Shown: in pieces, positions 1 to 64,000 of the stretch
How the letters are laid out: every line of letters starts with the position of its first letter
Numbering within the stretch: the stretch's first letter is position 1
Source: Tubiluchus corallicola
Lineage: Eukaryota; Priapulida; Priapulimorpha; Priapulimorphida; Tubiluchidae
NCBI GenBank assembly: GCA_030141605.1
Contig: JAQGDQ010000302.1
Coordinates: forward strand, 186,001-250,000
Direction of reading: 5' to 3'
DNA length: 64,000 nt
Made by a program: the position numbers and the translations under genes
Notes under the pieces: generated by a model
Told to the model about the DNA's origin: nothing
What the model saw: the letters and a program-made list of their open reading frames with translations, nothing else
The model's database searches: none

Positions 1-644
1 ATTGTTTTCACTAAAAACTCATATCATACATAAACATGTTGTTAAACCTTAACTCTCCTTCACTTACTGAAAGTCGTTTAGTCTTAATCATACATAGCAT
101 TTTCCCATTCCTTTCTTTTTCCTTTTAATACTACATTTTCTGAATTCAGAGCATCCTTCAGTCTGTAAGTCGGTATACTGTACAAATATTATTTTAAACT
201 TAATCATTGCACTGCATCATATACTTTATGGGTGTAAATAGCCAACTGGTAAGTATTGACAAAAACGAGATTGTTGTTGCGACAAAAGGAAGTGATGGTA
301 TTACAAAATCTCAAAAATTGAATGCAACTACTTGTACTTGGTTGTCAGATGTCTCTTGACAGGTGTGGCAATATCAATCAATAACTCCATACGCTTGTGA
401 AAAACGTTAATACGCGGAAATGCGAATTTGGCGCACTGCCATTGTGTATATTTTTATCTTTATGCATGAGGCAATTGTTGTGTAGTCAGTAATGCAGCAA
501 TTAAAGCATTTAATATTCAGGTAACGTCGAAAGTACTTGCATCAATTAAGCATGAGAAGCGTTAATCAATCCCGCCTATACAGACATGTACAATAATTGC
601 GACGCGCTCGGGCGGTTTAGGTCGATATTATTATGTGCTTCCAG

Positions 645-803
645 CATCGGCAATTACAAACACACGGGCAGCCGGCACAACAAGGGCCTCATCACATCAA
701 CCTGCCAGTCAATGCACAAGATAAACTGTTGCGAATATTATCGAGTTTTCCCACGAGCGTTTCTGCAGAATTTCACAAACATGGCCACTGGAGCGATCTC
801 TGC
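645..803 (+). CDS. Candidate internal exon on plus strand
   Basis: A GC-rich island in AT-rich DNA. Between an acceptor-like TATTATGTGCTTCCAG and a donor-like CTGC|gtgaga lie exactly 53 open codons, phase 0 to 0. The peptide is HRQLQTHGQPAQQGPHHINL, then PVNAQDKLLRILSSFPTS, then VSAEFHKHGHWSDLC. An overlapping +1 frame from the ATG at 586 is also open for 73 codons, so the frame is not settled. No family is recognised. If real it belongs to a gene opposite in strand to UNC13. Confidence 0.25.
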
Positions 804-3368
804 GTGAGATATATTACTGAGTCCTGTAAATCATTTTTCTTGGCAAAAATCTGTAACAATTAACAGCACAAAGAAGTGAAATACTGTTATGAATGCCGTT
901 GTGAAATGCTGAATGAAAAACAGTGAGGTGAAGAATTTGAATAAACAGCTGAAGAAAGCTGGTGTGAAGACGTGTGGGAAGTTGAGGAATGCTAACACGA
1001 AGGAAGTTGGTCAGACTGTTCCAAAAGTGCTGATGTAAAAAGACTAGATAGACAGCAATGTTGATGTGAAGAAGTTGACAGAAAGAAGTTGGAGCAACAA
1101 CAGAGGAATGGTTATTGTGAAAAAGTTAGCTAGACAATTAAGAATGCGTTAATGTGAAAGATTTGGGTGTTCCTTTGGAGAATTACTAATGCAAAGAAGA
1201 TGGGTGGATTTTAGAAGAAAATTAGATTTATATTAATGCAGCAAACAATTTACAAAATGTCATATTACCCTAAAGGTGTAAACATATGCAAGCAAAAATC
1301 AATTCATGTTGCAATCCACTGGATAAACAGATTACCATTTCTTTTTGATGCACCCATAAGTGTACCAAATAACTTTGCGGAAACTGTTTTGGCCAGATTG
1401 CAGATGCCATAATTAAGACCAGTGATAACTTTGCAAGCTTCATCTCAAACTAAGCCATATAATGATGCTACAGTCTTGACCAGTTATAAAAATAAATCCC
1501 AAATATTAAACTCTATGGTGATCTGTTAGTGATTATTCTCTGCACTCAATACAGGCATCAAGGGGATGTCATAAACAGCCAATCACGTGCACAATGCAAA
1601 TCCACAAACATTAAATAACGCTGACAAAAATCAAACTTATCAATTTCTACACAGAAACTGAGCCTTTCGTACATTACCATTTATCAAAGGGAAAATACCA
1701 AAAGAGTATATCACCTGCTTCAGTAAATTTCTTGTAGCAAAGCACTTTGGGATGAAGTTAAAGGAGTACTCCCTAGTCAAAAGAGAAAACTGTAACGCGA
1801 TCCTTTTGACCACCTAAGTAAAAATGCCTTTCCTTGAGTTATGAGTTGTTGAACACAAAGCCTAAGGGGCCGAAATGCATTACTCTTGCTTTTCATTTAA
1901 GTGCACATAGCGTGCTCTATTTTAAAAACTGACTAACATGAGCTTTTCTATATGCTTAGTTTAATGTATAGCAATGATGCACAATACAATTACACTGGAT
2001 ATTTCTTTACTCCTTAGAGGTTTTTGCACATGGGTACAACAATTGACGTCAAACAAAATGTCGTTCATTCTCAGTCAAGCTCTGCTAACTGTCCAATCAG
2101 TGTGCATATTTCTCACACGCCCACAGAAGCGGTTCATTACCTCGACTTTCCGGACAAGAGCTCTATGTATTGTCAGTATATGTTATAGTCTTATGAAAAA
2201 TGCTCAACTTTTCATAAAATTGCGGGAGAGAAATCAGCCTGGTTTTAGATCTTATTACAGGTTGTCGATTGTCTGTATTGTTGATTAAAATTGCAGGTGG
2301 AAAAACATAGTATAATTTCGTTTTTTATGGGAAGAAATGCGCAGCGCTTGCGTCTATAAGTTGCTGATTTTGCTATTACTAAAATGCTCAGTTTAGTTTA
2401 ATGTACGACCTTGCAAGCCAGATAAAGACAAGTATTGACTTTAAAAAATACGGATTAACTTAACGAGGTTAATTAGGCCGATCATATGACGCTGCTTTAA
2501 TGATCGCAAGTGTAAAATGGCCTACTTGAACAGAAGTGACAATGAAATTTATAACTTTATATTGAAGCCCGAGTTGGCAGGTATAAATGATTCAAGGTTA
2601 ACATGCATGTAAAAATTACAGCCTGAGCGCTTCCAGGTAGGTTGTAGGAATGGCCAGTTAGCAATAGTTGAATCCCAGCCGCAGAGTTGAACTCATCTAC
2701 GGGAATACGTGACAACTGTCAGGATTATGTGGTAAGCGAGCACACTCATAGGAATTCACATTCAAGCAAAATGTTTTTTTCTGGTCAGTTTTTATAAACC
2801 TCAATAAGATCTTCACGGTCCAGATTAATTCAAATGTGGTCAAAATTTATGTTATATGTTATACCACGTAAAATTTGTATCCTGAAATAGTCAATTTTAT
2901 GCTATTTTCCTGGTTATAATCATAATTAAAAGATTCCATTGGGACTTATAACTTACGTAACTTGGACAAGATCGTTTACGGAATAAAATTTCTGTAGTCT
3001 AACAAACAGTTGAAAAAATGCAAAAAGTGGATATAAGCTCGCGATTACACGATTAGTTAAAATTAGAAAAAATACGTCGCAGGTATCTGTGTTCGTATAT
3101 TCAAAGGCAAAAGAGACTTTCGTAAATATATTTTGTTGCCCATTCATTGTAAAGCAAGGCTAACTTTGCTTAGTTCCTTTATTATACTAATGTCTCTACA
3201 TTTGCTTTGAAGCTTTGTCACTACATTCTGTTTAAATTGAAAAGTCATTTTTTGGCTACTTGAAGTGTTAATTTCGTGTAGAAATAGCTGCTGCTCAGCA
3301 AATTTGTGTTTATGAAAAAGATCAATCAGTTTATCTGCTGATTAAACATTAGTTGTGACTGTCATGTT

Positions 3369-3639
3369 GTTTAGTTTAGTTTAGTTTAGTTTAGTTTAGT
3401 TTAGTTTAGTTTAGTTTAGTTTAGTTTAGTTTAGTTTAGTTTAGTTTAGTTTAGTTTAGTTTAGTTTAGTTTAGTTTAGTTTAGTTTAGTTTAGTTTAGT
3501 TTAGTTTAGTTTAGTTTAGTTTAGTTTAGTTAGTTTAGTTTAGTTTAGTTTAGTTTAGTTTAGTTTAGTTTAGTTTAGTTTAGTTTAGTTTAGTTTAGTT
3601 TAGTTTAGTTTAGTTTAGTTTAGTTTAGTTTAGTTTAGA
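3369..3639. repeat. (TTTAG)n pentanucleotide array
   Basis: About 54 near-perfect copies of a 5-bp unit over some 270 bp, broken once near 3530 where one base is lost. The uniformity indicates recent expansion. The unit resembles but is not the TTAGG or TTAGGG telomere repeat. Confidence 0.97.
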
Positions 3640-4315
3640 CAGTTGTTGTCCAGCGTGAGCTGTTGTCCCGAGTGTCACTGAGCGTGCTTACGTTACAGCG
3701 GAGGCGAACCGATAGACCAATATGTTTGACGACAATTATTCAACACTGCACTTGCACCAGATACAATGCAAAAACAATGCACTTACATCATACGTGCGTA
3801 AAATTGAAACATGAAAACGCTGATGATCAAATTTTACAAACAAAAGAGCTAAAAAAAACTTCGCACTTTTCCTTCAAGGCTTCAATATAATAGGGCAATG
3901 TATAGCTAATATCCTAGATTTTCCTTTAACACTTTAGTGTAAGTAGCTGGCTAGAAAGAAAGATAAAAAATCTACCTACAGCTTTTCTTAAAGATGTGCA
4001 GTAAACCTGCAGATGCTGAGCCATGTACATGTACGATACCTGTACCACTGCTGGCAGCAATTAGAGACCGTGTAGCACAAATAGCTCAACAAATTTTAAA
4101 ATTCAGGAGCCAGATAACAGTGACAGTCAATCTAACACTGATAGCAGCATGTAAAATTACTATACCAGCAAGAGTCGCAGACTGCTTAGACCAGACGGTT
4201 TAGTCTAGTGGTACAACTACCAAGTCATACCAGACTTTAAAATGGTAGCTGGAGGATGGTATTTAGGGTAAAAGTGGGGTAATAATAGTCTCTCTTATGT
4301 AGTTGTAGATTGTTA

Positions 4316-4425
4316 TTTACAGCCGGCCCAAAAGCTCTTTGGAGCTTATGTTAATTGCTCAGCCAAAAAGCCGACTTTAAATAAGGATTATTATTGTTAT
4401 TATTATTATTATTATTATTTGCGCT
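4316..4425 (+). mobile_element. LINE 3' end with ATT-rich tail
   Basis: The segment ends GCCGACTTTAAATAAGG followed by a (TTA/TTG)n tail. The same CCGACTTTAAATAAGG block ends the LINE fragment at 4810-5420, so both are 3' ends of one non-LTR retrotransposon family that uses a microsatellite-like tail. Only the untranslated end remains here. Confidence 0.6.
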
Positions 4426-4809
4426 AATGGCGTTAAGCAAATCATCGGAGACCAGGTGCCAGGTGAATTAAAGCTAGCCAATGGCGATTATTGACACTGA
4501 CATTACTCGGCAAATTTCGCATGAGAATTGCGAACCAACAGGCTGAAGACAAATTGCTTTTATTGAAATGAACCCAAATCATGTATATTTTAATTCCTGT
4601 GAGCTTTCACCTGGCCCGTTTACAATTTACTTATTACGTACAGTGAATTCGAATTATAAATTGTTCAGGAACTCTGATCACACATCGGGAGAAGATTTAC
4701 CACAGGCTAACATAATGGAACGTTTTAGCAGCTTCTATTAATAAGCCCGGGGAAATTTGCTTTGCACAACCAGTTAATCATTCTAGATTGCAATAAGGAA
4801 GCTGAGGTC

Positions 4810-5420
4810 CCGTGGGACAGCGATTATGGACTCTTATGCTTCATTTTCAATGGCCAAAATAACCTGTATTATACTATGCATACAAAATACAATTGCAAAT
4901 GTACCACGGGTCAAATCTATTAAATACGGTTTAAACTCTTTCCGATATTCTGCTGCAGTTTTGTGGAATAAATTGCCAAATGACATACGAAATGCATCTA
5001 GCTATTGTATGTTTCAAAAGATGATAATCTTGTGGAAAGATGACGAATGTAAATATACTGCAATGTATGTCGCACAAATTGACAATTTTATGTTTCTTCT
5101 GACACTGTACTTTTAAACTTTAAGCTGTTTTGTAATGTGATTTTAACTCAATTAATTATACTCGATTAATCCAATAAGTTAATTTTAGAGTTTAAGTTAG
5201 CATTTTATATGATTATTATTTTAATGTCTATTAGGGTCCAAAGTATTTTATTTTAGACGTATAATTGTAAAACCTTTTTAACACTTACGCACTATTTTAT
5301 ATCAGTAGATTAGCTTTGTGATATCAGCTTTGTGAAATCAGTTGGCTTAATAGCTCTTAGGCGCTAATGTTTTTATGTTAATGTAAAACCCGACTTTAAA
5401 TAAGGTTTGATTCGATTTGA
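4810..5420 (+). mobile_element. 5'-truncated LINE with reverse-transcriptase C-terminus
   Basis: The open frame from 4826 to 5116 includes PRVKSIKYGLNSFRYSAAVLWNKLP then NDIRNASSYCMFQKMI. The pattern Y-G-x-x-S-F-x-Y-x-A-A-x-L-W-N-x-L-P is the typical end of the reverse transcriptase of CR1/L2/jockey-like non-LTR elements. A short 3' untranslated region ends at CCCGACTTTAAATAAGG followed by a TTGATTCGA-type tail. Everything 5' of this is missing, as usual for target-primed integration. Confidence 0.8.
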
Positions 5421-5817
5421 ATACGTAAACTGCACAGCATACGAAACATCTGTGTTGTGCTGAAGCAATGTTATAAAGAGCTCAGCATAAATTCGCTTAC
5501 TGGGCAAAAGTCATTGGTGGATAAATATGTAGATAAACTTTCATAGCAATTTTTTACACACGTATTCAGCGGAGATCAAAAACTGGAAACTTTTGCACCA
5601 TTTATTTATCATCCATCAGAATGCATCAGGCATTAGAACATATACGATCATAACTCAGAATAGTCAAACGAACGTCACTTGGTGTGCTTTGAATACACTG
5701 AGGTAAGTGAGGTTACACTGAGGTAGCAACCCAAACGTAGAGGCTGAATTAGTGATTGAATGCAATGGAAATATAATCATCGCTTACCATCTTAATCGCA
5801 TCCATGTATCTATACTC

Positions 5818-6335
5818 TTATATTAATATTCTTGGTATATATATTTATTTATTTATATATATATAAGATTCGAGGCTACAGCTCCGACGAGGGCACCATT
5901 TGGGGCGATCTATATATCAAACGAAAGGTCTCGATCTAGTGTCGTCTCATTGATGGTTTATTTTTCGAATCGGGCCCACCGGGAGCAACGGGGGGCGAAA
6001 AACCTCCAAAAATGGCCCTTTTTCGGCCGTTTTTTGCAAAAGTTATACGGCTGAGATGTAGAGAACGGGAACGGGCCGAGGGTGGTGCTGGGTATGGATA
6101 GATAGCCCGTTCAGCGGTGGGTGTAGTAGGCCTATTTAGAATTCACGAGACGACCACGGCGCCCCGCAACGGGCGTTTTCCCGGACCCAACTCGCGATTT
6201 TTTCGAAATTTTGACCAAACAGCATGCGGGAAAAACGTTCTAGCGTCGCCCGGTGGGACTCTAGGAAGGAGATATATAGCTCTTTACAAAGAGGAAGGAC
6301 AGGGCTACACGACGATGTGGGATATATTTTAGGGC
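5818..6335 (+). repeat. GC-rich dispersed repeat, unknown family, copy 1
   Basis: An AT-rich head (TTATATTAATATTCTTGG then TATATA) leads into a GC-rich body. The body contains AAGATTCGAGGCTACAG, TTTTTCGAATCGGGCCCACC and CTAGCGTCGCCCGGTGGG. It matches 19575-20090 closely in the same orientation. Both copies keep a plus-strand open frame with RFFRNFDQTACGKNVLASPG, which may be incidental. No terminal inverted repeats, target duplication or known motif was seen. Confidence 0.75.
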
Positions 6336-6778
6336 AGGTCCACCGAGAGGAGTATCAACGAGTTAGTTAGGAGTTCTATTTTCGGCAATTTTCACTTAGA
6401 AAACTGCTGACGCAAAGGCATTGTTGTGACGTCATCCATTGTACTCTGTCTATCTTATAACTTTAATTCAGCAAAAAGCTACAGGCTTTGCGTTAGTTAA
6501 ACAAACAGTAGACACGATGTTACGGGCTTCGTGTTATAAATGTGGACTAGGTAGGATGTTCGCGTATTATTGATTACACGTGTATTTATACGCAAAATCT
6601 TTTGTGGGGCGTTTGCTATTTATTATATTATAGCACATAGTTTCAACTTTGTGAAAAATGTTTGGAATGGTTTTGTTGTAATGCTGTGTTGTTGGTGCAT
6701 GTGCTATAGGTGTTGTCATCGTTGCCACCATCATCATCATCATCATCAACATCATGATCACCACGTGAGGTGGTGGAT

Positions 6779-7757
6779 TTGATGTGGTGTGGTGGTGGTG
6801 TGCTTTGTGTGTTGTGCTATGGATGGTGTGGTGGGGTGATAGGGTGTGTGGGGTGTGGTGTGGGTAGTGTGGTATGGAGTGGGTGGCGTGGTGTTATGGT
6901 GTGGTGCAGTGCGGTGTGATGTGGTGGAGTATTATGGTGTGGGTGGTGTGGTGTGGTGTGGTGTGTGGGTGGTGTGGTGTGGTGTGGTGCAGTGGTATGG
7001 TGTGGTGCAGTGTGGTGTGATGTGGTGGAGTCGTATGGTGTGGTTGGTGTGGTGTGGTATGTGGGTCGTGCGGTGTGCTGCAGTGGTATGTTGTGGTGCG
7101 GTGTGGTGTGATGTGGTGGAGTGGTATGGTGTGGGTGGTGTGGTGTGTAGGTGGGTGGGTGGTGTGGTGCAGTGTGGTGTTATGGTGTGGTGCTGTGCGG
7201 TGTGATGTGGTGGAGTATTATGGTGTGGGTGGTGTGGTGTGGTGTGGTGCAGTGTGGTGGAGTGGTATGGTGTGGGTGGTGTGGTGTATAGGTGGTATGG
7301 TGTGGTGCGGTGTGGTGTGATGTGGTGGAGTGGTATGGTGTGGGTGGTGTGGTGTGTAGGTGGTATGGTGTGGTGTGGGTGGTGTGGTGTGTAGGTGGGT
7401 GGGTGGTGTGGTGCAGTGTGGTGTTATGGTGTGGTGCTGTGCGGTGTGATGTGGTGGAGTATTATGGTGTGGGTGGTGTGGTGTGGTGTGTGGGTGGTGC
7501 AGTGGTATGGTGTGGTGCAGTGTGGTGTGATGTGGTGGAGTGGTATGGTGTGGGTGGTGTGATGTGTAGGTGGTATGGTGTGGTGCGGTGTGGTGTGATG
7601 TGGTGGAGTGGTATGGTGTGGGTGGTGTGGTGTGTAGGTGGGTGGGTGGTGTGGTGCAGTGTGGTGTTATGGTGTGGTGCTGTGCGGTGTGATGTGGTGG
7701 AGTGGTATGGTGTGGTGCAGTGTGGTGTGATGAGGTGGAGTGGTGTGGTGTGGGTTT
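6779..7757 (+). repeat. G/T-only minisatellite, about 1 kb
   Basis: Almost a kilobase built from GGTGTGGTG-type words, nearly devoid of C and poor in A on the plus strand. Longer composite units recur, for example the TGATGTGGTGGAGTGGTATG block and the GTAGGTGGGTGGGTGGTG block. This implies higher-order duplication. Long open frames inside it are a by-product of composition. Confidence 0.95.
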
Positions 7758-8068
7758 TGTGTTGATTTGTGCACAAAATTCTTTTTGTGGGGTTTGGCTA
7801 GTATAATAATCATTTCAGAAAAAATTGTCCTTATGCAAGGAAACAATGTAACTTCATCATTGTAATTATCATTCAAGTTGTTCGCATTTTTAACAATTTA
7901 AAGATTCATTTTAATCCAAACAGGACAATAGATAGTGTCTTTCATTGCGTCTTGAAATCTTAACAAAAGCTAAACTGATAAGCTCAGTCATCTGCAGGTG
8001 CTGACTGGCGTCACTAATTTAAGAATCAATGTCAATTACAGTGAATCAGTCGGCCAAAGCCACTCATT

Positions 8069-8145
8069 CAGTTAGTCGGTTAGTCAGCCAGTCGGTCAGT
8101 CAATGAATCAGTTAGTCAGTCTGGGTCAACTGACCTATTAACCAA
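8069..8145. repeat. Degenerate TCAG/TTAG tetramer run
   Basis: A cluster of related words (CAGTTAGTCGGTTAGTCAGC, then CAGTCGGTCAGTCAATG) forms an old imperfect microsatellite. Confidence 0.6.
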
Positions 8146-8334
8146 CCAAACTACTTACTGCCAATGAAAGCATGCATGCGTGTTTATATGTTAGTAGGAC
8201 TGGCAGACAACAGACAGACTGCACTAGAAGAGTCAGCACTAATCATCCTGACAAGATAAGACGCTCGTTACTTTATCAATTTTACAACAACCTCTTTAAT
8301 TCCCAGGAGGAAGGCTTCGATTTGCGTTGGCTAA

Positions 8335-8370
8335 CATCCATTGAAGAATTTTAAAATTCTTCAATGGATG
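8335..8370. repeat. Perfect 36-bp palindrome
   Basis: CATCCATTGAAGAATTTT is followed immediately, with no spacer, by its exact reverse complement. It can form a fully paired cruciform or hairpin. Confidence 0.95.
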
Positions 8371-9124
8371 AAAAAGAGACCTAGGTTAATTAATGTAGAC
8401 TATACGTGAATTATTAACGTGAAGCTTGCCTGAGCAAAACACTGTGAGTTATATCAGTTACAAAAGCGCAATGCATATTTGAACATCGATCAATTCTTTT
8501 CCTCAAAAATCTTTAGTAAGCATAAACTTAAGATGACGATACACATAATTACGTTTGTATGACTGTGTTGGAATTATTGAAATTACACCAATTATTCAAC
8601 AGCATCGCATTCCGGCAGCAATAACCCGCATTGTATTAATCAGCATCATTATCTATAAATTAGCAATAACTCGCGTTGCGCTATATATGAAATTATAGAT
8701 CATAACACTAACCAGCACCTGCACGATTCAAAATTAACAATAACCTCCACAGATTTGCTTAATAACCAGCAGCATTTGACATTTAATTATTTAGGAAAAT
8801 TAATAGCCCGCTTTCTTCGCTTTCCATTAGATCATCGTGAAGACTGGTCCTTCTCTACAAATAACGCATGGAACAGTTTAAACAAGCACAAGAGCTATGC
8901 GAGAAGAAAACTGGTAAAAAACATCTTGCTTTAATTCTGGCCAGCGCAAATCAATGTTCCACAAAAATGAATAGGGGCGGGTGATTCGTTCAGATACACA
9001 AGTTTCCTCTGAACAATCATGTCAAATATGATTTAAACTGAACTAGCAGTTCAAAAGTTAGTTTGTCTTTACTTTACCACAATAAGAACAAAATAAAACA
9101 GGCAATTCCATTGCGGTGCTGGCC

Positions 9125-9348
9125 CAGGGCCTATTTCAGCCTAAGCGAGGCCCGGGGAAGTGGGGCGTGTGAGGCCTGGGGGGGGGGGGGGGGGTGGCGG
9201 GCGCCAACAGAAAACTTTTGAACTGCTAGAAGAGAAAATATGGAGTTATACAGTATGTTCGCATAAAGCAAAAATAAATAATGTTACCTCCCTGGAGGGT
9301 GAGGCCCCGGGGAAGTATCCCCACTCCCCCCCCCCGAAATAGGCCCTG
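9125..9348 (+). mobile_element. hAT-type MITE, copy 1 (224 bp)
   Basis: Terminal inverted repeats CAGGGCCTATTTC / GAAATAGGCCCTG bound the element. The flanks GGTGCTGG (9115-9122, then CC) and GGTGCTGC (9349-9356) look like an 8-bp target duplication with one mismatch. TIRs starting CAGGG and 8-bp duplications are hAT hallmarks. The interior has poly-G and poly-C runs and no coding capacity. It is homologous to 22055-22572 in inverted orientation. Confidence 0.85.
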
Positions 9349-10439
9349 GGTGCTGCAGCAGCAAAAGAAAAATGAGACTAGAGAAAATGCACACTAAGTT
9401 TTCATACATTTAACTACTAACTGGTAACTTCTCGCCTGCGTGATAGTAAACGCGCTCAAGCTGTTTCATGACAGTAATATGAAAGGGAAAACTGCATAAT
9501 ATTGGATAAAAGCTGCATCGATTTCCTCAGTTTATATGAACCAGACGTTCACATGTTCAACTATCAGCTAGGTCTGTTGCTCAAGGAAACGCAAACACAA
9601 GTAACAAGCATTTAAAATTCACTGCGTTAGGGTTCTCAGAAACATCAATATTAAAAAGCTAACATGTTTCCCTTTTAGAAAATCTTGTTTCTCTTAAGAG
9701 ACTGTTACTGACGCACTGTCTGTTCTGCTCAGCATAGCAAAACGAACAGAATCTAATGAGTTTTTGAAGAAAGAATCAACTGAAATGGTTATTGTTCTTA
9801 CTATTTTATCTTCAAACCACACGTGCAGGGATAGATCTAGTCCTTACGGATCCTTCTTTCCTATCACATTTGGAAGTATTCACACAACCGTAACAAATGA
9901 CCTCTTTACTTTGCTTTGTCATCAAATAATGCAAATATCATTGTTTTGGCTGATGACTGATCTGCACAATGATAAACTCAAAACAATGAACGTCATTCGA
10001 CATTCATTAGAAGCAAAAACAATTACAAGTATCACCTTTTCCTTCAGAGACCCCTTGGGGATATAAGTACATTATCATACCCATAACTGCTTGAAAAATA
10101 ACTAAGTTGTGTTAAAGATACTGCAGCATCTACTACTTTACATCTTCATAAATCTTTCAATTCGCAGTTCTCCTCTCATTAGCAGAATTTATTATGAATA
10201 AATCGCAACTGATCACAAGGTGGGATTCGCTGAGAGCCCCAAAGCACAAATGCATGTGTTGGATAATTATTAAGTACTTACCAAAGAGGTTATCAGTAAC
10301 AGCTTGTCACGCGAGCAAAGGAGCTGCAATACTGTCAGAAGATGGCTTCCCAACTTGGAGGAGCAACAGGCAACAATGCATTCCGCGTCACTTTAAGAGT
10401 GGAACAATGTGGAAAGAGCATTAGTAATATGTAACTTAC

Positions 10440-10889
10440 CGCCTGAATTACGCGTTTGAATCCCTGATTCCACAATGTAATAGAGCTGCGTTTCTGCGGA
10501 GCAGATTTCCCTTTCTGGCGTAGAGAACTGGCTGCAGTTGCCCAAGAAGGCCTCACTTGGCTGCGAGAGATCCGATTACACATGGGAGTACCTTCTGTAC
10601 TGTCCACATCAGGAATGCTGATGCTGTCTGCTGCCATTGCCAAATTGCGACGTTTAGGAATGAGAAAATCTGGTTTGGCATTGTCACTGATCAACCGGTC
10701 CAACTTGGTCAAACTAAGAGCCACCAGACGCTCTTCGTAATCAATGAGGTGAGGTACCACAACAGTGGGCATGCTGACTGACCGTTCAAGATGGCGCGGT
10801 GTGAATTCTGGCTTGCGCACTTTTGGTGTAAGGTTGGAGATTGCCTGTTTCAGCGGAGACAAGAGACCCACAAAGGACACAAAATCCAT
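10440..10889 (-). CDS. UNC13: Probable alternative first coding exon of UNC13 (short isoform N-terminus)
   Basis: A 450-bp open stretch of 150 codons ending at CAGGCG|gtaagt in phase 0. The chosen start is ATAATAATGGATTTTG; an in-frame stop (TAG CAA GTG) lies about 45 bp further upstream, and no acceptor fits the phase of the long-isoform exon. The peptide begins MDFVSFVGLLSPLKQAISNL. It continues with a basic, Ser/Pro-rich stretch (PKVRKPEFTPRHLERS) and a probable helix (YEERLVALSLTKLDRLIS), and ends SSITLWNQGFKRVIQA. The end carries W-x3-F-x-R-V, the spacing of the UNC13 calmodulin anchor (WLEAYNKV at 31166-31349), just before a phase 0 donor. It can therefore replace the whole long N-terminus when spliced to the shared downstream exon. 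This parallels short Munc13-2 and short nematode isoforms. The downstream exon is unseen, so the link is inferred. Confidence 0.75.
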
Positions 10890-11905
10890 TATTATCACAG
10901 TGTAGCTAAGTTGATCTAGATCATTCACTTGCTAAACAACTCTGTTCTCTAATGAGTTCTTGAGTTCAAAAGAAGACGACTTCTGTGAAAACGTATATCT
11001 ACCAGTGCTAAACGACCACAGACAGCAGTCACAGTAATGGTTCTCAAAATAACGTGAAACGAAAACATTTCCACAACAAAGAAGGAAAAGCAACTCGTAG
11101 TAAGAAGAAATCACTATCAGGTGTATTCCATTCTCAAAAAAGAAATTCAGCCTTATGAAAAGACTTCACTTAGTTCGCTTATTGAATACACTTATTGACA
11201 TCAAAAACTCCTAACAAGCTAATCATTATGCATCAAATATGAAAAGCAACACCAATTAGCAACAGAAAAACGACAGCCACATTTTACAACTAATATACGA
11301 TTAATCGACAATATCGAAATGCTACATCATTGTTCAAATGTCTTACCAAAACACAATGGCTACAGTAACTTTGTAATTGTGTGTTATTAAGCTTGACATA
11401 TATGAACAATCCAGACTATTAAAATCTCAGATCATTGTTCTGACGCCCAGCCAGCGCATAAGTGATGCAATTACATTCTGCAATTACATTTACACGTAAT
11501 CAAACGTCATAAACTCAGCTGCTCTGACAGTCTTGTACGATACCACCAATTGAAGCAGTTAAATTCAAGTAAACGAAAAACCTGTTTGTTGCTATTCAAA
11601 AGGACTACACAGCATTAACACCTGGTATTGTGCAACCACTTTCAGACATGGATAGCTATTTTGCACTTAAAAACACAGATACCAGAACTTGATTATAATT
11701 CGAACTTGTGCAATTACAATTCATAATTCGCATTATGCACAGCACCTAATGCACTATATTCACGTCGAAACGGATTCCCTTGCTTCAACAATGCCACATC
11801 GTTAACAGTGTATCAGCTTACAGCGCGGACAGTACTGGCATGTATGCTTCATTCTCGCTATGTCCACACTAGACCGATTGTGTTTTATAAGCACGGAGGA
11901 GGCGA

Positions 11906-11998
11906 CTAAGCGCTCAATGCAAGTTCAGCATAGACAACACTGGCTTCATCACATGCAGGCTGAAACCCCACGCGGGCTTCAGCAGCAATGCCATCATG
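11906..11998 (-). CDS. Candidate terminal coding exon with ITIM-like tail
   Basis: After a good polypyrimidine tract and acceptor (TTTTGTATTTCTACTGCAG) a phase 0 frame runs 30 codons to a TAG stop. It reads HDGIAAEARVGFQPACDEAS then VVYAELALSA. Codons are GC-richer than the surrounding DNA. The ending V-V-Y-A-E-L fits the [ILVS]-x-Y-x-x-[ILV] pattern of immunoreceptor tyrosine-based inhibitory motifs, which often end the cytoplasmic tails of Ig-family membrane proteins. No upstream exon with a signal peptide, Ig fold or membrane helix was found. It is in a phase that could be joined to the 31166-31349 or 25127-25291 exons, giving a truncated product. The short length keeps confidence low. Confidence 0.25.
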   Translation of the reverse strand, partial: HDGIAAEARVGFQPACDEASVVYAELALSA

Positions 11999-12753
11999 CT
12001 GCAGTAGAAATACAAAAGATAGAAGCACATAGTGCAGTACTTGTGCTCAAAAGGCCAGCAGAGTGAACTATGCAGTTATAATAGCCAGAGATACTCAGAA
12101 ATATGAGAAATGAAGAAATAATCACGTATAACAGAAAATGAAACAGATAAACACTATCAGAATAAAACAGCACAACAGCCATTTTTTAATGTACTGTACA
12201 AAATTTGAGCATGATGCAAAGTGGTTCTGTAACAAAATATTTAACAGTCATTACTCCATCAGCTACTCAAGCACAGTTGGGCATCGCTTTCGTCCAAACA
12301 CATTTTTATCAGAAAAAACCAAAATTATGATTCACCAAGCAATTTATCTCCCGCGGTAACTAACACGTTTAGTTAGTCTCACGGAAGCACGCCATCAGCC
12401 TCCCCCCCCCCTCCGCCACCAAGTGAGAAATAATACAATGCAAGCAGCTGTATACCGAATGGCAATTACAGTTACAATTGAAAAATCAGTCTGTTACCTA
12501 TGTTCGTTACAAAAAGTAATTTTTAGGCAAAATTCACAATGACAAGGATTTTACAGTTTAACAGAATTAACTTAACCATAGTATTCTCTAGTTGACAGTA
12601 TGCCCTCCTGTGACTTTGCAATTACAGCACTACCTGTGTCAATAACTGTTACAATGTATTATTACCATTTAACGATATTTTTACATTAAAATATTACCTA
12701 ACTTTGAAACCATATGTATATTGTGTAGGTATGTATATTGTCAGCCTTAGACG

Positions 12754-12925
12754 TCTAAAGGAAGACAGGATGATTTTTGATATACTACCCCATTTTCAAG
12801 TCCGATAAAAAGTGTACATTTTAACACGATCCATACTACGTTTTGATAATTTAATAATAGATATAAATCTTAGTTAACAGCGGGCGAGCCCAACTATTGA
12901 TGACATCACAAACTAACAATTTTTA
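12754..12925 (+). repeat. Dispersed repeat (AAAGGAARACAGGATGATTTTT family), copy 1
   Basis: It shares its beginning (CTAAAGGAAGACAGGATGAT), a middle ATTTTCAAGTCCGATAAAAAG and a later AACAGCGGGCGAGC stretch with 63714-63885, same orientation. No coding potential or inverted ends are seen, so the class is unknown. Confidence 0.7.
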
Positions 12926-14884
12926 ACACCAAAAATATTCCAACAGCGTGCTGCAGGTGTTTGCGAAAGCGAAAACTGAAGTACAGTGCTACTATAAGGT
13001 ATTCAGTGTGTTCTACTAAAACTAGGCAAGTTTTAAAATAAAAATTCAAATTTCAAATTTCCGCTGTGGTCACGCGTGAGCACTCGAATGTGCGTAGTTC
13101 GTCAGAAACTAACACATCTGAACTGACAGTACGGTACCTGTTTTTGTGTAATGCGTTTTGAAATACAGGCACTAGTGCCCGTCTAACTAGCGGCGAAATG
13201 CATGTAACAGCGAAGAACTAATGGCGCAAACGCGAAATTGTGTTTGGGTAGTAACAATTCTTTCACGCAAGTGTGTTCCCTTTCAATATTCTAAAGAGTA
13301 GATTGTTCTGACCTACAGTTGTAAGATCGGGTCCGGTTTTGCTTTAATGTCATTTAGTCTGTTGTAGTGACTCTTTTGCTGGATGTACAGATACAAACTA
13401 ATTTATATTTCCTTTAATATAGTTGGCTAGATTTCGTGTGCTAAACTGTTCATTTGAATTACACACAGTTCATTATTAGTAAATGCTTGCAAAAAATGTG
13501 CATTATCGTTGGAAACACTTGCGTACAATAAGGTATGAGGGAAAAAAAGACAAACATATAGACTTATGCAGTGCACAAAGGAACAATTTCTGTCTCTGTA
13601 TCATTTAATGCATATTTTGTGGCGGTCCAAGAATTCTGCTCAGATTCTCGTACGTTAAAACATGGAAAATCAGGCAAATTTGTTGCCTGCCCAAAAAATG
13701 AGTCAAGCTGAAGGTTGGTTACAAAAACAAGATTCGTAAGGATAGTTTTGAATAATGGGACAGCACATGAAAATCGATTCAAGCTTTTATAAGTTTACAT
13801 TAAAATAACGAAAATACTGCTACCAGTTGGCATTTCTAATGATTTGACGAAAATTACTGTTGATCTTACTAAAATTCTCTTTTCTATGCATAAAATTTTC
13901 TATTAATGTAGTATTAAATGCTAACAATTAATAGGAATTCCTTTTCAGGCAGTAGAAACTATGCATTAATTGGATTACACAAAATTCACTTTGAACACTA
14001 GAAATTTATTTGAAACAGTAAATGAATTTTACTTTAGCAGAGCAAGAAAATTGATGTTATGGCACATTCAAGACAAAACTCACCAGATGACGTAACAAAA
14101 CCCCAAAAAGTCGAAGTTTTTTTCAAGTTTAAATATAGTTCAGCATCCATGTGCACAAATATTAGTTTCTGTGTCGTTAATTAGTTAACAGAATGGGAAA
14201 AGGGTCATCAAATCATAACCCAATGATGACGATTGTGTATATAATCAAATAATCACAGTGCGAAGTTCATCAGGCCGCCCAAGTTGGCATTATCCGGTTA
14301 CCATGCTGCACCATTAGTCATTCATTCCCATTTAACGTAAACTCCATTTATTTGTATAGTAAATGATAAGTTGCCATTTGACTTGCGAGAAGAGGATCAG
14401 ATACCAATTACACGCCAAAATCTCATAATCCTCAGTGTAGAGATGGAGAGCTTCGTCAGATGGAAATGAACGCGTTAACTGTGCAACATCAAAGGCGTAT
14501 TTCAAGTAGAACGACCAGCAGTACATCAGTGGTAATGGCAGAAATCTTTTTGACAGATATGAGTCAATTCTATCAGCAAAGAAATTGCTGCGTAAAATGC
14601 ACAGGAATTCCTTGAAGTAATTTTACCAATAGCAAACATTAAAGGCATTTTTTATGGTTTGCACAAGTATTTTGTGCAATTGCAAATAACTTGCCTAGTT
14701 TCGCTGCAACAGCAAACGTGCAATTACCGAGTTTTTCCACAATGTCTTTGTTATGATCTTTCGAATTAACCAGGTCTCCCTTGACAATAATTAAAAATAA
14801 AAGCATTCACAGTTAGTACGTGTGTACAACTGGTTACAAATGCAGCTGATTTGGGTGTACAAATTATGCTCACGTCAACTTTAG

Positions 14885-15017
14885 TTTACAGGAAATAAAT
14901 TTTATTCAAGAATGATATTAATATAAACTTTACAGGAAATAAATTTTATTCAAGAACGATATTACTATATACTTCACGGAAATAACTTCTATTCAAGAAC
15001 AATATTACTATATCTCA
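14885..15017. repeat. Three tandem copies of a ~44-bp unit
   Basis: The unit TTACAGGAAATAAATTTTAT, followed by TCAAGAATGATATTAATATA, is repeated three times with growing divergence (third copy ACGGAAATAACTTCTATTC). Confidence 0.85.
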
Positions 15018-16837
15018 CAGTTTGAAAGTTACCTTGCAACTGCATTAAGTAAAACGAATTTGTTCTCTGCAACTAATACAATTGACAATACTCATCTAAT
15101 CAAATGTGCTGAGATTAGCTTCTAAGTGTTAGCTTAGAGTCACTTAATAATTTAGCTTCCAAAGTTTGTTTGAGTAATTTGCATGATAGGTTGTGGTCTT
15201 GCCAGGTACGTGGAGCAGTAGTAAATGGAATGTCTAGCAACCAGCTAGCGGTAGCTAACTCATTTAAGGGCAAACACGTCCCTATTAGTTACAACCTGCT
15301 ACAGCCTGCAGGGGCGGGCACTGCTGTGAATGCTGACAGTCTAACCAAATATCAAATCCAACCCGGTCCCGTTAACTTAAGAACAGACACTGACTTCTAA
15401 AGTACCCGACCATTTCATGGGGAACTATACAATAACAAAAAAGTCATGCATGTGGCTTACCCTTGTGGGATTCTTTCATTACTCTTGTGAGCAACTATCT
15501 GCAAATTTATAGCAAATAGCATTTATGACAAATGATACCCAGACAAGGGAGATCAATGGCAAAAGCAAATCATCAAACAGCAAATGTTATTAGCGCAGAG
15601 GACGTGTGTTGTCCACATAATGAGCGTCCTCAAACAAACGCCTACGTATGTATGGAGATTAACATGATATAAAACATAATAAACAAGACATACAAGACAG
15701 TTTCAGCATGACTGTTACTCAAGACTGACGTCTGAAACATCCTGGCTATATTTCAATAGCTTATGTTAACACTGCTTCACAAGTTCCCCGACAAAAGACT
15801 ATTTTTTTGCAAGACAGCTTTCTTTAAGATACACTTGCTCAAGCCACTTTATTCAAAATTTAGAACTGTCAAAAGCTGCTGACGCTCCAAGAAAACACAT
15901 GGTGTCACAATGGCAAGTTCTATTCATCATAACATGTCATTTCTGAATTTGTTCGTGGTCAGCTATTTCTCTTCCTTCTATTAAATAATTTTAAACTGAA
16001 TTAATCGCACTTTTCACTAACGTTGCGTTAAACATGCCACTAATAAATATAAAGTTTACAAATTGCTAATGATGCACGTTATTGCAAATTCCAATTACCG
16101 AATGTGTAATGCTTAAGGACATGGCCAACTTTTCTCATCCAGAAGAATGAAGGAAGTTCTCTAAGAAGTAAATCAGTTTCCCAGCAGCTACGAAACGCGT
16201 AATTCCAGCCTTAAGCTTCATTGAAGCACTAGTAATAACGTGAAGAACATAAATGGAGTGTTCGACAAAGCTACATTAGACTAACAGTCCGATCCTTCCT
16301 TTCAAGCTTTTCTAGAAAATGTTCAATAGGTTTTGTTATAAGCCAAACGGTTAATAAGTTTTACAAGCCCTGTAAAACATTAAATTCCTCGGAACAGTTG
16401 AGTATAACCTATTGATACATTGATACCAAATTGATATAATCCAACAGCAAGTATGGTGTTTCTACAGCATCATGCTATACATTACACTACAAAATAGATG
16501 TGTCAACTAAAGAGTAATAATAGCCCTATTTTTTCATTGCACCAGCCTTGAAGGGACTACTTTACTTGCTTCTTTGTTGTTGTCATATACTTGTGTTGTT
16601 ATCGTTGTCCTTGTTGTTGCTGCTGCTGCTGCTCCTGCTGGCAGTGGAACGGCACCGGTAACAGGGAAAATGGTGATAGATTAAAAATACAGGCCCTTTA
16701 GAAAATGGCCAATAAACTACCTGACTATCCACGTAGACAAAGAGACGAATATCTTATCTTTCTACCCATAGTTAAACGTTATTAAAATCATCAGTTAATG
16801 GACTCAACATAATTATGGGACCGCATAAAAAGAATCA

Positions 16838-17000
16838 TATGCAGAAATTTGAAACAATTTCTTGTGAACTGATCCCTGTGAACTGTTCCCTTATATGACT
16901 TTTAACGTTCCAGGACGTGGCCACCAAGCCAGGCTCGGGGAAGCCGCTCTGACTTTCCAGAATCTGCTGAAGTGGAACTAATAGGAAAATACTGGGAAAA
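16838..17000 (-). other. Short GC-rich open stretch, unassigned
   Basis: Following a TTTTCCTATTAG acceptor-like site the frame reads VPLQQILESQSGFPEPGL, VATSWNVKSHIREQFTG, ISSQEIVSNFCI and stops. The composition is richer in GC than its surroundings. It could be a terminal exon of an unrecognised gene or part of a dispersed repeat. No motif supports either. Confidence 0.15.
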
Positions 17001-18420
17001 CGACAAGTGATTGTGTCAATTATCCAAATTTTAGGGAACAAAATTGGATTCTTCGAAGCGTTCTAACGCATACGCCATGCGTAGCAATTCTGAGTTCAAT
17101 CAGATTTGTCAGAAGCAAGTAAATGCAACTCAAAAGTAGCACAGCTAGACCTTGAAAACATTTGGTTTTGCTCCAAGAAAGGTCAAACAACTCAGCAACA
17201 AATAAAGTTTGCAAAAAAAGTCATTCAAGTGAAACTGTGCAGCAGAAAAAACATTTAAATAAACCGGTTCGAACAAATTCTATGTAACAGGCTCAGTCCA
17301 CCTATCAGTGCGCCGAAACGTCATAGCTGCAGCAGATTTTAGAAACAGCTCTGTCTCATGCTGTAACGGAAACAAAAAGTGCAAATTTGCAACAAATCTT
17401 CTTATTTCCGTGGAGAGTATAGTAATGGTCACCACCACGAAAGCAATATCTATAATATTATTGCCAATACCAGCGAGGAAAAAAAGCTACATGCAGTTTT
17501 GGCAACAAATAACATCCCCGTGCAGCCACGATTCCCCGTAAAACCATCCAATGTTGGCTCACTGATCCGCTATTGCTTTTATTACCAGCTGCTTGTGTAA
17601 AATTGATTGTACAGTTTTGTAAAAGCCGTGCACAAACATTAGTAGTCGACCAATTTTCCTTTTAAAGCCAAAAAATTAAACCAACTACTGCAGGCAGCTT
17701 AGAAGCCAGGCTTTGATGTTTTAGATTGCGTAATAAATTGTGCTTGATAGTAGTAAGGCTTCACGCAATAATTTAATTGTCAGCATTTTCCAGGGATAGC
17801 ATGTTTGAACCACGTGAGTTCCGTTTAGTAAGTGTAATAACAAGACCAAAAACCATCAAACAAAAAAGAAAGAAATATAATTTGTATTTTTCTGACGATT
17901 TTAAACTCTTATATCATCTTAATCTTAAATGCTCAAATGAATAGCAGACAGAAATTCTGGTCAAGGGCACGGAAAAACTTTTAAGAAAATCACCAATTAT
18001 ATATTTAATCCTTTCAAGCAAGACTTGAACTTTCAACTAAGCCACGTGCGGAAATTTGGGATCTAGCAAACTACCGGGATTAGAGTTAAACCGTGTGTTC
18101 TTTTCACAAATACATTCTGCTCGCGTTTTGCACGACAAGTTTCATTATCACCTTATGATTCAAAACTCAAGACGCTATTGTTTAGAGCTCTAGCTTGTTG
18201 GGATTAGGTAAGATTTATTGGGATTTGAATACCCCACTTCATGACATGAATGATAAACGTTTATTAATCAATGAAGTGTAGTTGCTCATACGAGTGATGG
18301 TTGCAGTTTCTGCATGATCTACCACGTTTAGCATTTACTACAGAGGATGGACACAAGCGAATATTTTTAATCAAACAAGTAACTTACTGATTACTCAGTT
18401 TATACAAAAACAAGATGTTA

Positions 18421-19100
18421 AAGGACAAGAAAAGAGGTACCTGAAGTAGGTTTGAGAAAAATCGCCTTAAAAATTATATTACTTTACAGCAATTTTATGC
18501 ACATATCGTACCCGCGTTGAAAGAATTTTTCGTTTGTTTTCATTTTAAAGCTCCCGCAATACTGTTCCGACCGCGCTATTGCGTAACGCATATAAGCACA
18601 ACGTAAATCAGCGGAAGAAAAGGAAATGTCCCCAAAAACTTTCCACGTAAACTTATATAACTTAGCATTTCGTTTACCTGCTTGAAAGACTTAGGTAACT
18701 AGAAAAGAAAATTATTAATTATTCAAAATACTTTTCACCAATTGGTAAAAAGTCGTTGACTCACCCTCCAGGATGCACCACTCACTAACCAAAAAACGTA
18801 TTTTTAATCTCATTGACAAAATACAGTAATTTAAAATTTTACTTAGTGACGCGTGCGCTACGAATGCTCTGATTATTTTTTCAAACTTTACACAGTGTTT
18901 CCTAAACTTGTTTCAAATGACACCGTCAAAATGGCTGCGTCTAACAGTCATCGCAGGAGTTTAAATCTACTTTTTATAGAGCGTTACTGCCGACGCAAGT
19001 CCTGTATGCAAAAAAGGCAGTATGTAGGTGCTATAAAATTTCAAGACGATTTTTTTAAGTTTTATATAAGTGGAGGATTTTCTTGTGCTTTAAGTCTTAT
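18421..19100 (+). repeat. ~670-bp dispersed repeat, copy 1
   Basis: It matches 38768-39435 over its whole length in the same orientation. Shared blocks include GAAAAATCGCCTTAAAAATT, CACTCACTAACCAAAAAACG and ATTTCAAGACGA. Both begin AAAGGACAA and end near TTTTCTTGTGCTTTAA. No transposase or reverse-transcriptase coding is seen; it may be a non-autonomous element or old segmental copy. Confidence 0.85.
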
Positions 19101-19574
19101 GACAAAACATTAGACTTTATAACATTGGGTAGGCCAGTAGACGGTTCAGATAAGGTTTAGTAAAAATGTAGGCATAGTTTTTTAATGTATATGTCTCAAA
19201 TTATTTGCGATATAAAGGAACTGACAGTAATGTGTTTGAAAACCTCTACTGTAAATTCATTGTATCTCCACGTTTTCTTATGAAACGACAAGCACAGAAA
19301 TGAGCGAAATTACTTCCGGACACAGTGAAAATTCTCGTGTTATTTTAACCCAAGTGAAATGAAGCGGCAAGGATAGTGGTACCATGAAAATTTACTTTGA
19401 GGACAACATTAGGGCATAAATGTGCCAAATGTAGTGTACAATCCTTCCTTACCTTTGTGCATATTACACATGTAAAGGAAAACGTTTCCCTTACACCAAC
19501 GTGAAAGTGAAAGTTTCCATTTCACCAACAAAAATTGTGCTACTGCTACTTTCAGGTAATAAGAAACACCAATC

Positions 19575-20090
19575 TCTTATATTAATATTCTTGGTATATA
19601 TATTTATATATAAGATTCGAGGCTACAGCCCGGACGAGGGCACCATTTGCGGCGATCTATACATCAAACGAAAGGTCTCGATCTAGTGTCTTCTCATTGA
19701 TGGTTTATTTTTCGAATCGGGCCCACCGGGAGAAAGGGGAGGTGAAAAACCTCCAAAAATGCCCCTTTTTCGACCGTGTTTTGCAAAAAATTGCAAAAGT
19801 TATACGGCTGAGATGTAGAGAACGGGAACAGGCCGAGGGTGGTGCTGGGTATGGATAGATAGCCCGTTCAGCGGTGGGTGTAGAAGGCATATTTAGAATT
19901 CCCGAGAGGGGCAGGGCGCCCCGCAACGGGCGTTTTCCCGGACCCAACTTGCGATTTTTTCGAAATTTTGACCAAACAGCATGCGGGAAAAACGTTCTAG
20001 CGTCGCCCGGTGGGACTCTAGGAAGGAGATATATAGCTCATCAGAAAGAGGAAGGACAGGGCTACACGATGATGTGGGCTATATGTTTGA
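19575..20090 (+). repeat. GC-rich dispersed repeat, unknown family, copy 2
   Basis: The second copy, starting at CTTATATTAATATTCTTGG and ending near GATGTGGGCTATATG. It differs from copy 1 by scattered substitutions and short indels in the AT head and near a TTTTGCAAAA run. The open frame conserved in copy 1 is open here too (starting near 19874). The abrupt GC shift against flanking intron suggests an insertion. Confidence 0.75.
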
Positions 20091-21014
20091 TCAATTAATG
20101 CGCGAACACGGGCTTCGGTTCAGTTCAGCTATTTCCCTTATTTCAGCACAGGTACAATAATCAAAGAATGAATCCTCAATGCCATACCGTCTAATCGATG
20201 CTCTGGCCTTAATTTGGAAAGGCATGGTGAAAGTGCAGGGAAGCGTGAGACTATGACACTCAACACCTTCAGTAATATCAATAGCATGACGAACAACCTT
20301 CTACTCATATTAGTCTGTCATTTCTGCCATCAACCATTAACAATAATGACCAGAATGACCACCGCCAATGCTCGTTTTGGGTGTACACCCATGAGTATTT
20401 GCGGTATGTTGTACTGTGCGTTAAGAAGAAGATGCTGAAGCGAAAGCGTAAGGGAGAACAGAAATACTTTCAGTAATATCAACCCCATGCTTCATCAGAA
20501 TTTATAATTAGCGATGAGACAAAGTTATTACGGTGGTGTGCATACAGGAAGATTTGTGAAGGAATCAATACGACTTATGGATGCTGATATGATAATCTAT
20601 GGCTGCATAATTACAGGAAATAAATTCCTTGTTATAAATTTCAAACTGCAAATGAAGTATGGGTCTTTTCACCGTCAAAGCTTTCCCGCGCCCCAGGGAA
20701 GCATTCATTCGCCAGCATATTATGAGCCAGGGCACTCAGGGCTGGCTAAGAATACTAACGAAATCCATCCAGTCACAGATCCATCACTTTTTTCTCATAA
20801 GACAACCAGAGTCTTACAGAAACTAGTTAAACCAAGTCAATTTAAGTAAACAGCCTTGCTCAGGAACTCAGCAAATAAGCAACAAATTACCCGAAATTTC
20901 CAGCCGGTCTCGTTGCGTTAGACCTCATTCTCTCGTGAAAACAATTACAATACTGCGTAAACAAGGAGGGCTTTTTTAGCAATTTTCTTGCGTTTGAAAT
21001 CAGAAGTACAACTA

Positions 21015-21588
21015 CATGCACGTATGAGGTAAGAATTTGTAGCGCAGCTTGTAAGTTTACTGTTTGACTTCGTTGCATGTATCAGGTAAAAATTTGTAGC
21101 GCAGCTTGTAAGTTTACTGTTTGATTTCGTTGCATGCATCAGGTAAGAATTTGTAGCGCAGCTTGTAAGTTTACTGTTTGACTTCGTTGCATGTATCAGG
21201 TAAGAATTTGTAGCGCAGCTTGTAAGTTCACTGTTTGATTTCGTTGCATGCATCAGGTAAGAATTTGTAGCGCAGCTTGCAAGTTCACTGTTTGATTTCG
21301 TTGCATGTATCAGGTAAAAATTTGTAGCGCAGCTTGTAAGTTTACTGTTTGATTTCGTTGCATGTATCAGGTAAAAATTTGTAGCGCAGCTTGTAAGTTT
21401 ACTGTTTGATTTCGTTGCATGTATCAGGTAAGAATTTGTAGCGCAGCTTGCAAGTTCACTGTTTGATTTCGTTGCATGTATCAGGTAAGAATTTGTAGCG
21501 CAGCTTGTAAGTTTACTGTTTGACTTCGTTGCATGTATCAGGTAAGAATTTGTAGCGCAGCTTGCAAGTTCACTGTTTGATTTCGTTT
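21015..21588. repeat. 57-bp tandem array, 10 copies
   Basis: Ten head-to-tail copies of a 57-bp unit containing CAGGTAAGAATTTGTAGCGC and CAGCTTGTAAGTTTACTG. Copies differ at only a few positions (TATCAGG/GCATCAGG, GTAAGA/GTAAAA, TTGTAAG/TTGCAAG). Because 57 is divisible by three, a 19-residue repeat (ATKSNSKLTSCATNSYLIH) stays open on the minus strand. The flanks give no sign of a gene, so the frame is probably incidental. Each unit holds a CAG|GTAAGA splice-donor-like word on the plus strand. Confidence 0.95.
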
Positions 21589-22054
21589 ACTCCCAGCAAT
21601 TTATAAAGGCGTCAGTCTGCGGTTCGTTATACAAATAGGCAGCTAATCAGCTGGACGCCCATTACATGGCAAAACTGTCACAATCAGATGCCCGAACACA
21701 AAGGGATAAGTGTTATCCAGAATACCAAGCTGAAATGAGCAGTGAAGCTTCCAACGATGGTTTCTGAAGCCATACAGCTAAGTGCAATCGCTCTCAATAC
21801 CAAAGTGGAAGATTAATGGAAAAGTTCGTCAGATTTCAACCGCAATCTAAACACAGATCTAATGATCATGTAAATCAGTGTCTGGCGTGAAACACTGCAA
21901 TTTTGTTCACAATCGTTTAAGCAGTCAGTGACCGAGCAGCAGTTTCAAGCAAATTCCGCAGGCCATTTCCGAAGTAAATTCTGTTTCGAATACGAACTCC
22001 TCCTACGGCGCCTTAGCATGTAAATCACGCAACAAGAAAAACCTTTGACTAGAA

Positions 22055-22572
<518 letters not shown>

Positions 22573-25126
22573 GACTAGAAGCTGCGCTTGTAAGCACTGG
22601 GTGAAAAGATGAACTAACAGATGAACGCTCAAATGTAATCGGCGAGAGTGGGAGTACGACTCCAGGGATTTCTCAATGAGACTGATTCCTGACTCAATGT
22701 AAAAGGTTCATCGCTTTTAAATTTCTGTGAAAAAGAAGTGATAAGATACCAAATAGAAAGATAAACTGTAATAATATATAAATTAAAAAATTAAAGCACG
22801 TTTATATCTTGTGAAAACTTTTTAAGTTTATCACTTCTTGATAATATGGGAACTTTTTAGTGGTTTACACAGCATGTTACCAAGTTGAGAGCAAATATCC
22901 TAACCACCCAATCAAAATGTCATGTGCAAAATCTCGTCTTTAAAAAGAAGTCTGAACTTTATATTTCCATGTGCAATTCCTTGTTTGTTACTTAAATACC
23001 ACCCAGTGCACGGAATGAAAGGACGCACACATAGGAACTTTTCCAATAAAGAAATAAATTTACTTCAAATTTAACCCCAACCTTGTTTAGTCAAAATAAA
23101 AATTAGGACGCTTTCAGTAACATATTATTCAGTTTAGTATTGTAAAGCGGCAAGGTACAAGCTATCTAAATTAACATAAATTACAGTATGATAAAACAGC
23201 AGAAATACATCCAGTAAGACAACAAGCGCCAAAATGATTGTGATAAAGCAATCAACAGTGATTTTTGCTCAAAATTAATAAGCAACTTCAATAATTTTAA
23301 CTGCAACAGCCTGGCAATTTATGCAAAATCGCGACAAAACGACGATTTTCATCTAACCAAATGTCACAGTAAAACGAAAATTCCTTGTGTGTAATGAAGG
23401 ACTCCAGGAAATAACCGAGTGAACAGCTTAGTGGTCATGGTATGTGCTTCACTGAGTAAGTAGCGAAAAGTCTGGATATTAAATTGTACTGTAAATGGAT
23501 GGGCGACAGCTGAACGGTTTTACCCATCATGCTTCCAGTTTATCTCTCGTTGAGGTAGTGTGTACCATGAACGTGCAAATGTGGCTAATACAATTGTGAT
23601 AATTCAGAGCATTTATCTTGATACCATCAACAAAACAGTTTTAATAAAATAACAAGCACACTTAGCATAGTATGTAAAAGACAAAATTTGAATTTAAAGC
23701 AAAAGTATTAGGTATATCCTTACAAACAGCTACACACAATTAGCAACCTTCAACTATATTGACTCTAAAAGTAAACAGTTAGCAAAATTTTATGTCACAA
23801 ATAGAGTGCCAATGGCTTTTACCTGTCCAACTTCTCACTAAAATCATACCAAAGCGCTACAAAATTCCTAAAAAATTCATCAGTTGACTATACTTGTGAT
23901 TTTTGTTTAGCACTCAACTATATGTGTTACAGTAGAATATTGCAAATCCATCAACTACAGTTAGTAGATACTAAAACTAATACATAGATGATTTCAAAAG
24001 ATATTTCTATTATTACTAAACAAGTGATAAAATTAAAAACAACACTTGAATTGAAAGACGTTTACGACTCTAAACAAACTGTCATATTTGATTATTCTTT
24101 GCAATTACTTGATTGGTCTTCAGAAAGTAACCACCAGAAGCTGCCAATCATTCAAGTAGAGATTCTCTATGGTTTAATTACCACGTTCCTCATTTCTAGG
24201 TTTCATAGCAATTTTACTTCAACAAGATAAGTTAGCCATCCAGTAAACACGAAACTCCAAAAAATAAATTTTTGTAGAAAAAACTAAAGAACTGCTGAGA
24301 CTTACAAAATCAAAGTTACAAAGTTAGTCAATATGGCAAGGTTAGACAGACACAGGGCTCCAAATTACGTATTTTATACTTGCGCAAGGAAAAAGATTAA
24401 AACCGTAGAAAAACATTATTGAAATCATGCCTATCAAATAGCGACTGCCCAAAATTAGGAATACAGTGGTGGATCATTGTGGTGGTGACGATGGTGATGA
24501 TGATCATGATGATCACCGACGACTAAGGAGTGACTGCCCCTATTCCTTAGTGACAAACAAATGTACATTTGTCACCCAGTATACTTTGCCATACAGTCTC
24601 TATATAGAGAGAATAATAACACCACAACTCAAAGGGTTTATTAAAATTTTAATTACGTGCATAGCATTTCGTGGCAATTTCAAAGTAAATATTCTCACAG
24701 GAAAGTGGCAATCGATTTTCTAGAAGCCAGCAGTGACCAATGAACACAGCAAGAAAAATAACAGAAGCCACTCTGTCAGAAATCAAACAGGCCGTTAGCG
24801 CCATCTATGGCGAAAAACGAGATATATTTCTACTAGGATGAAAGTAATTTTCTATATTTCTATTTGACAATTGCCCAGCCATGTTACAATCTTTTTTATG
24901 CAACTTGATAAAATTCATGCAACTCACTAAACTGGAAGTTGGGACAACACCAAGACCTACTACCAATATTAATAGTTTTGGCTAAACCAAAAACCTAGCT
25001 AATTTATAAAAAGATATTCCTTCGAGGTGAGATTGGTAAACTGCACAGGTGTCTTCAGTTTTTTTGGGGATGCATTTTAATCTATAACACAAATATAAGA
25101 GCCTGAACAAAACATGCATAACTTAC

Positions 25127-25291
25127 GTAGCTTAAAGTAACATTCATTCTAACGTCTTCCATTTCTAATGTTTTAACACAATCACTCTGTTCCTCTCGTA
25201 TAAGTTTCTTTTCACCATTATTAATCTCCAAAGCTGCAGCAGTTCTACCATCCTCAAGGATACCTGATTTCTCCCGATCAATATCAGACAT
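25127..25291 (-). CDS. Candidate short first exon (MSDIDREK...), unassigned
   Basis: Fifty-five codons from ATAATAATGTCTGAT to AGCTAC|gtaagt, ending in phase 0. The peptide is hydrophilic and acidic (MSDIDREKSGILEDGRTAAA, later REEQSDCVKTLEMEDVRM) with no recognised domain. No acceptor upstream gives an open frame compatible with a phase 0 join, so it fits a 5' exon better than an internal one. It lies between the long-isoform exon at 31 kb and the alternative exon at 10.4 kb, on the same strand and with the same donor phase. It could be a third UNC13 N-terminus or the start of a nested gene. It may also be a chance open frame beside a chance donor. Confidence 0.35.
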
Positions 25292-26348
25292 TATTATGCA
25301 CAACCATGAGGCAAAACTGCTTCACACAACGAGTAAAGTTGATGCATACAACCAGGATATTAATATAAACCTAATATAAGCATAACATTACCCATACTCA
25401 AAACACTCAATATAAACTGTCAATAAAATTGCAGCGCTGCAAACAAGCATCCTGAGCCTGTTTCCTGTGAATGAATGCTTAGGACTGACATTTACCAGTG
25501 TATTATAATTATTACCAACAACATCCTATCTTACACTTACCCTACATTTAGTACAAGCAGAACGTAACTGTGTCGCACAAAAACATACAACAAGCTGAAG
25601 ATTTCAGATTAACTGGTTTTCCTCAATTTTTTCATTTCAAGTCCAATCACTATGTCGTTGAGGAGTTGTCTGACATTAACTTTTAAAAATTCTCAACAAC
25701 CATACAGTAAATAACAGCACACTTATTGAATTATCGAGGCAAAATATTGGAGATCATACATCTGCCAATGAAATTTACGAACCTAAACTACTGCTGAGAG
25801 TTTTCTCTCTACCACGTGTGAAAACGATACCCCAATTTCTCTTTCAAGAAACAACTTGATCAACTTGTATTAGTAAATCATATTCAAAGTAGCCACATTT
25901 ATTCAAAGTATACAACTAAAATCCTGTTAGGTTGGCAATGGTCTAAAACTTTAAGTATTTGAAAATAGAATACGTTAAAAACTACTTCAACAAATACTAA
26001 ATGTAGTACGCATGAATATGGTTCTAAAATTACTTAATTACAATTACTAAAACAGTTACCTACTTTGCTGTTTAGTTACTTAATCACTCAGTAACAATGG
26101 GATTCTACCCCAATGGACAGCCTTGATGTCAGACCATCAATGTCAGATTTCATACTACTGAAAGCAAATGGCTGTTAACTGAATTAGCTAGTGACTGTGG
26201 GATAAAATGCCTTTTGAATAACGACTGTTTGATGACCTTTGACTTCAATCGAGATTGGAGGTTAACCCAATTCTTGGAGTGTTCACTTCTGGTGGTCTTG
26301 GCATACTACTGCATAAAGATAATACACTTTAACTAGCTAACATTGACT

Positions 26349-26744
26349 TCAGAAAATCTGTGACGTACTATTCTGTTTTGCATGCATTTCCATTCTACAC
26401 AGAACTAATTTAAATATTTCTCTTCGGACATATTTTGGATTACCCCCGTTTTGTAACCTTTCACCTTTTTCCCTATCACCATCTGAATCTATAGTCATCC
26501 TATGACCGACCCTTATGTTTCTGTAGATACTGTCATTCATGACTTTCACACAAGAGTCATTTTCTGTTCTTGCATATTGGCGTGGGTGCTGATCAACTTG
26601 GGCAAAAATCACAAATTTTTCATTAAATAAATGCTCATATTTATGTGCTACATTACGCAAAATTTTAAATTTTGTTGAAAAATGATACCAGTCTTCTTCA
26701 AAACTTACTTTAATAACTTTGCCCACATAACGCCCTAAAAACAT
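26349..26744 (-). CDS. Unassigned open reading frame, 131 codons
   Basis: An uninterrupted frame unusually long for this AT-rich intron. It includes GKVIKVSFEEDWYHFSTKF, KYEHLFNEKFVIFAQVDQHP and MTIDSDGDREKGERLQNGG. A TTTTTAG acceptor-like site sits just inside its start (near 26706). Donor-like sites are seen at KVIK|gtaagt and at CGGGG|gtaatc. None of these joins in phase with neighbouring UNC13 exons. The peptide is not recognised. It may be an exon of a nested gene, a degraded insertion, or chance. Confidence 0.25.
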   Translation of the reverse strand: MFLGRYVGKVIKVSFEEDWYHFSTKFKILRNVAHKYEHLFNEKFVIFAQVDQHPRQYARTENDSCVKVMNDSIYRNIRVGHRMTIDSDGDREKGERLQNGGNPKYVRREIFKLVLCRMEMHAKQNSTSQIF

Positions 26745-27964
26745 TAAAAATAAAGGAGCTTAATTCTCTCTGGCCCACTAATGTTATTATTAAGCTCACT
26801 AGTCACTACAGCAGAATAAGTGATCAGCATTGTACAGCCTTAACTTTGTCACTGATAAGTAGAGTCAGATGAACTGATCAAGGAATACACCAAGAACAAG
26901 CTTTGCATGAAACAACATTTCATTTAAAAATGTCTAATGTTTGGTCTATAAACCATTAAATGTTGTCAACACGTTTCTCACGAAAACAACCAGCAATGCT
27001 ATCCCCTATACTACAGACCCTTCTCAAGTAGGACACAAGACATTACTGTGACTGCTTCTTGCTTGCTTATTTGTAAGCACGAATGTTTAAAATCCTAGAT
27101 AATTTAATCAAATGCCACACAAGTCACACCTGCTGTTGCCTGCATCATGAATAAATGCCACATAATGTATAGCCGTGAATCACAGACATAATACCTGCAT
27201 CATCCAGCCATGTAATAAAAGCAACCTGTATGCCTGACTCACACATCAGTGTTGCTTAAAAATGCTTCAGCAACGTCTAGGGTTGATCAATTTACTATCC
27301 AAATATCAAAAGAGCAGAGGAAAAATGGCAAACACAATTCAAACAAATGTGCTAAACACTGGATCATTTGCAAAAACAGAAAATAGAGTACAGACACACA
27401 TGCACCATTGATGGCAAACAAACCCATATGATAGATAAGTATGCTAGTCAAAACAAATTTCAAATTAAAATTCACATTAAAAATACATAAACCCACAAAA
27501 TCTACATCTGCATCTAAGTATTAAACGACTTTTCCAATTCGTATTGCATTAGCCAAATGTAATTATGTTCGTATGTTGTGACATATATTGTTCTGTAATG
27601 TATAAATACTACACTCAGGTTATATCTCTGGAAACTAAGAAATTCTTATTTTCATGCAACTGATTACCTTCTTGAAACTATAAATTTTCATCATATTTCA
27701 ACATGAATTTAGCAGCATCCACTGTATACATAATTGTTTGTTGCATTAAATTAGTCTAACATTTAAATGTTATTATAATTATGCCATAAATGAGCATCAT
27801 TTTGATTACAACGGGAGGCAGCTAATTAAGTTATCTTAAGGTTTGTTCACAGCACATTCATTTCACTAATTTTGAAGTTATGTTGCAATGCTTGCAATGT
27901 GCTTTAGAAATAAATGAACTTTATTTCCTTATTAACAAATACAAATGTACTAAGTATGAAAATT

Positions 27965-28008
27965 ATTAATTAATCAATATTAATACTTATTAATATTGAT
28001 TAATTAAT
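27965..28008. repeat. AT-rich inverted repeat, 20-bp perfect arms
   Basis: ATTAATTAATCAATATTAAT and its reverse complement are separated by four bases. Confidence 0.95.
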
Positions 28009-29224
28009 GATTTTCATTATTTAGAGAACAATTAACACAAAAGTGATTCAAATCAGTCAGCAATTAACTTTAATAATCTAACATGTTGAAAATCTCAGAT
28101 GGTTGTTGTATTGCCAATACAAAAAATATCTCCTGAGAATAGAGATTACTGGCAGACTCCTCAAAAATTAGCACAAGACAGAATTTTACACCATTTTTTC
28201 TTTTTTAGTTTGTAACTTTCTGTAAATTTAGTTTAGTATATCAGCTTAGTACAGAATTTAGAAGTTCTTTTACGAAAACTTGAGAATTCTATTAAAGTGT
28301 AACTACTAAAAAGTATATTTCATCTCCAAAATTTCATGCTAATAATTACACCAACACCAATGACATGTAGCGCTAGCACAATAAAATATCCCAATTCTAT
28401 TTGTAATAATACTCAGCATCTGTGTGTGAATTTTCTAACATAGTCAAACATTGGACCCTTTGATTCAATCTCAACTATAACCTTACTTGAAATAATTCCA
28501 AAAAGCTCAATTCGATGAGGCAAAAAACAAACTACACTTTTGTTGATTGTTATCTATACAGTAGAAAACCTGTTGTTAGGTTTTTATTTTTTCAACTGAA
28601 TCACGCATTCCGACTCCACGCAGTCAAAGTTTATACTACACACTGACAGAATTTACAATAAAAACAATTCAGCTCACAAATATTCAAATATTGAAGAACA
28701 AGAAATGGATTTATGGTTTGTGACCCAACTTAGTTTACTTAAAACAGCTCCTAGTGATACGACAATTTATTGAAACATACATAATTCCGTGCTGATGCTT
28801 AGTGCCTAAGACTTTCCACTATGACAACAACAGTTCATAGATGATTCACCACTCAGTTATTCCAGATTTGAATTCAATTCGAATAACTTATTTACTTACC
28901 AACCACAAAATGTTTCAGTAAGCATACAGAAGCAGTGTTTCTTTTGTTTGCTTATAAGAAGCCGCATACACTACAATTAGCTTTTCATGTTTTCCAAGCC
29001 ACCGGAAATTAAGAAAGAAATTCTAATAAAACTGGCAACTCCAGGTTCTCAACACATTATACAAGCAGTTGACCTGGTCTTGACATGTTGACAATTTTTT
29101 CCATAATAATGTTCTTTGCTGCATTCAATTATGAAAAATTCTGATACACATGCTGCCCATGTCTATGCTATGTCATCATGAAAATAGCAGCAAGAAATCT
29201 CAAAACTTCATTACCTTGTTCTTT

Positions 29225-29660
29225 TTAAGTTGATACTGGTGCCAGTTCTTAAAAACTGAGTGTTACTTTTTTCAAACTGATAGTACAGAAAACTCTTCCG
29301 TCTGCAAGCGTGATTTGTGTTAATGTCAATTATTCCAATTTTATGAAAACATTATTTTTGAAAAGTTGGTGCTGGTATCAATTCTTGAAACCTCAAAATA
29401 TTAGTCTGTTGCAAACCAGTGCTGTCGTTAATTCTTAAAACATCAATTTTGTCAAAAGCATTACTTTCATTTAAATTGATATTGTGGTCAATCTTTGATG
29501 CTTCCCAAAATTAGTGTCCACAAATCTGGTACTGCTTTCAGTTCTTAAAATAAATTAGTGCTGTTGATAAATGTAGAAACTTCAAATCTTTAAGCTTTAT
29601 AAAATTGGCACTGCCATAAATTCTCAAAACTTTAAATAATTTGTACTGGTGCAAACTTCT
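29225..29660. repeat. Degenerate tandem-like array
   Basis: The theme TGGTGCTGNNNNCAATTCTTGAAAC, with a following TCAAAATTT, recurs roughly every 55-60 bp with heavy divergence (GGTGCCAGTTCTTAAAA, AGTGCTGTCGTTAATTCTT, GGTACTGCTTTCAGTTC). An old satellite-like block; limits are approximate. Confidence 0.5.
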
Positions 29661-31165
29661 GTTTGTTCAACGTACGCTTTACACACAACATTATGTTACA
29701 CAAGTATGTAGATGCTAGACTATACGTGTGATACATGCTGCGTAAAAAGATAACTTTCACATGATTTAGTCCGTTAAATGGGAAATGATTATGTGAAGAG
29801 TATAATACCTCTTAACGCTATGTGTATTGTAAGTTGCGAAAACGAAGTGCATAATAGTAAAGCGGTGCGTAGTAACCATTAAATTTTAATCTGCAAAATA
29901 CGGACTTGGCATGCTCACAGGTCATTAGCAAGGATGCTAAAGAAAAGTGCCGAAGCATTGATAATGCATGCGTGCACTCACAGCATAAGTGGCAAAAAAT
30001 GGATTAAGAAAAACTCAGGCCACGCTTTTGATTGGTAAACTTGGCGGGCAAATAGCTAAAGCAGCAGTCAATGGGTAACAAAGAAATCTCAGTGTCAATT
30101 ATTATTCAAAGCTCGTTAATCTCAAAACGCTAAAGGAATTGATGTGAATGGCATTCAGTTTCGACGTGTGAGATTTAATTCACAGGTATCATCAATATGA
30201 TGGAAAAAAGGCGTGGCCTAAGTGACACTTTGCAAGGCATACCTGTAAATCCATGTATAAATGGTCCTTTCCCTGGAAAAGCAACATTGGTTTAAAATTG
30301 GAGAAATAAACATAAAATGAAAAACTGAAACATCCATTACTTAACAGTCATCATGCCTTTTAAAGCACACACTTCAAAAGAAAAATCGGAACCATACTCA
30401 TTTTTATTTCAAAAACCCATTTTTCAAAACGATATCTTTTGTCATATTGCACAATTACAATCACACTCTCAGCAACCAAGCACTCAGCATAAGGAGGTAG
30501 CTATGTATCATTACAACACAGGTAGAAATCCTCACCCAACAAAAGCTGAAGATAACTATTTATAATTATGTAATGTCATACGTTACGAACAGGCGCAGAG
30601 CTTGAGACATCGTGAGACAAAAAAATACAGTAGACGAAAACAATATTACTTTATTTAATCATTCAAATGATATGACAGTTTTTCCCTCATCAATGATGGT
30701 CTTAGATCAACATTAAGAAGTGAGAGTGAACATCTAATGAGTGCAATCTAATACATTTTGAACAACTTAAATGCCAAAATTGCAGTCTGATGTTAATAGC
30801 TGGCAATAGAAATACCGTGGAGAAAATTCCTTTAAGATACCTAAAAACACTCGCCACATTTAGTCCTTTTCTGTAAGTAAAATTGTACTCAACTAATTCA
30901 TTAACAACATTGATAAGTTCCATTCTTTAGCTGTATATTTGATGAATTACTGGAGTAAATGTCGCAGTTTAAAAACAAAAGTTTATATCAAAATTTGCGC
31001 ATGGAAACTGTTTTTGTGTCAGTGCAAGAAACAAACAAGAAACATGCGTGAAAACAAACTAATTAATAAAAACTTACTCTCGCCAAAGTCCCTTAAAACA
31101 TTATCCAAATAACAAATCCAAAAAATATCAGTAAACTGTATTACATATAAAAAACCACAACTTAC

Positions 31166-31349
31166 CTCACTAAGTTGACTACAAACTTTGTTGTATGCCT
31201 CAAGCCATCGTATTTTTGCAGGAGAAGGCGTTCCCGGAGTACCGCGAGTTCCCTGAAGTGCAAAATTTCTCTCTCCGGGCGGTACAAGCGAGTCACTATA
31301 GTCCTGAGTACTTTGCCTGCTCAAAGTGGTTGAAACACTTGCCATTGGA
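31166..31349 (-). CDS. UNC13: UNC13 exon ending in calmodulin-binding-like motif
   Basis: A 184-bp internal exon with acceptor TTTCATTGTAG and donor GAG|gtaagt, ending in phase 0. The peptide starts PMASVSTTLSRQSTQDYSDS, passes a Gly/Pro/Thr-rich stretch, and ends SPAKIRWLEAYNKVCSQLSE. The C-terminal W-L-x-A-[FY]-N-K-V pattern matches the Munc13 calmodulin-binding site (recalled WLRAFNKVRMQLQE in Munc13-1), where the Trp and aromatic residues are anchors and binding tunes short-term plasticity. The following family exons (linker to the C1 domain) were not found in the remaining 31 kb and are probably beyond position 1. Confidence 0.93.
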
Positions 31350-32290
31350 CTACAATGAAACGAGAATGACGTTAACAACATGCAGCCGTCTATAAACTAC
31401 AACAGAAACTGTGACCATACAGCTAAACAAGAATCCAGTCATGAAATTATGTATGGGTATTTAACATAATTCCTCCTAATATGAAACATGTTGAATGATC
31501 ATTACTGAGCACGGAAACACCTGTGATGATTATAACATAAACCCTCTATGAGACAATAAGAGACTTAAGTACCCAGCATAGCTATCACATAGTATCCTAC
31601 TATAGCAATATTGTGCTATCGCAGTTTCCTAACAAAAATGTTTTGTGATATGCAAACAATATAAACTGCAATAGTGCAACTATTATTATTATTATTGTGC
31701 AGAACACCAAACATAAACCCAAACCAGTAATTATAAAATGAAAGCTTACACAGCAAATTTTTGTGCAAATAAAGCTGTTAAAAATGAACAGTAAAACTAA
31801 AACAAAATATTATAGGGGTGCAAACTGCTGGAAATTAACCAAGCCAACCACTCAATGCCGAAGCAAAGTCTGCCACACACTAATTTAGTCACATGTAGAC
31901 AAAGCATTAATTGAGGAGGGCTCCCACTGTAGGCCTATGCCAAACTACGGAAGAACTGAAATTGAACAGAACCATAATTACACTGTTTATGATCAAACTG
32001 CAAAAAAGTTGGTCATACTGCTCATATTTAATAGAATCAAAAACAGGTTTCTTTACAATGGAGTCACAAAAAGTTAAAAATGTGTTTTCTTCAAATTTTA
32101 GGCCTAGTTTGAACAACTATTCTGGACATAAAAAACAATCTTGCTGCAAATTAGATTTCCACACCTGTGAATCACATAACAGTTGTCCTAAAAAAAGCAA
32201 CACTTTATTACTATGGCAACTATGGGCTGTTAAACAATCACTGCTCGCTCACTCTAGAACAACAATAAATACCATCTTAAATCTCACACA

Positions 32291-32532
32291 GCATACTATT
32301 ACAATGTCATGACTACTTAATTTCATAGGATGTCGCTGCATAATGCTTCATTAGGTGTCAGGGTTCAAAACTGTACCCTCCTCATGGCACCCAAATGTCA
32401 ATTCCGCTATGGCATACTATTACAATGTCATGACTACTTAATTTCATAGGATGTCGCCGCATAATGCTTCATTAGGTGTCAGGGTTCAAACCTGTACCCT
32501 CCTCATGGCACCCAAATGTCAATTCCGCTAAA
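32291..32532. repeat. Head-to-tail duplication of a 121-bp unit
   Basis: Two nearly identical copies (32291-32411 and 32412-32532), starting GCATACTATTACAATGTCAT and ending AAATGTCAATTCCGCTA. Only a couple of differences (GTCGCTGC/GTCGCCGC, CAAAACTG/CAAACCTG) are seen, so the duplication is recent. Confidence 0.95.
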
Positions 32533-34972
32533 AGGCTGACTAGTTTACCCAGTTGCAACATTTACAACATCCCACATTCCAAGCTAGGGCATTCTGCATT
32601 CACTTACTTTCAGTTTCACTCATTATGTTCCTTATAATATCAAATGAACTGTAGGATAAGTAAACAAATGTTGTAAGAAACCACTGCCACCTGACAAAAG
32701 CAACTCATCCCACAATAGTCCTTCTAGGGGGGATTAGGATTTCTTGTAAGTATTCAATACACTCAACATTGTTCACCTGTTATAAAAACACGAGAGGAAA
32801 TGTATCACCGGAAAAAATAAAAAATAGTTATGCATACCTATTTACAGACTTTGTAAGCATCAGTTGTGCCTTACAGAAAAAAATGCTTAACTTACACAAG
32901 GTGCAAAAATTTCATGGTGTCTAAAACTATAAAAACAAGATTACGTATTGTGCTTTGTTTGTGAGGAGATCCACGCATGGTTTATTGCCAAAAATAATTG
33001 TGACAAATCATGCAAGACAGAAATTTCAAATGCAGAAATATTGTAAGGTTGTGAAAGGAAAAGTATTAGTTTAAAACATTCTGGCCAAAAACTATGAAGT
33101 TAATTGTAATAATACAAGCTTTAAACGCAATACCAAAATGAAAAATACTAAGTGGCAAAGCGTATCAATGCTTCAGTATCATTTTGATTCATTACGTTAA
33201 TATATATTTGAACTTTTCATCATAACCATCAGGAAAAAGCAAAATCACTAAAATTATATAATTGATATTTTTTAGTTGCTAAGCCATTTCAAATCCCAGT
33301 CCAGTTTAAGCTTTCAACAAAAAATTAATATTTTTGCTACAACAGTCTCCTAAAACTAATCTAGTGGCTAGTGATAACAAAGTTTTAAATTTCATAATTA
33401 GCAGCAAAGCTCTCACATTCCGTGGTTTCATGTTACCTACAAGAGTACTTTCCCAGAATTTTATATTGCATGTATACATGAGGAATTTCTACAGCAATTA
33501 CAGGAAAATACGAACCACAAGCAAAAAGTAAAAAAAAACAAAATTCAGAGCACAACTTTTGAATGAATTCTGGCATTATGATTAACTATGGCAGAATCCA
33601 ATTCAGTTTCGTAAACTGTAATCATTCAAAATTGGAAGGAGAAATACATTCGTGAAATGAAGTCCCAATATTAAGTTCGGCTTCAAACTGGCTTAGAGAA
33701 ATTGGCTTTCGTCTTAAATCCAAGCAATCAAAGCATAAAACATGTGAACCTCAAAAAGTTTAATACCAAACTAGCGTGCTACTACAAACTTCATAGTTGG
33801 AATAGCCAATATGCTTTCTTCTTGAATTAGAATTACAAAAAAGAAGTAGACATATAGATGATCCTACCCATCTAACTGTCCGTCATCAAGCTTACTCAAT
33901 CTATTTCAGAGAAAGAAAAAGCAAATTTTTTATTTAACAAACAAGAAAGCATACAACAAAGCACAAGCAAAATTATAAGACATTGCCAACACGCTAGTAG
34001 CAACCACAATCTAATTACTTTAATTAGGTAGTCCAAACTTATTACGAACATAGTTTAAGATCAGTTATGAAAATGACAATTGATACTGTGCCTATATTAA
34101 AATTTTAAAAGTCAAATTCAACACTTCTTATAAGCTGGTTTCCGAAAAAACTGCATTAGTAAAATGTACAGTTTATAGCATCATCTGCTTTTGTAAAGGA
34201 AGTTAAAGAAGAAAAAAGAAGAAAAATTATTTCAAATCATTTGAAAAATTATTTCAAATCATTTACTATTTCAAGTAGAAGTAAATAGTACTGCTCATTA
34301 AACATTCTAGTTATCAAAACCAAATTTCTTTTTGATAGAGTGTCACATATATATATATATATTTTTATTATTATTATCACATTCAGTACAATATAAAGCA
34401 CACAGTGACATCAAAATTATTACATCTACTATATTAAATATTTATGTTTCATACACTATCGTTATCATAAAAGAATAATTGTACTGCAGTGGGCTAGAGA
34501 AGCAAAGGCTTGTATAAGCCCACTGTCATGTGAACCTGATAAAAAAATGGATGAGTGAACAAAAAAAGAACTGGGAGAAAGGTTAGATCACACAGGAAGG
34601 GTAGAAGGATGTGTTAGTGGAAATGGTAGGAAGAAAGATAGTAGATTGCGCTATGTTGACATCAGCTCTAAAGATTTATCAATGATGCCTTGTTTTGCAT
34701 AATCTGTACCAGGATTTTGATATGACTGCTACAGTAGGCGTGATATATATATATCAAAAAAGGATTGACTCCCCTCTAAAGTTGAAAAGCTTCCACAAAA
34801 TAAATAGCTTGGTTAAATAACAAAAAGACAGTCTCAGAATTTAACAATGTGATTGTTTTTATCATTCATTTTGCTAAAAAATACGTGAAACTGAACAGAT
34901 TAGAAGATATTTAGAAAAAAAACTGGAAAGCTGGTGTAAATACTACTGTATTTTCTAATTGCATCTCTGCCG

Positions 34973-35130
34973 ATTCAATGCACTTACAATCCACTTACAT
35001 CTTACAAGTATAACTAGATAATGAGTTAATTCCTTGTCTCAAAACGATCATCCATTGAGTGGGATCTACTGGAGATCTACCTCGACTAGTGGATTCTGGC
35101 TTGTAGAGTTCTGAATTACATAAAATTCAG
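34973..35130 (+). repeat. Repeat shared with 38207-38345, copy 1
   Basis: Shared blocks are GATTCAATGCAC, ATCTTACAAGTATAA, TGGATTCTGGC and GTTCTGAATTACAT. It sits about 90 bp beyond the donor of the acidic UNC13 exon; the partner is about 2.1 kb upstream of exon 35985-36109. Confidence 0.65.
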
Positions 35131-35220
35131 AAAGCTATCTGATTAAATTTACAATCCGTAAGCAAAAAACAGCCCATATACTAGGACTAAATAAATTTAA
35201 ATTAAATGAAATAAAATTAC

Positions 35221-35888
35221 CTGTCTGGCAGTAGTGAATGCTGCCGACCATTAGGACGACTGTTGTAGGACAGTGGCTCCATCTCAATATCACTACGTCC
35301 AGAATGTTCATGAATAGGCACCATCTGGTCATCACTCGGTTCATACTCGTCTCTGTACCGCAAATCACTTTTCACAAACCCAAACTCGGGTCGCTTTGTG
35401 AACTCGGACAAGGGTTCATCCTCAAACTCACTGATGTGCGCAAGACCAGAACCAACACGCTCTTGCTCATCATCGTAGAACCCTCGCTCTGGAAAATCGC
35501 CACTGTCCTGCCGCTGGTAGTACTCGTCCTCATCTTGCTCGGCAAACTGGTCAGTTTCATATTCGCCGTACTCGTCCTCATACTCATCCATAAATTCGCG
35601 GTCTGCAAGTTCCGGAAATTCTGATGAGCCAAGCTGGTCGGCATCATAGTCTTCCTGATTATGGTAGTATGGATCATCATCATAAAAATCACGATTTAAA
35701 CTGCCCTGATCCCCCTCCACCTCCAAGTCGGATGGGTATTCAGGTGGGTAATCTTCTTCCGGTGGGTAATCTTGATCGTATGATCTTCCAAATGACGAAA
35801 CACGCTCAAACGAGTACTGCTCGTTGTACCTCTCATCAGAGCCTTGTTTTTCCAGCGAGCCATCCTGGTAATCACCATATGATGTATC
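35221..35888 (-). CDS. UNC13: UNC13 exon: acidic, tyrosine-rich linker
   Basis: The largest exon seen (668 bp; 222 codons plus two bases). Acceptor CCTTGCAG precedes GATACATCATATGG and the donor is GACAG|gtaatt. By count about 67 of 222 residues are Asp or Glu and about 21 are Tyr. The core includes stretches such as DEYEDEYGEYETDQF and EQDEDEYYQRQDSGDF. No folded domain or membrane segment is visible. Its position between SVHQY and the calmodulin-type motif matches the acidic, poorly conserved linker of the long UNC13 isoforms. The split codon AG|T (Ser) joins it in frame to the 31166-31349 exon. Confidence 0.92.
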
Positions 35889-35984
35889 CTGCAAGGAAAG
35901 GCACTTGGTGAAATGTCATGTCAACAACAAAGTGCATGATGCAAAAGCACAGACACATTGAAAACGACATGGCTAAAACCATAC

Positions 35985-36109
35985 CTGACGTGAAAGATAA
36001 GGGCGACTAGTAGCACTGCGATACTGATGAACAGATGTATTGTGCTGGTGCTGATGCGGAATAGGATAGTTGATATCACTGGTGTAATCGGAATCCTCTG
36101 ACATGCCAG
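35985..36109 (-). CDS. UNC13: UNC13 exon: conserved SDSDY / SVHQY linker segment
   Basis: A 125-bp internal exon with acceptor ACATTTCAG and donor CAG|gtatgg. It encodes SGMSEDSDYTSDIN, then YPIPHQHQHNTSVHQY, then RSATSRPYLSRQ. The elements DSDYxS, the Pro-rich bridge and N-[AT]-S-V-H-Q-Y match the disordered linker of vertebrate Munc13-1 between C2A and the acidic region (recalled DSDYRSETSN...NASVHQY). Such strong conservation in a disordered stretch points to a binding or phosphorylation site. It is separated from the next exon by a 96-bp intron, the shortest in the gene. Confidence 0.94.
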
Positions 36110-38206
36110 CTGAAATGTACAAATAATACTGATAAATTACATGAAGAAAATAAAGATCATGAAATCTGTGACCACACTTCGCTAAACACTACTCACTGCT
36201 TGCTAGAAGTGTTCCTACTACCAACTTCTGAAACTAATCACTCCAGAATCAAACAAGGTAGTAGAGTTTATCACACACATTTTCAGTGTTGATAAATTTT
36301 AGCAAAGAAGTATGAATTACATAAATTACAATTGTTCTAGCAGATTTCTGGTTTTGTAAAGCCCTTCTTGGATTTCCCAAAAAAGTTACTGTATGACAAC
36401 GTAGATGCTGGCGGGACCAATATACTTGCAATGCTTTGCTGAAATAATCAACCAACCAATTTGCATATCTGAGAAAAGAAAGCTTGGTTTTGGATCAAAG
36501 TAGCAGCATTTGACAGAAAAACAAAAAAGTGAGTTCCCCAGTTGACCAGAAACATTGGTGAGCCAAAATCCATTCACTGACAAAAAACGCTAGAAAATTT
36601 TCAGTTAAACATTATTTGACTAAAGGAGATTCAGATTCAGAATAAGATGAAATGCATTGGCATTAAGTTTGTTAGTGGATAGACAATCAATAATCAATAA
36701 CCAGTTGCTTTTTTACCTTCATTAAGATGCACCACTCTATTCTCAATACCCAACTATCATTGGGGCATTACATATTATGAAATAAAGCCCTATTCCCAAT
36801 ACCCAACTATCACCGGTAGCACCATGCAACACTGTCTATTTCTGTATTCTAAATCAACTTCACTCTGGGCTCCATTGAGGCCTTTAGTGGTCCTTGCGAG
36901 TTGTTGAATGTGGGTGTTGTTTTGGAGAGTTTTAGGTTTCTCATATTGTGTTCACACTTGGTTGGAAAATGCAATAATGTAACAATTGTATATTACTCTT
37001 CTGCTGGTTCTTGTAATTATTTCTCGTATTATGTAGACCATGCTTATTTAATCGTTAGCTGGTGATGTTTGTTGGATCTGATATGCAAGGTACTATTTCA
37101 AGTTTTCTGTACATGAGAACCTCTGATATTCTGGCAATTTAATTTCACTTTTGTGATTATGTAATGATATTGCACGTTTTGGTAACAGTGTCATAAACTG
37201 TACTGATTATATGTTTTAGCTTGATTCTAGCATTGAAAATGACATTATGCTGTCGAAACGATCGTCTGTGCTAATAAATACCATGTTGATTCCTAGATGC
37301 TGGTTCTTTCACATATTCAAATCTGTATTAATTTTATAATCAATAAATAATCTCGAACTAAGATTACAGATGTGTGCTTGCATAGCAAAATCGTCCATAA
37401 GTCGGCAATTAAGGTTTTCTAGCTAGTCACATATCTCGAATCTCCATTTCATCGGGATCATTTTGATACCAAGCTCATCACTGTATATTATTTCTAAGCT
37501 GACATAATCAACGTTGAAGTTGAGGTGCACACTACACATAGAAAACCATAATCTTAAGAAAATAGCTATTAAAGTTAGCATTTGTTTTTTATCGCGTTTT
37601 TTTTCTTCAAAACACTTGACAACAAATGTTGGTTGCTATGGACTTTGCAAGAACACACTGAAGTTATGTTTAAATCTTGTAGGTGGCTCTTCCTGACGAA
37701 GGCCTGGGCTTGGCAACAGAATGAAGCTAAAGCAAAATGACAGCTTCCAGGAGCTACTATCGAAGTTTGAAAATAGGAGTCTTTTACAATTGCAGTACTA
37801 GTTTCCAGACAGAAAGTGGGCGAGGAGTTATAAAATTAAATTTTTAGTGTTTGTTTTAACACTTTCTTGATAATTTGATGCTAGAATACAAAAGTACAGT
37901 ATATTTAACATTGGTTTTTACAAAATACGAAAAATGACATTTGACAAAATTTTTGGGTCATTCTACTTTAATGCACCATAACTATGCAGCCTTAGAGATG
38001 GTTTTGGTTTGCAAGCACACAAATAATTAATTAATTACCTTAGGATAATTTCAAGCTGTCAATTAAATATAAAAATAAATTGTAATGCTTAAAGACGAAA
38101 GTTGGCACTACAATTGGTCAATGACGGGATAAATGACCCAGTTCAATACTCGCTCTGCATGGATTCATTCGCCATATTGAGATCCAAAAGTGGGTAACAC
38201 ATTTCT

Positions 38207-38345
38207 GTTGATTCAATGCACATCTTACAGGTATAATTCGACAATGAGTCAATAAGTCAGGACCCGATCGTGTTACAATCATGTAATTTGAGCAATATCA
38301 GCCACTGACTGCTGGATTCTGGCCCTAGTGTTCTGAATTACATGT
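38207..38345 (+). repeat. Repeat shared with 34973-35130, copy 2
   Basis: The second copy in the same orientation, with ATCTTACAGGTATAATTC and CTGGATTCTGGCCCTAGTG. The pair brackets two UNC13 exons. Confidence 0.65.
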
Positions 38346-38767
38346 AAAGTAATCTAATTAATTAGCAATTACTCTAGAGTGACTAAGGTAATTCTTGGAA
38401 ATGCTAAATTTATTAATGAGCCGTATAGGATTGCATTAAGACATGCCACAATCAAAGGAGTGAGTAATAGACTAGTCATGGTGTTACAGACTTGCAATCA
38501 AAACATTTAGTGTAAATCCAAGTTCAGTCGCAATTTTTTTAGCATTTCCTTCCATTCAGACAAGTTTGTTTGAAATTCAATAACTGTGTCTTCATTCCGT
38601 CATTAATAGATTCTCCCTTGAAACAAAGCTTCTGATCTTAATGAGCTTGAGGAAATGCATATGTTTGTGCAATGCTGAAGTATAGCCAGCAAAAATTAAG
38701 CAAAAAAATCAACAGAAAAAAAATGTAGAATTTCAAAGGTACCTTTACAGAATGCTGTTTGGGGTCA

Positions 38768-39435
38768 AAGGACAATAAAAGGGGTACTTAAGTAGGTTTC
38801 AGAAAAATCGCCTTAAAAATTATATTACTTTACGGCAATTTTATGCGTAAATCGTACTCGCTTTTAAAGGATTTTTCGTTTGTTTTCATTTTAAATCGCC
38901 CACGATGCTCTTACGACCACGCCATTACATGACGTCATATATGCACAACATCAGAGGAAGAAAAGAAAATGTTAAACTATGACCCAAAAAACTTTCCATG
39001 CAAAGTTATATTGCTTAGCATTCACTTACTTGCTTGAAAGACTTATGTAATTAGAAAAGAAAATTATTAATTATTTAAAATGTTTTTGCCAATTGGTAAA
39101 ATGTTGCTGACTCAACTCCACGGTGCACCACTCACTAACCAAAAAACGTATTTTTAATCTTATTGACAAGATACAGTAATTTTAAATTTTACTTAGTGAC
39201 GTGTGCACTACGAATGCTCTGATTTTTTCAAACTTTACTTAGTGTTATATAAACTTGTTTCAATTGACTCTTCATCAAAATGGCTGCGTCATCGTGAGAG
39301 TTTAAATTTACATGTCTTATATAGCGTTACTGCAGACGCAAGCCTTGTATGCAAAAATGCTGTAAAATGATATAAAATTTCAAGACGAATTTTTTAAGCT
39401 TGATATAAGTGCAGGGTTTTCTTGTGCTTTAAATG
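38768..39435 (+). repeat. ~670-bp dispersed repeat, copy 2
   Basis: The partner of 18421-19100, begun by AGGACAATAAAAGGGGTACT. It differs by many substitutions and several small indels (for example near the ATGGCTGCGTC block), so the duplication is not recent. Confidence 0.85.
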
Positions 39436-40915
39436 GCCTGTAAGGTACACAATTCGATTTGTAAATTTGATGAAGAAAAAAATTAAACTCGTCAACTAGA
39501 AAAACCAAATAAGAAGATTCGTCAATTGAAACCTCTAGTTACTATAGCATTATTTACAGTTCAGAGGATCAGTTACTGACATAATTAGATAGACTTCAAC
39601 AGCACATTGTGGGCAGTAACAGCACACAGGAGTGTCAGCAGGTGAAACATGCAGTATTATAGAATGTCTTCATAGTAATGATCCTGATAAAGAAATTGGT
39701 TCACGACGGGGATAAATTTAATGGGACTCGCATCAAACTATACTACCCATTTTTTGGTTTTTACAAATCATTATTTATTTTGACTAGCACTACGTGCAAT
39801 TTGAGAAATACAGAATCCATTTGTTCACCTAATTTTACCTACATGAAAAAAACAAACAAGCATAACATACATATAATGGTACATTCCTCTATTGTAAAAG
39901 TAGGTTATTTGTTTGTGAGTGTAATAATGTAACACACAATTTTATTGGTTAGTTCTACTGACCATCTCCACTTTCAACAGATTTTTAGCTAGGCCTAGAA
40001 TCTGCAAAATGCCTTTTTTATAAACTTAGACAGTTTTTCTCTTTGTTACAATGAGACTTGTGTGTGAAAACTGAAAATCAAGAATTTATTAGTGAAGCCA
40101 GTTCCAGCCACTCTTCAAAACTGACAACAATCACCAGAAAGGTAAACAATAGTATTGGATCCCTTATAAGACAACTGAAAACCAGACAATTTAGTGTCAA
40201 CTGTAGTCTGTTGTGTAACATAATAATGTGCATAATAGGCCCACCAAGGTAAAATGAAAAGCTTGTGTAAGTTTAGTTCAACATTTATAGTAGGGTTAGT
40301 AAGAACGCTTTAAGTTGTAATAGGGTGAAAAAAACAGTCTTATAGTGACAAGCATATACTTAAATGCCAAAGGATTAGCACAGAAGTCAGCCTGCATTGT
40401 TGAAATTAGTAAAGTATATTCATAATTGGCAAAGGGGCGCACAATACAAAACCAGGTGAATACCAAGTTTTACTTAAATGCCTTCAGTGAGTGTAAAATA
40501 AAGAAAAACAGAATCTGTTGTCATTTTACTTGTAAGCACTGCATTTTTGTAGGCCTCGTATATTCACAAAAAAGTTATTGTGAATGCTAATCAAAAAATG
40601 TTACTTGCTAAACTAAAAAAAAATAAATAAAAATCTGATTAGCAGTCGGCGCTCATCAAATTTGAAAAATTAAATTCATCCCTGCCGAATCTAGTCAGTC
40701 CTGTCTGTTTTGCATATGTTTGTATTGCAAAGCGGTGCCACAGGATTACTGATTTTGTGTAATTGCAATCGTTATTGCATCACCATACACATTCCATTTG
40801 TCATCATCGACTTTACAGCATCAGATTTTTAAATTCAAGTAACTGAAAACTGATGGATTTCAATCAAAACTGAATGCTACTCTACTTGCATAGTTTTAGT
40901 AACTAATAAACTTAC

Positions 40916-40961
40916 AATGAGACAATGTTTGTCGCCGGTGTTGCTCTTTTAACATGTTCAT
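40916..40961 (-). CDS. UNC13: UNC13 short exon (46 bp)
   Basis: A very small exon preceded by a strong TTTTTTTCAG tract and followed by CATT|gtaagt. It encodes MNMLKEQHRRQTLSH plus one base, which pairs with CT of the next exon to give Ser. The frame therefore runs unbroken from the 45512-45568 exon into the 35985-36109 exon. Without it those two exons would not join in frame (phase 0 donor to an acceptor needing one base), which supports it as a genuine coding exon. No family motif is recognised in the peptide itself. Confidence 0.8.
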
Positions 40962-41408
40962 CTGAAAAAAAACAAAGGAATTCATTGGCTGTTATGTGGT
41001 TTACATCACATTACAGGATACGTGATCCTAAACTTCGGCAAGATTATAAAATAAATTAAAATAATCATTGAAGTGACCAACAATTTATAACGATATCTTT
41101 AAGAAAGAAATATGGTTGAAACATAAAGGAGGAGTAAATTGAAATTGCACCTTGAATGCTAAGACCTTTTATAATGTTTCCTTTTTTGCTTAAAGAACTT
41201 AAAAAAGGTTTGGAAATTTAGATTATTAATTAGGTTAGTTATTGAAACCTGCAGATTACTCTAGGCTATGAATAAAAAAGTACAAAAAATTAAACTAGTC
41301 AGTCAGTAGTTGCTCTAGCATCATTACACTAACACTTAGAAATGCAAGAATAAAGGCTGGGCAAAAAGATTAAATAAAAAACTGTCTTAATCACAAGGGA
41401 CTATTGAG

Positions 41409-41476
41409 AATGGTCTAGTGACACACGGCGGCGATGAGTTTATAACCTAAAGGTCTTGGTTCAAATACAACTCAGT
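41409..41476 (+). mobile_element. tRNA-like SINE head
   Basis: An RNA polymerase III-type box A (TGGTCTAGTGA, 41411-41421) and box B (GGTTCAAATAC, 41458-41468) lie at tRNA spacing. It resembles 53867-53935 and, on the other strand, 52958-53030. The lack of a clean cloverleaf argues for a SINE remnant over a working tRNA. Confidence 0.6.
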
Positions 41477-41879
41477 TCCAAATTTTTCACTTTTTCTTCT
41501 ATGGCATATCTGGATTCGAAATTTAATAACTTGTGGGCTTACTTGGTCACAACATCATTCCGTCATTCAGCTACATGGTCTCAAAGAAAGATCAAAACAG
41601 AGTATAACATGACAGGCTGCTTTTTTACATTGTTAATAATAGAGAACCTGCAGATGGATTCAGAAAACAAATTAAATATAAAGAATTGCTAGTTAGCCAT
41701 TTATTATTAATTAACCATACAAATGATCACTCATATCAACAGTTATGCATGTTTATAAGAGAGGCATTGAAATGATATTAGATATTCCCTTGAGTTTCCC
41801 AAATTTCTTGTGCATTAGGAACTGTATATAAAGGAATTTAGGCAGGAATGCTTATAGTAGACATCAGATAACTCATTAC

Positions 41880-42537
41880 CAGCGGCGGATTATGATTTTA
41901 TGGGCCTTAGGCTTGAGCTTGGAACGGGCCTTTTAAATGCTGCTACACTGCTGAGCTGACGTGTTTTTGTGGAGCTCTCGTCGTTTGTAAGTTGGTTTAA
42001 TTTTGTGAGTTTTTGTTTACATATGTGTTAGAATGTACTTGTGTATGATGGTTTCAAACTGCTGTGGGGAACGATCATTCTCTGCTCTGAAAAGGATAAA
42101 AACTTATTTACGGTCATCTCTACAGGATGACAAATTGAACAATTTATCACTGATGCATATTGAATCAGATATGTTGAAAAAAAAATGGACTTTTCAGAAA
42201 TTATAACTGACTTTGCCCCCAGAAAAATTCGGAAACTGAAAATTTGAACTTAAACTTAAACTGTGTAAACGTGAATTGTGTAAACTTGAATTGTGTAAAC
42301 TTGAATTGTCTAAACTTAAATTGTGTGAACTTGATTTGTGTAAACCCGATTTGAAATATAGTGACTGACTTTTGAAAAAAAAACTTTTTTCTATATTTTA
42401 TTTTGGCGGGCCCCTTGCTCTTTTGTCAATTTATTTTTTTTTACAAAAAATTTTTTTTTCGTTTTATTTTGCCGGGCCCCTTTTGATCCCGGGCCTTAGG
42501 CTTCAGCCTATTCAGCCTATAGGGCTATCCGCTACAG
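41880..42537 (+). mobile_element. hAT element remnant with exact target duplication
   Basis: The element is bounded by a perfect 8-bp target duplication CTCATTAC (41872-41879 and 42538-42545). Ends are CAGCGGCGGAT and, inverted, CTGTAGCGGAT, with GGGCCTTAGGCTT blocks near both ends. At 658 bp it keeps only the end of the transposase gene. A run of ~16-bp TTGTGTAAACTTGAA repeats (42245-42352) follows the coding remnant. Confidence 0.9.
42057..42247 (+). pseudogene. hAT transposase C-terminal fragment, frameshifted
   Basis: The frame reads NCCGERSFSALKRIKTYLRS, then SLQDDKLNNLSLMHIESDML. This matches the dimerisation region that ends hAT transposases (N-x-x-x-E-R-x-F-S-x-L-K-x-I-K, then L-x-x-L-x-x-x-x-I-x). 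A run of nine A shifts the frame; the rest, MDFSEIITDFAPRKIRKLKI and a stop, follows in another frame. The N-terminal catalytic region is absent, so it is dead. Confidence 0.88.
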
Positions 42538-43195
42538 CTCATTACACAATTACTACGTGACAGTTTTCAATTTAAGCTAACATATATAATTTGTTTAATT
42601 ATTTATTTATACTTTATTTATATTCATATCAAGAATAACTGCAAGACCTATTCTATGACTAACACACTTATAGACCTGAAAAGCCTGTACAAGCTACCTC
42701 AGTAATCATACTTCAAAAGCAGATGAAACTGGATACTAAATTAATTCCGTGAGCAAAGTGCACAGGAAACGACAGTAATGCAGACAGTGTAGGTTTGCAA
42801 TCTCTGCTGCCAATTTCAAATATTAAGTAATGCTTTGTTTGCGCAATTTTAGATGGAAAGTAAATGTTGAGCAGAAGCCAATTTAAAACTCCTTTTCACT
42901 TGGCTGTTCCAATAAGCTCCCAACATTTACTTAGCTGCAGAAATATTATTAAAGCTATGTTGAGCTATGCACATAGAGCTTAACACAAGTGCATGGCAAG
43001 CAATCCTAACAGCAAAACAAATTAGTGAATAGTTTTTAAGAACTTCTCACGCATGGACTAAGACACGATTTAAACAACAATTCTGAGATATCTTTTTATT
43101 TGCAAAGAAATTGCAGAATGATTTCAGGAAATTACATGGCACGAAAAACAAGTAGTAGGTCCTACTACTGAAATACCAAGCATTAGAATGGGCCC

Positions 43196-43999
43196 AATTA
43201 AAACAAATTGAAATTCAATAACTCAAAATTTAAAGAAATGTGTATAAATTTTTTCAGACTTGAAACAAATGTTCCTCCCGTTACTATTAATTGTGAAAGT
43301 GTTGAAAGAGTCAGCTCCATTAAACTACTAGGTGTCCATATTTCTGATAACTTAACCTGGAATGTACATGTTGAAGAGATACTCAAAAAAGCCTGCAACG
43401 TATTTACTTAATAAGACTTTTAAAGAGAGCAGGTATTTCTCAGAAAGATATGATTACTGTTTATTGTACATAAAAATAAGACCAATATTGGAACTCGCTT
43501 GACCTGCTACGTAAATGCTTTGCAGCTATGAAAAATTGAATATTTATCTGAATGTAGAAATGACATTTGCAAGAAATTTTTTTAAGTCAATCCGAAATCA
43601 AGACAGTAGACTCCTTTATTACCTCAACACAAGCCCCATAAGCGCAATCTTCGTAAACAACTAACGTACCCTTTACCTCTTTGCCGAACTGAAAGTTTTA
43701 AAAGTAGTTTTATACCATATGTTTATATTTATATTTATTTATAGTTATATTTACAGTTTTATAGATATCAGTAAGTTCATTACTACCGTATACACTGTGA
43801 CACTAGATATTATAATAATGGATTTTAATAAGATTAATCTTAACGTAAATTATTGTCTTTTAAATGTAATTTAAACTGTAATTTAATGTTAGGTAAAGTC
43901 ATTTTAATGTAAAGTAATTTAATGGTAATTTTAAACCTCAGTGTATCTTAATTAAAGTAATGTAATTTAACCTTCAGGTTACAAGAGTTTGAATAATAA
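43196..43999 (+). mobile_element. LINE fragment (C-terminal reverse transcriptase region)
   Basis: The frame from 43208 reads KFNNSKFKEMCINFFR, then NCESVERVSSIKLLGVHIS, then DNLTWNVHVEEILKKA, then stops. This is the conserved K-x-L-G-V-x-[IV]-x-x-x-L-x-W region downstream of the reverse-transcriptase core in CR1/L2/jockey-type elements. The continuation IRLLKRAGISQKDMITVYCT is found in a shifted frame before another stop. The end near GTTTGAATAATAAACTAATA resembles a LINE 3' terminus. It is truncated and broken. Confidence 0.82.
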
Positions 44000-45511
44000 A
44001 CTAATAATAACTAAAAAGAATTTAAATAGATATCACTAGGTGAATTCACTACATCCCGGGACACACAAAGACTCCTTTTCTATTTAGTTCAATTCAGGAT
44101 TTATTCATAAGCGACACGAAAACTGAAGCAAAAATTCAAGGCACAAGTGTATTAAACTACAGAATATAATTGCAACTAGCTAATGTGTACTAAACCAAAG
44201 AAACAACTAAGTAGTCACAGTTTGCTTAGTTCCTAAGTTAACATTAAATTACGCTCGACTTGAATGAAAACATCTGAAACTTAATCAAAACTTCAACAGC
44301 AGAAATTCTCATGCCATAATATATAAGAAAGTAAGCAATGTGAAGCATGATCTGGAAATGGAAGGGTGACCTCTGTGGGAAAACTGCTGATAATGGCATT
44401 TCATGCTATGCTGACAAAGACAATTTCTGTTGTTGAGAAAGGGTGGCTATGACACCTCTGCTGTTCAGTGCCTCATTGTAGATGATGACCTTTGATGATG
44501 AGTCATGACCAATCTAGCTGCAAACATCTACAATAAGTAAGCCCTGTCACTGTTTGCTGCATACTGTTTTTGCAGCCTGTTGAACTGCATAAAAATCAAA
44601 TAGAAAAAACTCCTGACAGTCACAGCTTTTGCAATCCAATTACTATCAGTTACTGTCTATTAGGCTACTTACATGTATTTGTACAAATATATAACAAGTC
44701 TTTCCAATTTGTTGTATATCAGTTTATTCGAGTTAATCATTCGATGTCCTTAGGTTTATCAATTTAACCAAAATAACACTCTACAGTGAGACAAACTTTA
44801 GCAACTCTTAAATGTGTACAGAAAGTTATATTTTTTACTAAAAATAACAATTCTTTAACTTATTCCCACCCAGCAGCCCTGCCTAACATGCCTACCAGCC
44901 ACAATGAAGTCTAACGATGTAAACCACAATCGCGGCCAATTTTGGTCAATACACGATTACACGTTGTTTTGTTAATGTTGGGTTGGCGCAGTTACCACAG
45001 ATTTCAATTCACTGCCAGTAAATTTGCCAATACCAGGCAGAAATGACCACCCAAAACAGCAATTACATACACATTTTTAGAATTGCTGCTTTTATTTGCA
45101 AACACAGCATGCAGTACTGAACCTTTCACAAAAGAATAAAACACAGTCATTCCAATTTATTGTGAAACAGTGAATACAGTTTGTAATAGAAATGCAGAAA
45201 TCACGAACAAATCTTTAAAATGTAAAAAAACTGTGCAGGCATTTAGGCAAACATTTATAATTTGATAATACCATAACATAAGCAGAATTACATGCACAGT
45301 AAAAAAAATTTTACTGGTTGGCAAGTTAACTATTTAACATTATATATAATCACATTTATCAGTTAATGCCATTACATTTATGAGTTAATGCTTTTGTAAC
45401 AATAAAAAGAAACTATAAAAAAATTGTAATAAAGCAATGTACAATTATGACAAGGATCAAAACTAAAAGCAGGTAACATGCTGTTTAATTGAAGTTGGAT
45501 CAATGCCCTAC

Positions 45512-45568
45512 CTGAAACTCGGGGTCGGGGACTACAGAGTCAGCCGCAGCCTCCCCTGTATTCGTCAG
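45512..45568 (-). CDS. UNC13: UNC13 exon: short linker
   Basis: A 57-bp phase 0 to phase 0 exon with acceptor ATTGCACAG and donor CAG|gtaggg. It encodes 19 residues, LTNTGEAAADSVVPDPEFQ. It is GC-rich against an AT-rich intron, which marks it out. The sequence is a low-conservation linker between the post-C2A helix and the SDSDY segment. The call rests on splice signals, composition and phase continuity more than on a recognised motif. Because it is symmetric (57 bp, phase 0-0) it could be skipped without breaking the frame. Confidence 0.8.
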
Positions 45569-48500
45569 CTGTGCAATACAAAATAAATATGAAAATGTAT
45601 CAGTCAACTGCTACACTATAATCTAGACAACACAACTAAATGTCAACAAGCGAAAGACCAGTGCAAAGGGTCATTACTACAATGATAAGACAAACTTAAG
45701 ACAATCTAATGCATGACGTACAATAAGTGCTAACATAAAATTACTAAGAATATCTATAAAACCAATTACATTAGTTTACAATATTTTTATAATAATTTAC
45801 CGTACTCAAAAGACTTGCAACTAATGAGATTAAATCCCGAAATTCAACTAAGACTGACATGTGTCCAAAGGCACTAAAGGCCATTTTTACAATAGGTACA
45901 CCTAGTATCTATAGCAAAATCAATCAATCACACTTTTTGAAAATGGAGTTTACTGCAACAATCGCAGATCAAAAACTCAACATTTAATGAATGGTGATTA
46001 TGCTTTTAAATTTTAATGCAGTATTTTGGAAACAGTTGTTAAAGTTGTCATGATCTTGGCAGTTACTTTCACCTGTTACTCACTTAATGCAATATACTGT
46101 AACGCTAGTAAAACTCTAGTGCCGCAGATGCACTAGACGCATTTCACAGTGCTTGAGCTAATATTTGCAAATATATCATTTCACGGTAATAACCACGAAA
46201 GCAATAAATTTTTCATCAAAGTTGAATCCGACGCAGTTAAAGAGAAAACTCGTATGTCTAGATTTAAAACTTCGGGGAATTTCTTCAAAACGCTGACTCA
46301 GGGCAGGAAACTTTTAAAAAAATATAGTTAAATTTGCTTAAAAGTATTGTCATATAACGAAAAATAGACAATGGCAACTTTTATGACAATAAAATTATAC
46401 GTGATTGTCTTACATCTATTGTATAGACAATACTATTATGATAAACATCTTGTTTTATATCAAATGACAACACAATTCTGGTAACTAACTGTATTACATC
46501 CGCTGACAAATAAAATTATAATAAATCCTTTGTCTTACATCTGCTAACAAAATAATCATTGTTTCATATCTAATAATAAAATAATTATGATAAACCAACT
46601 GTCTTACCTCAACTGACAATAAAATTATGATAAAGTAAATGTCTTACATCTATTGACAATACAATCTTGAAAAAACACATTGTTTTACATCTAATGCCAA
46701 AACAATTGTAATAAACCAACTGTATTAAATCCACTGACAATGAAATTACAATAAAGCCATTGTCTTACAGACATTGCTTATTTAATTTACACTGTGAAAT
46801 TATTTGTAATCTATTAATAATTATTAAACTACATATTAAACTACTACATGCATGTGTGTGCAATCACAAAACAGTAATTTCCTACTGTCAATGTCATCTG
46901 CTCAAAGATTTATTCCTATTAAATAATCCTATCGAATCTGTAATGTCTTTTTTTTTCAAAAAACGAATACCTAGTGGCCATGCTCCAGAGCATAACGATG
47001 AAGACAATATAAAAACTCGGCTGAAATGATGGTAAAAACAGATTACAGATATCAAATCATGGAATGCAAATTTGTGAAAATTTAGTATGTACTGTTTACC
47101 TCAAAATGAGTAAATGGCACTATTATATGAATAAGGAAAGTGAACGGAATGCTGAGAACTGAACGGCTCTAGAGAGTTACTCGCGAGTGAGTAACCCAAA
47201 AGAGTAAAAGAGAATACACCTAGTTATTTATTTTGAAAGAATAAACTTGAAAGAAAGGTGTGTAAACTAGTACGTTAGTAGCATCTGCACCTGTTTGAAA
47301 AACTTGGGCAGTAATAGAAACCTTTCATGTAGTCAAACCACCATCATCACCTATTGAATCACGTATTCAGGGACACGATATTGTTCGGCTGTTTATGCCA
47401 AGACTACTTTCTGCAATAGACCAAGTACTTCTATCTCTATGGATCAGTGTTGAAGTGTTTGAAATCTGTCCAAATATGTTAACACAGAATTGTCCTTCTA
47501 CCAAATTTCTGGCTGGTTCTATTGCTTACTGAAGAGTTATTTTCACTGGACTGTAGGTCACTAGACTCATCAGGTAGACTAAGCATATGCCCAATCCATC
47601 TTAAACAACATCTTTGTTTTCTTGCGTAAGGTTCCTCTTATTTTTTCCATACAGATCTTCATTTGGAATTTTCTTTAGCCATCTAACACTCAAAATGTTT
47701 CTAAAAATTCGTTTTTATTTCAGCTTTATAATTTGCTTTTAAAATTTAGAGTTCAGAGTTATACTGAAATACAGTTGGAACTAGGGTTAAGAATATTCTG
47801 ATTTTGTTTCCAATGATATCTTCCTGTTATCAAAAACTTTTGTGAGTTTTCAATATGCTAAGTAATATATGTAATCGAATATTTTACACCAAGAGACAAA
47901 GCTACCATAACTTAAGTGTATCAGCAGGCACCTAGTAATGCAGAAAGACATAATTACTGTTAAGTTAATTTGCAAAATAGCATTAATTTTTTTAAACTGG
48001 TGATTCCCACTAGTTTCATCAATCTGAATGAATTAATAGAACTGTTTTCAATTATCTTGATCGTCTGGGAAATGGCTATTATAACTGTATTAGCTAATGC
48101 TGAAGTTAAATTCTCAAATTTGACAGATAACTACTTGTTAATCTGTGTTCAATGAAAGAAAATTATATTCACAGCCGAAAATGGTTATGCTAACACACAT
48201 TAGTCACTTCAGATGTCATAATTCTTCATCTAGGTTCTGGTCCCACAACCAGTCAAAGTTATTAGTAGATCATGCTGCTGAGAGCTTAATTCACTTATGC
48301 AGGGTCGACAGTATTGCAACATTTTACGATATAAATTTTTAGGTTTCTTTAACTATAACTGAAAACTGAGTTTGTCCTTTAATATTTAGATGTTCTCCCT
48401 AAACTGATTCGTGCTACTAACCTACAACAGGAAGCAACATGAAATGCAAGTAATCAATACTAGAGAGATTTGCTTTGGTAAATTTATGTCTAGCCCAGCA

Positions 48501-50887
48501 CCGTAATGCCATGAATGGTAATTTTTTGTTTTAAAAAGTCAAACAAGCAACAACTAAAGACATAATCAATGACTTACAGTTAGGTAATAATATAGCATAA
48601 GGAACTCACAGAGTAAGGAAAATACAAATTGGAAATAAAATCAAAGTTTGATAACATTCAAATTTCCCAAAAATGAACATGAAATGATGGCTACACAAAA
48701 ACAGGCATGTTCAACAAGCCACTTACTTACGTAAGTTAAAATTCACATCATAAGTTAAAAATACAAAACCACTAAAGCGCAACCTAAAATGCTTTAGCAG
48801 AGATTTCCTACTCCATGTACCGCTTTCTTGGTGGTATCTAAATATAAAACAAATTAGACATAAAGGTGCCCATTGTGAAGAACGTTTGCAAGTTCTTTCG
48901 TACATGTTATTCATTAGCTGGCTCTGTAAGGCAAAACAACTTCTGCTCAGCTTGATTAACGCTCGTTGTTTTCCTCAATCTTCAAATGTTCCATGAAATG
49001 ATTAGAGCGGAGTATCGTTCGTTCAGATGGCAACCCATTTTTCACTCATTTGTTTTGCTGGCAATGATTTAAACACTGCATATTTAGACGTGCAATGTTG
49101 TTTACAAATGACAAATATTGTTTAGAGAAGGAAAGTTATGTCCATTCCAGGGAAGTTGTTACTATGCAGTATGCAGTAATGTAAAACCAGCACTTTCACA
49201 AGTTTCACGAAGAAAACCAAACCAAATATTTTGGGAAAATGCAACCTCAAGGGCAATTTCCCTAAAAATGAAGATGTGAAACATAGCAAGAGTGTACATA
49301 GCTCCTGTAATAAAAATGTAAAAGTCTCAAATGTTACATTTAAGAGACAGGCAATTAGAACTACAGCATGCAGACTCTGCAGGCTCTGTCTGGCCTACCT
49401 AGGTGTTGCATATTACCTAGCTCTTTCTATTTTAATTTTCTAGGTATTTGCATAATTTTGTACAGAAGCATCTCTGTTGTTGTCTAAGTGAGTAGTCTCA
49501 GATTCTTGATGCCAGTAAATAGTATTGGTTATACATAATTGTTGCCATTAATGAGTGTAGATTCAAAATGTGTTTTAGGTTTTGGCTTCATACACTTTTA
49601 GGGTATTTAAGTAAATTATGTACATGAAGACATTATAGAAAGAAGTGCGTGTGAGAACAAACACCTACTAGCTTAGAATATTTATCATATAACATTAGCA
49701 TTATTTACTAACAATAATACAGCATAAGCATCTTTACAGAACTATACTACTAATGCTTTACAAGTCTATATAAAATATACACAAATTAAAAGACTAGTGT
49801 TGTTAAGAATGAGTCATGGCGCCATCCAAAAACTATAGAGTTAATTTATGATTTTCAAAAAATCACTAAAACAGTATACTTATTGCACAATTATAAGTAT
49901 AATGCAAGTTATTTAAAAATTTAGTCAGGTTAACTTCATCTAGGTACAAAATACAAATCATGCAGACACTGTAAACAGACGAATCTTAGCTAAAACTTGA
50001 GTCTCATCAAACTAGGCTCAGGAGCACTTAATGAATTATTTGAAAAGGGCATTTAAGCTATTCCAGTGGTTACGAAATTCACTCAGAGAAAATGAGGTGA
50101 CACTTGCTAGACTGCAAAAGGTTTGGGCAGCCATAAAAAGACTTAATGCAGCAAGGCTGTCAACATGCAGGTAAAAAAATCAACTGCTAATGACTTAGGG
50201 AACTACGATTTATAATGAAATTTCTTTCTTCTGCATTAACTACATTCCATTTCCAAAATTTCTAATGCAAAGAACTTTGGTTATTATATCATTATGGATG
50301 TTGGAAAAGCAACCTGCTAAGACAAGCACAAAGCTTAGTTTTTAACCCACTTGAGCAATGAATCCCTTATTATATAACTTTACAAGAATACTAGTGTGCT
50401 TACACACCTAAGCAAATTTATAGGATTATTATCTCAAAAAACTGAATTTACACTTTTATTCCTACTTTTGCTTTTAAATTTTTCTTGAATTTTGGCAAAA
50501 TAGCAAAGTAATTAGTTTTTTTCAGAAACTCATGTAATTTGCCTAAAAGAATAGCCAAATCTGTACCTATTTTCAAACACTTTGCTTGGTTTGTTAACAA
50601 ATATAGAAAATGGTACAGTGCATAGAATGGCTTCTGAGATGCCCTTAGAGCACAGGACACACATACACACACACACTCACACATCTGCTGTAATTGCTTC
50701 TTTCAGAACCGTTTAACAACGACAGTAACCTGTAGTGACACGCAGTGAAAGGGAAATGATTTCAAAGATTTCACTGATTGTAGATTTTTAGAGACTTAAC
50801 AACATCTTCGTTGAATGCGATCAATACAAAAACAAGGATTTGATTCACAGCTACACAGACAAAACTAGACAAGTGCAAGAACATTAC
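45569..50887 (-). other. UNC13 intron (helix exon to linker exon)
   Basis: A 5.3-kb GT-AG intron. It contains a degenerate tandem array of roughly 47-bp units (46365-46775). No gene or intact mobile element is recognised elsewhere in it. Confidence 0.7.
46365..46775. repeat. Degenerate ~47-bp tandem array
   Basis: The motif GACAATAAAATTATGATAAA, followed by CTGTCTTACATCTA, recurs about nine times with substitutions and small indels. Confidence 0.75.
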
Positions 50888-50958
50888 CTCCTGATCCATG
50901 ATGGTGTTTAGCACTTCCAACTTTTTCTGTAACTCACGCGCCTCTCCTTCTTGCAGAT
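50888..50958 (-). CDS. UNC13: UNC13 exon: post-C2A helical linker
   Basis: A 71-bp internal exon. The acceptor is TTTTCTTGTAG before ATCTGC, chosen over the nearer CTGCAAG because it alone keeps the frame from the upstream exon. The donor is GAG|gtaatg. With the borrowed G it encodes 24 residues, DLQEGEARELQKKLEVLN followed by TIMDQE, ending in phase 0. The pattern EEEAR..xKKLExLNxxxDQ is the conserved helix that follows C2A in Munc13/UNC-13 and is predicted to be amphipathic or coiled. The exon lies 3.6 kb from the C2A exon and 5.3 kb from the next exon. Confidence 0.93.
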
Positions 50959-51286
50959 CTACAAGAAAAAGAACATGTGCTAGGAAACAGACCAAGGGAA
51001 ATGCAAAATTTTCACTTGATGCAGCAAACATTAAATTCTTTCATAGTGTGTAAAAATGTACTGGTGTGCAGTGACTTAACTATACCTTCCTTTATATAAG
51101 AACAAACTTTGTAATCAACTTACTAAAAACCTATTCTATATTTTGATTAATTTGTCAGCTGTATTTCAGATTGATGAAGCACATTTACAATTAAAAATTC
51201 CCATTGTTACTCATACTCATCTACTGTATCAACAATTTGCTGCATGGTTACACAAATTATTTTCACTTGAGATATATATATAAGCT

Positions 51287-51335
51287 ACATTAACTCAGTT
51301 GCAAATAATATTATATAATTATATGTGCACGTCAA

Positions 51336-51379
<44 letters not shown>

Positions 51380-51506
51380 AGAGATTATATAATTATATGT
51401 GCATATAAATTTGACGTGCACATATAATTATATAATCTCTCTTTATATATATAAATTTGACGTGCACATAATAATTATATAATATTATTTGCAACTGAGT
51501 TAATGT
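51287..51506. repeat. 220-bp nested palindrome with AT core
   Basis: The outer arms start ACATTAACTCAGTTGCAAAT and end with the reverse complement; they extend about 58 bp with one indel through ATATGTGCACGTCAAATTTA. Inside the right half a second inverted repeat pairs AAAGAGAGATTATATAATTA with its complement about 45 bp later. A (TA)n tract lies between. It could be a foldback or MITE-type element. Confidence 0.9.
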
Positions 51507-52957
51507 ACTTAAAAACTTCAACACATTATTGTTCTTTTTTATATATATTTAAAAGCATACAATGTCTTATTAGTGTACAGATGAAGCATGCTTTCCAGTA
51601 ATTTGACAATCAACAAGCAAAGAATAATTTTTAAGCTTTGGAATTCTTCAGTTGCATATACCCAACCATCTAGCTGTCATTAAACACACTGGTGACAAAA
51701 AAGTAGAACGAATTGTCCAGATAACTGACAAACCGTGATTTTTTTCTACAAGGCACATAAAATCATTCAACTGACATCACTAGCATCAAAAGTAATTATG
51801 GTATCACAGCTATTACACACAACTTATTACTACAAATATAACAGAGCTTTCCTTTTTGAAGTATAAACGCTTAAAAATACTGCCACACTTTGTAAAAGTA
51901 GAACATAGAATGTTAGTGTTTCAGCTGCTCTGTGTGTGACATATACTGCTCAGCAGCTGTAGCTTTAGTTCTCAAAGTGAGAACAATAAAGTGTATGTTC
52001 TCGGCTGTGTCGGATATTAAAATCCATAAAGGGAGTGTGTAAAAGTACCGCAATCATTTTAATCCTCTCACGAGTCGCTAGACATAAATTTTTATCAAAT
52101 TCGCTTAATTGTTAATTGCAATAACAAGCACTCTCGAGACAAGCAATAACATCAACTTCTAAAAGCATTTGTAAGAAGCTCAATAACAAAGTAAGTCGCA
52201 AGTTGGCATCCGTTTCCAACCAAACTCTAAAAAATAGTAACCCCTTCCATGCAACAGAGCTGCTTGAAAAGGATGAGTACGTAAGTTTTACAGGCATGAT
52301 TTCCTATTGTATATTAACACTTAAAACATGGTATGCTTTCTGATGATAAAGAGTTATTGTAAATGATAAACTCTAACTTTAATCTCTCTTTGTAGATTTG
52401 CATCTTGGTAAAAACTAAATATCATGTAATTACGTATTGGACCATCTCAGTTTTTAAAGAAGCTGCTTTATATTAAAAAACTGGATGATACTACATTTCT
52501 ACCAAAATTCCTCTAAAAGCAACTAAAATTAATTTCAAACAAAAGTCGTAATCATAATAAACTTGCTGTGAAAATATAGATTTACAATGTAGCTTCAGTG
52601 AACAACACTGTAATTACTTTGTAAGCTAGGCCTATTGGCGTCTCTTATTTTCACAAATGCAGAAAGCACACGGAAACAATAAGAGAAACTGATACAGAAT
52701 TGCCTCTACTAATTTTATTTCTCACTTTAGCCTTTACCTACAATTGAAATAAAAATTTAACAAAAATTAAAAACTTATTAATAAAGTAACAAATGTTTAT
52801 ATGATTCTATTGTGCAACACAGCTTGCAAGCAGTGATTAGTAATAAGCCTTTAATTATTTATTATCTTAATTGCAAGATTATCAATTAACGATAGAATAA
52901 ACCTACATTTAATGCAAAACATGATTGAAAAAAAATGTAGACGAATGTGAAAACAGC

Positions 52958-53030
52958 TTGGATTTGGACCAGGAATCTTCAGGATGCAAGTTTAAACTTT
53001 TCATCATGCTAGATCATGCAATCCCTGGTG
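52958..53030 (-). mobile_element. tRNA-like SINE head, minus strand
   Basis: Read on the minus strand it has a box A-like ATGATCTAGCATGATG (53002-53017) and a box B-like GGTCCAAATCC (52960-52970). It belongs with the copies at 41409 and 53867. Confidence 0.5.
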
Positions 53031-53866
53031 AGGTTGTCATTAACGTTAAAATTTTGGACTTGATACAAAATTTGGCATGCACCACTTACAATAATTACTG
53101 AAATGACAAAAATAATTGCGGCTGCAGCACCATAATGTACTAAATATTTTACATCAGTGAACAACATTAAATTCTGCTTCACTGCATTCAAATTATTTCA
53201 GCGCAAAAACTAATTTGTTCCTTTATTTGTTAATATGTTTTGTGTGTTGGAATTAGCCATACATGAAAGCAACAAATAATATCGTAGGCAACAAATGACA
53301 ATACGAAAGGTGCACCATCATGTTAGTTCAAAATGAAAATTGGTTTTCAGCTTTGTAAAAAGCCACAACTTTCAGTGACTAAAAAATATGCTGATCTTTG
53401 TCATTTTAAAATTTGTTTGGGGCAGTCATTGCTGTAATTGTGGCTGCAAATGACAGAAAAACTTTACTTGTGCAGTTAAGAGAATTTAACTAACTTCAAT
53501 ACAAATTTTATTCAAAACAAAAATATTTGTATTGTAAAAAAAACTTTAGTAAACAAATACTTAGAATTATTCATTAGATTAAAATTACTGTACCTGATTT
53601 AACATAATATAATCAAATCTTAGATAAAATGTGTGGCAGCTAATTTAAACAATTTTTCATATAGCTACGCAAGCGTTCAATTTTTGGAGTTATTTTTTGA
53701 GCTTGATTCTAATGGTGCAAATTCCAAAATGGCCTGGCATCATAGGATACAAACACTAAATCACTAACAACAGCACAAGCCTCCTTTTGACTGAGACAAG
53801 TTTTAACTCAATCCTTATAGGTTACTAATCATTTCCCAATGTTAGTTTACTGATGAATGCTAAAGT

Positions 53867-53935
53867 AAAGGTCTAGTAGTCTACGGTACTGAGTTTGTAA
53901 CTGAAAGATTCTAGATTGAAATCAAGATTTTCCTT
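53867..53935 (+). mobile_element. tRNA-like SINE head, diverged
   Basis: GGTCTAGTAGTCTACGGTAC aligns with the 41409 copy through the box A region; the box B equivalent is AGATTGAAATC (53913-53923). Probably a decayed copy. Confidence 0.5.
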
Positions 53936-54565
53936 TGGACATAATTGAATTAAAAACACTTAATAAACTGTGGTGGGTTTATTCGTCATCATGCACAGTC
54001 TTTGCCATTGTAACTACGCAATTTAATTATAAGCAAACGGAATGTTTTTGTTTTTTATCTTGCAAATCCATGCCAGGCTTAAATTAATTTCTCCACTTTC
54101 AACTTCTTCGCTTTTATCTGCAATAATTCTATGAAAAAGCAGAAACCTGTTCTGCCAATAATGTATGATTGTCTGCCAACGAATTACAAAACAAATCATT
54201 GTAATGATTTTTAATTATACATATTTGATAGTGTAAATCTATACTAATATTTAGTATTAACCACGATAAATTGTGTATTATTGTTCAATGTCTAATAGTT
54301 TCTATTTAATAATTTATACTGTCTAATTTGCAATAGAATTGGGCTGTTTTCACCAACCTCAACTTTTTTGTGAAACTGGATTAAAACAAATAACATCTTT
54401 TCGACGTTTGCTTCAAATTCAGATCGATTTTATCGCGAGCCGACATATAATTCCAACATCGAAATTATAATTTTATAACAAGTAGTTGTATCTCCTACAT
54501 CGAGGACATGTTCAGTTTATTCAGCAAAGACTTTCAGAACAAATAAATGAATTTGCATAATTTAC

Positions 54566-54689
54566 CTAATGGCAGTTCAAAGCGTGCATCAATAAGAAGC
54601 GTGAATCCTGTTGGAGTGTGTGTGCCAACAACCTCTCCACCCCTCATCACTAGCTCAGCATCCATAGACAACCATCTACCTTGCCCTTC
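54566..54689 (-). CDS. UNC13: UNC13 exon: C-terminal part of C2A domain
   Basis: Internal UNC13 exon separated from the preceding one by only 442 bp. The acceptor is TTTTTTCAG and the donor is TTAG|gtaaat. It contains 41 codons plus one base. The peptide [15 protein letters not shown], then [16 protein letters not shown], then IDARFELPL finishes the C2A beta-sandwich. The family landmarks are the SNE-EGxGxWLxxDxE junction, the GTxxPTxHxxLxDxRFELP block, and the exit into an acidic helix. The last base (G) combines with AT of the next exon to give Asp, producing ELPLD as in vertebrate Munc13-1. Frame, splice sites and sequence agree, so the assignment is firm. Confidence 0.95.
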
Positions 54690-55131
54690 CTGAAAAAATA
54701 AGTATAAAGTTAAATTGTACAAAGAAGTTGAACAGACACATAATTTGAGCTTGCTGTTGAAGTGATGAAGGTTGATCAGATAAAAGAACATAGGAATTAT
54801 TTGGACAAGAGAAGTGTTTACAGTGTAGGGAGCGCTCTTAAAATCACTTCCGAGTTTCTCCACTATGTGTTTACACCATACTGAGAAAAAGTGACGGTCA
54901 AGTTCTGTAAAAATGCAAGCTGTAACAGATGTAAATACTGAGACACACTGAATTAATTAACTCTTCAAAGGAGAAATGAAGAATTGTGATAGAATCAACT
55001 TCTCAATTTTTAACTTTTGAATCTAAATTAGCATTATTTCTATTCTTCTGTCACTTGCCACATCTAAACCACCTGATATTCTTGCAGTGCTTTAGAAGTG
55101 CAAGGTTTATTACCCTTGAATCATCTCTCAC

Positions 55132-55249
55132 CTCATTAGAATGTGGTATCTTGATCAGTGGAAGCCAATGATAACCTAGTAGCTTATCCCACAACATGCC
55201 CTTGTTCCATAATTCGATGATAAGACCCGCGTCCAGGCGATTGGTTTCA
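55132..55249 (-). CDS. UNC13: UNC13 exon: middle of N-terminal C2A domain
   Basis: Internal exon of the presynaptic vesicle-priming protein UNC13/Munc13. It starts after a TTTCAG acceptor and ends at GAG|gtgaga. It carries one base of a split codon plus 39 codons. The peptide reads [17 protein letters not shown], then [14 protein letters not shown], then IPHSNE. This corresponds, from memory of the family, to the Munc13-1 C2A stretch EINRLDLGL...EVWNKGLIWD...WIPL...SNE. C2A mediates homodimerisation and binding to the RIM zinc finger at active zones. The visible half shows no aspartate cluster of the kind that binds calcium, as expected for C2A of this family. It joins in phase to the exon at 54566-54689. 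The exon for the first half of C2A (ending in two bases of a Phe codon in the family) was not found up to 64000 and is probably outside the window. Confidence 0.95.
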
Positions 55250-55478
55250 CTGAAATGGACAAATCAGATGATAATATTGCCAATAAGAAACAAAAAACAA
55301 ACTTGTAATGCCTGCAATAAACTTCAAAACTCCATAGTGAAACTGAAAGTAGGTATTACATGTTTAATGTAACTAATTCTTGCAGGAACAATGGACTTGA
55401 AATTTTACACATCTGAGTCGATTAATGCCATAGCACTAAAAGTGAGCAGGTGAGCAAACGCAGGAACTAGTTATCACT

Positions 55479-55532
55479 CACCTCAAGAGAATGTGGTATC
55501 TTGATCAGTAGCAACTAATAATAATCTAACCT
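55479..55532 (-). pseudogene. Decayed partial duplicate of UNC13 C2A exon end plus donor
   Basis: This stretch repeats the 3' end of the exon at 55132-55249, about 350 bp upstream in the transcript. The shared core AGAATGTGGTATCTTGATCA (plus-strand reading) is identical, and the donor-side CACCTCA is kept. Beyond about 45 bp the similarity fades (AATAATAATCTAAC against AATGATAACCTAGT). The codons corresponding to IKIPHS are preserved, but the rest of the exon and any acceptor are not recognisable. It looks like a relic of an exon duplication. Confidence 0.7.
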
Positions 55533-56369
55533 AAATCTCAGATCAATTTACAAAACAAAACTAAATCGTGCATGTGCTAAGCTGAAATGGAGATTAAAGC
55601 TCCAATGAATGTGCCCGTGAAGCAACCATTATGGAAAGACTACTAGGTCAGAGAGGAAAAACAATAAAAACGTTAGACCAGATGAAGATTGGTTGGCTTG
55701 TAAATCACCCTAAAATCCCCCCGAACAATAATCCTTTTCATGACACATCAGCCCACATAGGATCATGTCTAATAAGGAAGGTCTAATAAGTATGGAAAAA
55801 GACTTAGCAAATCAAGAACACCTGTTACAACAGTTCCTTAGGGGAATGAGAGACACAAACTAAAAGAATGAAATACTGTCTGGTACACGACTGGGATTCA
55901 TAATATTACAGTGATATTGTCTGTGGGTGGAAGATAATTAGCAGATCAGGAACACCTCTCCTGAGGTTCTTTCATAATACTAGAGCTATTGCTTGATAAA
56001 CGTCCATAATAGGACTGCAAATACTGCAGCTGCCATAAGAAAGACAGTCAAGAAAATTCAATAAACTCACACCACCAGAGATGTTACGCTGTTTACTTTA
56101 CGCAAAACTCCTCAAAATTAAATATTTACAATCTTTGTAATAATACTGTCACTGTCAATGTCATGCTCTTCACCATTTCGTCGAGAGGAATGTGATCTAT
56201 GCCAGAAAAACAACTCAAACTGCATACTGTGATAAAAATACAAACTAAAAACACCAGACATGCAGGAAAAAATGATGAAAAATGTGTGATGTGATCAAGG
56301 TCGAACAACCACACAAAAAAAGATAATGGCTCTTACTTGACTCCCTGTGTAATATTTTGCCATGCCTTC

Positions 56370-57000
56370 ACAGCATTCATTCATTGTACATTAGTTATCA
56401 GCCACCACACACACGTTCACTGTACACAGCCAGCTTTCATTCACTTATTCATTTTTTCAACACTTATAACAAATTTCCATTTAATATATCCAGTTTTCAC
56501 TTCATTCACTGCACCTAGCTTTCATTCACAGCACCTACCTCAGCTTTCACTCACTAAATGGATTCACTTTGTAGCCCAGCTTTCATAATATCTTCCTTTA
56601 ATAAACCGTACTTAACTAGCATTCAATACACCCAGTTTTCATACACCGTATCCAACTTTCACCTATACTACATAGTTTTCTTTCAGGGTACCCAGTTTTC
56701 ATTCACCTTACTTATGTTTCACTCGCTGTATCAAGCCTTCACTCACAGGATCCCATTCGTTTACTGAATCCAGCCAGGTTCAACTTTCTGTTGAATATAC
56801 CAGCTTTCACTTACCAAGTACCCATCTTTCATTTGCTGTACACGATCATTTCACTGTCTGTACCTAGCTTTTATTCACTGTACCCACCCCTTTCCTTCAC
56901 TATCCTAGCTTTCATTCATTGTAGTAATTGTAATCACTGTACGGTCTTGCACCCAGGTTTTATTCACAGTACACAAAATTCATTCACCATGAATGTACCC
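56370..57000. repeat. Degenerate ~30-bp tandem array (CAGCTTTCATTCACTGTACC)
   Basis: The word CAGCTTTCATTCAC or CAGTTTTCATTCAC followed by TGTACC recurs about twenty times in slightly altered forms. Several plus-strand open frames rich in Phe, Ser and His across it are by-products. Confidence 0.8.
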
Positions 57001-57780
57001 AAGAAAAGTCAGTAAATCAGTGACTTTTAAAATGGACCGAACAGTTCTGAAGGCAATGCTATTTGCACCTTTGCACAAGCAACCTTAGCATACCATCATT
57101 AGCAAACTATCAATTAATACAGGTCATCCCAGAACAACAAAATTTTAATGCAAGGCAACAGTCCTTACTAATGTTGCATTAACATTATTGCAAAGTTCTG
57201 AAAGTTATGTTTATAATTGATTCAGCCGACTGCAACCCTTCTGCCTTGCAATTTTTGATATACTTATGTCATATCATAAGCAATCATCCTAAGTAAAATT
57301 AATGTACAGCACTACATAGTTGTTTGCATGGCACTTGTTAAAATGTGGGATACCGATCTGAGATGCTTCGGGCTGTCTGTTGTGTATCCTCCCTCTAAAC
57401 GTCACAGCAGATAAAGGGACATATTATACGTCTACTTTGTGTTTACCAGAACTCTCTCAGACACACTTAAATGAGCAAGCCTATGTGTTATGCTTCACCT
57501 ATTTACATAATTTTTAATTAATTAATATATAGATTAGTTTTATCTACTAACTCTCATTTATCTTTTATAATTTACTGCATGCAACTAACTATACAGATGC
57601 TAAAATTGAAATTGAAATATAATTATAAAAGTTTGCTTTACAAGCATGTAAAGCATTCAAAGAAATCAGAAAAACTGAAACATTCAACTGTTTAACAATA
57701 TTAGGTAAGATCTCAAATCAAATCCAAATGTTGCATTAGTACTAACATACAATCAAACACAAAATCCGTTTTTGAGTTTT

Positions 57781-57960
57781 TGGTACGACTCAGCCAGAAA
57801 TTGAACACATGCCTCTGCGGTGGAGAGCAAGTGCTTACCATTTAGCTACAACACACAATTTAATGGGATTCTGCTTACATAATTACGAACTCACAAAGAA
57901 ACAACAATATCCATGGTAATGCTCACTTCTGCTAATATGATTCACGTATTAGTATATTAG
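57781..57960 (-). mobile_element. tRNA-like SINE, minus copy of an inverted pair
   Basis: On the minus strand it reads AATCCCATTAAATTGTGTGT, TGTAGCTAAATGGTAAGCAC (box A-like), then TGTGTTCAATTTCTGGC (box B-like). It matches 58606-58763 including the upstream AGAAGTGAGCAT and GTGAATCAT blocks, in opposite orientation and about 650 bp away. Confidence 0.65.
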
Positions 57961-58571
57961 TGGAGTTTTGCCATTCAAAATGTCCAGCAGACAACTTTCA
58001 ACTTACAGATCTCGCAGAAGAAATCGCAACTAAGTAATACATGAAAGAGTAACTGTTTTAATGCACCAGAGGGAATACCAAATTGTGCTAATTTCTTGGA
58101 AGGGATAGCAAAACTTGTAAATGTCTCACTGCACTTCCAGTGTTAAGTTACTTCACTCAATTTAAACCCATCCACATAAGCAAAGTGACTAAAATCGCTA
58201 CCTCGCGATTATAAGAAGTACCAAAAAGCATACGGAAATGTTCTTTGAAGTTTGAAACTTCGGTAATTTTTCACTTTTGTACAAGTCTCATGAATACGTC
58301 ACAAGACAGAATTGATCAATACAAAGAGGTTCAATATAAATAAGTGGCAAATTTCAGCATCCAGATGATTAAATTAACAAAATTCAGAAAACCCGCAATA
58401 AAGTATCAACTTATAGAGAAACAAATGTATGCAAAAATTTTGTTCTGTTTTGGTACTACTTTTGGTAGTGTATGTCAATAATTTTTAGGTATGAAATTTT
58501 TTTAGAATTTTTGAGATGCTTTGTTTAACTAATGAATGGTGGGAATTTTGATTGCTAATCACAATCTCGTG

Positions 58572-58640
58572 CGGCTATGCTCACTTTTACTAACATGATT
58601 CACGACTCGTGAATCGTCTTAGTAAAAGTGAGCATAGCCG
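58572..58640. repeat. 69-bp hairpin with 21-bp perfect outer arms
   Basis: CGGCTATGCTCACTTTTACTA and its exact reverse complement flank a second palindrome GATTCACGA/TCGTGAATC, with a small mismatch between. It arises where an inverted piece of the SINE head abuts the plus copy. Confidence 0.93.
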
Positions 58641-58763
58641 TGGGTATTGCCCTTTCTTCGTAAGGAGAATCCCATTACACTCGGTGATATAGCTCAATGG
58701 TAGGTGCTTGCTTTCCCCCAGGGAAGCGTGCATTCAATTGCCGGCCGAGTTACACCGAAAATG
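58606..58763 (+). mobile_element. tRNA-like SINE, plus copy of an inverted pair
   Basis: GAATCCCATTACACTCGGTG, then ATATAGCTCAATGGTAGG (box A-like, 58690-58700), then GCATTCAATTGCC (box B-like, 58730-58742). Its 5' part forms the right arm of the hairpin 58572-58640. Confidence 0.65.
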
Positions 58764-60710
58764 GTAGGTTGCGCTTCGAACCAATATGCGGCTGATAATG
58801 AACTTAAAAGGAGAAATGTATTGGGTTGTTATGCACTTAAGCAAGTTTATGTTTATGGCTGGAGTTTAGTTGTTGCAAAGAAACTAAGAAGCATTTGCCA
58901 AGAAGTAGAACCAACATAAAATTTTTGAGCTTTCCAAAAAAGTATTTGGCAGAAAAGTAATTTCAACAGCTATTATAAGAATGAAGTTACTACAGACGTA
59001 ATTAAAAATTACCAGCACATTTCAAGTTAAGATTACTGCAGGCAGAATATGAGCCTGTACAAAAATGAATTGGCAGATCCTTTCCTCACACATCCCCACA
59101 TCTCTCTCACACCTATTTCCCAAGTTTATAAATTACATGCAAGAAATAAAATATCCACAGACCACAGTCTTTGAGTCAGATAAATATTCAAATTATTCCA
59201 TTTTTCAAGTTAGACACATAAGACATATCTCTAACTCTTCAAGCTACCTCACTTTAAATGAAGTTGTTGGTATCATGGCATGGTTGAGAAATCGCTTGGT
59301 TTTCAAACGACAGAACGATTTTTACAAATTTGAACATAAAACTGATGGATGACGGCTTATTAATAAAACCGTCTGACCTCACGGGACGCAAGGCACTTCA
59401 AAAACGGACAGTGATGTGAATGAATCCAGAGTTTTCAATTAAAATGAATGATTGAATTGCACATATCACTCTCATTTGTCTCTTATTGAGTTATAGCTTG
59501 GTGGTGATGCTGAAAATGGCATTAATTATTTCTCTTACATTCTGTTCATGATCAGCATGGTAGTGATGTAAAAAAAGATTGCATAATCATCTTTTTAAAC
59601 TCGTAACAGGACAGATCTGACTCTTGGGACATTTTCATTTTCAGTGGATGCACTGATCATTGTAAATATACACGTTGATTTTGTACATACGCCAAATATT
59701 GGTACACACACCATATATATTCCATACACCAAATGGTGCTAACCAAATATTGATTAAAATGCATATCTTACTGGATGCATTGCATAAGGAATTCCTTAAA
59801 ATACATATTCATTCCATAAAAAATGCCTATACATACAAGGATCGTGCATTCTTAGGCACCTAAACTCTCACTTCATGCATAAAAGCAGCTGTAAAATCTC
59901 AGATTGTTTAAACTATACTGTACGTTTTTTATTGCCATTTGCTATATTCCATTTATCAACTGTGCCACCATTATAGTGAGCTCTGGCCATTATTTCAGTC
60001 TACAAAGACTGAAATGCCTAATAATTTATGAGTTCCCTAGTGACAGGGCTATGCACTGCAAGTCACAGACAATTACAGTCGTCTATGATTACACGTTCTG
60101 CATCTGCCACACAATGAATAAATCGTGCACACCAAGCTTTGCAGGCACATAATACGCTTAGAATCAGAACTGATGATTAATTAATTCATCTATCAAGCGC
60201 ATCACTATGGTACACCTATGTATAGAATAGTTGTCGATATTGGCAGGTCGTGGGCAAAGTCGTTGAGAGTCTCTTTGGCAACATGATTACTTGTTGAAGT
60301 TGCAAACACCCTGAAGGCTATGCTGAATTCTCAATTATCTAATGGCTGCAATTCTTTAATAACAAAATAATCAGAAAAGTAAAAGATGATTAGAAAAAAA
60401 TGTAAGCCATTGTCACGAGTGGGATTGTCATTTGCTCAACAGGAAATGCTCCACGCAGCTGCACGCAAACTGATTATCCATGAAAGAAGCTCCTAATGAA
60501 CCTTGCTGCAAATGTCCCATGTATCAGGTGTGTAAGATAGTTGCCGGATTGATGCTTAATTGCGATTATTCAACAACCTTGTTGCTTTTGGCAAGTTCAC
60601 AAAGAGAATCCAACTAGGCAACATCGGGGCATTTGCCCTTGCTCGACGTCCCTACGGCCTTGGCCCACTGATCTCGGATAGCACCAACATCGAATGGCAC
60701 TGAATCTGGT

Positions 60711-60731
60711 GGTGATGATGATGATGATGAG
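60711..60731. repeat. Short (GAT)n tract
   Basis: Six to seven GAT/GTG triplets beside AACTGGTACTAACC. Confidence 0.85.
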
Positions 60732-61004
60732 TGCAACTGGTACTAACCTTGGCAGGCTGTCAATCCAGATGTCAGCAAAGTTTTGAATCAAAGACTTTAT
60801 TTGGCTTTGCTTGTATGAATTGTGACTGTTAGATTCTGTCCTTGTAAATTTGTGGGCTTGAAATAATGAACTCGTGGTTATGTAGCAGCAAGTTTCTTTC
60901 TTAGAATATTCCAAATAATGTAGTTCCTTTTTTGTAACCAGCAGTGACTTCAGTTACATAGGTCTCCTATTCAGAATTTGTCTTATTATGTACATCATTA
61001 CATC

Positions 61005-61078
<74 letters not shown>
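61005..61078. repeat. (TAA)n then (GAA)n trinucleotide tract
   Basis: About nine TAA units merge into about eight GAA units. Confidence 0.95.
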
Positions 61079-61079
<1 letters not shown>

Positions 61080-63713
61080 GAATAAACCGTTAATGTGAAT
61101 CTTAATTATTTTGAGCAGCATGGAAGAGTTTGCCATCAATATGTTTGCCCATGCTAGCAGAAAGAGGTGTAACAGATAACAGAAATCATTTTTCCTTACA
61201 ATTTTACCGCAGATAGCAACACAAACATTTTGTTTTTCTACATGGCTGCTCATGCGGGGTACACACATGCTCATTAGTTTTTGTGACCTTCGATGTAAAT
61301 TAAGTGGAGCACGGCCAATCTGTAAGTAAGGCACATGACCTAGAAAGCTGATCAGGCCTTTTTAAAGATGTTAAAGAATTTTCCTTAGCAAAACGTTCAT
61401 AATAAGCTCATAGCAGATGTTCTGTCGAAATAATATGACACAACTTAAAATAAAATCTCAACACTTATCCTGATTTTGCAGAAATATTAGTATTATAATA
61501 CTCCAACCAACAACTAGCAACAAACAATTGCAAACCTCACTACGGCAGATAAAATCTTCAAACTAATCTCACAGTATGAGAACATTTCAAGCTTTTGTGG
61601 CATCTGGGGGTTCATAACAATTAAACGGGAATTAAAAGAAATGTAATTCTTACATTACACTAATGGGAACATTGCAGAAGATGACAGGTAATGATTTTCC
61701 TCTGAAAAGCAGGACATGCAGTTAGATCAATGGCACTTATGACAGTAGCCATACAAGCACAGCAAATTGATCTTAGAGCTTATATACCTTTAGCGGGGAA
61801 CTACTTAAGTATTTACCGATAGATTTCATTATGTGGATTAAAGACACGTATGCCTAACTCACCATATATATGTGATTGCATAGATAATAGAAATACCATT
61901 CCATTGCATACTTTTTTATTGTTGTAATATGGCAAAGAAGAAATAACGTGTCATTCTAATTTAGTGAAAAAACTGACATGGCATGTTTATATGGTACATT
62001 AAACCTTCTCAGTTGTATGATTATAATTATTAGTGTCTGTAATAACTAGTCAAATTGTTTTTGTTATTTTAATGTAAGATTGCAAACACTTTTATGTAAT
62101 GTATTTGTTTCATTGCCATTCTTGGCGCTCTTGTATGGTACTCTTGTGCCGAAAAAACAAAATCATTCACATATGTGCATGAAATGATCATTCTTACTTT
62201 GGCATACATATGATTCTACATGAATTTCAAAGGTAAAATGTGCACACAATGGTAAGACTTCTGCAAGTACTGTGTATAACAAATGAATGGCAAGCCGTGA
62301 GTAACTGTAGTGAAAAGTTCTCGTCCACGAGAAATGTAGTAGCTCACACCAAAAGAGCATTTTAATGACTTGAAAGAGCTACTTTTCCCTAAGCTTTGAT
62401 TTAAACCCAAAATTTTATGTTATGAACAATATGTGTATGGGCAGTACTGCTATTTACAGCAAACTTTCCAATGATGGTAAATGGACTAGGAGCCGTTTTG
62501 TCAGATTCTGGTGTATTGATCACCATAAGTCATTTGACGAAGTTTAATTACTAAGCTGGTAAAAATTTTAATGGATTCAGTTTCTCAAATTCATTATTAA
62601 ATTAAATTGTGGTTTTATGTGAGGGACTACAGACAGAATCTTGCATCAACCAATGATCGAGTGTTTAGCCTGCAAGTTAGCTTAAGATTCATTGAATTGT
62701 TATCGTCTGCTCAACACTGCTCACTCACAAGCGATAAAGATCCAATTTCCCAGTCAACTAGACCATTGAACAATCTCATTCATACGCTTTACACAGCGCA
62801 ACTCAAGCCATCTTAAGAAGTAACCGAATTAATAAAGCCAGCGAAAGGAAGAGGTTATTAAGGTAATACAATCTATGCTACCCAAGCCAGTGAAAATGAG
62901 ACAGGACCTAATTGCAGTTCAGCTGAACTACATCAGTCGGAACTGAAGCTGTGTGTGCCCAAGATATTTCAATGCAACTAGCAGCCAGTAATGTTTTACT
63001 ACAAGCTGGGTGGCTAGGATGCTTGATCAATAGGTCTGACAATATTTGCAGTCAAGACTGAATCAATACACATTTGCCAATATCCCGAATTAGCTCTGAA
63101 GAATATAGTGAATGCAACCAGATATAAAGGCTATCCACCGAATCAATCTGACACTATCTTTGTGTATATTGAAGCACACAATATTGGCCAAACACAATAT
63201 GGTGCAGAAACTGACATTCAGCATTTTCCAAAAAGTTAGTTGGTTTAAAACCAGCACTTTGGTAAAACTTGATCAAAATTGTGACACAAGTCAATTACTC
63301 TTACAAACAAAAATATGTGAAAAAATTAAAATGAGGGGGACTTCTAAACAAACAAACTATGCTTATAAATAGAAAAAAGTTGTTCATAGTATATTTAACC
63401 ACAGAGATTATTACTTTTAGCAACTTCTTCACTTAATTACACACAAGTTGCAAGGTCATTTCAAAAATAAAGAAATAAAGTTTAAAACAAGGATACAGGT
63501 ATATATTTAAAAAACAATCATGTTTGTTTTGACTTTCTGACTATAGTTTGATACAAATGTAAGATTGTGGTTTACAAAAAAAACTATCAAATGAATAACC
63601 CGTGATCAGCTCTATATTTTTGGTCCATCCTGGTATAAATTATTTTATTTTATTTTTACACAGATTGCAAAGAAGATTGTAAAGTTAATCAGAATCAGGA
63701 GCATTTGTTTAGC

Positions 63714-63885
63714 TTTAAAGGAAAACAGGATGATTTTTCACATACTGCTCGATTTTCAAGTACGGTAAAAAGAATATGTTTTAGCACATATCATAATGTC
63801 AAAGTGTTCCTGATAATTAAATAACAGCTGAAAAATTTAATCAACAGCCGGCAATCATAGTAAGCGATCACGTCAGACAATTTTC
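63714..63885 (+). repeat. Dispersed repeat, copy 2
   Basis: The partner of 12754-12925. It begins TTTAAAGGAAAACAGGATGA and contains ATTTTCAAGTACGGTAAAAAG and ATCAACAGCCGGCAATC. Divergence is clearly visible but the order of blocks is kept. Confidence 0.7.
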
Positions 63886-64000
63886 ACATCAGTAATGTAC
63901 AAGCTATCAAATGCCAGCCTAACCACAATGTTATATTTTTAAAAAGCAGTTTCAAAGGATAGGGAGTAGAAACTGTGGAAGCAGCTGCAATTATTGACAA

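Follow-up and report, generated by a model that had tools for sequence, protein, structure and literature searches.

Alternative N-termini of UNC13 proteins have been described in nematodes, mammals and flies. In the available excerpt of the C. elegans report (PMC3743133), the N-terminus of the short form is encoded by a single exon (exon 14, 259 aa) whose promoter is located in the intron that follows exon 13; the calmodulin (CaM) region (aa 556-610) forms the end of the long block. According to the available part of PMC7017353, CaM is bound just ahead of C1 by each of the four Munc13 isoforms of mammals. For Drosophila, the available part of a review (PMC8762327) places a CaM site in Unc13A and none in Unc13B. 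These excerpts match the statement of the first-pass annotation of the present locus that such N-termini are known in the three groups.

The window (the whole stretch of DNA analysed, 64 kb) was best explained as the 5' portion of an animal UNC13 gene encoded on the minus strand. The N-terminus of the long isoform was recovered in part, as six minus-strand exons encoding the second half of C2A, an acidic linker and a canonical CaM site (Table 1); the tblastn query was a Munc13-1 sequence. A query of joined exons matched UNC-13 homolog A in PDB (2cjs_A, E 4.8e-32), in agreement with an N-terminal C2A of the UNC13 type, of which the window yielded the second half only. The 2cjs alignment of the joined query extended through exon 50888..50958, which is connected to exon 54566..54689 by a phase 1 to 1 junction. 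Exon 55132..55249 was bounded by an acceptor and a GTGAGA donor. The match of exon 35985..36109 corresponded to the Munc13-1 linker and formed one alignment with the next exon. Since this exon starts in phase 1 and exon 50888..50958 ends in phase 0, at least one intervening exon was missed. Exon 35221..35888 (phase 0 in, phase 2 out) was compatible with the CaM exon.

Table 1. Features of the UNC13 locus, numbered from the first letter of the window
Feature	Position	Strand	Basis
C2A exon, UNC13 long isoform, protein ends PHSNE	55132..55249	-	tblastn to Munc13-1, E 9e-11
C2A end exon, UNC13 long isoform, protein ends RFELPL	54566..54689	-	tblastn E 4.5e-9, PDB match, splice sites
UNC13 long-isoform exon after C2A, DLQEGEARELQKKLEVLNTIMDQE	50888..50958	-	tblastn E 0.008
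Linker exon, UNC13 long isoform, GMSEDSDYTSDINYPIPHQHQHNTSVHQY...	35985..36109	-	tblastn E 0.001, splice sites
Acidic linker exon, UNC13 long isoform	35221..35888	-	232-codon ORF
Canonical CaM-site exon, UNC13 long isoform, ends SPAKIRWLEAYNKVCSQLSE	31166..31349	-	Munc13-1 CaM peptide, splice sites
In-frame TAG upstream of short-exon ATG	10932..10934	-	15th codon upstream
Candidate first coding exon, short UNC13 isoform, 150 codons, ends LWNQGFKRVIQA	10440..10889	-	ORF, phase-0 GTAAGT donor
Trp-anchored 1-5-8 CaM-like end, WNQGFKRVIQA	10440..10472	-	motif count vs shuffles; low-confidence helix model

The CaM exon (184 nt) follows the acceptor TTTCATTGTAG, starts in phase 2 and ends in phase 0 at GTAAGT after SPAKIRWLEAYNKVCSQLSE. 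Its end shared 12 of 20 residues with the Munc13-1 CaM peptide (PDB 2KDU), a match that was weak alone (E 0.98); judged by sequence context with C2A (E 4.8e-32), its assignment as the canonical Munc13-1 site can be regarded as secure. As in long UNC13/Munc13 isoforms, a W-x3-[FY]-x2-V site lies behind an acidic linker. The 1-5-8 anchors were the same as in 2KDU, whereas the position 26 anchor of Munc13-1 falls beyond the end of the exon.

The first-pass annotation had paired this exon (the long exon) with a second, separate one (the short exon), each with W-x3-[FY]-x-[KR]-V near its end and a phase 0 GTAAGT donor of its own. Both exons were found as described, on the minus strand, with the donor after residue 14 in the long exon and residue 11 in the short one (Trp counted as 1). 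The short exon shares the strand of the CaM exon and lies 20 kb downstream of it. It was also correctly credited with its own ATG (at 10889, with A at -3 and G at +4) and an upstream in-frame stop, and its last coding base, 10440, is followed by the donor after ITLWNQGFKRVIQA. The open frame at the short exon extends over 198 codons. Frames of at least 198 codons averaged 0.03 per shuffled window (100 shuffles) and occurred in 0 of 400 locally shuffled 1-kb pieces; those of at least 150 codons averaged 0.37 per shuffled window and are hence by themselves not rare. The GC content of the short exon was 0.50 against a background mean of 0.346 and was equalled in 23 of 3630 overlapping background windows. 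Its codon score, from a training set of 425 codons only, was -0.072 (null mean -0.400, sd 0.098) and was reached in 13 of the 3630; another frame of the same stretch, interrupted by 12 stops, gave a slightly higher value (-0.017). Pyrimidines made up 35% at the in-frame acceptor 10931, compared with 65-82% at the six UNC13 acceptors. On an acceptor model built from the gene itself, all AGs from 10890 to 11100 scored at most 2.3 and the six UNC13 acceptors 4.6-11.2 (leave-one-out). AGs above 10934 cannot open an in-frame coding internal exon, as its reading frame would run into the TAG. Upstream of this stop, two AGs (11042 and 10958) had 76% pyrimidines each, so a non-coding exon may lie further upstream. 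Coding-like length, GC content and codon use, together with the weak 5' acceptors, make a first exon the best reading of this stretch.

We infer the UNC13 assignment of the short exon from its strand, position and phase. Its alignment with fragments of Munc13-1, bMunc13-2 and Munc13-3 gave no significant similarity. With a gap penalty of -11, the score was reached by 16/500 shuffles for Munc13-1, 214/500 for bMunc13-2, and 184/500 and 78/500 for the two Munc13-3 pieces; with -8, the corresponding values were 21/500, 292/500, 17/500 and 86/500. Against the CaM exon of the window itself, they were 51/500 (-11) and 23/500 (-8). As ten tests were run, the lowest values (16/500 and 17/500) do not survive the number of tests. 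A PDB search with the short frame (166 residues with flanks) returned only an unrelated weak match (E 0.2). Pattern searches for relatives of the short exon in genome contigs (67 matches, 0 confirmed) and viral contigs (2 matches, 0 confirmed) used collections unsuited to animal genes.

Scanning the window with Munc13-1, by tblastn and by individual segments, did not reveal an exon for C1, C2B or early MUN. The segments after the CaM site (SLWFKGG, SMPD..KPIPLV, LIYP..C1) gave nothing convincing in any frame among the six best matches per segment. The SMPD segment had one weak match within the short exon, which ranked second of its best six (score 29) and was not significant. Pfam was run on four minus-strand blocks (1-9900, 10000-19899, 21800-31699 and 54000-63899; about 39.6 of 64 kb), where it detected no other gene; it returned repeat matches and five families below the cut-off. 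The repeat matches were pentapeptide repeats arising from a simple repeat. Pfam missed the known C2A exons in the last block, so its silence on C1 says little; tblastn found C2A and is thus the better control for the missing C1. Rfam and tRNA scans of the window gave no matches.

The end of the short exon carries W, F and V at positions 1, 5 and 8, as in Munc13 1-5-8 sites. In the six-frame translation of the 64 kb, W-x3-[FY]-x-[KR]-V occurred twice, at the ends of the long and short exons, each time followed by an in-frame GTRAG donor in phase 0; shuffled windows (n = 60) contained on average 0.83 strict motifs and 0.03 motifs with a donor (maximum 1), a count that overstates the case because the motif was defined with both exons already seen. 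When the motif was relaxed (40 shuffles), W-x3-[FY]-x2-V before a donor was observed twice against 0.07 expected, Trp with any 1-5-8 hydrophobics four times against 2.1, and any 1-5-8 motif 55 times against 56.3, that is, at chance frequency. Both donors precede position 26 of the 1-5-8-26 motif, the short exon ending at position 11, so neither exon contains an entire Munc13-1-type site. Within the short exon, the Munc13-1 core matched best, over 11 residues, at WATAASSLRQK, which uses another Trp than WNQGFKRVIQA (79/2000 shuffles as good); the best placement of the bMunc13-2 core was likewise not at the end (375/2000). In the best local alignment to Munc13-1, the Trp of WNQGF stood opposite W26, not W1. 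The fraction of shuffles at or above the observed helical moment was 0.049 for the long motif and 0.085 for the short one, neither outstanding, and 0.174 and 0.004 for Munc13-1 and bMunc13-2. A structure model of the short exon built without relatives (mean pLDDT 45.6) contained a helix at residues 136-149, corresponding to the CaM-like end. Binding of CaM by this end is a tentative proposal, which we regard as rather doubtful.

The reading we prefer, at a probability of about 0.65, is that the two exons provide alternative N-termini of one UNC13 gene, a long block and a single-exon short form. In a variant of this reading, the probability of which therefore overlaps with it, the short exon is a true UNC13 N-terminus whose W-x3-F-x-R-V end is not a CaM site, being a chance likeness or another conserved piece such as the W26 region or the FKKTLQA helix before C1. 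We rate this variant a serious contender, at somewhat below even odds. It agrees with the chance frequency of generic 1-5-8 motifs at donors, with the W26 placement in the local alignment and with the preference of the ungapped Munc13-1 core for another Trp. Further, FKRVIQA is similar to FKKTLQA, which precedes C1 in the Munc13-3 sequence (gap -8, 17/500 shuffles). The strict motif with a donor (2 against 0.03-0.07 expected) speaks against it. The available parts of the literature fall on both sides, as the long worm form and fly Unc13A are reported to have a CaM site and Unc13B to lack one (PMC8762327), whereas CaM binding just before C1 is common to the four mammalian isoforms (PMC7017353).

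The stretch 10889-10440 could instead be, or contain, an internal cassette or mutually exclusive exon: splicing at the in-frame AG 10931 would yield an exon of 492 nt that preserves phase 0 at either end; with the AGs before 10844 and 10514 (65% pyrimidines each), the exon would measure 405 and 75 nt, again in phase 0; and an AG before 10560 (59%) would leave a 121-nt exon with the phases of the CaM exon. We give this little weight, as the tract at 10931 is pyrimidine-poor (35%), all four AGs scored at most 0 on the gene's own acceptor model, and the top internal AGs, 10531 (6.3) and 10594 (5.8), mismatch the donor phase of the CaM exon and of the exon preceding it, fitting only a phase-1 donor such as 54566. 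It is also improbable that the ORF is open by chance or belongs to an unrelated gene as its first exon. The negative homology searches, the failure to find a shared exon in the window and the 0.37 frames of 150 codons expected per shuffled window favour this reading; the 198-codon frame, GC content and codon use count against this, as does the lack of another gene in the four Pfam blocks, in a scan insensitive to split domains.

Under alternative N-termini of one gene, a promoter outside the window or above 55 kb would drive the long isoform with C2A, acidic linker and CaM site, and another one, within the intron that follows the CaM exon, would drive the short isoform, whose unique N-terminus would be the single coding exon 10889-10440. 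The common C1-C2B-MUN-C2C exons, to which both forms would be spliced in phase 0, would lie past the left edge of the window. The first-pass annotation had proposed that an alternative promoter swaps C2A, linker and CaM site as one block; the canonical long CaM site and the behaviour of the short exon as a separate first coding exon favour this, but the search of the window found no shared exon. With such a swap the protein would lose C2A along with the remainder of the long block, as in the worm, which would alter its location at the active zone and the tightness of coupling between calcium entry and release. A hydrophobic CaM-binding helix ahead of C1 may be retained at the end of the short exon, like in bMunc13-2 and Munc13-3. 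It is unlikely, in our view, that both forms in this lineage have a Trp-anchored CaM site ahead of C1, with calcium/CaM control of priming kept and C2A (active-zone targeting) exchanged, and with the different spacing (11 versus 14 residues) to a position-26 anchor that both would share in the following exon retuning the same calcium sensor.

The combination of a long block and a short N-terminus on one exon has been published for C. elegans (available part of PMC3743133). As proposed for the locus described here, a single gene encodes a long block that contains C2A and ends with a CaM region, and a one-exon short N-terminus between the CaM exon and the common region, which here would lie beyond the window. 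The worm short N-terminus is longer (259 aa versus 150 codons), with no CaM site reported for it in that excerpt, and the worm long block continues for 36 residues beyond the mutated anchor F574, whereas the donor here follows 13 residues after the Trp. Drosophila Unc13A and Unc13B likewise derive from one locus with two N-termini and a common C-terminal half (available part of PMC8762327). The duplicated anchor, presented by the first-pass annotation as the point of interest, is already described in mammals, where ubMunc13-2 and bMunc13-2 arise from one gene (UNC13B) with differing N-termini and a CaM site before C1 in each (available part of PMC7017353). The Trp is lacking there: according to the same excerpt, the first position in bMunc13-2 is Leu or Ile, in a site spanning both sides of FKNV, and its N-terminal part is far longer than the short exon, with the CaM peptide at 703-742. 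The candidate Trp-anchored CaM site on a short N-terminus is thus a possible, mildly new element; among the literature matches listed, with most subscription journals outside the scope of the search, none described such a site in an invertebrate short UNC13. Should the short exon prove to be an N-terminus of UNC13 that has its own CaM site, retention of such a site in both forms would be an old or recurring feature of UNC13 genes beyond mammals, and the short form would be directly testable for CaM-dependent plasticity. Otherwise, the locus would be a further example of the long/short UNC13 arrangement known from worm, fly and mouse.

The UNC13 gene was found on the minus strand, and six exons of its long isoform were readable from high to low coordinates (Table). 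When joined, the first three exons gave a PDB match to C2A of UNC-13 homolog A (E 4.8e-32); no exon for the beginning of this domain was found in the window. In the calmodulin (CaM) exon, 12 of 20 residues of SPAKIRWLEAYNKVCSQLSE were identical to the CaM peptide of Munc13-1. Taken alone, this short match had a PDB-wide E of 0.98, and identification of the exon therefore rests on gene context. Exon phases were compatible at the checkable joins with one exception: the exon at 50888 ends in phase 0 and the one at 36109 starts in phase 1, a mismatch showing that at least one exon between them is missing from the set.

Table. UNC13 long-isoform exons and the candidate short-form exon
Feature	Position	Strand	Remarks
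Long-isoform exon 1 of six found	55249-55132	minus	C2A match
Long-isoform exon 2 of six found	54689-54566	minus	C2A match
Long-isoform exon 3 of six found	50958-50888	minus	C2A match
Long-isoform exon 4 of six found	36109-35985	minus	
Long-isoform exon 5 of six found	35888-35221	minus	
Long-isoform exon 6 of six found, CaM exon	31349-31166	minus	ends in SPAKIRWLEAYNKVCSQLSE
Short exon, 150-codon ORF	10889-10440	minus	ATG; upstream in-frame TAG 10934-10932; phase-0 GTAAGT donor

Several repeats were identified in the window. Some 1 kb upstream of the CaM exon, a 121-bp unit occurred in two adjacent copies (32291-32530; 98% identical), and a 230-bp palindrome around a TA run (51281-51511; 82% match to its own reverse complement) is perhaps a foldback element. 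A 57-bp unit repeated ten times head to tail (21017-21587; about 95% alike), within a 213-codon minus-strand open frame, is probably a small satellite and not a gene. Dispersed repeats of 490 bp (5850-6330 and 19597-20088; 92% identical, same orientation) and 690 bp (18417-19093 and 38764-39432; 83% identical) were also present, as was a degenerate TGTGG-type repeat of about 1 kb (6783-7761), whose 2-kb bin had a very strong GC skew of 0.57. Pentapeptide-repeat Pfam matches were rejected as spurious: they came from a 99% matching array of 54 GTTTA copies (3369-3638), translated in frame with each stop taken as glycine. A 109-codon plus-strand frame (4787-5116) contained YGLNSFRYSAAVLWNKLPNDIRNA, which may be the end part of a LINE reverse transcriptase.

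The short exon is placed between the CaM exon and the left window edge. Its stop-to-stop frame comprised 198 codons, a length found 0.03 times per shuffled window (100 shuffles; 0.37 for 150 codons) and in 0 of 400 locally shuffled pieces. Its GC content (0.50) was equalled or exceeded in 23 of 3,630 background windows. The codon score, from training on the window's UNC13 exons (425 codons), was -0.072, a value reached in 13 of 3,630 windows and within the leave-one-out range of the gene's real exons (-0.117 to 0.251); an alternative frame with 12 stops scored -0.017, so this score is not frame-specific proof. On an acceptor model built from the gene's six acceptors (4.6 to 11.2 by leave-one-out), no AG in 10890-11100 exceeded 2.3, and the in-frame AG at 10931 was purine-rich, which favours a first coding exon. 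Phase-keeping AGs within the ORF (10844, 10560, 10514) had 59-65% pyrimidines and scored 0 or below. Two AGs above the upstream stop codon had 76% pyrimidines, making a non-coding exon leading into the short exon possible.

The first-pass annotation had proposed two UNC13 N-termini, exchanged by an alternative promoter and each ending in a CaM anchor at the same splice phase. The sequence observation was confirmed: W-x3-[FY]-x-[KR]-V occurred twice in six frames, both times before a phase-0 donor, against a null mean of 0.03, an excess that overstates the case because the motif was derived from these same exons. With wider definitions the excess shrank and then vanished (W-x3-[FY]-x2-V, 2 observed against 0.07 expected; Trp with any 1-5-8 hydrophobics, 4 against 2.1; any 1-5-8 motif before a donor, 55 against 56.3). 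Over 13 residues, the long-exon end shared 7 identities with Munc13-1 (BLOSUM62 score 37), whereas the short-exon end shared 3 with Munc13-1 (14), 3 with bMunc13-2 (10) and 2 with the long-exon end (14). Inside the short exon, the sequence closest to the Munc13-1 core was WATAASSLRQK, about 24 residues before the motif at its end (79 of 2,000 shuffles as good). The likeness of the two ends is thus real but thin and does not demonstrate common origin.

No significant alignment was obtained between the short exon and the UNC13 fragments tried (in the best of ten tests, 16 of 500 shuffles reached the score), and its assignment to UNC13 therefore comes from position, strand and phase alone. The best local alignment with Munc13-1 spanned the CaM region, with the exon's last Trp opposite the position-26 Trp. 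Segments of C1, C2B and early MUN were not found in the whole window with Munc13-1 sequence as query, nor by a Pfam scan of minus-strand 1-9900; a Pfam scan of 54000-63899 missed the C2A exons present there, so only the former search carries weight. We consider the proposed alternative N-terminus probable (about 0.65); that the exon's end is a functional CaM site is possible but less likely.

Calcium sensing through CaM by the short form would hinge on WNQGFKRVIQA and the next exon outside the view. A structure model built without relatives suggested, with low confidence, a helix at this sequence. Because the donors follow motif positions 14 (long exon) and 11 (short exon), any position-26 anchor in a common next exon is predicted to sit nearer by three residues in the short isoform.

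The arrangement of long and short UNC13 N-termini is already known. CaM binding is described for all four mammalian isoforms, through motifs that differ but occupy a comparable position ahead of C1, and ubMunc13-2 and bMunc13-2 are given there as splice isoforms of mammalian UNC13B (PMC7017353). The N-terminal part of fly Unc13B is presented in a review as having no CaM-type sequence (PMC8762327). In the account of C. elegans unc-13, the long form is anchored to active zones by C2A, and its CaM site accelerates release. The worm short form is distributed diffusely, and a protein of the common region only is similar to it in location and kinetics (PMC3743133); a later study reports an inhibitory role for the short N-terminus (PMC11991699). 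The worm long N-terminus comprises exons 1-13 with the CaM region at its end, and the short form, from a promoter in the following intron, has exon 14 alone as its unique N-terminus (PMC3743133). The layout of the window is like that of the worm gene, with a candidate single-exon short N-terminus after the CaM exon.
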